From NCBI RefSeq assembly GCF_032362555.1, contig NC_083526.1:7522001-7586000 (forward strand): a DNA stretch of 64,000 nt. The letters are read 5' to 3'. Origin of the DNA: Amyelois transitella (Eukaryota > Arthropoda > Insecta > Lepidoptera > Pyralidae). Positions 1 to 64,000 of this stretch are shown one piece after another (position 1 is the first letter of the stretch; the number at the start of each line of letters is the position of its first letter). Position numbers and translations under genes: made by a program. Below the pieces are notes generated by a model. It was not told the origin of the DNA and did not search any database. It saw only the letters and a list, made by a program, of their open reading frames with translations.

Positions 1-470
1 ACATAAAAGGCGACTAAGGTGAAGGCTTATAAACTTGGTATTCTTCTTTTAGCCGACGTGCTAGCAACCTGTCACTTTATGAATCTCAATTCATTCATTC
101 ATTCATATAGTCACGTCTATATGCCTTGCGGGGTAGACAGAGCAAAAGTCTTGAAGTGACTGGTAGACCACGTTCAGGTATTTGGCTTTATGGTAGAATT
201 GAGATTCAAATGGTGACAGGTTGCTAGCCCATCGCCTAAAACGAGAATCCCAAGTTTATAAGCCTATCCCTTAGTCGCCTCTTATGACATCCATGGGAAA
301 TGAGATGGAGTGGTCCTATTCTTTTTTATGTAGGTGCCGGGAACCGCACAGTACCCGGGAACCACACGGCACTCAATTCACCAAACAGCTGAACGTGGCC
401 TAACAGTATTTACAAGACTGTTATCTCTTGTCTTCCCCGCAAGGGATATAGACGTGATTATATGTATGTT
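1..470. repeat. Nested pair of TATG-tailed SINEs
   Basis: A plus-strand copy of the abundant short SINE (1-106, resuming near 374-470) is interrupted by a minus-strand copy of the same family (about 107-373). The inner copy is flanked by the direct repeat TCAATTCA, consistent with a target-site duplication. The outer copy ends in GTGATTATATGTATG. The 5' end of the inner copy shows a duplicated GGGAACC..CAC segment. Confidence 0.75.
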
Positions 471-488
471 GTAGTTATGAATGTGGTT

Positions 489-600
489 AAATCGAAGGAA
501 GTATTCAGAGATCGTGGCAAGCGTAAAAGGTGTAGTCTCTGCCTACTGATAATAGTAATCTGATTTTATGTATGTATGTATGTATATGTATGTTTGTAAT
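489..600 (+). repeat. RTE-like LINE 3' tail fragment
   Basis: A degenerate copy of the LINE 3' terminus, recognisable by the GTCTCTGCCTAC and GATTTTATGTATG motifs and a TATG microsatellite. It matches the tails of better copies at 22905-23098 and 57375-57690. No coding capacity remains. Confidence 0.6.
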
Positions 601-609
601 GAATCCTAC

Positions 610-3600
610 CTGACCAAAGCCAACCCTCGATGTACCACGCTATGAACCCCCTGGAGTGGCAGGAACACATCCCAGTACGCCCCGCTCAGCTCATTCGCCA
701 GCCCAGGGAGCAGGTACTTGTGGTTCAAATACTCAGTACGGTCTTTGTACTTCCCCAGGAGATCCCCCACGGGGTACTGGTCTTGCGTTCCCAGTCCTGT
801 GGGTAATTAATTAGACAAATATAAAGAAGAGAGCACAGACTTACATATCAATGCATAAACTTATTACTTTATAGGTACATCAAGGGGGAAATCATCATGT
901 CTTATACTTGATCCTGATACTAGAAAAATAATTTATTTTTCAGACATTTATTTACATGTTTAGTTTTAATTTCTTTTTGTAGTATTGATCTTTAATAAAG
1001 CGTGTGACGTAGTTTTTGAGGGTTTTTTAAATGTGAAAATGAGGACGTTTAATTTAAATAAAAATAGGCTTAAACGACTCAGAAGCATGGGTATAGTCTA
1101 TGTTTAAAAGGATGCAGTTGTTTCAAATGTCACCCTGTATAATTACGAGAATAATATAAAATATTACATACATACATATCATTACGTCTATATCCCTTGC
1201 GGGGTACACAGAGTCAACAGTCTTGAAAATACTGAAAGGCCACGTTCAGCTGCTTGGCTTAATGATAGAATTGAGGTTCAAATGCCACTATTTGAAAGGT
1301 TGCTAGCCCATCGCCTAAAAAAGAATCCCAAGTTTGTAACACACTTCTTTTGTATAAATGTTCAAGTTACATTGGCTAATTTGTTTCTGTAACACTTCTC
1401 CCAAAGAAGCATGCATTGAATCAATTGTGCCAAGTTTAGTCTAATGTAAACAAGACATTAAACATATCGAAGATGCCATTATAGGTTTGTTTTTGAATAA
1501 TGAACTATAAAACACTTACAATAAGATTCATTACAGTTTGAAGCAAGGATGTACACATACAAAAATAAATTTATTGCTATGTTGCGTTCCTCAATATTAT
1601 TTCTAGAAAATTTGTACCAGAAATTCCCAAAACATCATCTGACTCACATTAAAAACATTATATTATTATATGAATGAATGAAATTTAGTCTATAAAAAAC
1701 CAAGTCCCCTTTCTAATGACATCCATAGGGATATAGATGTCGTAAGAAGCGACTAAGCACTTTCGCCGATCGCCTAGTGCAATCAACAACATCCGAGTTG
1801 TCTCCGTTCCCCCTAGGATTAATATTTGGGTCCAATACAATTTTTAATGTGTGGCGACATGTCTACGCCACTCGTCACAACATCCAATCAAACAACTACT
1901 GTCAATCATCGCGAAAAATTGACGCGCTCAACCAAAAGCAGCGAAGAATCTAAATCGTGATTTCAATGATTTCATGGATGTTAAGAATGCTGCCCGGTTC
2001 CAGGATTCTACCTTTCACTACCCAAAGGTTGGCTGGAAGAGATTCCATAGCGATAAGTCCGCCTTTGCTCAACATATTCATAATGTGAAGTAGAAACACT
2101 ACTACATATGTATTTTTTATGGGCAATAAAGATAATTTGTATAATTGCAATCATCGTTTTGCTTGACTTTTTATATGTATGCTGTAACTATTATGCAGTC
2201 GTTTTTTATTTATTTAGCCTAATATACGACCCTGATAAACCCCACGACGGTGATGAGAACAGATTGTAAAATATATAAGCTTATCACGTCTTAATCAAAT
2301 TCAAATTCAAAATTTTTATTCATTATTTAGGTATAGGATACTTCATATCGCTTAACGAGACGTGCTTATGCATACTATGACGCTTGCAACTTTTTGCATC
2401 GTTATATTATCTCAGAAACGATAGCTTTATTGAAAAAAAATATTGAGAGTAATTTTCCCATAAAACTTACCGTTTTGAAGAAAATCATGAAAAACCCATT
2501 TTTTTACCTTTGCCCTTGGGTAATTTTTTTTTCCTTAAACCGGAATCATGGGGAATTTTGTAATAATGCTTTTGATTGTGTTTTAAACAATTATACTCAT
2601 TTTCAGCTTGGTGGGAATTAATGTAGCTTCATTCTTATTTTTTGGTCTAAATTGACCGGACTACTTACTACAGAACGCGAACTCAACAGCAGTAGCTCAA
2701 TAGAGAAATCTCTTTAATTATTATAGGCCTAGCCGTAATTGGGTCCAATAGATATTTATAAGATGTTGTGGCGACATCTCTACGCCATTCGCCACAAACA
2801 TCAAATCAAACAACTACTGTCAATCATCGCGAAGAAAATGACGCGCTCAACCAATAGCAGCGAAGAATCTGAGACGCGATTTCAAAGATTTCACGGATTG
2901 GAGCTATATATACAACCTCCGACACAACATCGTTGGAGCCGCGGTTCCCCAGGCATAACTCCTAGCCTGGCGGAAGATCTTCCCTTTGGTGGCGGTCGAG
3001 CCGAATCATCGCTCCCGCCAAATTGGTGACCCCGACGTGATTGGAAGCAACCTTCTCCATCATCATCAACTCCAATCCTCAGCATCACTCCTCACTCTGC
3101 AAGCAGTCTCACAGCTAGCCAGCAAACTGGGTATCGCAGCAGGTCCATCGCAGCCAACGCAACGAGCTTCCTGGTCCTGTCTCCACCCGCACTCACTCTC
3201 ATCTACTTCAGCGACCGACGCATCTACCGCAGCCCACGCCTGGATCTCTTCAACGGCCGCTCTTCTCTCCAGCGTGGCAGCTCTGCACGACTTCTCCCGG
3301 CGCTAACAAGTCGACTTCGCTCTCTACTGTCTCGACTCACCGCAGACTACGAGCAACGCAACGGCTCACTCCTGACTCACTAGGACTTCGAGCAACTTCC
3401 GACTCACTGGAAGACAACTGGCACTTGCAAGCTACAACTGAAGCACAGATTGCACAGCAAGACCAAGACTTCAGACCTCCGGTCTTGGGGGGGAGTACTG
3501 TGGCGACATCTCTACGCCATTCGCCACAAACATCAAATCAAACAACTACTGTCAATCATCGCGAAGAAAATGACGCGCTCAACCAATAGCAGCGAAGAAT

Positions 3601-6600
3601 CTGAGACGCGATTTCAAAGATTTCACGGATTGGAGCTATATATACAACCTCCGACACAACATCGTTGGAGCCGCGGTTCCCCAGGCATAACTCCTAGCCT
3701 GGCGGAAGATCTTCCCTTTGGTGGCGGTCGAGCCGAATCATCGCTCCCGCCAAAATGTCATTGTCAGAGTTACTCAAAATGGAGAAATAAACCATCCACG
3801 CGAAGACAGACATCCGCGCGGACGGAGTCGCGGGGGGAAGCTAGTCGCTTAATAATTGTCAAAACGTATGGTTTAACAACATTGGTTGACGTCAAATAAA
3901 TTACTTAAAAGTAAGTTTACTGCCGCTTCCAAGGCGTCAGTGCAGAAGAAGCGGTAACAAACTGCACTGCAGCATTTTCTTCAATCCCAACTCACAATTC
4001 AAAGCGATAACGCCTGTCGTACAAACGCAAAAGCACCGTTCGTTGCCTTCTACGACAATGGTGTCAGGTGTCGCGCACTGGCGGCCCGCCAGCGACCAAG
4101 GCTGGTGCGTCACGCGGGCACAGGAATGCTAGAGGTGCAATCGTTCCAATACGAATTACATTTGGATGACAAGGAACGTAGGTACATATCGAAACAGCGC
4201 AATCATGATGAGAAAAAAATAAATTTAATATATACATACATACATGCATACATATAATCACGTCTATATCCCTTGCGGGGTAGACAGAGCCAACAGTCTT
4301 GAAAATACATACAGGCCACGTTCAGCTTTTTGGCTTGATGCTAGAATTGAGATTCAAATAGTGACAGGTTGCCAGCCCATCGCCTAGAAGAAGAATCCCA
4401 AGTTTATAAGCCTATCCCTTAGTCGCCTTTTACGACATCCATGGGAACGAGATGGAGTGGTCCTATCCACATGACCACTTCATCTCTTTCCCATGGATGT
4501 CGTAAAAGGCGACTAAGGGATATGCTTATAAACTTGGGATTCTTCATTTAGGCGACGGGCTAGCAACTGTGCAACCTGTCACTATTTGAATTTCAATTCT
4601 ATCATTGAGCCAAACAACTGAACGTGGCCTTTCAGTTTTTCAAGGCAGTTGCCTCTGTCTACCCTACAAGGCCGTGATTAATTGAATTGAGTAAGCCCCG
4701 AAGGAAGATTGAGACTTGAGTAACGAGAAACTAACTCAACGACACTGAAGCATTTATTTCTTAAATATGGTTATAACAGGTCTGAAATATCTACAACACA
4801 TATGAGTATTTTACCTCTCCTCCTAAGGTGTCGGAATTATATACATACTACTCTGTCAAGAAAGTAGCAGGAAAAGATCAATAATACACAAACTGTTTGT
4901 TATTCATCCAAATTTATTTTATCACCTTCAAAATATGCTCCTTTAGAAACGATACACTTACGCCAACGAATAATCCAATCATCAAAACATTTTTTAAACG
5001 CTGTTTCCGGTATTGAGGTCAGTTCTCGCCGCAAATTCTCTTTTATGTCTTCTACCGATTGAAAACGGGTGCCACGAAATGGTAATTTGAGTTTAGGAAA
5101 AAGAAAAAAGTCGGCTGGAGCCATATCTGGTGAATATGGTGGTTGCTCGATGGTATTTGTTGAGTGTTTGGTTAAAAATTCGTTCACAATGATGGCCTTG
5201 TGCGAAGGTGCATTATCATGGTGCAAAATCCAAGAATTTTCTTTCCACAAATCTGGTTTTTTTCGTCGGATTTGCTCTCTTAAACGCCGCATAACACTCA
5301 AATAATATTCCTTATTTACCGTTTGACCTTCCGGCAAGAATTCCGAGTGCACAACACCGCGATAGTCAAAGAAAACAGTCAACATGACTTTGACTTTTGA
5401 ACGACTTTGGCGTGGTTTTTTCGGTTTCGGTTCAATTGGAAGGCGCCACTCCGAAGCTTGTTGACTAGTTTGCATGTCAAACTCGTAAACCCACGTCTCG
5501 TCACCAGTAACAATGCGTTTCATGAATGTTGGGTCGGAATTGACTCGTTCTAGCATGTCCTCAGCGACTCTCATGCGATTGAGTTTTTGAAAAAAATTCA
5601 GGTCTTTTGGGACTAGCCGAGCGGCAACATGTTTCATGCCCAAATTATTAGTTAAAATGGTACGGATCGACTCGTGAGATACAGAAAGTTCGGTGGCTAT
5701 CTCTCTCAAAGTTGAATGAGGATTTTCAGTCACTATTTCCTTCACTTTTGCGATGTTAACTTCAGTTGCAGACGTTGATGGCCTACCAGAGCGAGGCAAA
5801 TCTTCCATCACATCTCGACCGCTTTTGAACGCTTTGTACTACTCATAAGCACGAGTTTTTGATAAAGTCGATTCACCGTAAGCCTTCTGTAACATTTTCA
5901 GTGACTCCGAACACGATATTCCATTGGCAATGCAAAATTTAAGACAAACTCTTTGTTCGATGTTTTTATCCATTATGAAATTAGCAATACACACTAGATA
6001 TGATATAACTAAAAATAGCACTGTATTTAATGTAAACAACAGATGCAACTCAAACTCCGCGCCAAAATGGAAAACAGTTGTGCCAATCTAACAACAACAA
6101 AAAAAAACAAAAATTTGAATTTGGAACCATAAATAAATAATCCATTCCCGATACTTTTCTGACTGAATGTATATCTATACTAATATTATTAAGCTGAAGA
6201 GTTTGTTTGTTTGAACGCGCTAATATCAGGAACTACGGGTCCGAATTAAAAAATTCTTTTTGTGTTGAATAGACCATTTATCGAGGAAGGCTTTAAGCTA
6301 TATAACGTCACGCTGCAACTATTGGGAGCGAAAAAATAATGGAATATGTAAAAAAAGACGGGGTAAATTATTCATCCTTGTGGGCTTCAATGATGCCGAA
6401 AATGGTATCCTGCCTTCTCGCCGAAAATTGTTTAGCGGATTATCACTTGCCAACCAACGGTTCGCCTGATTTTCACTTTGACAACTAACGATTGTCAAAT
6501 TTTTGTATGATAACGTTTCATTTGGTAGAATTATTGTTAAGCTCATTATTATAATGACAGAACACGTTTCGGGCACTTATCATTTATCAAATCCTTCACT

Positions 6601-9600
6601 AGGCCAGACAACTTTTAGACGAATAACGTTTCGTCTGTATAACAGTACCTTTTTCGTACATTTATGTTATGATATAAAATAAACTAATTTCGACATGCAA
6701 TTTTTATTAAAGAATTACAAAAAAAAAATTAACACTTTAAATTAGCAGCAATGCACATTAATAATTTTCATGTGAATATGAAGATTTGTGTTCAAGAATT
6801 CTGTTGATTCTTTCGTCTTTGTCTAAGTATTTTTTTTTTCTTAGGTTCTGGTGGGGCACCTGTTAATATATTTTCTATTTCCCCCTCGTTGGCAACGGTT
6901 TCCTTTATTAACGTAGTTGAGGTGAAATCGAAAGAAATCGGTTAGGTTAGGTTAGAACTGCGACCATCAACGCACGAGCCGAGCGAGCGAAGCGAGCGTG
7001 CCGCGGCAGCGGCCGGCGAAGTGCCAGAACCGAATCGCTTTTGTTTCACTACACAGGGCACTTGAATATTAGCTACAGTAGAAAAATAATTATGGAAAAA
7101 AAAAAACAATAATATATTATTTGGTAAACAATACATAAAATTAAATGAATATTACTCTAACTGAAACGTTTGCTACTTAAAAGTTTGCCTTGTGAAAAGT
7201 ATCATTATAAAAGCCAGACCAAACGTACAGTTGGCAATAGTTAAGTTGGGAAATGAAACAAAATTAAGTGATATAGTTGGCAAATGATTATTCCGCGAAA
7301 TAAAATTCTGCGAAACGTTGATTGGCAAGTGATGATCTGCCAAACGATTTTCGCCGAAAAGGCAGAGAACCGCCGAAAATAACTATTACACGCGGACGAA
7401 GTCGCGGGCACAAATAGTTTTAAATAAACAGCGAATAAATTCTCTGTCTAATTGTGATCGTTTTGTCTATTCTCGTGTGTTATCGTAAACATTATTATAG
7501 TTTACGATGTAGGAAAATTTTGCGGCGCTTACGCATGTTGTGCAAGGTGAACATTGGTATGCTAGTTTTGTCGGCAGGGAGATAAATCCAAGTATGGCAT
7601 TAGAGCAAGAAGTTCAGTTCTTTTTGATCGCATATAATTCGTCAGGAAGTATGCAGGGATCGTGGCAAGTGGAAAGAGGTAGTCTCTGCCTACCCCTCCG
7701 GGAAAGAGGCGTGAGTTTATGTATGTATGTATGTATGTATAATTCGTCATTACAGTTAGTGCTTAAAAACTAGGATAATAAACCGTCTTTTTGTCGTCAG
7801 CCTGATTATATATTATATTATACATATTTTTTATTATTATGAGCATCACTGCATAGTATCAAATCATATTATATAAATCATATCAAATCAAATTTATAAT
7901 TCTCTCAATGATTATTTTTACATTAAAATCATTATCATTCAGCTGAACGTGGCCTGTCAATCTTTTAAGACTGTTTGGCTCTGTTAACCCCACATCTGAT
8001 TAAATGAATGAATTTATTAACGAATTATGGATTTATAATTGGGATTCTTTTTTTTAGGCGATGGGCTAGCAACCTGTCACTATTTGAATCTCAATTCTAT
8101 CATTAAGCCAAATAGCTGAACGTGGCCATTCAGTCTTTTCAAGACTGTTGGCTCTGTCTACCCCGCAAGGGATGTAGACGTGACAATATGTATGTATGTA
8201 TTATGGATTTATAGATCTCACCTGGAGGCGGTACATTCTGCAGCTCAATCTTCGTGGGATTGTATAAATCCCCAGTCGTATTACAAATATTGTTAATCTG
8301 ACTGGCGTCCAGCAGCCTCGGAGGGAGTTCCCTGATGCTGTACTGCAGCATGGAGCTCACGAATCGAAGGTTGGACTCGTAGTCTTCGTCAGACGACCCA
8401 AGTTTGAAGGTCGCCCATGTTGGGTCGAAGGGAGAACGCTGAGAGAAGTCCACGGTTCCTTTGATGCCGTCCATGTTGATTATGGTCCTGTGGTGAAAAT
8501 AATTTTAGTGTGTGAAGGTAATCATCATTTAAACTGATTGCAAAAAAGGAGGAGGTTTCTTAATTTTAACAGTCATCAGTCATATGGTAGTCGGAAGAAT
8601 ATGCCTGATAAAAGTGAATGCGAGATAAGTTACCTCACAATGGAAATTGATCCATTAGTACAGTCGGAAAAGTTTAAGTCACGAGAAAATTATCAGAGGT
8701 CAAAACACTTGAAGACTGCTTAACGTTTTTTCTAATTAATTTTCATAGGTTTATGTACTTTAAAACGTTAATGAGTTATTTCCACACGCGTGTTTCATCT
8801 GGCCAGATTGGCATATTTACAAACAGAGTATCAAGAATGTGAAACTACAATGTGTGTAAAACAACACTTCTCCCTTAGAGGAAATAGGTTAAATTCCTTC
8901 AAATTAAGTTATAAGTCGATGTTAACTTGTAAATCAGGAAAAATTCAGTATTTTTTACCTTAGATTTAACAACATTTAATTCCCATTCAATGCAAATAAA
9001 GACTTTTTAAGCGTTAGACCACTGCTGGGCAAATGTTTCAGACATCCAGACATCATATCTATTGTCTTTTCAGTCCTCTTAAGAAGGTGTTCATTCTACA
9101 AATCCTATTAGTATCTCAAAAATATACTATACTATTCTACTCACTTTGTACTTTTTGGATCCATCGGCCTTAACTTCGCACACGCCAGAAAACTATCCGA
9201 ATGTCGATGATCATATATCACGACGTACAAACTGCGCTTCGTCACTTCCATGTCACTTCTCAACACGTTCAACACTTCATTCTTGTATAGAGTCTTCACT
9301 TTTCTAACACTACCATCTGTAGCTACTTTAACGAGGCCTAGACGAGCGTCCAGATCTCCTACACTCATACCATCGCCACTGTTATCAGGATCGAATACTA
9401 TCTGCAGGATATTACAATTATCTTCATTGTTACCTCTATCAGAATCAAATATATCTGTCACGAACAGTTTCCATTTATGTTCAGTGATCTCGACTTTATC
9501 AGGAATAGCTTTAATGTGATACAAATCTGATTGTACATAGGAATCAGCCTCATCAAATTCAGGGGCGGTCAACCATCTGAAATGCAAAGTGCCAGCTATG

Positions 9601-11006
9601 GGAGACGAGAATTTCGCCATAGCATGTTTCTCGTATTTTTCTTCAGTTGATAGAATAGAGGCACAAATTATTCTGTCTCTTTCTGCTGTTTCAAAAACAA
9701 TACTTTTCCCCCAAAGTCCATTTAACCCAGTTAAGCTATTCCTGCTTTCAAATTCCGCATGATCTTTCCCTGGAATAATAAGATACCCTAATTCTTCTGT
9801 CAAATCTATCAGCTCCCTGCCAAGATTGGCTTCAGAGCATCTAGTATCTGAGATGTCCCTGTAGTCGACTGGGAATTCGTGTATGGTCCATCTCCAGACC
9901 CCGTCAGGGTACTGGAGGGTTGGCTTCAGGTTTGTTCTGATGCTGATGAGCGTTTCATTCTTCTGGGAGAACTCGATCTCTCCGTGGAGGCCATGCTGTG
10001 ATATGTAGGCCCGTAGCACTAAGCTGCTGGCGATTTCTGTAAAGCAGAAGAAAAATAATAATTTTTTAAAGACCTTCACAACATGATGTCGTAAAAGCGA
10101 TTAAGGGATAGGCTTATGAACTTAGGATTCTTCTTGTAAGCGTTGGGCTAGCAACCTATCAGTATTTAAATGTCAATTTTATCATAAAGCCAAGCTGTTG
10201 AACGCGGGCTATCAGTCTTCACGACTGTTGGCTCTGTCTAACCCGCAAGGGATAAAGACATGATTATATGTATGTATGTATACCAATTAATTCATTTACG
10301 AAGTAAATTGTGAACAAAAAATCTTGCAATCTAACTTTGAAATTTTGAAATCATAACTCTTCTTTTTTAGATAGTTGTTTATATGTCTACTTTTCATCTC
10401 TGGAATATTGTTAAAATCTGACAAAGGACAAGGCAAAATTATTTAATAAAACCATTTGTATTTTTAATAATGAAGATAAATATTTTCTATTTTTATTTTC
10501 TGTTTGTTACAATAACACTAAGTACACTAAAAGACTTGTAAATGTTAAATAAAGGATATTTTTTTTTTGTAATTGTATGTATGTTTGTTAAATTAAACAT
10601 TAATTAACTTAAAAAACTGCGAAAGTTAATGAAACTAAACGGAAGTTCAAGACACGACCTTGAAATCAAGTTTCACTTCAACTTAACAATAACTTAACAT
10701 TGATCGTCCAATGACATTGCTTTCTCATAAGTCCTAAGTTACTTTGCAACTTACTTAGCACATTATTAAAATTACGACACTAAGCGAATAAACTTTACAT
10801 TGATCGTCCAATCGTCGCATTGCTTTCTCACAATTAATAAGTTACTTTGCAACTTACCTCACACGTTTCTAAAATTACGTCACAGAATCTAAGTGACACA
10901 TTTTTTCTATAATTATAACGTTGTAACTTAGCAGTAACTTACCAATAAAAAACAAAACAAACAAAACACTAAACTTTGGTATAACATGACTAATTTTGAT
11001 GTTCAT
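610..11006 (-). CDS. Rsod-like secreted protein with SOD-like domains (3' end outside window)
   Basis: Four coding exons are visible on the minus strand: 10943-11006, 9145-10036, 8222-8487 and 610-796. Phases agree at every junction, giving about 469 residues before the gene leaves the window at a GT donor beside 610. Exon 1 encodes a start methionine and a hydrophobic signal peptide (FVLFF core), so the product is probably secreted or membrane-bound. The rest looks like degenerate repeats of the Cu/Zn superoxide dismutase fold: HGEIEFSQ, IKGTVDFSQ, and late in the protein YPVGDLLGK followed by GVHSVVHRG. WTIHEFP resembles the SOD HVHEF motif, but the first histidine is replaced by threonine, so dismutase activity is doubtful. 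An N-glycosylation site (NET) is present. The nearest family I recall is insect Rsod (related to SOD); that name is inferred, the exon structure is seen. Intron 3 (797-8221) is 7.4 kb and stuffed with transposons. Confidence 0.75.
890..1135 (+). repeat. Dispersed repeat, second copy at 63160-63410
   Basis: About 240 bases matching 63160-63410 in the same orientation, with shared segments such as GTAGTATTGATCTTTAATA (one mismatch) and AAGCATGGGTAT, both ending in TGTCACCCTGTATA. The right-hand copy carries an extra AT-rich stretch. The terminal CACCCTGTATA suggests the end of a DNA transposon, but no inverted partner was found. Confidence 0.7.
1158..1342 (-). repeat. TATG-tailed SINE, 5'-truncated
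   Basis: Reverse-orientation copy beginning with the CATACATACATA tail and ending around the CCCAAGTTTGTAA segment. The 5' third of the SINE is missing. Confidence 0.7.
1850..1990 (+). repeat. Partial LTR of the TGTGGCGACA family
   Basis: Starts TGTGGCGACATG and is recognisably related to the 256-base LTRs at 2767-3022 and 3499-3754, but diverged and truncated near the ATTTCATGG segment. The sequence after it (about 2030-2160) resembles a LINE 3' end with GATAAGTCCGCCTTTG, also found near 52110. Confidence 0.7.
2767..3754 (+). mobile_element. Non-autonomous LTR retrotransposon (TRIM-like) with identical LTRs
   Basis: Two 256-base direct repeats, 2767-3022 and 3499-3754, appear identical by eye and begin TGTGGCGACA. 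They flank a 476-base interior. A primer-binding-site candidate (TGGTGACCCCGACGTGA) starts one base after the left LTR, and a G-rich polypurine tract (GGGGGGGAG) lies just before the right LTR. The 4-base repeat ATGT occurs at 2763-2766 and 3755-3758 as a target-site duplication. The interior holds no gag, protease or reverse-transcriptase motifs, so the element must rely on enzymes from elsewhere. Identical LTRs indicate recent insertion. The 4-base duplication fits Ty3/gypsy-type integration, which is inference. It sits in Rsod intron 3, apparently inside an older Helitron-like end (3756-3844). Confidence 0.88.
3023..3498 (+). other. Interior of the TRIM-like element
   Basis: 476 bases between the LTRs. 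It has the primer-binding-site candidate at the left, serine- and alanine-rich open frames with no recognisable domain, and the polypurine tract at the right. I see no protein-coding function. Confidence 0.7.
3756..3844 (+). mobile_element. Helitron-like 3' end
   Basis: Ends CGCGGACGGAGTCGCG then GGAAGCTAGT, the GC-rich hairpin plus CTAGT terminus seen in the other Helitron-like copies here. The TRIM-like element lies directly upstream, so only the 3' end is visible. Confidence 0.6.
3845..3990 (+). repeat. Dispersed repeat with AAGAAGCGG..GCACTGCAGC
   Basis: Matches, in reverse complement, the insertion at 20775-20930 (shared AATAATTGTCAAAACGTATG and ACGTCAA segments). The motifs GCTTCCAA..GAAGAAGCGG..CAAACTGCACTGCAGC also recur at 58200-58350 and 60285-60420. 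The identity of this family is unknown to me. Confidence 0.65.
4232..4690. repeat. Two TATG-tailed SINEs in inverted orientation
   Basis: A minus copy (about 4232-4475, starting with its ATACATACATGC tail) meets a plus copy (about 4478-4690) at their 5' ends. This makes a long imperfect palindrome centred near 4477 on the shared GAGATGGAGTGGTCCTAT segment. The plus copy lacks a clean TATG tail. Confidence 0.75.
4843..6171 (-). mobile_element. Mariner element with imperfect terminal inverted repeats
   Basis: The transposase remnant (4900-5973) is bracketed by imperfect inverted ends: TCAAGAAAGTAGCAGGAA on the left pairs with the reverse complement of the right end, TCAGAAAAGTATCGGGAA (about 14 of 18 positions). 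TA dinucleotides lie at both outer borders, as expected for TA-targeted mariners. Borders are approximate to a few bases. Confidence 0.75.
4900..5973 (-). pseudogene. Mariner transposase, interrupted by one in-frame stop
   Basis: From ATG at 5973 to the stop at 4900 there are 357 sense positions, of which codon 45 (5839-5841) is TAG. The flanking YE/YKAF context suggests that this was a tryptophan codon (TGG to TAG). Otherwise the frame is open. The N-terminal part holds helix-turn-helix DNA-binding segments. The catalytic triad is intact: GDETW gives the first Asp, HHDNAPSH the second, and PADFF the third, with 34 residues between the last two, the DD34D signature of mariner transposases. 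The downstream fragment alone (4900-5811) lacks the first helix-turn-helix, so the copy is probably dead. A copy this intact suggests fairly recent mobility. Confidence 0.93.
6176..7418 (+). mobile_element. Helitron-like element split by a later insertion
   Basis: The left part (6176-6403) begins CTATACTAATATTATTAAGC and closely matches the intact copy at 36721-36991; the right part (7372-7418) ends CGCGGACGAAGTCGCG followed by GGCACAAATAGT. The two halves join correctly if the 968-base element between them and one TSD copy are removed. The terminal ATAGT is a variant of the usual CTAGT. Confidence 0.75.
6404..7371. mobile_element. Inverted-repeat DNA transposon with 9-base target duplication (Mutator-like, non-autonomous)
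   Basis: Long imperfect terminal inverted repeats of roughly 65 bases: the left end reads GGTATCCTGCCTTCTCGCCG, and the right end in reverse complement reads GGTTCTCTGCCTTTTCGGCG. Both continue into a shared ATCACTTGCCAA segment. GCCGAAAAT flanks the element at 6395-6403 and 7372-7380. A 9-base duplication with long inverted repeats is typical of Mutator-like elements. The interior encodes no transposase. It includes GC-rich sequence (6955-7030) and three TTAGG units near 6945. Confidence 0.75.
7640..7745 (+). repeat. RTE-like LINE 3' tail
   Basis: Carries ATCGTGGCAAGTGGAAAGAGG, TACCCCTCCGGGAAAGAGGC and a TATG microsatellite, the terminal ~100 bases of the LINE seen at 22905-23098 and 57375-57690. 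Heavily 5'-truncated. Confidence 0.8.
7935..8200 (+). repeat. TATG-tailed SINE copies
   Basis: A short fragment (7938-8005) is followed by a fuller copy (about 8040-8200) with AGGCGATGGGCTAGCAACC, the CTGAACGTGGCC segment and a TATGTATGTA tail. It lies just 20 bases from the donor side of Rsod exon 3 (8222). Confidence 0.8.
10086..10280 (+). repeat. TATG-tailed SINE
   Basis: Begins at GATGTCGTAAAAGCG and ends GATTATATGTATGTATGTA. It lies about 50 bases upstream (in gene direction) of the splice acceptor of Rsod exon 2 at 10037. Confidence 0.8.
10693..10886 (+). repeat. Tandem duplication of about 100 bases in Rsod intron 1
   Basis: Two diverged direct copies (about 10693-10783 and 10794-10886) share ACATTGATCGTCCAAT, CATTGCTTTCTCA, AAGTTACTTTGCAACTTAC and AAAATTACG. 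The copies sit within 60-250 bases of the first exon (10943-11006). No open frame is present. Confidence 0.7.
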
Positions 11007-11161
11007 TTTTACTATTAATCGTCATTTACTTAAGTGATGATATTGTATAGTCGTGTTCAACTCATGTTTGGAGTTTCACTACTGACTTCAAACTTCAAAG
11101 TGAAAGAAGCTAATAACTTAGCGAGCAGGATGACGATATAGTGGGAGGGAGATGGGAGATG

Positions 11162-11169
11162 TGACGTCA
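11162..11169. promoter_or_regulatory. Palindromic CRE (TGACGTCA) upstream of Rsod
   Basis: A perfect cAMP-response-element palindrome about 155 bases upstream of the Rsod start codon. Match seen; function inferred only. Confidence 0.35.
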
Positions 11170-11474
11170 TTAAGTACAGGTTCTACGCGAATTAATTTTT
11201 ATGTTTACAACGGATTGTGTACAAAACAAAACGTAAGGATAAGGCGTATCAAAGCTTAGGTAATAAGAATGACGACTATTAAACCTGCGTATGCGCAACT
11301 CACCGGAAGTTTGGTTATACTTTCTTGCTTTCCGCGTCTTGACATTGATTTGTAAGATTCCGTTAATAACTGAACTTATTCCGAATGCAACCTTTCAGTC
11401 TTCCATGACAGTCAGTTTATACGCAAAGCAGTTGGCTCTAACTCCCCCACAGCAGCCAAATGATTTCGCCAAAA

Positions 11475-11850
11475 AGCTTCGGTGGTCGAATCGGCAAGGT
11501 GCCCGATTAAAATACGTGTGGCGCAAAAAGACACAGGTTCAAATCCCACCCCGGCCATGAACCATCATGACTATTGTCAATGTTATGTATATTAGTTTGA
11601 ATATTAACCGATGCTCTTACGAGAAAACATCGTGAGGAAACATAGACATTCAGGCAAATGAATGTGTAACCACGGTTGATCCAATCGGGTTAGGTTTCTC
11701 TACATAGGTTGCGGACAACAGATGGGATTCGCTTCGTGTAAAAACCTGACTCACCTAATTCAGGGTCCAGGGTTAAAGGCATACCCCAGGCTCCTCTCCA
11801 GAGTGGTGAGGATGCAACTGGGACTAAAGCTAGTAGGAAAAAAATACTCC
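11475..11850 (+). repeat. tRNA-derived SINE, full length
   Basis: The head is tRNA-like: a degenerate A box around GGTCGAATCGG (11482-11492) and a B box GGTTCAAATCC (11536-11546) followed by CACCCCGGCC. The body carries GAAAACATCGTGAGGAAA, GATTCGCTTCGTGTAAAAAC and AGGATGCAACTGGGACTAAA, which recur in at least six other copies. This is a second SINE family, distinct from the TATG-tailed one. Confidence 0.85.
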
Positions 11851-13430
11851 TCCACAAAATGGCTTACAAATCTATGGCGACCCATTCGTTTATCAAGACA
11901 ACCCCAGAGTTGCTTGGTGTGGATTACAATGACCCTATTTCAGTGGCAGCTGACTCAGGCGCACCAAAATAACTAACGAGGCGGGCGGCGGCCAACAACA
12001 GTGAAACACGCTCCACAATTTTTAGATTATCTCTTTTGGCACAGTTAACTGATTTTTGAAGGAAATGGATGAGGTTGATTATTGGAATTCTGTTTTTAAA
12101 AAAAATATTAGGTATGTCACGTCTTTATTCTTTACAGGGTAGAAGGAGGATAGATCAGAGCTGGACGTCGCAACAAATGATTTGCGAGCTAATAGACTGA
12201 AATCTGAGGACGTCGGGAGGGTGCAAGGAACCTCGAGATTAAATATTTAAAGCGATGATCAACGAAAAATTGTGATTTGGATAATGACAGACTAGCGAAC
12301 CGCCTAAAATGAGAATCACAACTTTATTATCATTTCCCTTGATTGACATTTTACAAGAATATAAGCATGCGCCGTGTGGTTCCCCGCACTTTAGAATCGG
12401 AACATATCATCTTTTTCCTATGGATTACATCTTAAAAGGACACTCTCGTTTAGTTAATTAGTCTGGTAGACAAGAAAGAACATAATGTGTGCCATCTGCT
12501 TGTCTGGCCGTGCCGTTGTTAAAATCAATCAAGGAACAACTTAAAGCCTTTTATTTTAGCCGTAGACTAGCAACCGGTTACATTAAGACATTCAACTGAA
12601 CGTGGCCTTCGAGTTTATATTTTTATGTTACTGGCTCTGTCCTGTTCACGATTCACGTGTGTATATGTATAACCTAATCAGGAAAATTTTGTTATCCAGG
12701 ATACGAGTACATGCAATAACATTACAGCCTTTTACATGGCAAAACGAATAAGTTTCCAGAGGTGTTCCACAAGGGACTATTTTAGGTCCAAATCTATTTA
12801 TCGTGTGTATGCTCAGCCTTGTGGCGAAAATAAAATTAGTATAGGATCAGAATAGGAAGACACTGATATTGTTTGTGATTACATACATGCATATGCTATA
12901 CATACACATACATAAACCACGCCTCTTTCCCGGAGGGGTAGACAGAGACCACATCATCCTGGCATGTGGGGCTCTGCCAGCACGGACAAAATATTTCCCT
13001 TGCTTTCTCGTGGGAATGGAATGGAATAAGAATAAGGCATTAATAATATCCACAATAGCGACGATGGATTCCGCACCCCATGACTGACAGGCCACGCCCA
13101 GCTGTTTGGCAGGTTGCTAGCCTATCGCCAAAATGAATATTTGTGATCGGTTTACAATAATCGACTTATGGTGTGTATTATCATAAAGAACTATCATCCT
13201 ACTGGCCAGGAACTTAAAGCCACATTGAATCATGGTTGCTGCACTAGGTGAAAGTGTATTCTCAAGTCGTCTCTTAAAACATTCACTGAAAAGAGATCGA
13301 GTGAACCTAATGCAAAGTGCCAATCACCACACAGCCCATGGATTCGGGCTTAAGACTCAAAAATTAAACGATCCAGGTGAGCAATCTATTTTTACCCTGA
13401 AACTGTCGAACAACGGCCGAGCCCACTAAG
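11851..13430. other. Intergenic stretch with decayed repeats
   Basis: Between the Rsod-side SINE and the Mlc2 promoter I see no gene. Degenerate TATG-SINE pieces lie at about 12290-12400 (minus), 12540-12670 (plus) and 13080-13150 (minus), and an inverted LINE tail at about 12895-12955 (CACGCCTCTTTCCCGGAGGG). The rest is unassigned. Confidence 0.6.
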
Positions 13431-13484
13431 AGAACATTTCGTACTGCTACGAATTCCTCGGGAACATATCTTATTTGTCGAACT

Positions 13485-13494
13485 AAATATGGAA
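13485..13494 (+). promoter_or_regulatory. CArG/MEF2-like element upstream of Mlc2
   Basis: CTAAATATGG, about 135 bases before the Mlc2 start codon, is one base off the CArG box and resembles an A/T-rich MEF2 site. Such sites are common in muscle gene promoters. No clear TATA box was found. Assignment is speculative. Confidence 0.25.
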
Positions 13495-13627
13495 TCGTGC
13501 GCAGCGAGTAGTGGGGACCGGGAGTGGGGAGAAACTCCTGGATCTCGGAGAGGGAGCGACACCTCGGAGTCAGGGTGGGACTGCCGAGCGGTACAGTCTC
13601 TCCTTCGTCGATAGTCCAACAAACACA

Positions 13628-16052
13628 ATGGTAAGTTAAGTGACAGTGATGTGAAGTGATGATGGTTTTGATGAAGAACAACGAGACAGTTCCGATCGAA
13701 ACGCGTCAGTTTTAAACGGTGATGATGAAGTTAGTGATGTTAATGAGTGTTATCGCGAAGATAATGTAAATGCATTTGAAATTGTTGTTGGTGGTCCTAT
13801 TGATCGTGATGTCCAATAGAAAAGCAATGATTTTGTTATGAATGAAATTTTGAATTGCTACGCGAAGATCGTAAACACTTTTGCGTTTTTAAAGTAATTA
13901 CATTTAAATCAAATTACCAATTTCAATAGAAAGTAACTTCAAATAAAACTAAAATAAACGTATAATTTATATCTGAAAATCTTAATCCTGAAGATCTGAA
14001 AGAAACAAATAAAGAAACATATTAAATTTAAAGTTGCCAGTAGCAAAGTAAAAGAACGTATCTCAACTGTAAAATAAAGTTTAAGTAGCGAAATTTACAT
14101 AATCCGAACAATTTGAAACAATACAGTCAGTAAATGAAGATGCACTTCCAACCCTTAATATAGATCATAAAAGTTAACATACCGGTAATGTAACCATTCC
14201 ACGAACAGAAACTAGTAAATCAATTACATCAACTAATGAATCGAAATGTTCGCTCGGTGAAATGGGAGCAGTTACCAAATGGAGATCTATAAATAATTAA
14301 TTCACGTAACATTTGGCGCGATGTAAACGGACGCCGAATTGTGCACTAAAAATAGCGGCGCCTGCGCCACGCCTTAGCTGGAAGCAAGTGCTGAAATGTT
14401 CCCAAATTGGAGACAGAAATAGAATCAGCGTTCGATAATGACGATCAAAGCGTGGTAGCCTTCAATATCTTTAATTATAATAATTTAACTTTTTTTTTTC
14501 AAACATAATGAATGAACCTGTTTGCAATTTTAAAAAATAAATTGGAATAGTTACCTACAATCTTACATAATTTAATAAATGATACAAATATCATAATTGA
14601 TGAAACAGAAAATATGTGAAAATCTAGAAAAAAATAATCTCAAGAAGTTTTGAACATTCCTATGTAATTCGAACTCTAAGCTTTGTTGACCAATAAATAA
14701 AATACTTCAATAGTAACTAGGATCTGCATCATTATAATAAATCACTGAACTTCTAAATTGGAGAAGTAATTTAATACTTTGCATTTTATCGCCGTACGTG
14801 AACCTTGATATCTCTTAGAATTAATACAACTACTAGTTTACTAAACTAATAAAAATTCAGTGGCGCTAACAAGTGATAACTTTCAGGCGGATAAGGACAA
14901 GAAAGTAAAGAAGAAGAAGGCGAAGGAAGATGCGCCCGCAGAAGAGGCTCCAGCTGCGGCGCCCGCTGCGCCCGCGTCGGGTGGCGGAAGCGATAGGCAA
15001 TCCTCTCGCGGAAGCCGCAAGGCCAAGCGCACAGGCTCCAATGTCTTCTCCATGTTCACACAGAAGCAGGTCGCCGAATTCAAGGAGGTTGGTATAGAAA
15101 TTTTCATCTTCAACAACTAAGACTTCTTATCAAAGAATGAGTTTCAAGTCTATTTTGATGTGTAAAAGGATGAAGGATATTTTTTCAATTCATCAGAATA
15201 AACTTGTAAATCTGACCCTAAAGTTCATACAGATATGAACTTTTGTACCACTCAAGTAATGAAGTCAAGTAATGAATCATAAATACCCATCTATTACAAC
15301 CATCTTTTTCTCTTTTTTTTTTGTTCACGTTGTCACAACTACAACCGAAATCTTTCAGTATTTTCTGCTCGTCTAGCCGAAAATCTTGATGGATGTGTCA
15401 GTCCATCTATTTTATAATCATTGGTATTAAAAGCCAGTACGAGTACACACATTTTATAGTTTGGCTCAAATCTATAATTTGATCACAAAACTAGGTCAAC
15501 AATTCCCCCATTGTCCACGTTTCGCCGGAATCGTGTCATTGTGTCATCTGTTTAGCTCGTGCCCGACCGATGTTTAGTAAACTGGCCGTGTTGTGATTAC
15601 AGCAATGTCTGACTTGTGACTATTGTTTCCAGGCCTTCCAGCTAATGGACCACGACAAGGACGGCATCATCGGCAAGAACGACCTCCGCGCCACCTTCGA
15701 CTCGCTCGGCAGGCTCGCCTCCGAGAAGGAGCTGGACGAGATGGTGAACGAGGCCCCCGGCCCGATCAACTTCACCCAGCTCCTCACCCTCTTCGCGAGC
15801 CGCATGTCCGGCGGTTCCGATGAGGATGATGTCGTCATCAACGCTTTCAAGACCTTCGACGAGGAAGGCAAGATCGACTCCGAGAGATTGAGGCACGCGC
15901 TCATGACCTGGGGCGACAAGTTCTCCGCCGAGGAGGTCGACGAGGCGTACGACCAGATGGACATCGACGACAAGGGCTTCATTGACACCACCAAGCTCAT
16001 CAGCATGCTCACCGCCAGCGCTGAGGAAGAGGAAGGCGGTGAAGCCGCGTAA
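13628..16052 (+). CDS. Mlc2: Myosin regulatory light chain 2 (muscle)
   Basis: Three coding exons: 13628-13630 (the ATG alone, followed by GTAAGT), 14887-15087 and 15633-16052, total 207 residues. The product binds the neck of myosin II heavy chain and tunes contraction in muscle. The N-terminal extension is Lys/Ala/Pro-rich (KKKKAKED, then APAAAP), as in insect flight-muscle forms. The kinase-target region reads KRTGSNVF, placing Ser52 where the conserved RLC phosphoserine lies, while the adjacent threonine-equivalent position is glycine. The first EF-hand loop (residues 74-85, DHDKDGIIGKND) keeps acidic residues at the coordinating positions and so should bind Ca/Mg. Later EF-hands (around DEEGKIDSE and DIDDKGFID) are degenerate. 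Exon 3 is strikingly GC-rich at third positions compared with its AT-rich introns. A polyadenylation signal AATAAA lies at 16288-16293. Confidence 0.96.
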
Positions 16053-16287
16053 AAGTTCCAACTGTAAAGGTCTGAAGCCAGCAGTCGCCGCCCGACCGGG
16101 GTCTACCACGGATTCGCCAACACCCGAACCGTTTACACTTATTTATATAATTTATTGTTTCCATTTTTTTATTTATATATAATGAAAATATAGTTCTACT
16201 ATTACCAACTCGTGTAGTACTATCCCCATCGTGAAATGTGACCCGCAAGACATATATTTTGTAAAGAATACTATGTATTCGGTTTTT

Positions 16288-16293
16288 AATAAA
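16288..16293 (+). terminator. Mlc2 polyadenylation signal
   Basis: AATAAA about 235 bases after the stop codon, within an AT-rich 3' UTR. Confidence 0.7.
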
Positions 16294-16299
16294 GTTTAA

Positions 16300-17890
16300 A
16301 TCAAGTCTGATTATAGTTAAATATGGCGCAGAGGCCATTACGACAACATGATTTTTATCATTACACACATGCACCTTACTACACTGGAACCCTCCTCAAA
16401 GAATTCGTATTACAATATTATATATTATTTTACAACATTATACTTACCTCCTCATATAATCAGAATTAAAAGACATATAAAAATGCTATGACAATAACAA
16501 GGTTCAACAAATAACCAGGCCATAATTAAACTTTTAGAGCAAAAGTTGTCATAAATATCCATGCCATCCCGGGTCTCATCACCATTCCTCACCAGAGTAG
16601 TGAGAAGGATGGAGAAGTGATAATATCATACATACATATTACTTGCGGGGTAGACAGAGCCAACAGTCTTGAATAAAATTGAATATGGCTTTATACTGGA
16701 ATTGAGATTCAAATAGTGACATAATATCATAAAACCAACAGATAGTCACGCTGGCTAAACATACACGCAAAGAAAAGCTTTATATCTAAATCGCGCAAGC
16801 AAATATTACACGGACTGGAGCATATATACAAGCTCCGACAGAACAATGTCGGAGCCGCGGTTCCCCAGGCGTAACACCTAGCCACCCGCTACAAGCAATG
16901 ACTTTATACTGAGTAATATCCATCACTTTGAGGGCTTACCAATGAAGTAAAAATATTCTAACTTCAAACGGTAAGGAAAAATATTCTGAGAACACAGACA
17001 CATCAGATAAACTGTACATGAATTAGTCACCATTATTAATATGAGTTAGGTTCAGACGGGAGTCGCTTCGAGTGAAAACCGGACTTTACCCAAACCAGAG
17101 TCATAGTCTTCGCGCATCCCAGGCCGGCTCCAGAGAGCTGAAAAGGATGAACGGATCCACCGTATGGGTTTATACCATACTACTACTAAAAGAAAAATTC
17201 GATTGTTTCCACACACTGGCATCCTAATTGAATCAACGCCAAGAAAAAAACTCGCTCGAAATAATATAAACCTTATAAACGATTGCAGAAATACAATAGA
17301 ATTTGAAAAGCTACCTGTGGTGTGTGTTCTCCGCTAGGTACTCTAAAACTACGAAATGGGAGTTATTTGTTTTGTTTGTTTTATTTAATTTTGGAACATG
17401 TGTGTAGATTTTTAATTTACAATAAAAATAGTAAATGAAAAAGTATGCAGCTAGGGTTCGTTGCAAATGGAAAGATGTAGTCTCGGCCTACCTTTCCGAG
17501 AAAGAAAGAGGAGTGATATTATGTATTTTTTATGTAGGCCAATTGTTTACCGTATTATCTTTGCGGACAAAACCAAATCGTGACGGACTTTTTGGCGGGA
17601 ACTCGAACATCATGATGTTGTATTTTTTTTTGTCACTGTAGACAGAGTAATTCATTTTGAGTAACATATATAAGCAAACCCTAATTGTTTTAAATCTGTG
17701 GAGAAAAGGCAAAGTAAAGCACCCACAACTATTACTCCTAGAAGTTAGATTGCCACAAACAAGAAAGAAAGAAAGAATGACAAATTAGACCAAAACGGCC
17801 GACAGATTGACACTGACGTAATTTTGACATTTGATGTAAATCGACTGTTTATTTGTTGTTGTTCACCGATTTTCAATTTATCTAAATTTT
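16300..17890. other. Intergenic stretch between Mlc2 and the FERRY3 homologue
   Basis: No gene seen. It holds a partial minus TATG-SINE (about 16627-16730), a partial LTR of the TGTGGCGACA family (about 16795-16896, with GGAGCCGCGGTTCCCCAGGC), a tRNA-SINE 3' part (about 17040-17160) and a degenerate LINE tail (about 17440-17530). Confidence 0.6.
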
Positions 17891-17898
17891 ATTAAAAA

Positions 17899-20800
17899 AT
17901 GAGCATAGAAGTCGCTCATACTCTCACTAAGAACTTCAAATATTCATTCCCGACATGCACAAACGAAGAGATCCTTTTCAAACTGGATGTTCCCGTGGAA
18001 ATCCCGTATTCCGGCTGCACTCGGGAGTTGGTTCAGCGGGTCATCAATATGTTTCATATTCCCGTGTATTTGGAAGATGGTGAGGTCCTACATTAAGTAG
18101 TAAGCCTTATAAATAGTATACTTGATTGGACATTCGTGTAAATATTTTTAATGCCGATTGGAATAAGTTTAAAATGAAAGGAATTGTGACACAACTTTGC
18201 ATAGAACCACCCACTTTACATTACATTCGAGACCAATCGTCAACAGCCTTTTTCTTGTAATCTTAGCTTAGACGATTTACTTTTAGTAACAGTAAATATA
18301 TGATTTAAAAAGATAGGTACGGGTTGGATTTTGTTGCCAAATTCTCTATCTTATAAAGTCTGAAAATCTTACTTTATTCCAGATTTTATTAATTTTAAGA
18401 GAAATAAGTATCTGAATGAACAAAGAATGCATGTGTCTATAGCTATTTCTATATTAATTATAGATATGACAAAATATATATTAAATTTCAGAGCTAAATG
18501 AAAAGTTGGCAGAATTTGTAGCCACCGAGACTAAAAACTTTCACAATGATCGGGACGAGAAACTGATCAACCAATTGAAGAACAGTGAGCTCAACGTAGA
18601 TGGCATTGTCAAGAACTGGGAGAAGATGTTCAAAGAGAATGTCATGGAGTTTGCCGAGCAGAAGGGAACTTCTGATGAGGAGGTATACATGTGTTGAGTT
18701 ATTATAATATTGTAATTCTAATTTGTCCTCAAAATTGTGAGACAGTTTGTAGTAGACAACTACATATAAATATCAATAATCAGATTATTTATTTGCATAA
18801 GTCTTCTTCTTGCATAAGTATTACTCCTGTAAGGAGGTAGACACAGCTCACAATCTTGAAAAGAATTGAAGGCTTTGTTCAGCAGTATAGCTTAATGATG
18901 GAATTGAGAAACCCAAGTATATAAGCTGTTCTCTTAGTCGCCTTTTACGACATCCATGGGAGAGAGTTAAAGTGGTCCTATTTTTTTTTCTATTGGTGCC
19001 TATACCACACGGTGCAACTAAACTTTCTTGAGAATTATTCTAGACTCAAAATAATTGTTTCTCTGCAGGTATTTGCAGCTGCATACCACAAACTGGTACA
19101 TTCGCCCGCCTTGGAGACCATACTGCAAGTGGAGAACTCATACGCCAAGACCGTCTCCAGCATGCTGAAGAATAGAGATGAAGATGTGCAGAAGATGACA
19201 GAGAGGTGTTCTATCCTTACCCATTTTATCAAGAGAATATAATGTATGGGAGTTGCTTCGTGTAAAAACCTGACTCACCTAATATAAGAAAAATGGTCAA
19301 AGGCATACCCCAGGCTCCTCTCAAGAGTGGTGAGGATGCAAATGGGACTAAAGCCAGGAGGAGGAAGACACTCAAAAATTACATGGCCTAATTTGACTTC
19401 ATTAAAAATTTGTGATGCACAGAAGCGGTAAACGCAGCTACTATGTGTCAGAATTTTCTCATGGCAGGAAGTAATGTATATAAAAAAGCATATAGAGTGC
19501 TTGCCAGCTGCTTCGCTTCCAAGACAGATTGTAAAAGTCAATCATGGATACATACATGCAATCAAGTCTTTATCTCTTATGGAGTAGACAGAACCAATAG
19601 TCTTGCAAAGACCGAAAGGCCACATTCAGCTGTATGGCTTAATGATGGAATTGAGATTCAAATAGTTTGCTAACCCATTGCCCAAAAGAAGGATCCCAAG
19701 TTTATTAGCTTATGCGTTAGTCGCTTTTTACGACATCAGTGGGCAAAAAAAGTAGTAGTTATAATTATAACTTGAATAGAACCCATATCACTTAAATCTA
19801 ATTAGATTTAAGTGATGTGACGTCAATAAGTTCATTCAGTTCCAATTTTGAAAATAAACCTATTCTATAAAAAAGATGGAGAGGTTCTATTCAAATTGCC
19901 GGGAACGGTAAGGCCTATAAATTAAGGTTTCTGAACTTCAGTGTTGGGTTTACCTGTCACTTACTCTGAATGTCATTTTATCACAAAGACATCTAGAGTG
20001 ATCTTGTGACTATTGGCTCTGTCTACCCCACACATGATAAATGTATATATGTTTTTCTGTAGACAAACATCAGAAATGGAAGAAAACATGCGTCTACTCA
20101 ACACCACAGTCACAGAGGAAGACATAAACGAATTAGCTACTCGCCACTTCGAGGAACAGAGCCTAGTATGCGGGCGCTGGGGCTCGCAGATCGATGCTCT
20201 GTGCCAGACGCAGCGATCGCAGCACAGAGCATGGCTGATGACCACGCTGGACCAGTATCAGACTACAGCCGCTCTTAGCACACCCAGGTATGTGTACTGA
20301 GGAAATATACAACACGTGTGTCTTCATTTACAGCGCCATCTATACGATAGTAGCTTAACTACTAACTAACAGGTTAGAGTTTATTAACTTCCCAACAGAC
20401 TATTTTGGTATACTGATGATAGTAATGGTGGCGCATCAGTTTTTTTTATCAATTATCAAAACTTAATTTAGTGTATTATGAGAGAGAGAGAACATAATCC
20501 TTTTATATGAAACTCTTAAACAAAAATTTTGTGTTTGAGTAATATGCACTTTATTGCAACGTATCAAAGTCCAGTTTCAGGACATTTCAATTTTTTTGTT
20601 TTGTCTTACGGTGAGGGAAACATCGTGAGGAAACCTGCAAGTGGATGTGTAGCTATGATCGATACAATACAGTTTAAGTTCATCTGCATAAAGTGCTAAG
20701 GTCGGGAGTCGCTTCATGTAATAACTCAACCAATCCAGGATCCGTGCTCAAAGGTATACCCCGGAGCAGAGTGCAGTTTGTTACCGCTTCTTCTGCACTG

Positions 20801-23800
20801 ACGCCTTGGAAGCGGCAGTAAACTTAGTTTTAAGTAATTTATTTGACGTCAACCAATGTTGTTAAACCATACGTTTTGACAATTATTAAGCGATATGAAG
20901 TATCCTATAATAATGAAAAAAAATTTGAACAGAGTGGTGAGGATGCAACCGTGACTAAAGCCAAGAGGAAGAAGACGAATTTGTTACAATTCTGTCTCTA
21001 TAGATAATGATAGAGTGCATTAATGTCTTCAACGAGGTACTAAATATTTTATTTGGCAGCAACTCCCCGCTGGACACCTTCTGTCCAGAGCGGTCCCTGT
21101 CAGCGCCCGCGCCGCGCCTGGAGGAGAGTTTCACCATCCACCTGGGCAGCCAGCTCAAGCAGACCCACAACATCAGGATCGTGGCCTGCGACCTCCTGGA
21201 CCTGTGCAGGCTCGACCCCGACAAGTCAGTCAGTCAGCTACACTCGTTCTACGACAGCTTTACCGTTAAATTATGCAAAGATTTGAGGGAGTTATCACAC
21301 TTGTCCGTGTTATATGTACATATAGTCACGTCTATGTATATTCCTTGCGGGGAAGACAGAGCCGACAGTCTTGAAAAAACTGAAAGGCCATGTTCAGCTG
21401 TTTGGCTTAATAATAGAATTGAGATGCATCTAAGACATACATACATATGGTCACGTCTATATCCCTTGCGGGGTAGACAGAGCCAATAGTCTTGAAAAGA
21501 CTGAATGGCCACTACTATACAATTTGTAAGCCTATCCCTCAGTCGCCTTTTACGACATCCATGGGAAAGAGATGGAGTGGTCCTATTTTTTTTTTCTATT
21601 GGTGCCGGGAACCACACGGCACATGCATCTAAGACTCAAAATATAATAAAAAACGCCACGTTTTTAATTTTATTTTGAGTCTTAGATGCAGGGCGAGCGC
21701 TGATCAGTGCTCAGGCAGCTGAGAAGTTAAGTCCATTTTTGTAATCTCCGTACATCTTCCCCGCCGTGCCGTGTGGTTCCCGGCACCATTACAAAAAAGA
21801 ATAGGACCACTCCATCTCTTTCCCATGGATGTCGTAAAAGGCGACTAAGGGATAGGCTTACAAACTTGGGATTCCTCTTTTAGGCGATGGGCTGGCAACC
21901 TGTAACTATTTGAATCTCAATTCTATCACTAAGCCAAACAGCTGAGCGTGGCCTATCAGTCTTTTCAAGACTGGTGGCTTTGTCTACCCCGCTAGGGGTA
22001 TAGACGTGATCATATGTATGTATTTATGTATCTTCCCCGCCCCAGCCCAACAGAGCACATGCGTCGCCTTCAAACTTCACTCGGTCTCTATTCCACGGAG
22101 CTGTCGGCTGTGGTGCTATTAAGCTCGGCGCCGCCTGCGACCGCGGCGCCGCTCAAGGCCTTGCAAAGAGCCGCCGCAGCGTCGCCTGAGCATCACTTCG
22201 CGTCACTCGATCTGCAGCTTAAGGATATCGCTGAGAAGGTTAAGGAGCCGGTGAGTTGTTTATATAAATACTAGAGGCCGCCCGCGACTTCGTCCGCATG
22301 GAAACCCTATCAAACCCGCGGGAACTCTGGGATAAAAAGTAGCCTATGTGTTATTCTGGGTCTTCAGCTACCTACATACCAAATTTCATGGTAATCGGTT
22401 CAGTAGTTTTTGCGTGAAAGAGTAACAAACATCCATACAAACTTTCGCCTTTATAATAGTAGTAGGATGAAGTCTGATACTTTTTTGGCCAACTTAAATA
22501 ACACGTTAATTCGTTCTAGGACAGGGAATCTTCTTGTACCATTAGACTGCATAAAGAATCTACATGCCAATTAACAGGACCTAGATGTATTGGAATGTGT
22601 GTCAATATGAATCAGTCAGTCAGTTTCCTCATTTACATATTTAGAAGAAAATGATGGCAGCAGTAAAAAAGATAATAGCACCACTTTATCGTGTTCCCAT
22701 GGATGTTGCTAAAGGCGACTATGGGATAGGCTTATAAACTTGGGAGTCTTCTTTTAGGCAATGGGCTAACCTGTCACTAATTGAATCTCAATTCTATCAT
22801 AAAGCCAAACAGCTGAACGTGGCCTATCAGTCTCTTCAAGACTGTTGGCTCTGTATATCCTGCAAGGGATATAGGCGTGACTATATGTATGTATGATGTT
22901 ATTGTAAGGTCGGAGTGGGAAGACCTAGACGAACGTATCTTGATCAAATTAAGGACGTCCTGGCAAAGGGTCAGATCAAGAGTACCTACCCGAAACCTGT
23001 GTGGATGAAGCGAAGGAAGTATGCAGAGATCGTGGCAAGTGGAAAGAGGTAGTGTCTGCCTACCCCTCCGGGAAAGAGGCGTGATTTTATGTGTGTATAG
23101 CTTGTCTGTGGCACCGGAGGTCCCGGGTTCGAATCCCGGCCAGGGCATGATTAGAAAATAACTTTCTCTGATTGGCTTGGGTCTTGGATGTTCACCTATA
23201 TAAGTATCACTACATAGTATAAAACAAAGTCCCTATTTTAGTCTGTTTGTCTGTATGCTTAAATCTTTAAAATTACGTAACGGATTTTGATGCGGTTTTT
23301 TGTAACAGGTAGAGTGATTCAAGAGGAAGGTTTTTATGTATAATTTTTTCCGAATTTTGCACCCGTGCGAAGCCGGGGCGGGTCGCTAGTTTATTATAAA
23401 ATATAGTATCGTTGAGTTAGTATCTCGTAACACAAGTCTCGAACTTACTTCGAGGCTAACTCGATCAGTGTAATTTGTCCCGTATATATTTATATATTTA
23501 TGTATGTATGTATGATGTTATTTTTTTATTGACTTGAGGCGGAACAACGCAACTCGCAACGCGGCGACGGCAGGCGCGCGCGCGCAGCTCTGCAGCCGGG
23601 CGACGTGTACGTGACCACACACAGCAACCTCGGCGACGTGCATGTCGTCTTCCATCTCGTGGCTGACGACGACGGTAGTTACCATTGTTGTATTTAGTTC
23701 CCCTCCTCACCTTAGTCCCGGTTGCATTATCCCCACTCTGGAGAGCTTGGGGTATGCCTTTGCCTATGGATCTCAGATTAGGTGAGTCACACGAAGCGAC

Positions 23801-25408
23801 TCCCTTTTTACCTCTGAAAGCTTTGCAGGTAAATCTGACCCGTTTTGGATCAATGGTTACACATCCAGTTGCCTGAATGTGTAGGTTTCCTCACGATGTT
23901 TTGCCAGACCGTAAGAGAATCGGTTAGTATTCAAACTAATGTACATAACTTCGTAAATAATCATTTCTTCAGTTTCTTCATACAAAATAGTTTCTCGGAT
24001 ATATTACACTTTGCCATACAAAGCTACCGAATGGACTGAACTACAAATTCACTATAAAATTTTCAAATTTCTGTCCCTGTCTGTGGTTGGCATTTTTTAG
24101 TTGCATTTCTCATTCAAATTGTGGTATTTGTCGTTATTCCTTACATTTATTTTTACAGAGGTAGCCACTTACCTTTGCCAGCAAATGGCACTAATGCTTA
24201 TACTTTTTTCCCAATATAATAATTATACTTCCAACTCCATGTACTTATTTAATTAACACTTAGATTAAACCATGAATATCAGAAGAGCTAGAATTAATAA
24301 TAATTACTTGATAGAATTAACAATGACACTTATATTTCTCTATCACAGCGGTGTCAGGCGACATCTCGTCCCGCCACCCGGTAATCATGGGCCTCCGAAA
24401 CATTCTGAAGGCCGCGTGCGCCAACGACATCACCACTATCTCACTGCCACTGCTACTGAGACACGACCTCACAGAGGTGAGTCACATAGTTTACGCTCAT
24501 AATTCTTAATCATTTGATGTACATTGTCAGTAAACTTGTAAAAATCTGCCTCGAAGGGCCGAAGTTTTCAATCTGGCTCGAAGGACCAATGGTATGAATC
24601 CGACTAGAAGGACCAACGAAATCAATCCAGCTCGAAGGACCAACGAAGTCAATCCGGTTCGAAGGTTGCTCGAAAAAGCCTTTTTGTACAAATCGCTCTG
24701 CAAACTAACAATGTAATGTGATCGCAGGAGTGCACAGTGGCGTGGTGCAGCCGCCGCGCGGAGCTGGTGCTGAAGTGCGTGAAGGGGTTCGTGCTCGAGG
24801 CCTTCGGCTGGGGCGGAGCCCGGCCCGCCACGCTGCAGGTACGCCCATACACCTCTCCCGTGGCCTTCATTTATACAGAACTTGCTTTCACCCTCCGCTT
24901 CGCCCGCGCGAACGTGGCTTAGCTTATCAAAAGCGACAAATTAAGCGCTATCTGCAAAAAGCAATGAATTTAGCCACCTACAGAAGCGGCGAATATAGCG
25001 CCATCTACAAAAGAATACAGGTTTTTTGCAAATCCCACATATTTCCCCCTCACGAACCTTGAGATTATTTTTGTAGGCGATGGGCTAGCAACCTGTCACT
25101 ATTTGAATCTCCATTCCATCATAAAGCATTACAGCTAAACATGGCCTTTCAGTCTTTTCAAGATTGTTAGCTCTGTATACTGCTAGGGATAAAGACGTTG
25201 AAATGTATGTATGTAGATTAACCATGTACAGTCGCCTACAAAGAAATATATCGCTGTTCTCATCGTTCATTTGGATCGAATCGTGTTATTTCAGGTGGCG
25301 GCCCCACCCAACACGTCTCCGCAAGTGTTCGCGTCGCTGGCGGCGTTGCTGCCCGCCATCTTCCGGGTGTCCGCGCCCGTCAAGGCTAAACAACCAGCCG
25401 CACATTGA
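17899..25408 (+). CDS. FERRY complex subunit 3 / C12orf4 homologue
   Basis: Ten exons with consistent phases: 17899-18079, 18492-18682, 19069-19205, 20063-20287, 21060-21224, 22046-22250, 23539-23674, 24349-24476, 24728-24838, 25295-25408, giving 530 residues against about 550 in the human protein. Diagnostic segments match my memory of human C12orf4 along its length: [79 protein letters not shown] and [12 protein letters not shown] at the C terminus. In mammals the protein is a subunit of the FERRY Rab5 effector complex that links mRNAs to early endosomes; the same role here is inferred. No signal peptide or membrane segment is seen. Exon 1 begins at the first in-frame ATG after an AT-rich leader. 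Introns carry many SINEs; one sits against the exon 6 acceptor. Confidence 0.9.
18800..19015 (-). repeat. TATG-tailed SINE in FERRY3-homologue intron 2
   Basis: Degenerate minus copy ending in CATCCATGGGAGAGAG and GTGGTCCTATTTTTTTTTC, the 5' part of the family. It ends about 50 bases before the exon 3 acceptor at 19068. Confidence 0.7.
19248..19365 (+). repeat. tRNA-SINE 3' fragment
   Basis: GAGTTGCTTCGTGTAAAAAC and GTGGTGAGGATGCAAATGGG segments. It follows the exon 3 donor by about 40 bases. Confidence 0.7.
19545..20050. repeat. TATG-SINE copies in FERRY3-homologue intron 3
   Basis: A minus copy (about 19545-19745) followed by a degenerate plus copy (about 19885-20050). The latter ends 12 bases before the exon 4 acceptor (20062), so SINE tail sequence forms part of that acceptor's upstream region. 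Confidence 0.65.
20600..20975 (+). repeat. tRNA-SINE interrupted by another repeat
   Basis: SINE body 20600-20774 continues at 20931-20975. Between them lies a reverse-orientation copy of the repeat at 3845-3990. CAGAGTG flanks the insert on both sides and is the probable 7-base target-site duplication. Confidence 0.7.
21318..21423 (-). repeat. TATG-tailed SINE fragment
   Basis: Minus fragment ending at TAGAATTGAG immediately before the target-site duplication of the next SINE. It lies about 100 bases after the FERRY3-homologue exon 5 donor. Confidence 0.7.
21437..21622 (-). mobile_element. TATG-tailed SINE with perfect 13-base target-site duplication
   Basis: ATGCATCTAAGAC occurs at 21424-21436 and 21623-21635 and brackets the element exactly. 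This defines the family's ends: sense 5' end GTGCCGTGTGGTTCCCGG and 3' end in TATGTATGTAT. This copy has an internal deletion of about 90 bases relative to the 264-base copy at 21766. The duplication length fits LINE-type target-primed reverse transcription. Confidence 0.9.
21624..21690. repeat. 20-base perfect inverted repeat
   Basis: TGCATCTAAGACTCAAAATA (21624-21643) is the exact reverse complement of 21671-21690, with a 27-base spacer. The SINE above inserted into the left arm. Confidence 0.85.
21766..22029 (+). mobile_element. Full-length TATG-tailed SINE abutting a splice acceptor
   Basis: 264 bases from GTGCCGTGTGGTTCCCGG to the TATGTATTTATGT tail, flanked by the perfect 12-base duplication ATCTTCCCCGCC at 21754-21765 and 22030-22041. 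The right-hand duplication plus CCCAG forms the pyrimidine tract and acceptor of exon 6 (22046). This is the best reference copy for the family in the window. Confidence 0.92.
22266..22470 (-). mobile_element. Helitron-like element
   Basis: In reverse it ends GACGAAGTCGCGGGCGGCCT followed by CTAGT, and has the family body (AAACTACTGAACCGATTACC, CACGCAAAA, GTTTGTATGGATGTTTGTTAC). A near-identical plus-strand copy lies at 62177-62372. It starts 16 bases after the FERRY3-homologue exon 6 donor. Confidence 0.75.
22680..22895 (+). repeat. TATG-tailed SINE
   Basis: CCATGGATGTTGCTAAAGGC to the GTGACTATATGTATGTATG tail. It is directly followed by a LINE 3' fragment with the same type of tail. Confidence 0.8.
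22905..23098 (+). repeat. RTE-like LINE 3' end
   Basis: Encodes remnants of the extreme C terminus of the LINE protein ([13 protein letters not shown]-like, then [13 protein letters not shown]-like, frames broken) and ends TACCCCTCCGGGAAAGAGGC, GTGATTTTATGTGTGTAT. In better copies this C terminus belongs to a reverse-transcriptase polyprotein. Confidence 0.8.
23100..23215 (+). repeat. tRNA-like SINE remnant
   Basis: Has a tRNA-type B box and T-stem-like context (GGGTTCGAATCCCGGCC at about 23124-23140) followed by a non-tRNA body (TTGGCTTGGGTCTTGGATG). No complete cloverleaf or A box was seen, so it is not called as a tRNA gene. Confidence 0.6.
23222..23392 (+). mobile_element. Helitron-like element, second subtype
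   Basis: Begins AAAGTCCCTATTTTAGTCTG and ends GTGCGAAGCCGGGGCGGGTC followed by GCTAGT, the CTAGT terminus preceded by GC-rich sequence. Its body differs from the 22266 copy. Confidence 0.65.
23697..23965 (-). repeat. tRNA-SINE body, head lost
   Basis: Contains GAGTCACACGAAGCGACTCC, ACATCCAGTTGCCTGAATG and GTTTCCTCACGATGTTTTG in reverse orientation. It begins about 20 bases after the FERRY3-homologue exon 7 donor. Confidence 0.75.
25070..25225 (+). repeat. TATG-tailed SINE
   Basis: 5'-truncated copy from AGGCGATGGGCTAGCAACC to GAAATGTATGTATGTA, in the last intron of the FERRY3 homologue. Confidence 0.75.
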
Positions 25409-25659
25409 CGGGGAACAACTCTACCTGGCAATAGCCATGAATATATCACATTGGAAAGGACAAACTTGGATGGAGAAAATGTTCTTGAAATGTTCGGTCA
25501 TAAATAACTTCAAGAGACTATTGGATACGACAGTAGCGATTGCTATTGGCGGGTACATAATTACAATAATGATTTTTTATCATAAAAACGTTTGAACGTT
25601 TCAGTAGAAAATGAAGGAAATCTTTAATGATAATAATTTTTTAAACTCGGGTTAATAAA
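25409..25659 (+). other. 3' UTR of the FERRY3 homologue with polyadenylation signal
   Basis: AT-rich sequence after the stop codon, with AATAAA at 25654-25659. The next signal belongs to the opposite strand only 58 bases further on. Confidence 0.6.
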
Positions 25660-25716
25660 TGTTCGTGGTAAACAAAAAAATACCAAAAAGTAAAACAATA
25701 ATTTTCAAATCACATA

Positions 25717-27729
25717 TTTATTTAAAATGTTAAATCTAATACTCAAAATAGCGAATCCAACCTTAATAATAATTTGATGCATGTGAATATTTATATCTAA
25801 AATACGCTAAAATTGTTTGCAACAACATTATTTTTGTTCCCATCTTGTAAAATCTCACAAAATATGTGCGCTATTCAATTTTCCACCTTATGGTGAAAAA
25901 AAATATGTACTCTATACATTATCAATATAATTAACACAATCACAATACATAAATGTCAAAGAAAAGATCAAAAACTTTACAAAAACGCTCCACAAACATC
26001 ATTTTGACGTTACAATTCCTTTAAGATTCTTTGTAATGATAGTATAACGATTTTACACTAAACATCTACGAATAGCACAGAATTGTGGAATATTGGCACT
26101 GTTTAGATACCGTCGTGAACACAAAACCATTCATGAGTTTGTGTGCACTTCATAATATGCAGAAATAGTTTATTTTTAGCCTCTGTAAAACCATAACTTT
26201 GCAATCTCTTGGCTAATATTAACTTCAATGCTAAATTAAGATAAATTAGGGGCGTTCGTAAGGCTTTAAAAATCAAAATAACCTCAAATTATGTGACCAC
26301 GAAAATATAGTTACTATCTGAAGAATCCTTCTACATAAAATTCTTTGTACATGAGATATTTTTTGCCACTGTGACATATAAAGTTCATCATTTTAAAGTC
26401 ATCATATGACTCCATATTGTCTCGACGAACCTAAATGGCAAATTTATTAAAACTATAAAGACACCTTTAGTATACGAACACGAGAGCTTATTGCCAAAGT
26501 TGTAGTCTTGTAAGTCTCTATTTCTTACAACAAAATACTTTTAAAACTTGCTCTGGTAGCGGCTTATGCTCCTAATTGGCATTTATCGCGTCAAATATAA
26601 GTTGGCACAAATGTTTTAAAACTTGTTGCACGTAAAATGTACAACGGTCCCTGTCCCGGATCAGTTGTTATATCAGTACTAGTAAAAGTAGTGCCAATTT
26701 ATGTTTGACGGGCTTTCAAAACATTCCAATATCTATCTAAATAATGAAATAACGCTCAGTTGTATAAACAGTTGAAATTAATAAAACACAGACAATGATG
26801 GAATTTATCGAGCAGTGGAACAAGAAACTTTGAAGTTTAGTTCCAAAATGATGCAGAAATTTTCAGACACGTGTGAAGTTCTTATGATGAATGTATTAAT
26901 ACTTAACAGAGAAAAAGTCTTTTGCTGGGACGAGACTTCGAATATTCACTTGGTGTAAGTAAATCATTAATAACCCATTTATACAACTGAGATAACATAG
27001 AATGAAATAAACTAGGTAATCATGATAGCGTTATAAAATTATAACTAAAATGGAACACAATCAAACTATAACTAAAGCCATTCTAAAAACAAAAGAAGAA
27101 TTAAAGAAAATTATCTAGATGGCAGCACAGTTAAAACCAAGAGTTGTTTGAAAACCTAAACAGGTTATATAACTTTGAACAGTAAATGTTTTCTGAATAA
27201 AACGCGTTCAATTGAGTAAAGTCAGACGTCCTAGATAATTCACCAACTAATTCAGACAAGTGAAACATTTAAGTAGTTGCATATTGAGTGCTTTTTTAAA
27301 ATTCTGAACTAGAAAAATTTCTGTAAAAAAAAAGTTTCTGTTCCCACAGGAATATCAGAAAATCTGTTACATACCGAATTCCAATTCTGTAGACCTGGTA
27401 ATTTTCTGTGTATCGTCAATCAGTCAGTCAATGTCCTCAATAAAAAATAAATAAAAGTAATCTGTCAAGTGCTGGTCCAATCACAAAAGATTATTGAACC
27501 GCCATCAATGTGCTGCCACCTACCGTCCATTTTTAAAACCTCTCATTACTAATATCAGTTCATTCACATTCAGTGTAGCCTTCGACTTGAGGCGATAATT
27601 CCATGGAAATTGAACATCTCGAAAAACAGGGTTAAACATCAGAAACATCAAATAAAAAATATAAATTTTCTATACCAGTCGTGGTTTATGAAATATAGTC
27701 ATCTCTGCAGCACCTTTATGTACCTGCAA
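25717..27729 (-). other. Probable long 3' UTR of the Ki-67-like gene
   Basis: On the minus strand a pyrimidine tract and acceptor (TTTGTTGCAG, about 27730) could receive the donor that follows the stop codon (CTAAG then GTGAGT, about 28525), making a spliced 3' UTR. An AATAAA lies at 25717-25722 in minus orientation. The 2 kb between are AT-rich, without open frames or recognisable repeats. This assignment is inference. Confidence 0.4.
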
Positions 27730-28124
27730 CAAATTAAAGGCTTTGTTACTATTAACTCTGTCTACAAACATAAACTTGTATAACATACTTGTTTAAAATG
27801 TTACAAAATTTAAACATTTACCTGGCTGGAATCAATATGCTCTTGTCATTTATACGCATCTAGGAACATCCAGGAATTGATATAAAGGTTACAAGCTTGG
27901 AACCGTAAGGTTGATGTAAAATATGTAATGTAAAATGGAGTTTATATTGTTTATTTTTTAATAATAAAATGTATTTATTATTAAATTTTTAGACTGTAAG
28001 ATATGTGTGATATAATAAGTATAAAATTTATACAAGGAAATTAAAGTTAATTGTAAAAATCCTAAATTAAACTGCAATAATTTTTATTTATTCGGAATTT
28101 AAGTAGTGTTTTGCTTTTTCTTCC

Positions 28125-28485
28125 TTCTGGCTTTAGTCTCAGTTGCATCCGCATCACTATAGACAGGAGTCTATGTCTTCGACCATGGACCCTGGATTAG
28201 GTGAGTCAGGTTTTTACATGAAGTGACTCCCATACGACGACCTCTGCAACCTTTGCAAGGAAACCTAACTCGTATTGAATCATGGTTACACATCCAGTTG
28301 CCTGAATGTGCAGTTTCCTCATGATGTTTTCCTTCACTGTAAGAGCATCAGTTAGTATTCAAACTAATGTAATAACTTTTAACATAGTCATCAGATACAT
28401 GGCCTGGGTGGGATTCGAACCTGTGCCTTTCTGCGCATCACGCATTTTAACCGGGCACCTTACCAATTCCATCACCGACGCCCTT
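28125..28485 (-). repeat. tRNA-derived SINE, full length
   Basis: In reverse: a head with GGGCGTCGGTGATGGAATTG, B box GGTTCGAATCC (28407-28417 in genome order), then the standard body to the AAAGCCAGAAGGAAGAA end. This is the best minus copy of the family and lies in the Ki-67-like 3' UTR intron. Confidence 0.85.
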
Positions 28486-28578
28486 AAAGTAATATATTGC
28501 TATAGAACTTTAAATAAATACTCACCTTAGAGATAAAATTTGTACTTTGTAGCGAACCTGTGTTCCTCCGTCCGGCCG

Positions 28579-31500
28579 TTATCTCTTGCCGCGAGTACTC
28601 TTCTTTGTTTCTGAAACAATTATCAGTCAATCAATATTTGAAACACTTGCATTACTGACTAACCGACCTACGATTTTGGAAAAGAATCTATCTCTTTCTC
28701 TCATGGATGCTGTAAAGGTGAACAGACAAATTCATCTAGTGCAGCTTTTACATACATATAGTCACGTCTGTATCCCTTGCGGTGTAGACAAAGACAACAG
28801 TTTTGAAAAGACTGAAGGGTCACATTCAGCTGTATGGCTAAATGATGAAATTGAGATTCAAATAGTGACAGGTTGCTAGCCTATCGTCTTCAAGAAGAAG
28901 GTACGGAGTTCTTAGGAAAAAGAGGATACAAGAAATCGAGCCAAACACCAGGACGATAATGAAAGAATTGAATTTATAAGTAAAAATAATAATTACCCGT
29001 AATAGCCTTACTCCTGGCGCTGCGCTTCACCGGCGACGCCGGCTTGGCCACTACGCGTTTCGCTCGCTTGCCTGATTCTGTTAAATTATATGATAATAAA
29101 ATATTATTGAATTATTGACAGACATATCATTGTATTCATACATATGAGCTTAAATTAATAGAATTACAATTGTGGATAAAGTAAACTACGTATGTAGGAA
29201 TCGTGGTAAGGAAATATATAGTTAGATTCAAATAGTGAAAGGTTACTAGCCCATCGCCTATATGAAAAATCCCAAGATTATAACCTATTCCTTAGCCACC
29301 TTTAACAACATCCATGGGAAAGAGATGGAGTGTTCCTGTTATTTTTCATATTGGTGCCGGGAACCACACTTCAGATATTATTCACAGTTAGACAGTTTAT
29401 TCGATACAAACAAAAATACACAAATCTATTCCCTGTCGCACCCTCCACTGCTTTAGTCAGGTACTTTCCCCATCCATCCATCACGGGACACGTATATATT
29501 TTCTTACCTTTAGCAGGTTTGGCGGGGGTGTCAGCGGTCTTCCTCTTTCGCGTAGCTGGCGCCGTTTCGGCCACAGACTGGAACAAAGCATATTATGTTA
29601 ACAACTGTCCATCGTATAATACAATCAATGCATTTGATTTTATGTATATTTATTTATTTCTTTAAAGGTTGTTCTATCATTACAGATGTAGGTCCAAGAG
29701 AATAGAATTACACAATTTCAACGAATTTTTAATTATATTTTACGCAATAAAGATGTACAACACAATAGGCGGCCTTAAAACATTATCTGCCAATCAACCA
29801 GTGGGTCTAATCTAAAACCCGCATGTTCAGTCAATTAGATGTGTAAACCCTGTTCCAATATAAGTTAAGTTTATCTAGTAATTACAGTAAAAGCTGAAAT
29901 ATGCATGGAGAGTTGGTGTAAAAAGAAAAATAGAGTGACGTAACTACTCTTACACCCCACCACTAATTAAGTCCGTAATGGAAATTAATAATTTTGGCAA
30001 AAATTATCGATTTCCATTACAGACTCTACCATGGAAAACTTTTGTCAAGAGAACTGCCTCCAATAAATTCCCTGAAAACTGCATCAAAATTAATATACAA
30101 ACATACAGGTCAAACTGAGAACACCCTTTTTTCTTTTGAAGGCGGTAAAAACTAGAAGTGGTGGTATGTAAAAGTATATTAAATGCACTAAGATATTATG
30201 TGTGTGTAGTAAGTGAACCTGTTTCCCGCGGGCGGCCCCGCTGCCCGCCTGCGCCTTGGCGTCGGCCACGCCGCCGGCCCTCGTCTTCCGCACCTTGCTG
30301 GGAACCTCTACTTCGGCCGTAGACTTCCGTTTCCTGTTGGCTTCCGCTTTGCTCGCCCGATTTGGTTTTACCTAAAGAAATATATTTATTTAGACTAAAA
30401 ACTCTTGTGGGAATTTCCAGAAATTATTTTAGCTATGTTCCTTCTAAACAACATCTAAAGAATGATAGTAGCATCAATAATAAAAATAAAACCGTTTAAA
30501 AAAAAATTAGGACCAATGTCCTAATTTTCTCAAAGATTGTTCAACAAAAATTTTGTTGAACAATCTTTGAGATTGAAAGTAAGGAGTAATTTTGCTTTGA
30601 TAATATTACTATGGAATCACAATAACATTTTGAACTGTTATTGTCTTACCAACATCAAATACAGATTAACCTACCTCTGTTTCTGCATCTGCTTTCTTCC
30701 CCCGAGTCTTCTTTTCTTGCGCCTCACTCACTTTACCTCTCCTTCTTACAGGAGATGCACTAATATTGCTTTGTTCACTTTTATCAGCCTTTTTGCCTCT
30801 TTTTTGTGCTACTTTTACATCTTTTTGTGCGACTTTGACCTCTTTTTGTGCAACTTTTACCTCTTGTGCATCTGTTTTCCGTCCTCTAGTTAACGTTTTT
30901 TCTTCTTTCGTGTCAATTTTCCGCCCCCTTTTCGATGATACAGATTTATTCGCCTCTACTTTTGCACCCCTTCCTTTCTTTGCTTCAACATCTTGAGTTT
31001 TTCTGCCTCGTTTTGGCGATTCAACCTTTCCTACAGTATTTCGACCCCTCCTCGTTGCTACAGGTTTTTGCTCTTCGCTATCTTTAGCCTTTTTCGGCGC
31101 TGGTGTTTCAACTGTTTCCGTTTTGCGTCCCCGCTTTGCCGGTACAGTTTTTTCAACCGCATCGCTCTTCTTACCACTGCCTTTATTGGTTTCAATGACT
31201 GCCTTTTTACCCCTAGTTTTTGTCGGCTTCTCTTCAACGCTTTCTGTTTTGTTTGTTTTCGGTGATTTAGACTTAGTTGCAGGTTTAGTTACTTCTACGT
31301 CAGTGTTCTTACGGTGTCTAGTCGTGCGGCCTTTAGGAGATTCAGTCTTCTTGTCCACAACCTCAGTGGGAGCTGTAGTTTTTCTTGTGCGTCGTTGTTT
31401 ATTGGGCACTTCGCTTTGACCTGCAGAAGTTTCCTTCTGACTTAAAGCAGCTTGAGCCTTCGTCACTCGTGGCTTCATTTTTGGCGACGGTTTGGAAACA

Positions 31501-34500
31501 ACTAAACTGACTCGCTTTCCTCTCGTCCTTTTCGGCGATTTTGGTTTCTGAATATCTACTGATTCCGTTTCAGTGTTCTTCTGTCTCCGAGTAGTTCTTT
31601 TCTTGGGGCTCGGTGATTTTTCTTGCACATTTGCGGCGGGTTTTGGACTCATGACTGGCGCTTTTTTCGCAACAACCAAAGTCGCGCGTTTTTTCACACC
31701 AGAATCGTTTTTCGCGCTCATTCTTGTTACTTTCGGTGAAAGAACTATTGTTTTCTTCGGTGACACGACAACTGGTGCAGTTTTAGGTGAAACGACGACT
31801 GAGGCCTTGCCACGGACTTTGCCTCGTGTCCTTTTGGGTGAAACTACTATTTTGGTTACCGAAGTGACACCCTTCACTTTTGTATCGCATTCCGAAGTCT
31901 GTAAAACTGGCACTTCGACCACAGTTGTTGTGAAACTGCAATAAAAAGAATTAATATAGAGTACGGAAAAGTTGTATGTATTTCATGACATTTCATTTCT
32001 GAATCGTGGTCATACGCCAAGAGGATGTCGAAAAAGAACAAGTATACCAACCTGGCAGAGTGGTCGGCGCGCGCGATGGGCGACACGCGGCCCAGCGCGG
32101 CCGGCGCGCGCGCGCGCCCCTTCAGCGGCGTGGAGTGCACCAGCGCGCGCTTCTTCAGCGGCAGCACGCGCCCCATAGCGTCTATGCCACTAGCACTCGA
32201 GCCGCGGGAAACTCTAGAGCTGTCCCTCGACGCTAACGACCTCTTCTTAATGGGCAACGTGTGTGAGCTGTAATTCTCAGCGGTGGATCTCTTTCTTGAC
32301 ACGTTTTCCTCGCTTTGAGTTAAAGTACTATTGCGCGCGCGCGACGTACACAGCGGAGCGTTCCCTTCGACTGTACTCGTCGCTAGTTTCTGCAATTCCC
32401 GGGCACGTTTTTTTTCCAAACACTTTTGTAACTCCTTTTGAAGCCATTCTTCAGGCTTTTCGATTATTTCGTCGATAGACACGTGCAAAGAACGACGCCT
32501 CTTACGCGGCTTCTCATTCTTCTTGATGAAAGTTCGAGAGTAAACCGCTTTGATCGGCGGCCTGCCGATCAATCTATCAAATAGCAACTCGCTATCTCTA
32601 TACGAATGAGTTGATTCGTTGAACAGCTCCTCAACTCCACTGACGTTAATGTCATTCTGTTCCTTCTCCTGACGGAACATCGCCTTGACGCCACGGACGT
32701 CGCTCAAGTCATTGCGAGGCGAATTCTTTCGCAAAACCTTCTTAACGCCAGATACATTACGCAAATCGTTTGCTGGACTGCTAGCTCCAAAGAGTTTTTT
32801 GACTCCTCTTACATCTCTCAAATCGTTTTTAGGAGATTTCGCCTTCTTCTGCGTCTGAAACAGTGACTTAACACCGGTCACACGTCTCAAATCATTCTTA
32901 GGAGACGCCGCGAATACTTCTTTGACTCTGACATCGCTTAATCTGTTCTTTGGAGACCTCGCGAATACGTTTTTGACTCCTGAAACGCGAGTCAGATCAT
33001 TTTTAATCGATCTTCGCGTACGAGGCGTTCGTAAGAGACCCTTTACGCCTTTGACATTGCGCAAATCATTATCAGGCGTCTGTTTCTTGAACAATCTCTT
33101 GATTCCTGTCAAATTGGGGCTGTTATTTGGAGTTCCCAGGGGACTGACGAATACTTCTGGAGTATATGATCCAGTTTCGTTCAAAATTGAGTTATCTGGC
33201 GTTTGTCCCAACGCCACAGTATGCCTTGTCGGTCTCTTTGGTACATCATCGTCATCAAATAATTGTTTACGAGAGAATTCCGTCATGCTCTGAGATAGTT
33301 TCCGTTTCACTGGACTATTGAACAACTGTTTCACGAAATCAGACTCGTTCAAATCGTCGATTATGGATCGTTTCGACAGCGGTTTCTTAGCGGTCGAATG
33401 CTTATTTTTGACCGCTTCTTGCACCAACTTCACCGCACTCTTTGGCGTCACTACATCTTCCACAATCATCGAGTTACTTCCCTCGTTCCTGTCAGAATTT
33501 GACTCCTTGCTTAATCTGGACGCGGTGTTTCTCGCGCCAAAGTTGAACGATTTAGATTTCAACGATTTGCGATCTTTCTTTGGCTTCGGAGGTTTCAACG
33601 AGCCTCTCCCCTGTTTTGATGACCTTAGAGAGGTCAATGAACTCTGAGTCGAGTCCAATAGATTTTGGATGCTCAGAACTGGCGTACAGACTTCTTCCAC
33701 AGGGCTTTGCCTGTTTTCGGGAGTACATATGCCCTCGTTTGTTACATTTGAGATACTAAGAGATAAGTTACTACGGGTTTTACGTTGATTTCCTGTATTA
33801 TCCTTAGGGCTATTTATAGGAGACTTAGGGCTCAATGTAGTTCTAGATTTTCGAGTTGTAGAAACATTAGTCTTAGGACTTGACTGAAGCGATTTGGGTC
33901 TTGATAAAGATTTAGTTTTGCGAGTCACAGCGCTTATATTAATCACAGGACTGGATAGGGATCTAGGGCTCGACAAAGACTTTGTTTTGCGTGTTGCTGG
34001 ACTTATTTTAGAATTCGGACTTACATTCAACGATTTAGAACTCGATAGCGATTTAGATTTGCGAGTTCCAGTTATGATAGTCTTTGGACTTATTACAGAT
34101 GATTTTTCAAGCGAAACGGAATTAGTGGCTCTGCTTGCTCGTTTGGAAGATTTAGGGGAGGATTCATCATCAGAGACTGTTGAAATGAGCAGCAAATCAC
34201 TGTCATTTAGCCTTGAGCGACTGCGCGAAGCGCGGGACACTCTCGTACTGTTAACTGATATGTGTTTTTGTGTATTTTCTGGGGTCGACCAAGATTTGGA
34301 TCTACGTGAAGACCCACGCGAAATTTGAGAAGTTTTAGAATTTTGCGATATATTAGCACTGGATAAAGACCTTTTGGAACCTCTAGTAGTTTTAGCAACA
34401 TATGGTGTACTTGAAGTCAATAATGATGGGTCTATGGTAGATCTAGTTTTCCTACCGATGCTGTTTTGAGGCGTACCGAAACTGTCGCTGCTCTTAGTCG

Positions 34501-37500
34501 TTCTCATCGAGTTGTAAATCGACGAATTTTCCGATCGATTCGAGTCGACTGACACTAAATCGACGATCGAATATGATTCTAGATTTTGACTCGGAGAGCG
34601 AGGACTTAGCGTGCGAGTTTGGAAGGCAGACGCTACAGTTGTATCATAACTCTCATCGGATAAAGATTTCGTAGTCCTTTGAGAGTATCGTGAATTTCCA
34701 GGCGTTTCTAGAGCTTTCTGTACAATGACGCTCACTCTAGAGGACTTCCTCGGTCTCGGGGACTCGGCCGTCAGTGTACTGCAAATCGCTCTCGGCTCCG
34801 ATAGAGTCGTTCCCAAGGTGCGTTCCAGGATTCTACTGCTGCGAGAGTGTATGGACTTCCTCGGCGACGGCGATTTGACGCTCGACTCGTAATGCAAAGT
34901 CATGTCGCCCTCCGATTGGCTGTCGTCCGCGTCCTTCGTGACGTCACTGACGAAGAACACGTCCCCCGATTGGTCGTCGAGATTCTCGAGGTTGCTGAGG
35001 TCGAACTTGATGGATTCGGTTTTCCTGGTAGACTTTTTGGCGGCCGGGTCCTTGAGGGCCGACTTCTTGGGGGAGGGCAGCGGCGGCGAGCAAGCGGGGT
35101 TGGAGTCACTCACATCTACTAATGTTGCCTGCAATAATTAATGAAAACAATGGTTAATTTTTCATGCTATAACAAAATGACTGACATAACTGTTAACATA
35201 ATGAATATCTTTAAAACTTGGCACACCTACTTTCAAATGTCGCCTCTGTAAAGCTTTTGCTTCCAAGCGTAAGACTGAATCCATACATATAATAAAACTG
35301 TAACTGAACTTTGTCTGTACATTGAAGATATTTAAGAAAAAAAATTATAAGGGGTCTTTTTATCTGGGGTATAATTATAAGGGGTCTGTCTGTCTGTCTG
35401 TCCGTCTGTCTGTCTGTATGTTTGTACGCGCATCACGCAAAATCTACCGAACGGATTTGAACGAAATTCGGCACAGATATAGCTATTAACCTGGATTAGA
35501 ATATAGGCTACTTTTTATCCTGAAATTCTATCCCAAGGGGATGAAATAGGGGGTGCAAGTTTGTATGGAACTTCGTCATTTTTGAATCGATATAAAAAGC
35601 TATAAATAATTAATTATCATATTTATAATGATGATTAAAAAAATAGCATTTTATTGATTTAATTCATTATGCTTTGTTTTTTGATGAAGTTCCCGTGGTT
35701 TAGATATTTATTTTTTCCCCCACCCGATACGAGATGGCGCCTCAAGAGAATTTAAGAAATAACACGATTGTAGCCGCTGGCAAAATTTTCAATTTATTAG
35801 AAATTCTTTTTTTCATTGATTTAGTTTCGCCAGTACTTACCGTTTCACCACATCTTTGAGAAGTTTTTTTTTTATGTAGGTAGTTTGACGCGCCCCGCAT
35901 CGGCGACAATGCATCGCTCAAGATTAGCAGGAATAACACACAATGTAGTAACGCCAGTACTTACCGTTTCACCATTGATTTAGTTCCCGTGGTTTAGATA
36001 TTTATTTTTTGACTACCCGATATGAGATGGCGCCACATGAGAATTAAAAGTATTATTATAGTTTACAAAAAAAAGGCCAATTCGAGCTATCTACGGCTTA
36101 AAACAAATAGATTCACTTAGAGATTTTTTCAAAACCCTTAATATTTTAACATTGCCCTCACAATACATTTTCGCTTCATAACAATATTATAGAAGCTAAA
36201 ATTCTTACTGGTTGTGCAGCTGGTGAAATTGTTTTTATACCACGCATTCCCCTCATTCCCAAAAACTTTCCATTTCAATTTAAGCGTGTTCAGCTTCCAG
36301 TGGCTATATGTTTCGCGATGACGATTAACAAATTGCAAGGTCAAACGCTTGGAGCAGCCGGAGTCGACCTCAGAACGAATTGCTTCTGACACGGACAGCT
36401 CTACGTCGCTTTCCGCGGGTCACCAGCTGTGACAGTTTTTTTGTGATGTCTCCAATGGGCAAGACAGCTAATGTTGTATACAAAGAGATACTTTAACTTT
36501 CCATTATTATAATTTCCTTTTTTTGTCTTTAGAATTTATTTGTTTTTTAACAGCTGCGCCCCCGGGACTTTGCTTTTGTAAGAAAAATAAACTATGTTCT
36601 ATTCCAGGCATTATTCTTCCCGTGTACGTAAGTTTCATCAAAATCCATCCAGTAGAATTTTCGTGATTGAATAGCATCCTCAAACACGCACTCACGTAGG
36701 TACATCAATTTTTTTGCATAATCTATACTAATGTTATAAAGCTGAAGAATTTGTTTGTTTGTTTGAACGCGCTAATCTCAGGAATTACTGGTTCGAATTT
36801 AAAAATTCTTTTTGTGTCTAATAAACCATTTATCGAGGAAGGCTTTAGGCTATTTATTATCACGCTGCAACTATTAGGAGCGAAGAAATAATGAAAAATG
36901 TGAAAAAAACGGGGAAAATTATTCTCTTTGAGGGCTTCAATGATGCACAAAATAACTATTCCACGCGGACGAAGTCGCGGGCACAGCTAGTTTCATTATA
37001 TGTGTAAACAAGAAATTCCGAGTTAAACCAAAAATTATGTTAAGCCATTACACTATGAAAATAGATCTCAAAAAAGCAAACCCTAACTCCAAAAGCACAA
37101 TTCAAACAAGTAATACTCACATCAGTCGTCACACTCTGCGCCTTCGACTTCCTCCCCCGGGACGTCCTGCCGGGGGTCGCCGATGACGTCACAGCAGACG
37201 TTCTTGCTACACTCCCGGGTTGCCTCCCCGAGGTCTGTGCAGGAGCCGCGCTCACGTTCCCTGGCGACGACGTCATGGCTGAGGATTCCCTCTGCTGAGG
37301 CGTGTGTGAGGCCGTGCCGGCGCGCGGGGCGCAGCGCGGGGAGCGCTTCCTGACGACGTGCGAGGGCTGGGGGCTGCCAGGCTTCTTGGGGGTGTGCCGA
37401 GTCATCAGCAGAATGGCCGCTTGTTTTGTGTGATCTGAAATGGAATGGTGGGTTATTGACATGTATTGTGACATTTCTATACAAAGTAAAACGCGAAAAA

Positions 37501-39748
37501 TTTAATTTTGAAACTAAAAATGGAAGTTTAACAACTATCCTCGATTCAGAAGTAAATCAATTACGCTTAAGACTTTTTTGGGGACTAATAGTTGATCAAG
37601 CCAACAACAACAATAAAACAGTACCTTGTGGTTACCATCCCTTTGATATAGAACCACTCCATATCTTTCCCACGGATGTCGTAAAAGGCGACTTAGAGAT
37701 AGGCTTATAAATTTAGGACTCCTCTTGTAAGCGTAGTTGTAGCCCATGTTAGCAACCTGTCACTATTTCAATGTTATTGAAACAAGTATACATACCTATT
37801 ATTATTTTTTGGAAGTGGGAAGATGGTCTCTAGATCCGGGAAGAGATGTGATTATGAGATAAAGATATGTATCTTATTTATAAGATATGTATGTATGTAT
37901 TGTACATATCAACTCACCTATAGTAAGCGGCGCTTCAATCTTTGTAACTCTCTTGCTGGCACTCTGGGCTCTTCTTAGAACTGTAGTCCGCAGCGGAGTG
38001 ACCTTCCTAGCGGACTGTGCTCGGGGGGAGCTGGTGAATAGCAGCGGGGCGTGGGGACGGGAACTCTTGCGGGGGACGCTCTTCCGGGATTCTATCCATT
38101 GGCTCGCTTTGGTGGTGCCCTAGGAAATGATAAAATTTATTTTTATTTATTTATTTATAAATACACTTTATTCATATTCAATTTCGAATTGAAGCAATTG
38201 ACTTTCAAGATTTTGCGATCTTATCTTTCAGCCTGCGACAGCTCTGCAACCTTTATGACCTGTTGGATAACATAATTTTTCAAAAGATATTTGGTCAGCA
38301 GGGTCTTTCATCTTTGAAATTTATGTTGATAATTCATTTCAAGATATAAACTTCTATGACTCCGCTGATCAAAAAACTGAGAGATGACTTAGAAGATAAT
38401 TTCAAACTGACCTGCAAGCTAGTGTTCTTAGGGCTGGGCCGGGCTATGGACTTGCGTTTGGAAGTCTCCCCTTCCACCACAGATGAGTCCAGTTCAGTCC
38501 CGTTCTTGCTCGCTCTGGATCGCTTCGTGGATGAAGTCTGTCTGGCCGGGGTTACTTGACCTGGAAAACAAGCAAAATAGTAATGATGTTGAATAACAAA
38601 TGTTTGATTTCTCACTGATGTTTGATCTAAAAACCCTGTACATGCTGCATGTTTAACCATAATCCAATATGTATGTTATGTTATAGTTATGTTATTTGGC
38701 CATCTGTTCAGGGAGCTGTGGCTGGGCATGAAGGCTCGGTGAGAGGTTTAGTTATCATGTGTAGCACTCACTCTGTGTGTCCCGACGCTGGGGCTGCACG
38801 ATGGCCACCTGTCTGGCGAGCTGGCCGGGCATGGAGGCACGGTGAGACATCTCTATGGCGAGGCGGAGTGTTGGAGAACGGGCAGTGGCGGGGGCGGAGG
38901 CACTGCCTCGACGATTCCTTTTAGGGCTTCCGCTGCGGCTTGTGCGAGTGCGGGAATATAATGCTGAAAGGATTTTAATGAATTAGGAAAAAAAATATTT
39001 TAGAGTAGATTTCTAGAAGAATATTCTATTCATTTGAAAGCATTACAATATATGTATATATAGCATTATAATACAAAAAAATATAACATCCGAAATAATG
39101 ATAATTTGTGAGCTAATATAACTTGGATGTGGTATGTGTCAAGAAACAAAGTGCAAAATGGTACCAGGCTGCGGCGCCAGAGGCCTGTCGGCAGTAGGGT
39201 CGCTGTAGTCCCAGCGTAGCGCCCGGCCTCCAATCTCGATGGTGTCTCGGTGTCGCAATGCCGCCACGCTCACTGGGCGCCCATTCACCAGTGTGGAGCC
39301 TGTGCTCACGTTGCGAACCACTGTCTGAAATTATAGCTGGTTCAAAAAATTGCTCGCAGTTTTTTCTAACTTACAAACGGAGTGTCACAGGTTTCTCTGT
39401 ATTTGATTGCACCAGGAGGAAGGCGGAAAAAGTTGACTCTTTATTATACAGGATGGTAGACAATGATAATGTTGTCTATTCAGAAGTGCAGCACCCAACA
39501 CATAGTTGAACCAAGAATTTTTTACTTCAGGGATGCAAATATGTATTGTGCACTGCACAAGTAATTATTACTGTAGTCACCTGGTTAGCATGTACCACAA
39601 CAGTGGCATGATGAGCACTGACACTCGGCAACATTATCCGGATGTCACAAGCTGGGTCGCTGCCCAGGGTAGCGAGTCCCTCTGGCAGCTGATAGCGCTT
39701 CACGTCGCGCCCCAAACGGTCCAGAACTACAAGCTGACCACCTGACAT
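28579..39748 (-). CDS. FHA-domain, Ki-67-like chromosomal protein
   Basis: Twelve coding exons, all phases consistent: 39581-39748, 39165-39324, 38772-38963, 38412-38560, 37918-38119, 37121-37434, 32052-35128, 30675-31935, 30219-30371, 29508-29577, 28997-29077, 28579-28610, total 1952 residues. Residues 1-100 form an FHA domain (DIRIMLPSVSAHH, then VSTGSTLVNGRP), closest to that of Ki-67; but the usual GR is GS at residues 29-30. Residues about 1066-1235 hold nine repeats of roughly 20 residues, consensus NDLRxVxGVKxLF, joined by SPK. The vertebrate Ki-67 repeat contains a similar DLxGxKELFxTP core. The tail is very basic: SPK/SPKK motifs, seven or more RGRK/RGKK AT-hook-like motifs, and a C-terminal KKSTRGKR. 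Many SP/TP sites suggest mitotic CDK control. Expected role: perichromosomal coat of mitotic chromosomes. No RVxF-type PP1 motif was found by eye. An alternative is an unrelated FHA protein of basic composition. Confidence 0.8.
28750..28890 (-). repeat. TATG-tailed SINE fragment
   Basis: Minus copy from the tail (ACATACATATAGTCACGTC) to GACAGGTTGCTAGCC, in the last coding intron of the Ki-67-like gene. Confidence 0.75.
29225..29370 (-). repeat. TATG-tailed SINE, 5' part
   Basis: Carries AACATCCATGGGAAAGAGATG and GGTGCCGGGAACCACAC, the 5' end of the family in reverse; its 3' tail is lost. Confidence 0.7.
30502..30571. repeat. Two adjacent perfect hairpins
   Basis: AAAATTAGGAC and its complement flank CAAT near 30505-30530; next to it, CTCAAAGATTGTTCAACAAA (from 30529) pairs exactly with the sequence ending at 30571, with almost no loop. 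It lies in an intron of the Ki-67-like gene, 100 bases from the exon 30675-31935 donor. Confidence 0.8.
30800..30865 (-). repeat. Short in-frame tandem repeat in the Ki-67-like gene
   Basis: Three 21-base units encode (E/D)VKVAQK-type heptads in tandem inside the exon at 30675-31935. The frame is preserved, so copy number can change without frameshift. Confidence 0.8.
32606..33115 (-). repeat. Nine Ki-67-like peptide repeats
   Basis: Units begin LTGIKRLF, NDLRNVKGVKGLL, NDLTRVSGVKNVF, NRLSDVRVKEVF, NDLRRVTGVKSLF, NDLRDVRGVKKLF, NDLRNVSGVKKVL, NDLSDVRGVKAMF and NDINVSGVEELF. Most are followed by TP or SP and basic residues. Unit 4 has lost one glycine. The DNA copies are diverged, so the array is old rather than a recent slippage product. 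Confidence 0.9.
35370..35600 (+). mobile_element. Helitron-like 5' part with (GTCT)n microsatellite
   Basis: A CTGT/GTCT microsatellite (35384-35415) leads into a Helitron-like body (CGAACGGATTTGAACGAAAT, GGCTACTTTTTATCCTG). No CTAGT end follows directly. It lies in the 2 kb intron of the Ki-67-like gene between 35128 and 37121. Confidence 0.6.
35690..36046 (+). repeat. Direct repeats about 295 bases apart
   Basis: GTTCCCGTGGTTTAGATATT plus the following CCCGATA.GAGATGGCGCC segment occurs at 35690-35745 and 35985-36046; GCCAGTACTTACCGTTTCAC occurs near 35830 and 35952. These may be remnants of a larger duplicated Helitron segment. Confidence 0.65.
36150..36496 (+). pseudogene. Helitron helicase C-terminal remnant
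   Basis: The plus-strand translation reads AKILTGCAAGEIVFIPRIPL, then FAMTINKLQGQTL, then GQLYVAF and MSPMGKTANVVY. These match the C-terminal motifs of the PIF1-type helicase of autonomous Helitrons (LIPRIPLIP, FAMTINKSQGQ, GQLYVA.SR, NVVY). It contains an in-frame TGA (in the CF-HGQ region) and a frameshift before MSPMGK, so it is dead. An intact non-autonomous Helitron-like copy follows 220 bases downstream, suggesting that both derive from the same lineage. Confidence 0.85.
36719..36991 (+). mobile_element. Intact Helitron-like element
   Basis: About 270 bases from TCTATACTAATGTTATAAAG to CGCGGACGAAGTCGCG, GGCACAGCTAGT. No terminal inverted repeats; it has the subterminal GC hairpin and CTAGT end of Helitrons. 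It is the reference for the disrupted copy at 6176-7418. Confidence 0.75.
37640..37770 (+). repeat. TATG-SINE 5' fragment
   Basis: ACCACTCCATATCTTTCCCA and CGTAAAAGGCGACT segments; the 3' half is missing. Confidence 0.65.
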
Positions 39749-40207
39749 TCCTGACAAAACACAACTTACATGATGGTGATGCTCTGTGCAAAAGGAAATT
39801 TCTGTTCAGTTTTTAGTTTGTCATTGGCAACTGACAGCATAAAAGAGACAGGTCATTTCGTTTTAGTTTGTTATGATTTTTATTAAGTTAGGAGGAAATA
39901 GCGTTAAAATGCTACAATTCACGCATCGACCATGAATATTATAACTACTATCTAGATAAATACTTGATACAGTAAAGTTCTGGGAAACGTCTAGAACTTA
40001 ATGAAGCTAGAAAATGCACGGGTTTGTGTAAAATCAAGGTGCTGATCATTTCCCGCCACTTTGTATAGCAAGGTTATGTTGTTTTGAATGGGGTATTTAT
40101 TGTTAAAAACATTTTGAAATAGCAAAATCGCGGTAATTAAGGTTATACCACATTCAATTATAATAATCTAGCAAATTATAAATACATAAATGCTGGTATA
40201 AAATTGG

Positions 40208-40276
40208 TTGTACTCACTGCTTCTAAGTTTGCCTTTAAGATCCAGAATTCGTCCAAAACATACTCAGTGCAAAACT
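40208..40276 (-). other. Candidate 5' UTR exon of the Ki-67-like gene
   Basis: On the minus strand ATATTTTCAG is followed by 69 bases and then GTGAGTAC, a good acceptor and donor pair upstream of the coding exon at 39750. A promoter would lie just beyond, near 40400. Assignment rests on splice signals only. Confidence 0.4.
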
Positions 40277-40772
40277 GAAAATATTATAAAGAAATCAACT
40301 TCTTTAATAAACATAGCACATAGTAGTTAAAACACTGAACAATCATTTAATTTCAAATAATACCTATTCACAATAATACACAACACAAATCATCCAAACA
40401 ACGAACGAAACGAACAAAAAATAACATGGCGTCGGTTTTTTTATTTTGAGACAGTGCTGCCACTATTTAAAAACTATATAAAAAATTTGTAGAGATGTAA
40501 CAGTCGATAGTTTTTACTCTGTATACCATCTGAATACAAATCCCACGTTGAAACAAGGAGAAGGATTGATTCATCACATCACTAGTAGACATTGACACTG
40601 ACAGACAGTCAAAGTACTGTCTGTTTCGCTTGCTTGTTTTGCTTTTTTGTTGTTTGGAATAATTATTTTCGAAACAAATAAAATGCTAACTTATTGTTTA
40701 AGAAGTTAAATTACCTTTATATTTTCCAAAACGTACAAGACGAACAGATTTTCTTTACACACAACATTAAAA
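40277..40772. promoter_or_regulatory. Shared spacer between divergent chromatin-type genes
   Basis: About 500 bases separate the candidate first exon of the Ki-67-like gene (minus) from the ATG of the Myb/SANT-like gene (plus). No transposon is recognisable in it, unlike most spacers here. One CGATA motif lies near 40505. A bidirectional promoter is the simplest reading. Confidence 0.4.
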
Positions 40773-42682
40773 ATGGACTTGAATTCGCAGAATTCTAGTT
40801 ACTGGTTCGTGGTTCGCGAAGACCAGAGCAATGTTATATTTAGTACCAACAACGTAATACAGAATCCTCAGAGTAAGTAGTTATGACAACCATGATCTAA
40901 TTATTGGGTTAGGTTTCCATGCAAAAAAGGCGAACGGGAGTTGCTTCATCAAAAACTTGACATAGGTGCACACTTAACTCCCCGGTAGGAAAATTATGAC
41001 TGCAATGCTCAACCTCATCATACACATGCATATGCTGAGTGGAAACCCTTTTGGTCGCATCATGTATTTTTTTTATTTTTTATTTCTATGTTTATGAATG
41101 AAAATGTAATCATTGAAAGAAAGAAAGATTTTTCTTTCTTTCTTTCAATGATACTATTACTTGTAGAATAAAAAATTATCTTTAGGTTAAAATTTAATTA
41201 TCATATTTATATAATGCAGTTGCAGGGCATGAACCAAGGTTTATAGTGGATGCTGGTCTCCAACCGCAGTATATACAAGAACAAAAAGATGAAGTAGCAA
41301 TTGATAATACCTGTGCAGTCGATGTTGACAATTTCTGGGATAGAAATAAAGTCCAATTACTCCTTTCACTGTGGAGGGATGATCGCTTCAAAGATGCCAA
41401 CAACAAGGATAGAACTATGTGGGAACAGATTGCTGCTATAGTTGGTATTAGCGAAACTGAATGTATAAAAAAGTACAAAAGCCTTAGACGTACCTATGTA
41501 AGATTGTCAAATAAAAGAAGATTGGGTAAAAATATAAAATGGATTCACTACAATGTCTGTGATGATGTGTTCAAAGATTGTAAGACATTGTCCTCTGCGG
41601 CCCTGGTGCCCTGGGAGGATAAGATGGTTCGGCAGCTACTCACACTCTACATTGAGAATCTTGACCGATTTCAAGACCGAAATTGTGTACAAAGAGACCT
41701 TTGGAAAGATATAGCGGGAGCAATGAACACAACTGAATATAATTGTTACCAAAAATTCAGGTATCTGAAGAGAAGGTATTTCACTTTGCTGGAGAAGAAA
41801 AGTAGCACTGGGAGACAAATCAAGTGGCCCTACAGTCAATACTTTGAGAGAATATTTTATGATTATGACCCTTATATATGTTCTTGGGACAGCAGCAAGA
41901 TAAAACAGCTAATCGATGCATACTCCCAGATTGCTTACAAGTTTAGAAGCCCTAGTTTCCAAAAAAAGGAATTATGGAAAGAAATAGGAGAAATTGTAGG
42001 AAAGAATGCCAGTGATTGTGATAGAAAGTTCCGGAATTTAAAGCAGACATATATTCGACTGAAAATGAGGGCTGATACAGGGAGAGCAGTTACAAAATGG
42101 AAGTATTATGAAGATTTTGAAACAATATTTAGCAATACCAAGGTACATAGAAATGGGATCCCACTTAACTGTAGAAATCAAACTGATAATTACATAATAA
42201 AGCTTCTAAAATTTGTAATAGACAATTTGGAAAAGTTTAAACATCCACTAAGGAAAAGGAAACAATTTTGGAGACTGGTTGGCCCTAAACTGGGATTGAC
42301 GGCGGAGGAGTGTGACCGTAAGTTTAGGAATCTGAAGCAAACTTACATGAGACTGCGAGAACAGAAAGCTGTGACTGGGAAGTGCAATAAGTGGCCATAC
42401 TATTCTTACTATGAGAAAATTTTTGAGGGGTCCTGTGCGATGTGCAATAAAGTGGAGAACAATGGATCAGAAGGAGTCTGTCAGCTGTGTTCTAAAGGAA
42501 AGAACAGCGTTGGTGAAGATATAGATAGCCAGACAATATCCGATATCAGGAAGGTGATGCGGGATATGCAGGACCGGCACAGTGCAGACAAGTTTGACAA
42601 GCTGATACAGGCCGTGCAGGACTCCAATGACATACAACGCGAGAGGAATATGATCCTCAAAGCATTGTTGGATAAGAGATAA
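40773..42682 (+). CDS. Protein with four tandem Myb/SANT-like domains
   Basis: Two exons, 40773-40872 and 41220-42682, give 520 residues. Four domains of about 85 residues (roughly 70-152, 163-250, 254-340, 354-440) share a pattern of a helix with (L/I)L..(L/Y), then LW..I, then C..KFR.LK..Y.RL and a closing K W.YY..FE.IF. This is the trihelix-type Myb/SANT-like fold, also close to MADF; it usually binds DNA. Domains 3 and 4 share DRKFRNLKQTY, the sign of a later duplication. After domain 4 come two CxxC pairs (CAMC and CQLC, 13 residues between them), a possible small zinc knuckle, then a probable helical C-terminal tail (RKVMRDMQDRHSAD). I do not recognise a named orthologue. The second exon has two usable acceptors six bases apart (41219 and 41225), both in frame, which would add or drop two residues. 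Confidence 0.88.
40905..40990 (+). repeat. tRNA-SINE fragment
   Basis: GGGTTAGGTTTCCATGCAAA and GGGAGTTGCTTCAT segments of the family body, in the single intron of the Myb/SANT-like gene. Confidence 0.5.
41111..41150. repeat. Perfect hairpin with GAAA repeats
   Basis: CATTGAAAGAAAGAAAGA (41111-41128) and its exact complement (41133-41150) enclose a TTTT loop. It lies 70 bases before the acceptor of the Myb/SANT-like gene. Confidence 0.9.
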
Positions 42683-42859
42683 ATGATTTGCAATTAAATT
42701 TGTTGAATATATTTGTTTGTGTATCTTTTTCCAGACATCAGAAGTGATTCTTTGTTAGAACCTCAATCGCAGTTTTTTTTATTAATTCTGTTCAGTTCAC
42801 ACACTTCACAAAGTCAGAAGACGCGACGCGCCATCTCTCATCTCAGTGTGGAACATCAT

Positions 42860-43430
42860 CACGTTTCTTTTCCAAAGGGGTGGGCAGAGACAACTTTCCA
42901 TTTGCTATGAGCTCTGCATTATTCCGCTTCATCTACATTCATAACTCGCTTCATGCAAGGTTGTCGGTTTCGGGTACTCTTGAACTGACCTTTCGCCAAG
43001 ACCCCCCCGATTAGAAGAAGGTAGTTACTTCGCCAAGGCCTTCTCGCTCCACGGTTACCATTTACTCTTATTAGTCATAGTATATGCTTAGTCAGCCTGC
43101 TTTCATTCATTTTCTATTCCAGTTCTTTCACATCACAACATTCCCATCACAACATTCCCATCATTCTGTTACTTTTCTGTCACAAATTTCTATACCGATC
43201 ATACTACTTAACGCTCTCATTTCCACTACTTTTCCGATACATTAGTGTTGGAACTAACACGCCTATACACCGACACGAGCACTTTTGGACACAACTTCTA
43301 ACTCTGAGCAAGTTAGAAGTTTGTTTGAAGTCTCCATTCACCACATTCAGTATTCGTAGAAGCACTATCGCATTTCCATCATCTGCTTTTTACTCTAAGG
43401 ATTTACTCCTTCATTCTCTCTCAGTGAGGG
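42860..43430 (-). repeat. Diverged RTE-like LINE 3' portion
   Basis: In reverse it matches the LINE C-terminal region at 50650-51425: the CATTCATAACTCGCTTCATG segment (CMKRV..NVDEA) and, further on, ATACATTAGTGTTGGAACTA. Frames are broken throughout. Confidence 0.7.
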
Positions 43431-43489
43431 AACTGACGTTCTCACGACGCGGTATGGGCAGGGACTCCTCCATCCGTGCTTCTTCATCC

Positions 43490-43770
43490 TGGCTATAGTG
43501 CTAGGCCGTCGGTTGCGTCCTTATCACTCTACAGAGGAGCCCAAGGTAAGCTCTTGACCATGGATCCTAGACTGAGTGTGTCAGGTTTTTATACGAAACG
43601 AACATAAAGTCTGAATGTGCAGGTTTCCTCACGATGATTTCCTTCGGCGTAAGACCATCAGTTATCAAACTAATGTACATAACTTCGAAAATAGTCATTG
43701 GTACATGGCCGCAATGGGATTTGAACCGGTGCCTTACCGATTTGATCACCGACGCTCTCATCTGGAATGT
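43490..43770 (-). repeat. tRNA-derived SINE
   Basis: Reverse copy with GGTTTCCTCACGATGATTTC, a B box remnant (GGATTTGAACC in genome order) and a truncated head. Confidence 0.75.
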
Positions 43771-44640
43771 TTGGAATTCCCGCATCACTTTCCCGATACA
43801 TAAAATTGGGGATTTGCTCAAGAAACCCATATTTTCGAACTTGCCTGCACCACCTTAGGGTCCGTGCAAAGTGCCGCCGACTTCGTCTGACAAATTATAA
43901 TGAAGTGGGTACTATATTAAACGGCGCAGTGCAGCCTGCCGACCGCTGGTAGTCGACCTAGGTCGGATGAACTCGGCATCACGCTGCACGGGCCCTTAAG
44001 CCTCATCTCTTGCTTACCACTAAAAGTAGAGGTTGGTTATCTGGAAATAATTATCCTATCTCACATACATATACTCACGTCCACATCCCTTGCGGGGTAG
44101 ACAGATCCAACAAACAGAAGATTGTTAGGTCACCTTCAGCTGTTTGGCTTAATGATAGATTGAGATTCAAAGTGACCCTTTTGACGACATCCACGGGAAA
44201 GAGATGGAGTGGTCCTATTCTTTTTTGTATGCTGTGCTGGGAACCCTATCCCTTCATATTATTATCCCGATTTATTCTTATCCTTTCTGCCTATACTTAA
44301 TACTGCTGTATTTTTTTGACGGAACGGACGTCGTGTTGGAATATTTTTCCAAAATATGTCTGATGGATTATTAATGATTTATAAGTTTGGATTGTTACCG
44401 AGTGTTCGTGGACAAGCGAGGGTGTTGGAAAGTTACAATATCGGATTTAATGAGTTTTGATGCTGTCCTATTATTAAACCCGAAAAAGGGACTAGAAATG
44501 TCTGAACTCTGGCAAAAAATAAGTTCAAAACTAAATTGAGAGCATAAAGAAACCAAAACCAGAGGGTAAAGTGTGTTGGAAACACATACGCAAAGAAATA
44601 AAAATCAACAGTATGTTTAGAAATGTTTCATTTTATTACC
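43771..44640. other. Gene-free stretch with a TATG-SINE
   Basis: Between the two genes I see a minus TATG-SINE at about 44060-44255 (CATACATATACTCACGTCCA to GAGATGGAGTGGTCCTATTC) and otherwise unassigned sequence. A minus-strand AATAAA at 44632-44637 probably ends the nucleoplasmin-like transcript. Confidence 0.6.
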
Positions 44641-45387
44641 GTCCTTATGTTTTATGTATATGTACAAACAAACTATAATAGATATCAGTTTTTCATTTTG
44701 AAATGAGAAATCATTAGAAAAATTCAATTACATGTCGCCCTGCTAACGCTACAAATGACCAATGCCTTACAAGTACACTGATTATGCTTAGTCTTAACTT
44801 AAAAATACGTCTGTATGGTTTCACTTAAATATTAAATTTGACATCCATAACGCTATACCACAGTAAGGAATGGAAAACAATTTTAGACAAAAAAAGTAGG
44901 AAAAATTACACGCGATCTCTCACTAACCACAAAGGATGAAGTCTTGAATATACCTCGACCGTGGGCCGTACCAATGTAAGACCAGATATCACGAACTCAC
45001 TCGTTCACTCTCTCAATCACGCGAGTCGATATAATGCTAATTACCACGCTATGTAGTTATAACTAAGGGCTCGGGCCGACCGCCGCCGCCAATCCCGTCC
45101 TAAGTCTTAAAATATTTCTTCTAACATTGGTTCGTGTTTGTAAGTAACAATGATTATTAAAAACAATGCGTTCAAATTGTGGATTTAAAAAATTATACAT
45201 TGAAGACAAAAACTTTCATCAAAGTCTTTCCAAATGAGTTATCCCAAAATAGTTTTAGTAAACGGACATTGGACGTTCAATTCCAAACTGGAGTGGTCTG
45301 TCATACGGCCAGTCTGGCACCCGTGCGACGACCACTCGCGGCTGGCTGCGGGCGCGGCGGCGGCGGGACGAGCGCGCGCAGGCGGCT

Positions 45388-48300
45388 TCACTTCTTGGCG
45401 TTCTTCTTCGGCGACGGGGCCTTGCCTTTGGCGTTGTTCGACATTTTCGCCTTCTTGCCCTTTGGTTCGCCCTCTTCGTCGTCCTCATCCTATAAACAAT
45501 AGTAGTGTTGAGAATTCTCGATTTAAAGTGAAAAAGCATGCTTATTTTTCTTGATGGCAAATAAATCAAGTAGGCATAGGAATGCTATTTCACTTGCTTG
45601 ATTTAGTTACTGAATACTTTGGGACATCTGTCAGAATTTAATCATGAATGCTAGTGACCAAAGATTGCTAGACGTGTTTGCTGATGTTGTGCAAATCTTA
45701 TACTAAGTTGCAATAGAATAGAATAGATTTATTTTCAAAATTGGATACAAGGTATCACTTATTGACGTCACATAACTTAAATCTAATTATAACTACTACT
45801 ACTAATAGTAAGGCTAATTAAAAAATATAAGGTATAACAAAATCACTATTGCATTCTACATTGAAAGTACGCGGTAAATACCATCTTTTTCAACAAACTA
45901 GAGCTTCTCTAAATGCATGTATAATCATGTAACTGACAGTAGTGAACCCATTCAGTACAGAATGGTTCAGGCATAAAGTTAGCCCTTTCCAAACAATGTT
46001 GTTACACCTTATAGACGAAGCTAGCAGAAGGTAAAGGGAGAATGAGAATACAGAAAACCAACAGCCAATGTGTTCATTGAAAGATCAATTTTGAATAATT
46101 TTGGTTTTAGATCTCAATCCAGTTTATTAAATATGACAGTTTTTATCTTGATTAATACCAATTAATTTTTATTTACTTATAAATTAATAAAGTTTAAATA
46201 CATCATTACTTCATTAGAAGATATGATGTTTGTGGTTTATGATTGCATTCTGATAACTGTCATATTTTATGTCGATAAAAACTGAGTTTTTGGTCCTTTT
46301 CCCTCTGTTGAGCAAGTGCGGAAGGAACCCTGCGCATCACAACACGGTGAATGGAATTACTCCAACTTCAGGCTACACATGAAGCCAACAGTCAAGGAAT
46401 TACTAAATTAGTTGAAGGTTTTCAGTACCTCATTCGTCTTGCGCTTGCCTGCGGTTGGTTTCCGCTTATTCTCATCGTCCTGCAAATTAGTTTCTACTGA
46501 ATCATGTGTATTTGTTACTGTTTGAGTTAATCTCTACATAGAAGTATATGATGACTTGGTGTATCACACAACACACAAAACCAGACCACTGATAGTAATT
46601 TCACATGCACATGGGGACTGTTAATAAAGGATTTTAGTAAAGTGCCTTGAGAGAATACCTGGTCTGAAGCTAGATTGTAATTACGAAATCAACCAGTATT
46701 CAAACAATGTTAATAGCACATTAGTGCAAACTTTTGTTAAAAGTGTGGTTTGTGGTTTAGTTTTAATCTATTATTACATTGAATTTTTACGATTGTTATA
46801 TATGGACACAACATTTGGTATATTTACACTGTTATAAATATAAACCATTGTCAACCAACTTTAAGTATGAAAAACATTACACATCCTTGTGTAATTTTAA
46901 ATGTGTTCAGTAACAGTTTATTCAATCATGCATCTTAGATAACTAAATTCGTCAAGTCTAAGGTGTATAAAATGTTAGTCACGAAGAAAAGACAAATATG
47001 CACAAAGTACTACCAACTGACCTTGAACTGAGAGTCATCTCCTTCCTCCTCGTCCAACATTTCCTCCTCCATCTCCTCCATTTCTTCAAACTCATCTACC
47101 AGCGCTCCGAGGAGGTGCTGGCCGATCAAATGTACTGGCCCTGATCCCTGGAAACATCTTTGTAGTTAATCTACATGTTTCTGCTAAACTTTTACATAAT
47201 ATAAGTAAGTTATCATGGTATATTCCATGATAAAAGTTGTGTGGTCAGACAAATGCCTCAAATGCATCATAAGCGAGCAGAGTGACGTCAAAACGACATC
47301 ACACACCCGTCAAATGTGTTAAACACATGGTAAAAATTTATCATCATTCAACTTATGCTGATCCAGTCTATTCATGGACATTGATAAGACATGCCCCACC
47401 TTCCCGCTTTCTCTTACTCTGTGGTTGATCTATAACAGTTAAGACATACCTTACCAACATTTATGAATGAGGCAACTATGCCATACTGGTACTTTGTAGA
47501 TGCACTGTTAAAATTCAATTCCCATACTAATATTCACACCAGCTGTGAAAGTAAATGATAGCTGTACAAGTTGTAAAGTTTGAAGAAAATTAGGAAAGAC
47601 AAAATTCCAGGATGACCCAACAAAATGCTAGTAAGTACACAATTTTTCATCACCCGTCTTTGAGATTTGAAATAGGTCTCAACTCGGTAATTTTTTTTTA
47701 TTGACATTTCTCACCTGTACAAGTGTGAATGTAACTGGTGCATCTGGGAACTCAATATCAAGACGCGCATGCCTCGTCTCCCCAACCTTCAGCACCGCAA
47801 CTGGGATCTTCACGGAGTCCTGCAGGGACATTGTTTCTACCTGGAAGTTACAATTTCAACATAAAGTTAGTTTTCAATGAATGTGTGATCTAAGTCTTTC
47901 CTTTGAAGCAGTAAAATTTTGAAACCATAATAACATGTCTGATACAAAATTAACATACATTGAATCCATTTATTCCTGTGAAGATAGCACTTAAAACCAG
48001 ATCTTCCATATATTGACTGCTAGTTTAACATTAATTATATAAAAATACCACATGTTACAATAGATTGGTATGACAAACTGATCTAAAGATTTATAAACAA
48101 TAAAACAAAGAACAGCCCATTAGAGAGAATATTGACTGAACTTGGGAAATAAATAACACTATTATTTATATTTTTTTTATCACATCTTCGAAAAAGGCCA
48201 CGAGTACTAACCTGTACGACATTTAGTTCATCTGGCTTAGCCTCTGGCCCTAGTAAAGCTTGGCGGATGAGGAGTTTGTTGGTGCGAGGGTACTCCGCCT

Positions 48301-49034
48301 TCGCTTCGGGGTCCCATGTCTCAGACTGGTGTGTCGCTGACAATGTGGTACCTGAAACACAGTATTAAAGTATGATCAACGCCCAGCCGGCAACACCCAA
48401 AACGTATAAGTAATGTCACTCACTATAACCTCAAAACACAAAAGTTAATGCACAAGTGTTGACCAAAAATACATAGATATGTAAACTCTTGACGAAATAA
48501 TCTCAATTATATAGTCCTTAACGATGATAATTAAAAAAAAACAACACTGGACGCTTGACGCCATACTTTCATATTACGCGCTTTAGCGCCATACATAGCA
48601 TGTTTCTGTTTAGACCACATTTTTACAAAAATCAATAGCTTTCAGCCTACACTGAAACAGCGATTTATTTTTAGATAAATAATCTAGTTTAAAATACATT
48701 ACAATGACAAATTAGCCTGAACATTGACGAAAATGGCGGCAAGTAAAGTGCAAACCCCGTATTAATTTTGAAATAATTTACATATTAAGTAGCTAAATAA
48801 TTACGAAGGATATAAAAGTAACACAACTGTTTTAATCAATATTAACACAAAGAAATTGTAATTACACCGAAATTTAAATGAAAATGGCGAGCCCGGAGCC
48901 GGGTGTCAAAGCGGACGCTTTTATCCATAACAATTTTAGAAGCTAAGTACAAAGATTTTCACACAAATATAGGCAACTACAGAATAATTAAGAAATAAAG
49001 AATAGTACTAACCATAAAAATATTCGTCCGACAT
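45388..49034 (-). CDS. Nlp: Nucleoplasmin-like histone chaperone
   Basis: Six exons with agreeing phases: 49013-49034, 48212-48351, 47715-47840, 47022-47147, 46429-46479, 45388-45489, total 188 residues. Starts MSDEYFYG, followed by the core beta-barrel: TWDPEAKAEY, NKLLIRQALLGPEAK, VKIPVAVLKVGE, FPDAPVTFTL, and GSGPVHLIGQHL. These motifs match insect nucleoplasmin-like proteins and vertebrate nucleophosmin/nucleoplasmin, which pentamerise and store or deposit histones. A long acidic tract (EEMEEMEEEMLDEEEGDD) follows, then a bipartite basic nuclear signal (KRKPTAGKRK), a second acidic run and a lysine-rich tail (PKGKKAKM, ending KKNAKK). Length agrees with insect Nlp proteins. An E-box sits in the 5' leader. 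The exon order with the acidic tract split over exons 4-6 is typical of the family. Confidence 0.93.
45720..45850 (+). repeat. Dispersed repeat with ATTGGATACAAGGTATCAC
   Basis: The ATTTATTTTCAAAATTGGAT and AAGGTATCACTTATTGACGT segments recur at 58195 and 60285 on the same strand. Here it is in a Nlp intron. Confidence 0.7.
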
Positions 49035-49073
49035 GGTGATTTCACTAATTTATAGAGATTTTTGCGACACGTT

Positions 49074-49079
49074 CACGTG
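49074..49079. promoter_or_regulatory. E-box CACGTG in the nucleoplasmin-like promoter
   Basis: A palindromic canonical E-box 40 bases upstream of the start codon. Nucleophosmin-type genes are known Myc targets in other animals; a Myc/Max site here is inference. Confidence 0.35.
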
Positions 49080-49270
49080 CGATGCCGGCGCACAGAAATC
49101 TGAAGAAGAATATTGCCCGCTGTAAAGCTGCAATTGCAAACAAAAAAAAATGGTGGGGAGATGTGGAAACGGAACGGAACGGTAAATACGGGAGCGGAGG
49201 CGGCGTATAAATATATCTAAGTTGGGTCATGATGGCTTGTAGAAATCGCGTTAGAAATAACAAAAAAGGA

Positions 49271-49491
49271 ATTATCTACATACTTATAATATATAAAACC
49301 CTTTCGTTACCGAGGACTGACTGACTGACAGACAACGCACAGCCCAAACCGCTGGGTCTAGAGATGGCATGTAAATGCCTTATGTGGTCTGGGGGTGCAC
49401 TAAAAGATAGTTTTCATAAATCTTCACAGGAATGGGCTCACAAGATTCTTCTATATACGCGGACGGAGCCGCAAGCATCCCCTAGTCCACT
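49271..49491 (+). mobile_element. Helitron-like element, third subtype
   Basis: From ATCTACATACTTATAATATA to ACGCGGACGGAGCCGC, AAGCATCCCCTAGT. It carries the CAGCCCAAACCGCTGGGTCT body and the CTAGT end. A reverse fragment of the same body lies near 58410-58455. Confidence 0.7.
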
Positions 49492-49659
49492 ATAAGAATT
49501 GAGCACAATTGAGAACTGAAATTTTTGTAGATGGTTAAAAATGCACAAAAACAGTAAGCTCTGTTTGGAATCTATCTTTCAAGAAACCAGTAGCAATGAC
49601 ATCTCAGTTATTGATTGATTGAATTGATAATTCTTTCCAGAAATTGAATTGAATTGATA

Positions 49660-50030
49660 AATTTTTCCAGGTTCAGGCTGTAAGGCTCTGGAATGCTCTT
49701 CCTGAAATGATTAGGAGAGCTCCTAGTCGCTGTGCGTTCAAAAATGCTGTGAATGGGTTCTTTCTAAGAGCAGATCAATTGATATTTTATGTTTTTATAA
49801 TGTGTATTATGTATTTTGTATGTATTTATTCTTTTTTTTTTGTAATGTAGGTACCTATGTATTTTTCAATATGCATGTGCACTTTATCGCACCATCAACT
49901 TAAAGTTTTTTCTGTTTGGTCAGCTGGTTGACTGGTAGAGAATGCCAAACGGCATTAAGTCCGTCTTTTGTACATTTTTTTGTGCAGTAAAGTTTTAAAT
50001 AAATAACTAAATAATTGATATAAAAGCGTT
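49660..50030 (+). repeat. LINE C-terminal fragment, a second LINE type
   Basis: The plus frame encodes AVRLWNALPEMIRRAP and FKNAVNGFF, a typical C-terminal motif of jockey/CR1-type LINE reverse-transcriptase proteins (RLWN.LP..IR.A.S...FK). It continues into a 3' tail with CAAACGGCATTAAGTCCG and AATAAA. This differs from the TATG-tailed RTE-like LINE. Confidence 0.75.
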
Positions 50031-50640
50031 TTAACAGATAAGAGTGCAATGAGAGAGCAATGTTATATTAAAATATTAAAGCGCTGATGCGATACTTATA
50101 ATGACCTACGTATGCTATGAAATTATTTCTGGAAGTTGCCACGCTTTCGTGGTAATTTTCAGGGTCAAGCAAATAAATTTTCCCGTATATAAAGAAAAGA
50201 AAAAAATAATAGAAGCTGGAAACATTTTCAAAACCGTTGGCGCCGTAGACTCAGAGCGTAGACAAAAAATACTTTTTTCAGACCGATACACTTCGCGGTC
50301 AAGTCATACGATTCAGACGTCCTTTACGTTATTCATATCTTCTGATTTCAGACAAACGCGAACGAATGTGCTGTGTTGCTTTACTATGGGATCGACAGCC
50401 ATCAAAGTGGCGCTAGTGTAATTTGTTCTATTTTTTATGATACCAAAAAGTTATTATAATTTAAAGCGACATACAATGTCACTGTGCAGTTCTACATTGT
50501 AGTATAAAGACAAAAATTATTAGACTATGTCTGAGAGCAATACATCTCAGACCATCTATTTACTACGAGCAATACATCGTCCAAAATTTAATCCGACAGA
50601 GTTTTCTAGGATAACATGTGAACATTTTACTGAAAATTAA
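50031..50640. other. Unassigned intergenic sequence
   Basis: An open frame of about 106 codons (50101-50421) has no recognisable motif, no splice context and no codon bias; I do not call it a gene. No repeats recognised. Confidence 0.5.
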
Positions 50641-50649
50641 CATACAAGA

Positions 50650-51425
50650 GGCGTGATTTTATGTATGTACATACATTAAATCACGCCTCTTCCCTAGAGG
50701 GGTAGGCAGAGACTACGTCTTTTCACTTGCCACGATCTCTGCATACTTCCTTCGCTTCATCCACATTCATAACTCTCTTCATGCAAGCTCGGCGGTTTCG
50801 GGTAATCTTGACCCGGCCCTTTGCCCGGACGTCCTTAATTTGATCAAGATGCGTTCGTCTAGGTCTTCCCACTCCGACCTTTCTCTCCACACTCTCCTTG
50901 TATATCTGCTTAGTCAACCTGCTTTCATTCATCCTCTCCACATGACCGAACCATCAAAATATACCCTTTTCTATTCCTGTAACTACATCTTCTTTCACAT
51001 CACAGCATTCCCTTATCACGCTGTTCCTTATCCGGTCAATCAATTTCACACCCATCATACTCCTTAACGCTCTCATTTCTACTGCATTTATTCTGCTTTC
51101 GTGCTTCTTTTGCCATACCCAACTTTCACTCGCATACATTAATGTCGGGAACAACACGCCCTTATGCACAGCCAGTCGAGCCTTTTTGGATAGTTACTGA
51201 CTGCTCATAAAGGCATTCAAAGCTCCATTCACCATTTTCTCCGCGCTCACTCTCCTTTCGATATCACTATCACACAACTCTTTTGCTTGTTCAAATTTTT
51301 CTTCTCCAATCAAAATATTACATGCTGTCGTTTCTTTCTCCATTTCAAAAACCAGTGTTTTAGTTTTACTTACGTTTAATTTCATTCCTTGCTCTTTCAA
51401 AGCTTCATGCATACAGTTTACCATC
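50650..51425 (-). pseudogene. RTE-like LINE, C-terminal part of reverse-transcriptase protein
   Basis: Three minus-strand frames in order (51194-51424, 50954-51169, 50723-50941) give pieces of one protein: KLNVSKTKTLVFE and CDSDIERRVSAEKM, then LMYASESWVWQKKHESRI and EMRALRSMMGVKL, then GRPRRTHLDQIKD and NRRACMKRVMNVDEAKE. This is the end of an RTE-type non-LTR retrotransposon protein. Two frameshifts and a 5' truncation near 51430 make it dead. The 3' end at about 50650 is ATACATAAAATCACGCCTC, the inverted TATG tail. The tail is shared with the abundant SINE. Confidence 0.85.
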
Positions 51426-51764
51426 TGTAAATTCTGAAATTTTCTATGAGAAAATAATCACAGATTCAGAACTTTGTACGTTAAGGATAAATTAATATGC
51501 ACCTATATTTTGTACATATACGAAGCATGTACACTCTACTTAACCTTTTTACTATTCCGACGCGGATCATCAACATATTTAAGCAATAATTAGATATGTA
51601 CCTATACGTAATATGTTGCTGGCAATAATACTATACAATTTTACTAAGATTTATATAATATTTATTCTACAAATCGTTTCAACATATATGTTGTATAAAT
51701 AAAAAGGTTTAATAAGAATGTATTCCAATATCGATGATTAATAATGTTTTTGACAGCCGGTCTT

Positions 51765-51867
51765 AGAATTGGGGAGCCGCGGTTCCCCAGGCATAACACC
51801 TAGCCTGGCGGAAGATCTTCCCTTAGGTGGCGGTCGAGCCGAATCATCGCTCCCGCTACAAGGTCTT
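51765..51867 (+). repeat. LTR 3' fragment of the TGTGGCGACA family
   Basis: GGGGAGCCGCGGTTCCCCAG to ATCATCGCTCCCGCTACA, the last ~100 bases of the LTR, here keeping the CTACA end. Confidence 0.8.
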
Positions 51868-52436
51868 TCCATTAGATCTTCCTTATTTCGTAGCATACAC
51901 GTAGGTACACGTTTTTTAGTTCATATATGAATTGTTGAACTTGCCTAGTAGAATACTCGGTAAACAATAATCAAACACATACAAAAATCACTTAACGCTA
52001 ACACAATCGTTACACGCACGTTAACAAACGTCGAAACAAGTGACAGGGGAACAAGCTATTCAAGTAACTCTCGTTTTAATTATTCAATGGTTGACTGAAA
52101 GAGATCCCAAAATGGGATAAGTCCGCCTTTGTATATACAATAAAGATATTACAAAAACAAACAAATAAGCTATAAGAGCGCCATCTACGATTAAAATTGA
52201 ATTAGCAATACGGTTCCATGACTGAAGCCTCACTTTGCGTTTAGCGATGAAAATAGAATAGCGTTGTGGTTACCACCGCAACATTATGCTGAGAGGAAGC
52301 CTTTTTGATATTCACAAAAACGCACAAATTGTAAAATCTGTTACTTAGTATAGTTAAGTTTGTGATATCAAATAAAATATTTTTCTTTCTTTCTTTCTTT
52401 CAAAAGGGAATTCTGCGATTTGGTGGATTTGGTCGA

Positions 52437-52485
52437 AGAATTTGTAACTCTTTCTAACGGGCAGACAGAAAGAGTTACAAATTCT
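52437..52485. repeat. Perfect 19-base hairpin
   Basis: AGAATTTGTAACTCTTTCT (52437-52455) and its exact complement (52467-52485) around an 11-base loop, next to a CTTT microsatellite. The following sequence looks like a degraded Helitron body. Confidence 0.85.
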
Positions 52486-52794
52486 GCTTTCACACCTTAA
52501 CCACTGAACAGATTGTGATGAAATTTGGTACAGAAATAGAGTTAAATTTGAGAAAGAACTTAGGCTTTTTATCGCGTAGAAAAAATGGTTGAAGGGATAT
52601 AGAAATTCGACGCGGACTCACGAAGGACTTGCGGTTTTATAATTTTTTTTTGGGTTGGTTATTTTTTAAAGGATGATTGATAGCACCGATAGTATAAATT
52701 TGAAAAGGGAAGGCCTAAAGTATTTCGTTATTAACTTGCAATAGTTTCGATAGTTTATAGAGCATCGAGCTAAAGATCGAGGCCAAAACTATGG

Positions 52795-52802
52795 TATCGA
52801 TA
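52795..52802. promoter_or_regulatory. DRE-type palindrome TATCGATA
   Basis: A perfect DREF/BEAF-type motif. Further CGATA cores lie near 52690 and 52749. They are about 900 bases upstream of the trbd start codon. Function inferred from motif only. Confidence 0.35.
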
Positions 52803-53708
52803 GGCTTATCAGTGTTATCCACCCACAACCATTGAGTTGAAAAATTACAATCTCGCTCTCGCTGTCAAACGTCAAATTCGGATCCGTGATTTTCTGTGTT
52901 TTTTATTATTGGATAGATTACTTTATTTACTGTAAATTCATTGGATAATACAACAAATATGACAATTGATTGGTCAATATAACGCATGGTACAACTCACT
53001 GACAGACAAACAATGACTTTTGTTGATTTGTTATGCTTGACATCTAAGCGTGACATGCTGGATGAACAGAACGGACAGATTTATCAGCCATCTCGTTTCT
53101 ACTCTTGACGTAAATTGACACAAAAATTGTCAAAATACCGTATAAAAACATAATTGCCTTTTACTCCATTGTTTCTTTTGTGTTTTTCCCGTGTTCCCCA
53201 GGTTTGTTTTCACCTTTCTAGTATTATTATCGCTTATGTAACGTGGCATGTAGGATAACTGTAAGTTTCACCAGGATATTGGTCTTGGACAAGTTCGTAG
53301 GGTATGAGTTCTTGACCTTATGGCACTGATGCCTCGATGTTTTATGTTGTGTAACGAAGCCAAAAACTGCAATACGACGCATGCCAAGTTTCGTGTTATC
53401 GTGTGCTAGCATTTCGGAAATACTCAATCGTCGATATATATTTTTGCGATCCGTCAAATTTTCTAATGTCCCCAATTTTGCCATCACGGAAGTGTTCACA
53501 TTGCGGCAATGAAATATTTGTTTGAATATGTGATAATGTGGTTCCAGGTCACCTAATTCTATTTTTTATGATCGGTCGTCGCCAGTTGAACGTAACGCAC
53601 ACCTGTGCTAACAATCCTCATAAGAGAATCTCATATGATGCGAATATAATAGTGGTGTGGGTGTAGTGTAGAGTGAATTACACCCTCCATGCTATAATCT
53701 ATGGTACA

Positions 53709-56700
53709 ATGAGCGAGGAGGCTGAGCAGGATGCGAGCAAGAAGGTTGCATCCAGTGTCGAGGAGGATGCCTCCCCAGGGGCGGAGTGCGGGGGAGGTCA
53801 CGTGGATGTCTCCACTAATGTGTCACAAGCACAGCTTGGACAGGTTAGTTAACCAAAATTACTCATCTTTTCCAGACTGATCTCAATCTATCAGTTAATT
53901 CTTCAACTTGCCAATATTTAGGAGTTACTTAATTTTTGCCTTGTTACTGCATAAGTTTTGTTCTTATGAAATTTAGGTGCAATAACTTATTAATTTAATG
54001 ATAGCACTAGATAGATCATACTTGAGGGGAAGGTACTGGGTAGAGTCAATAATCTTGAACATATTCAAACTTTTCTGCTGAAAGTGTGAGTCAAATAGTA
54101 GCAGTGCTATCTATGCTATGCTATTTGCCTTAAATATGAATCACAAGTTTATAAGACATATATTAGCCTAGAGATAATTATATACTCAATCTGTGTAATT
54201 TGTTCCATATAATTTACACAAGGAGAGTGTGAATGGGAATATTGGAAGGGGAATGCCTAGATGAACATACAGGTATATATTTTAGTTTTTATGTCTTGCA
54301 CAGCAAGACCAAGACTTCAGACTTCCTGGTCTTGGGGTACTGTGGCGAAATCTATACTCCACACATTTTATCAATGTGTGTACCATTGACCTTAATGGTA
54401 CCTTAAACTAATGAACTTGCATAAATAAAGTCATGACAGTGAATGAAGTGAAAGAAGTGCGCAGGAGTCGTGCAAAGATGGAGTCTCTGCCTACCATGTG
54501 TCCATTACCCGTCACAAATGAATAAAAAAATCCAGTCCGTTAATTGCGCAATCTGCCCTGTTTTCTATAACCACATGTGAGTTTGGAAATGAATAGAATA
54601 TGTGTGTAATTACAGATGACAGCAAGCTCGCTGCCTGCAGCAGAGAGCCCTAACAACGCCAAGTGGTCCTGTGAGGTGTGCACATATGAAAACTTCCCCC
54701 TCTCTCGCAAGGTACTTTCATTTATATATATATTCAATTTATTTGCCTGTAATAAGTCTATTGTTTTGCCTTTTTAATAAAACGAAATAAAAAAAAATAT
54801 CTATATCTCTTGGTAAACAGAGCCAGTGTTCGAAAAGACTGAAAGGCCACATTTAGCTGTATGGCATTATGATGGAATTGACGTTCAAATAGTGACAGGA
54901 ATACATTCTTATCTGTTAAGAAAAAGATGAGCCAAGGCTTTAAAATAAATATTAGGGCTTTATTCAGCTAGATTGATTTTTAATATATTAAATCAGGACA
55001 CATTACAAGGTTTGTTTTAAACCTATCTTATTTGCAATCAGTATGTAAACTTTAATTAGATGTGTTTGCAAGTTTTTCCTCTGTAACAAGCCAACTATGG
55101 CAACCAAAAATACCTTATGTTCTAAGGAACTTAGGTTTTTTTGTAATCGCGTGGAGACTTATTTTCGCCCAGTGTAAGTAATGTACTTTAAGCAAACACT
55201 GTACAATTTAAATGGGCTATTAAGATAAAAAAGAGAAGTTATATGCACAAAAAAAAATGTTATGGCCTATATGCACAAAAAAATAGTTATGGCCTTTCAG
55301 TTTTTTTGAGACAGTTGGCTGTCACCTACGCAAAAGAATTAGACATGATTATGTGTACAGTAGTTGTACGTATATTTTGAAGCGATGTTTTTTTTAAAAT
55401 AAATAGTATTAATAATGTGCTGTTTGCAAGGTTACATACATTATAAAGTATAGAGACATTCTTGTATATAACCTTGTAATTGTATCCTTGTTGTTTTTGT
55501 TGTGTCAGAGTGAACAACCTAGATCGTTTGTCTAGAGACGGTTCAAGGTTGTGTTTAGTGAAGTCATTAAGCTGCATTCGTAGATTAAATATATTTTTTG
55601 CTAATATTTGTAGTTTGGTTGAATGTTCGATTTAAAGTCATTGTCCAATTATTAGTTTTTCATGAGTTAAGAAAAAGAGTCATTTTATTATTTTGTGTGA
55701 ATGTGTTGTAAAAAGATATTGATCCCTCTAATCAGATTTAAAAACTTAATGAAATTTGCTTGATAATACCTGTTTATTTGAGGAATCCTAAGGCTTGAGC
55801 TAGCATACCAATCCTGGGGTATGCTAGCTCAATCTTTAGGATGCGGCATGGCTAAGTTGTGTTTAATTTCGTGTAAACCATAAATTTGAATTCTGATTAG
55901 TCGCATAACGTCTTGTTTTGATTTGACCAGACACAGGAAATTAACTTAACAATGCCACATTGCAACATACATATATGAAGACAAACTTCGAATCAGAACA
56001 CAGATCGAATCGCAACAGATTTTTATTTCTTATCACGTCCCGATGGATACATACAGACAGAGAATATAATTATATTATATTTTTACCTGTGCTCCACAGT
56101 AAATAGATTTGATTTGATTTTGATTTTGATTTGATTTGATTTGAGAAAATATGGGGACTTTATGAATTAAGTGATGTACATGGTGTCAAAATAAAAACTA
56201 AATATTTACGCCAATTACTACATTAGGTACGTGTTTTATATCATATTATTGACTTATTGGTTTAGGATCTTGTCATCACCCCTATCCCGTCGGTTGGTTT
56301 CAGTGCACCATGTGCCGCAGCGCGAAACCCCTGCTCAATGAAGATATATTGAAGCTGCAAGATGGCGCCAGCGCGCTCCCCGTGCAGGAAGTGTGCAGTG
56401 AGTTGTCTTGTATCGTATACCTAGTTGTATGATGAATAAATAAATATATTGCTACATAAACCTGTGGCGACATCTCTACGCCACTCGACAACAACATCAA
56501 ATCACACAACAACTGTCAATCATCGCGAAGAAATTGACGCGTTCAACCAATAGCAGCGAAGAATCTAAGACGCGATTTCAGAGATTTCACGGATTGGAGC
56601 TATATACACAACCTCCGACACAACATCGTTGGAGCCGCGGTTCCCCAGGCGTCACACCAGCCTGGCGGAAGATCTTCCCTTTGGTGGCGGTCGAGCCGAA

Positions 56701-59700
56701 TCATCGCTCCCGCTACAAACCTATAGCAGGAGCGGTAGTCTGGGCTCGATCGCCACAAAGGGAAGATCTTCCGCCGTGTTATGCACGGGGAACCGCGCCA
56801 CAGACGATATTGAGTCGGAGATTGAAGTTGTATCCTGCAATCTGTAGAAACTTTGAAAGCGCGATTAAGAATCTTGGCTGTGACTTATGGCGTGTGATAT
56901 TTTGGAATGTCGCCACAAATCCGATATTAAAAACAGTATAGTTCCTTTAAGTAGTAACTCGTCATAAACACAAACTCGTAATTTTCGCAAATCGTCATTT
57001 TAATTGGTCGTAATTATTTTGTTACAAGGTGCGGAGGGCGCGGCGGAGAGGATGAAGTGTTTACGAATCTCGTCTCCCGGGCAGCCCGGCGCCTCCTCGG
57101 CCAACAAGTGGTCCTGTCCGGTCAGTTTCCGATAGATTGATTGATAAATCTTATATTTCATATGCCGTGTGGTTTTCAGCTTTTTAGAATAGTACCATTC
57201 CTTATATTTCCCATGGATGTCGTAAAAGTAGATTAAGGGATAGGCTTATCAACTAAAAGGAAACTTAAGATTAACCTTGTAGGCGATGGGATAGCAACCT
57301 GTCACTATGTAATTTCAATTCCATTATTAAACCATACAGCTAAATTTTGCTCTTCAGTCTTCTCAGTTCAGTCAGTTAAGATGTTAAGATGGTTTGGTCA
57401 TGTGGAGAGGATGAATGAAAGCAGGTTGACTAAGGTTGATACAAGGAGAGTGTGGAGGGAAAGGTCGGAGTTGGAAGACCTAGACGAACGTATCTTGATC
57501 AAATTAAGGACGTCCTGGTAATGGGTCAGGTCAAGAGTACCCGAAACCGCCGAGCTTGCATGAAGAGAGTTATCAATGTGGATGAAGCAAAGGAAGTATG
57601 CAGATATCGTGGCAAGTGGCAAGATGTAGTCTCTGCCTACCCCTCTGGGAAAGAGGCGTGATTTAATGTGTGTATGTATGTATGTAAGAAGGGAGTTGTC
57701 TTTGAGTACAATTTGAGTTGTGATAGCAGGTGTGCACTTACGAGAACTGGCCGAAGTCCCAGAAGTGCGCGATGTGCGGCGCCGGCGGCCCCGCGCCCGT
57801 ACAACATTCGCAGCTCGGTGAGAACATGCATTTATTATCATTATTTCTGCAAAAGCATGTAGGTAAGTTGTATTTTGTGTAAGTATCAATATATTTATTT
57901 ATTAATATTTATTTGAATTAAATGAAATCGTGATAACCCCGCGACAAGAAGTAAATGTTATATGTGTTTATGTTAGAACAAGTAGTTGTGTGAAGATATA
58001 TAATTTTGTTTGTACAAATTAATTTCTTTTAAATATTAATTTTAAACAAGAAATAACCAATAGTTAGAGGTGCGAAATTAATACACATTTTTCTTTACAA
58101 GTTGAAAGTCTATTTTGTAATACTACTTGAGGTAGCACGCGGATACGCCCGCGTAAAATTAAAATTACCATAATTCCCGTTCCCGCGGGAATAGAATAGA
58201 TTTATTTTCAAAATTGGATACAAGGTATCACTTATTGACACATCACTTAAATCTAATTATATGTAATTACTACCGCTTCCAAAGCGCGTATGTAGAAGAA
58301 GCGGCGGAACAAACTGCACTGCAGCATTTTCACCGGACGTCAATTTACAATTTTGGCGGATATTTGAGAAGTCCTCTCTTAGTGCAGCGCTAGACCACGT
58401 AAAGAAAAAAGCCAAGTTTAAAGTCTCTAGACCCAGCGGTTTGAGCTGTGCGTGAATTTACAATACAATTCCCCACGTATCAATGCAGTAAAACCGGTGA
58501 TTTAATTTGACAGGTATAAACGAGATCTGTAACGGTCAGAACCAAAACGCGATGCAGGAAGAAGCCGGGAAGAGATCCAAGCGGCGAACTAACAACGTCG
58601 ACTGGCTGTGGCTACAGGCTTGTTTGGGTGAGTCATATTATTCTATTATATTAATTGCTTCAAACGATTCAAACTTCTTATATTGATGTGATTTTTGGGG
58701 TTAGTAGTGGGACATATCTTAAGGGTAAGCAGTGGGACTTGCGGATTGTATAACTATTATTTACCCAAAAAGGCATAAAGTCACTTACATGAGCAAATTA
58801 AATAACAATTAACTTTACTGCTGACCCCAAAATGTGTGTTTATGAGTTGAAGTTAGTTTAGGATGTTATTGTTATTGACCTGGTCGGTATCATCAGGCGT
58901 GGTGGAAGGCTCCGTGTGCAGCGTGGAGGCCTACCTCCGAGCCGGAGGAGATCCAGCCAGAGCTCTGAGTGTGAGCGAAGTGAACATCCTCAACCGCGCC
59001 TCCGCCTTCGACGCCGGCCACACGCTCGTGCACCTCGCCATACGGTCAGTGACCCTACCTGTATGAACATATTAGGTATTATGGACAACAGGAAAATGAT
59101 TAGCTTTACACCTGATTGCATACTTTACATACTTTTTTAATAACATGTCAATTTATGCAAAATGAAATGGGGCCAATTTCATCTACAGTCGACTTTACAA
59201 ATGTGTCGTGTGGTGCAATAACGAGTAAACTAAATTATTGATGTTTCCCGCGCAGGTTTCACAGGCAGGACATCTTATCCACCCTGCTATCTCGGATATC
59301 AGGCGGCGGGCCCGGGCTCAAGCGATCTCCTTCCTACGTTGGTAAGTTAAATTGCTTTTAACTAACTGCTCTTTTTGTAGGTTGCGTTAAATTCGTTGCT
59401 TTTTGTAGATGGCGCTAAATGAAACTGCTGATAAAATCAAGTTATATTATAATAGTAAATCGTATCACATTTTCACCATTGTTAACACTTTCAGCTCCGG
59501 ACTTGGCCGCAGCGATCCGCCGCCACATGGCGAGCTGCATCCGAGTGAAGAAGGGCAGCTTCCCGTGCCGCTACATCAACGAGTTCTGCACGTTCTCCCT
59601 GCCCGCAGGTAGCTAATGACTGACAGACTCATTGACTGACATATCAATGCGATCTCCGTAAGGTTCTCGGTGTATACCGTCCAATTTTGTAACTTCGTGT

Positions 59701-62700
59701 CTCTTCAAACCATGACATTGGCAGAATCACCGAAACTCCGGTGGAAGCCATAATATAGAAAAGAAAAAAAGGCTCTCGGAACCTTAGATTTGGACCACTC
59801 CATATCTTTCCCATGGTTGTCGAAAAAGGCTTATAAGCTTGAGATTCTTGTTGTAGACTACAGGCTAGTAACCTCTCACTATTAGAATCTCGATTATGTC
59901 ATTAAACCATACAGCTAAACATGGTCTTTAGTCTTTACAAGACTGTTGGCTCTGTCTACCTCACAAGGGATAAAGTCGTGACTTTAAGTTTGTTCATACA
60001 TATAGTATTTATCGATGCACAGCTCATGTTGTTAATAAATACTTTCTTGCCACTAAATCTTTGCCATTATTGTTAGTGTGATCTTATTCTTATTAATTCA
60101 TAAATGCATTCTTTTTACCTTTTAGAAATCGAGGAGTTACCGGCGGCTATCCAAGAGCAATTATTCTCGGAGCTGCTAGATCGGGAGGTTCAACACACGC
60201 TGGAGACGGACTTGCTCATCAACTGGAGTCACGAGCTCACCGTCACTCTTGGTAAGGGTTTCCGGCACCAATAGAATACAATATTTTTATTTTCAATTGT
60301 CAAATTTCAAAATTGGATACAAGGTATCACTAATTGACGTCACATCACTTAAATCTAATTATAACTACGCATGCGTAGAAGAAGCGGCGGAAGTGCGGAA
60401 CAAACTACACTGCAGCATAGCAATAGAAAAAAGAACAGCATCACTCCATTTGTTTCGCATGGACGTCGTAATAGCTTGCTTCATATCGCCACCCTTGTGC
60501 GCAGGGTCGCGGCTGTACGCGCTGTGGAACCGGTCGGCGGGCGACTGCCTGCCGGACGCGCTGAGCCAGGCGGCGTACGGCGTGGCCGACCGCCACAACG
60601 CGCTGCGCGCCGCGCTCGCCGACTCGCTCGCGCACGCGCACCGCAGGTAACGGCTGTATCACCATGTTTATTTATCGGAAATTATGGCAAGGAAAATGTG
60701 CTGCCAAAGTTCGTGAACAAGGTGACAGACTTGGTCGGAATAGGCTATTTGACTGTTATTTACAAATGGTTTGAAATTATTCTTTATGACATAATAAACA
60801 CACGTCATTTATATTTCCGAGAAATATGCAGTGTTTATAATAAAAAATCAATTATAAGGGTTGAAATTTAAATAGCGCTCCAAAAACGCTCTATAACCTG
60901 TGTGACATCACACGCAAATAAACTGATTATCATTAGGTACAATGTCAGTATTAACAGTAATTTTGGTTATATTTGCCGGTTAAATAAAATGCTGCAAAGT
61001 TTTTGTGTGAAATGGCATAAAGATTTTTAAATAAATAATTTCTTAATAATCCGTACCATAATAATCCGCGTTGTTTTTGAAGAAAAGTGCAACCATAATG
61101 CATCAATCTCAGGTAGGTTTGCGTTGTTGGCACGCACAAAATTTTTGTTCATTTTGAATACAAACACTAGGGATTTATTTCACTAAAGTAATAAAATGAA
61201 GCTGAAATAGTTCACTGTCACGAAATAGCTCAATATCTGGGATAAAACATTAATAACACACAAACTACACAGGAGGAGTTGACGTTTACTTCATTGTGAC
61301 GTCACCGGAGTTGTAACCAATCACAGTGCGTTTCGAAAAGTATTTAAAAATTATTGTATTTTTAAACGATAAATCGCCAAAAATATGCTTATTTTAGTAC
61401 AAATGAAAGTAAACCACGTTCTGTTATATTATTATCTAACAAACCGTGCAATTCTTTTTTGAATGTATTATTTGGTGAGGCAAATGTTGATCGGAGCATG
61501 CGCCGCCGCAGCTTCTACGCGCGCTGGCAGGCGTGGGAGCGCGCGCAGGCGGCGCGGCTGCAGTACGCGCCGTCGGAGGCGCAGCTGCGCGCGGAGTGGG
61601 CGCGCCAGCTGGCGGCGGCGGCGCGGCCGGGCGCGGCGCTGCTGCAGCTGCACGTGTTCGCGCTGGCGCACGTGCTGCGCCGCCCGCTGCTGGTCTACGG
61701 CGTCGAGCGCGTCCACTCCTTCCGCGGCGAGCCGCTCGGCTTCGCCGGCTTCCAAGGTCTGTCTGTCACATGTAATGAACCCTGTGCCTCCCTAAATTAT
61801 TATTTTTTTTTTTATTTATTATCATTACAAAAAAAAAAAAACAATTACAATGGTACACATAATGCATTAGGTTAAAACCACAAAGGTTTTTGTGTACTAA
61901 TGCAGTTGATGTGTGGAGACAAAGCTTGTACTATGTATTGAAATTAATTTTGGAATAGTCTTAATACCTCACTGATTTGTCTGCGTGACAGGTATCTACT
62001 TACCATTGTTGTGGGACCCCGAGTTCTGCGTGAAGTCCCCTCTCTGCCTCGGGTACACGCGCGGCCACTTCTCCGCGCTCGTGGCCGACCACAAGCTCAC
62101 GTACATCTGCAGGTATGCCTACTCTACTCTATAACAGTTATCCACAGTATATACTATAGGTATCTACTTGCCGCTAATCCTACTACTATTATAAAGGCGA
62201 AAGTTTGTATGGATGTTTGTTACTCTTTCACGCAAAAACTACTGAACCGATTACCATTTAGTATGTAGGTAGCTGAAGACCCAGAATAACACATAGGCTA
62301 CTTTTTATCCCAGAGTTCCCGCGGGATTGATAGGGTTTCCATGCGGACGAAGTCGCGGGCGGCCTCTAGTTTTAATAATAATAAAATCGTCCGCGAGACG
62401 ATGTCGTAGCAATCTAATCCATAGAAAATTTGCTTGCACGATCTGGTTACTTCGCTGTTACTGTCGCAGCTTTACTACAGATCGTTAAACTAAATCTCAT
62501 TTCTATTTCCTAAGCTATTAGAATACTTTAAATATAAGGCACCTTATTTTTTGTTACCTTGACAAACGCCACGAAAGTGTATTGCCTGTTGTTTCCAGGG
62601 AGCAACAAGAAGACAACGAGGAATGCATATACCTGCCGCTGACGGACTCGGACGGGAAGCTGTTACCTGTGCATTTTCTCACTTGTGACGAGGTGGGTAG

Positions 62701-63802
62701 CTTTATTTTTTATTACCTTTAGAATTCAGCTTTCTTAGGTTTTGTAATACTGATATTTTTAGACTTTTAATACCGATAGTTTAAGCGACAGACAGAAGAA
62801 AGTCTGTGGTTCATGGCTGATCATGGCCGGAGGTTATTGCTTAGCAATGGGACATATAAAACTATAAAAATAAGATTTGTGTAGGAAGTATAGTGAAGGT
62901 TCAGGAATATACAGGTGACTTTTAATTCAACTGCATAAATTGAACTGTTAAGTGTACTCATCTAAAGGATATTTAAAAACGTTAAAAGAAAAATATCGGT
63001 TCATATTTCAGAAAGTACGAAAAAAAATAAAAGTATCAAAATCCACGATCCTAAATACGTCACATCACCCCGGCCGGCGGAAAAGCGACGCGTAAGATTC
63101 AGAGGTCAACGACACAATTCATTCAGCTGAGCGATCTCGACAACTCTGTACTTTACTTTATCTTGATACTAGAAAAATAATTTATTTATATTTTTTTTTA
63201 TTATTAATATTTTTCAGACATTTATTTACATGTTTAGTTTTGATTTCTTTTTGTAGTATTGGTCTTTAATAAAGCGTGTGACGTAGTTTTTGAGGGATTT
63301 TTAAATGTGAAAATGATGACGTTTAATTTAAATAAAAATAGGCTCAAACAGCTCAGAAGCATGGGTATGTTTAAAAGGATGCAGTTGTTTTAAATGTCAC
63401 CCTGTATATACACTAAAGGAGAAAGAAGGGGAACCGAAGAGACGAAAAATAATGCACAACATTGATGGAAACAAATAATAAAAATATTTTACAATCAAAT
63501 TAAATCTGATGTTTTATTCTAACAAAACAATGCCGTTACAACCGTTGCTATGGGCAGAACTATGGTAGCATATCCATTAATATTGAAATATAGTTATATA
63601 AATAAAGTAGGTCGCCTTCAATAAGTTGGTGTCCCCCTCGCAGATGGCGGACGAGGAGGGCATGGTGCGGCGCTTCATGTCGCTGGTGGTGACGGGCGGC
63701 GGCGCGCTGGCGGCGCGCCAGCAGCTGCCCGCGCCCGCGCTGCTGCAGGCGCAGATGCTGCAGGAGTGGCTCAACCACTACCGCCGCGCCGCGTGCGTTT
63801 GA
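53709..63802 (+). CDS. trbd: Ubiquitin thioesterase Trabid (ZRANB1 homologue)
   Basis: Fifteen exons with consistent phases: 53709-53843, 54616-54711, 56304-56397, 57029-57120, 57730-57817, 58514-58627, 58897-59044, 59256-59341, 59495-59608, 60126-60251, 60505-60646, 61512-61756, 61992-62112, 62599-62692, 63644-63802; 617 residues. Trabid is an OTU-family deubiquitinase that in animals cleaves K29- and K33-linked chains. Two NZF zinc fingers are present (KWSCEVCTYENFPLSRKCTMC; KWSCPVCTYENWPKSQKCAMC, each with four cysteines), where mammals have three. The ankyrin-type ubiquitin-binding region has DWLWLQACLGVVEG, LNRASAFDAGHTLVHLAIRF and LINWSHEL. The OTU core carries the catalytic Cys379 (RSAGDCLPDA, codon 60546-60548) and His519 (GYTRGHFSAL, codon 62066-62068). 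A short upstream frame (ATG GTA CAA TGA) overlaps the start. The exon 12 acceptor has a weak pyrimidine tract and may start 15 bases earlier. Confidence 0.96.
54230..54500 (+). repeat. Mixed LINE and LTR remnants in trbd intron 1
   Basis: A LINE piece (GGAGAGTGTGAATGGGAATA), then GCAAGACCAAGACTTCAGAC and GGTCTTGGGGTACTGTGGCG (54304-54345), the polypurine-tract and LTR junction of the TRIM-like family, then another LINE tail piece (GTCTCTGCCTACC). Confidence 0.65.
54815..54900 (-). repeat. TATG-SINE fragment
   Basis: GAAAAGACTGAAAGGCCACA and GTTCAAATAGTGACAGG segments in reverse orientation, trbd intron 2. Confidence 0.7.
55787..55840. repeat. Imperfect 23-base hairpin
   Basis: CTTGAGCTAGCATACC pairs with GGTATGCTAGCTCAA, extended by CCTAA/TTAGG outside with three mismatches; the loop is about 8 bases. 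In trbd intron 2. Confidence 0.8.
56463..56717 (+). mobile_element. Solo LTR of the TRIM-like family
   Basis: 255 bases from TGTGGCGACA to CGCTCCCGCTACA, flanked by AACC at 56459-56462 and 56718-56721. It differs from the 2767-3754 LTRs at scattered positions. Its clean TG..CA ends and 4-base duplication confirm the LTR borders used for the full element. Confidence 0.9.
56722..56917 (-). repeat. Inverted, diverged copy of the same LTR
   Basis: Reads in reverse from GTCGCCACA (56909-56917) back through GGGAAGATCTTCCGCC and GGGGAACCGCG. It forms a long imperfect palindrome with the solo LTR just upstream, in trbd intron 3. Confidence 0.8.
57160..57370 (+). repeat. TATG-SINE lacking its tail
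   Basis: From TGCCGTGTGGTTTTCAGC to GCTCTTCAGTCTTCTCAG; it runs straight into a LINE 3' fragment. Confidence 0.75.
57375..57690 (+). repeat. RTE-like LINE 3' end
   Basis: Encodes WFGHVERMNESRLT, a frameshift, then [33 protein letters not shown] and SAYPSGKEA before the stop and the GTGTGTATGTATG tail. It is the best plus copy of the LINE end, in trbd intron 4 and only 40 bases before the exon 5 acceptor (57729). Confidence 0.88.
58195..58350 (+). repeat. Dispersed repeat with AAGAAGCGGCGG
   Basis: AGATTTATTTTCAAAATTGG, AAGGTATCACTTATTGACAC, ACCGCTTCCAAAGCGCGTAT, then AACAAACTGCACTGCAGC. Links the segments seen separately at 3845-3990 and 45720-45850. Confidence 0.75.
59790..60005 (+). repeat. 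TATG-type SINE, degenerate
   Basis: ACCACTCCATATCTTTCCCA to GGGATAAAGTCGTGAC; the tail is decayed. In trbd intron 9. Confidence 0.65.
60280..60425 (+). repeat. Dispersed repeat, third copy
   Basis: Same family as 58195-58350 (CAAAATTGGATACAAGGTAT, AGAAGAAGCGGCGGAA, CTACACTGCAGC). It begins 30 bases after the trbd exon 10 donor. Confidence 0.7.
62177..62372 (+). mobile_element. Helitron-like element
   Basis: From CCTACTACTATTATAAAGGC to GACGAAGTCGCGGGCGGCCT, CTAGT. Very similar to the minus copy at 22266-22470. In trbd intron 13, starting 65 bases after the donor. Confidence 0.8.
63160..63410 (+). repeat. Dispersed repeat, partner of 890-1135
   Basis: Same order of segments as the left copy, ending TGTCACCCTGTATATA, with an extra AT-rich insertion near 63190. 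In the last trbd intron. Confidence 0.7.
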
Positions 63803-64000
63803 TTGACATCCTCCCCCCTCTCCGCCCTCCGCCCTCCGCCATCAGCAAACACATTCACCTCATCTTCATTGCTTCACTGGGGTACACCCGCGGGATATTA
63901 GTGGTTCCCTTATTTCCGTTCACACGGGATTTTCAGATGATCCTTCCACGGTGCACTCCTTAGACCATATGAGGAATCTGCATGCCAAATTTCATGTACT
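63803..64000 (+). other. trbd 3' flank
   Basis: A pyrimidine-rich CCCTCCGCC repeat follows the stop codon, then sequence resembling a Helitron-like body (CATGCCAAATTTCATGTACT at the window edge). No polyadenylation signal before the window ends. Confidence 0.5.

Follow-up and report, generated by a model that had tools for sequence, protein, structure and literature searches.

A probable divergent Ki-67/bridgin-type protein of an insect, with an N-terminal FHA domain and an array of short repeats that match the core of the human Ki-67 motif

Whether insects possess a Ki-67-type chromosome-surface protein is the question raised by a gene predicted on the minus strand of the window, the whole stretch of 64,000 nucleotides analyzed here. 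Sequence comparison indicates that the gene probably encodes a divergent Ki-67/bridgin-type chromosome-surface protein. Insect proteins of this kind may well already carry automatic Ki-67-like names in databases. If the identification is correct, there would be a Ki-67-type coat in insects, with no obvious Ki-67 orthologue detectable in Drosophila according to PMC9359577. Annelid Ki-67 was described in 2025, and the authors knew of no phylogenetically validated orthologues in other invertebrates (PMC12669781); sequences from Hydra, Trichoplax, Ciona, and Saccoglossus had been listed earlier (PMC4032110). In a literature search in which subscription journals were thinly covered, insect Ki-67 was not the subject of any title among the matches listed. 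Ki-67 was not mentioned in a study of Bombyx haemocytes (PMC8914287), and the accessible portion of PMC8406421 contained nothing on insects.

The gene model was built from exon borders picked by eye and then joined by script, so that the splice joins are predictions. The rebuilt exons gave GT-AG borders at all 11 introns with consistent phases, and two of the donors, gtacca following exon 2 and gttcac following exon 9, looked weak on inspection by eye. The exon number and phasing, the gene coordinates, and the positions of the FHA domain and repeats were all as the first-pass annotation of this DNA had given them, within this predicted model. The order of the encoded domains is FHA, body, repeats, and basic tail, the arrangement given for vertebrate Ki-67 in PMC8354752.

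39748..28579, minus strand: predicted gene; 12 exons encoding 1952 residues plus stop in one open frame
39581..39748, minus strand: exon 1 (aa 1-56); contains the start codon and the N-terminal half of the FHA domain
39165..39324, minus strand: exon 2; second half of the FHA domain
37121..38963, minus strand: exons 3-6 (exon 3, 38963-38772; exon 4, 38560-38412; exon 5, 38119-37918; exon 6, 37434-37121); S/P/R/K-rich linker, aa 110-395
32052..35128, minus strand: exon 7 (3077 nt); aa 396-1420, made up of a region rich in SP/TP sites, the repeats, and a charged segment
28579..31935, minus strand: exons 8-12 (exon 8, 31935-30675; exon 9, 30371-30219; exon 10, 29577-29508; exon 11, 29077-28997; exon 12, 28610-28579); lysine-rich basic tail, aa 1421-1952

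Intron 6 (37120-35129, minus strand) is, at 1992 nt, the longest of the 11 and contains repeat-like DNA, and the exon 6-7 join is a prediction from sequence. These features would suit a model in which two genes have been fused, one encoding an FHA protein (exons 1-6) and the other a repeat-containing basic protein (exons 7-12). Such a fusion is nevertheless very improbable. Exon 7 starts at an in-phase acceptor, its first in-frame ATG being codon 76 by our own count; a high K+R content and recurring SP/TP sites are found on either side of the exon 6-7 junction; and the order of domains is the same as in Ki-67. No Pfam match was obtained for the linker (aa 101-395) at E ≤ 1. The repeat-like DNA of intron 6 includes a GTCT microsatellite and the word gtgaaacggtaagtactggcg, which occurs twice; gcccgcgacttcgtccgcgtgg, in the same intron, resembles what we take to be a common lepidopteran repeat.

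The FHA domain was identified by Pfam at residues 27-88 (E 7e-13). Pfam also reported Yop-YscD_cpl (5e-9, above the cut-off of that family) and MU2_FHA (0.055, below its cut-off). In a search of the FHA domain against 177635 distinct PDB sequences, human Ki-67 provided the best two of the 30 matches listed (3e-10 and 3.6e-10; residues 5-96). The next PDB protein, a mycobacterial ABC-transporter FHA, lay five orders of magnitude behind at 3.3e-5 and was followed by GarA-type proteins, a “Forkhead-associated 1” entry (0.065), Rad53-named entries (at least 0.23), and MDC1 (at least 0.33), a ranking that is limited in that the PDB does not cover every FHA family. The corresponding search of NCBIfam, which holds prokaryotic families, gave no match near cut-off (best 7.6e-6, 26 bits versus 120). 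Counted from the alignment, 32 of 92 residues are identical to the human Ki-67 FHA domain, the starts of the two proteins are offset by no more than about one residue, and the common stretch includes CDIRIxLPxVSxxH and VNG. The FHA domain had previously been proposed to be of Ki-67 type; this was borne out, and neither profile nor sequence searches placed the domain in another family.

MDC1/MU2-type proteins have an N-terminal FHA domain, a long disordered body between their ends, and C-terminal BRCT domains. The predicted protein shares the N-terminal FHA domain and long body with insect MU2 and vertebrate MDC1, and its repeats fall below the Pfam KI67R cut-off. It might therefore be an insect MDC1/MU2-type DNA-damage mediator, or another FHA scaffold, that independently acquired short repeats and a basic body rich in SP/TP sites, its likeness to Ki-67 being convergent. 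We consider this unlikely, given that the MU2_FHA, MDC1, and Rad53-named scores stand against 3e-10 for Ki-67, that Pfam found no match in the tail (aa 1421-1952) at E ≤ 1 and hence no BRCT domain, and that the repeats independently match the Ki-67 motif core. An MDC1/MU2 identity was set aside on the weak FHA scores and the missing BRCT domain.

Kinship of the FHA domain to that of Ki-67 does not extend to all pocket residues. In the PDB alignment, Arg31 of human Ki-67 is replaced by Ser30 and Lys46 by Ala45, and Ser45 (equivalent to Ser44), His48, and the NG pair are kept. Mutation of R31 and “K45” abolishes rRNA binding by human Ki-67 (PMC9151767); in the numbering of the PDB alignment, human residue 45 is Ser and residue 46 is Lys, and the published “K45” could be either. 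The phosphate pocket of the insect domain is, as judged from this alignment, altered, and reading of phosphothreonine or rRNA by the insect FHA domain should therefore not be assumed.

The second point of resemblance to Ki-67 is a repeat array, all nine units of which lie in a single exon.

32606..33127, minus strand: array of nine short repeats of Ki-67 type (aa 1063-1236, exon 7) with the core [ND]VxGVKxLF

The consensus of the nine repeats is PxNDLxxVxGVKxLF; each matches over 18-20 residues, with a start-to-start spacing of 17-23 residues. When each repeat was searched with a profile of the other eight, repeats 2-8 (seven of nine) were recovered with iE values of 8.4e-4 or better, and the values for repeats 9 and 1 were weaker (0.019 and 0.15, respectively). 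A nine-residue pattern, written after the repeats had been seen, fits eight of the nine and was present in none of 2000 protein shuffles. The first-pass description of nine repeats of ∼20 residues with the core NDLRxVxGVKxLF holds for the number; with regard to the core, repeat 4 (RLSDVRVKEVF) has no Gly and repeat 1 (NSPNLTGIKRLF) diverges. A possible extra degenerate copy at aa 989-1001 (NESDFVKQLFNSP) was not significant (0.52).

Tandem Repeats Finder reported no DNA array between 32606 and 33127. The repeats are therefore detectable in protein only, and a DNA-level tandem-repeat artefact was rejected as the source of the array. The sole match to the repeat profile in the PDB up to E 10 was an epimerase at chance level (0.91), and the region around the repeats likewise gave one chance-level match (E 1.4). 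Three pattern scans of viral contigs for relatives yielded 3, 35, and 14 pattern matches, none of which was confirmed. A charged segment that appears helical by eye (SIDEIIEKPEEWLQKELQKCLEKKRARELQKL, residues 1279-1310; 32384..32479, minus strand) comes directly after the repeats, and its best Pfam match was no better than E 0.21.

A conserved domain of 31 residues in Ki-67 includes a motif of 22 residues that all homologues retain and that has no known function (PMC4841783); the mammalian motif sits in long, variable repeats. The human motif reads TPKEKAQALEDLAGFKELFQTP (PMC8354752), and its part EDLAGFKELFQT aligns gaplessly to the insect cores, for example to RDVRGVKKLFGA. When the human motif was compared with eight gapless insect cores (repeat 4 being left out for want of Gly), none of 20000 motif shuffles scored as well. 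An HMM of all nine repeats ranked the human motif first among 5001 sequences, 4091 of which were reported, by a narrow margin of 0.6 bits (9.4 bits versus 8.8 for the best shuffle). With a 13-residue core as the query, the sum of the eight best matches in the protein exceeded that of all 5000 shuffles; the best single match, repeat 5, was equalled by 25 of 5000. The full 22-residue human motif was discarded as a single query, since its best match (at residue 412, outside the repeats) was reached by 85 of 2000 shuffles and is not significant, whereas the short core is significant when set against the entire array.

The curated profile gave a different result. Pfam KI67R scored 12.1 bits (E 0.29) on the repeat piece, against a cut-off of 32.4, and three unrelated families ranked ahead of it (BRISC_FAM175B, 0.02; RelA_SpoT, 0.04; ATP_synth_reg, 0.12), all four being below their cut-offs. 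KI67R matched no insect piece among the nine compared with it (eight spanning the repeats and one spanning residues 979-1033), and the human motif itself was matched at 1.1e-10. The earlier assignment of the repeats to the Ki-67 type thus draws some support from the gapless core match and from the presence of all nine in one exon but none from KI67R, and the lack of a significant match to Ki-67 repeats, which had been named as counting against the assignment, was in part observed. Vertebrate Ki-67 (MKI67) likewise has tandem repeats with a [DN][LV]xG[FV]KxLF core, all in one exon; its units differ in length, being ∼120 residues in human and 60 in chicken (PMC8354752) versus 18-20 here. As far as these alignments indicate, what is common to the insect and human units is the core, and the remainder of the human unit is not shared. 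The short insect unit may represent either an ancestral or a reduced form.

The age of the array was assessed from codon positions, repeat 4 being excluded from all pairwise core comparisons. In the 28 pairs among eight cores, codon positions 1-2 were 62% identical and third positions 31%; the corresponding values for the eight best columns were 74% and 30%. The excess at positions 1-2 is partly due to the choice of aligned cores; the third-position divergence is not. dS was saturated or undefined in 17 of the 28 pairs and exceeded dN in the other 11. Over 12 columns of the eight insect cores, nucleotide identity (52%) was higher than amino acid identity (43%), and in human Ki-67 repeats DNA identity is also higher than protein identity (73% versus 57%), with a median Ka/Ks of 0.675 (PMC8354752). 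DNA versus protein identity alone therefore does not separate the insect array from the human one; the difference is in the near-random third positions. Near-random third positions together with a kept core imply that the array is old, not recently homogenised, and that selection at the protein level maintains the core. This pattern of selection within the array favours the proposal that the functional unit is the short core. A repeat unit that is nearly core only and under purifying selection would tell which residues matter and would provide a compact object for binding studies.

The RVxF motif for PP1 is said to be conserved across all Ki-67 orthologues (PMC8354752), and an alignment of the PP1 segment includes Ciona, Saccoglossus, Hydra, and Trichoplax (PMC4032110, section 6). 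The strict RVxF motif had no match in the 1952-residue insect protein. A loose word and a possible remnant were noted.

33536..33559, minus strand: KSKSFNFG (aa 919-926), the sole word that loosely resembles RVxF, with F in place of V
33215..33304, minus strand: possible remnant of the PP1 segment of Ki-67/Repo-Man type, aa 1004-1033, with QLFDDDDVPKRP, RVSF lost

The second lies just before the repeats, in the expected position but without the motif, and is possibly a remnant of the PP1 segment. Of the gapless matches to the 5j28 peptide it scored highest, but 156 of 2000 shuffles were as good, and the match is not significant. PP1_bind gave no match in exon 7 at E ≤ 10 (Pfam, HMMER filters on). 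Repo-Man (CDCA2) has its PP1 segment in common with Ki-67; aa 1004-1033 resemble this segment weakly and not significantly, and the RVTF of Repo-Man is absent from the insect protein. Annelid (Platynereis) Ki-67 is an invertebrate FHA protein with a Ser/Thr content of about 20%, versus 23% here, but has a PP1-binding domain (PMC12669781). If the insect protein is correctly placed, the PP1-binding arm can be lost while the FHA domain, core, and basic anchor remain.

The tail (aa 1421-1952) has a net charge of +98 and contains 18.8% Lys, 9.4% Arg, and 1.1% Leu. Being K-rich and Leu-poor, it does not resemble the leucine/arginine-rich (LR) C-terminal domain of Ki-67. An AT-hook reading of the tail was rejected, there being no GRP words and eight words of the form (K)RG(R/K)(K/N). 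Exon 8 carries a 21-base tandem repeat (30791..30865, minus strand; 3.5 copies, 85% matches) that codes for (EVKVAQK) units and, unlike the Ki-67-type array, is recent-looking and detectable in DNA. Chromatin binding by the basic tail is plausible. Bridgin is reported to accept the basic end of human Ki-67 in place of its own although the two show no evident conservation of sequence (PMC7794384), and charge alone may therefore suffice for anchoring.

Outside the FHA domain, 68 SP/TP sites were counted, versus a mean of 29.9 in 1000 shuffles (S.D. 4.7, largest 43). The dense SP/TP sites, the very basic tail, and the N-terminal FHA domain of the first-pass annotation were accordingly all recovered. 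Full phosphorylation of the SP/TP sites was computed to change the charge of aa 396-1060 from +48 to -10 and that of the repeats from +24 to +6, the tail staying at +66. These figures fit, without proving, a model in which the protein switches in mitosis to a polymer whose brush is neutral or acidic and whose anchor is basic, for which phosphorylation-driven charge blocks provide a point of comparison (PMC9106583).

The protein most likely works like a Ki-67. The lysine-rich tail would anchor it non-specifically to chromatin, and the long SP/TP-rich, probably disordered body would form, together with the short-repeat array, an outward-facing coat, the outer end of which would be capped by the FHA domain. 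Phosphorylation at mitotic entry would lower the positive charge of the body and so separate it electrostatically from the strongly basic anchor; the nine short cores may serve as multivalent docking points for a coat partner. Like vertebrate Ki-67, the protein has an FHA domain at the extreme N-terminus, a large Ser/Thr-rich body, and a basic end. It differs in the missing strict RVxF, the K-rich, Leu-poor tail in place of the LR domain, the replacement of Arg31 by Ser in the FHA domain, and the length (1952 residues versus 3256 for human Ki-67; PMC9151767). Kinship of the FHA domain, the core match, and the location of the repeats in one exon agree with a Ki-67-type chromosome-surface protein as first proposed; the RVxF motif, the L/R-rich tail, and a significant KI67R score do not accompany them. 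Since the RVxF motif, LR-type tail, and FHA pocket are not as in Ki-67 and the repeats agree only at the core, the protein is best classed as a divergent Ki-67/bridgin-type protein and not as a full member of Ki-67.

The missing standard RVxF is itself a bridgin-like feature. Bridgin (Bgi1) of Cryptococcus and bridgin-like proteins are likened here by description: they combine an FHA domain, a non-standard PP1 site or none, repeats of a consensus motif, and a basic C-terminal domain, in the same order (PMC7794384). The insect protein could accordingly be a linker between kinetochore and chromatin, with the FHA domain and body binding the outer kinetochore, the basic tail binding chromatin, and the repeats acting as docking motifs. 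The body of bridgin, a kinetochore protein, is however acidic (pI 4.65), whereas the unphosphorylated body of the insect protein is basic (+48, aa 396-1060), and Ki-67 itself is not reported at kinetochores in the accessible part of PMC7794384. A linker of this kind is thus very unlikely, and we continue to favour a divergent Ki-67/bridgin-type chromosome-surface protein. As a more speculative extension, to which we attach little credence, this family member may dispense in the insect with both PP1 and a standard phosphate-reading FHA pocket and depend for its function on the short-core array. Were the host a holocentric lepidopteran, the protein could link outer-kinetochore complexes to the chromosomes over their entire surface, in a bridgin-type role alongside CENP-T.

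No match was obtained in the window with Rfam at its gathering threshold or in a scan for tRNAs, and a bacterial promoter scan is uninformative for insect DNA. Also present in the window were a match to FERRY Fy-3 and a weak one, below cut-off, to OTU; together with the mariner-type transposase, these are in keeping with insect DNA. Further features of the window are as follows.

4900..5838, minus strand: mariner-type transposase, 312-residue open frame (stop to stop), Transposase_1 1.1e-17
9141..10100, minus strand: long open frame, superoxide-dismutase-related by eye, with no Pfam match at E ≤ 0.01
15597..16052, plus strand: long open frame, myosin regulatory light chain (EF hands) by eye
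41198..42682, plus strand: open frame of 494 codons from stop to stop, containing four stretches of Myb/SANT (MADF-like) type; start codon ambiguous
41109..41152: inverted repeat, its perfect 20-bp arms separated by a 4-base loop

The Myb/SANT frame is arranged head to head with the Ki-67-like gene, ∼1.5 kb apart, and the inverted repeat lies between these two divergent genes.
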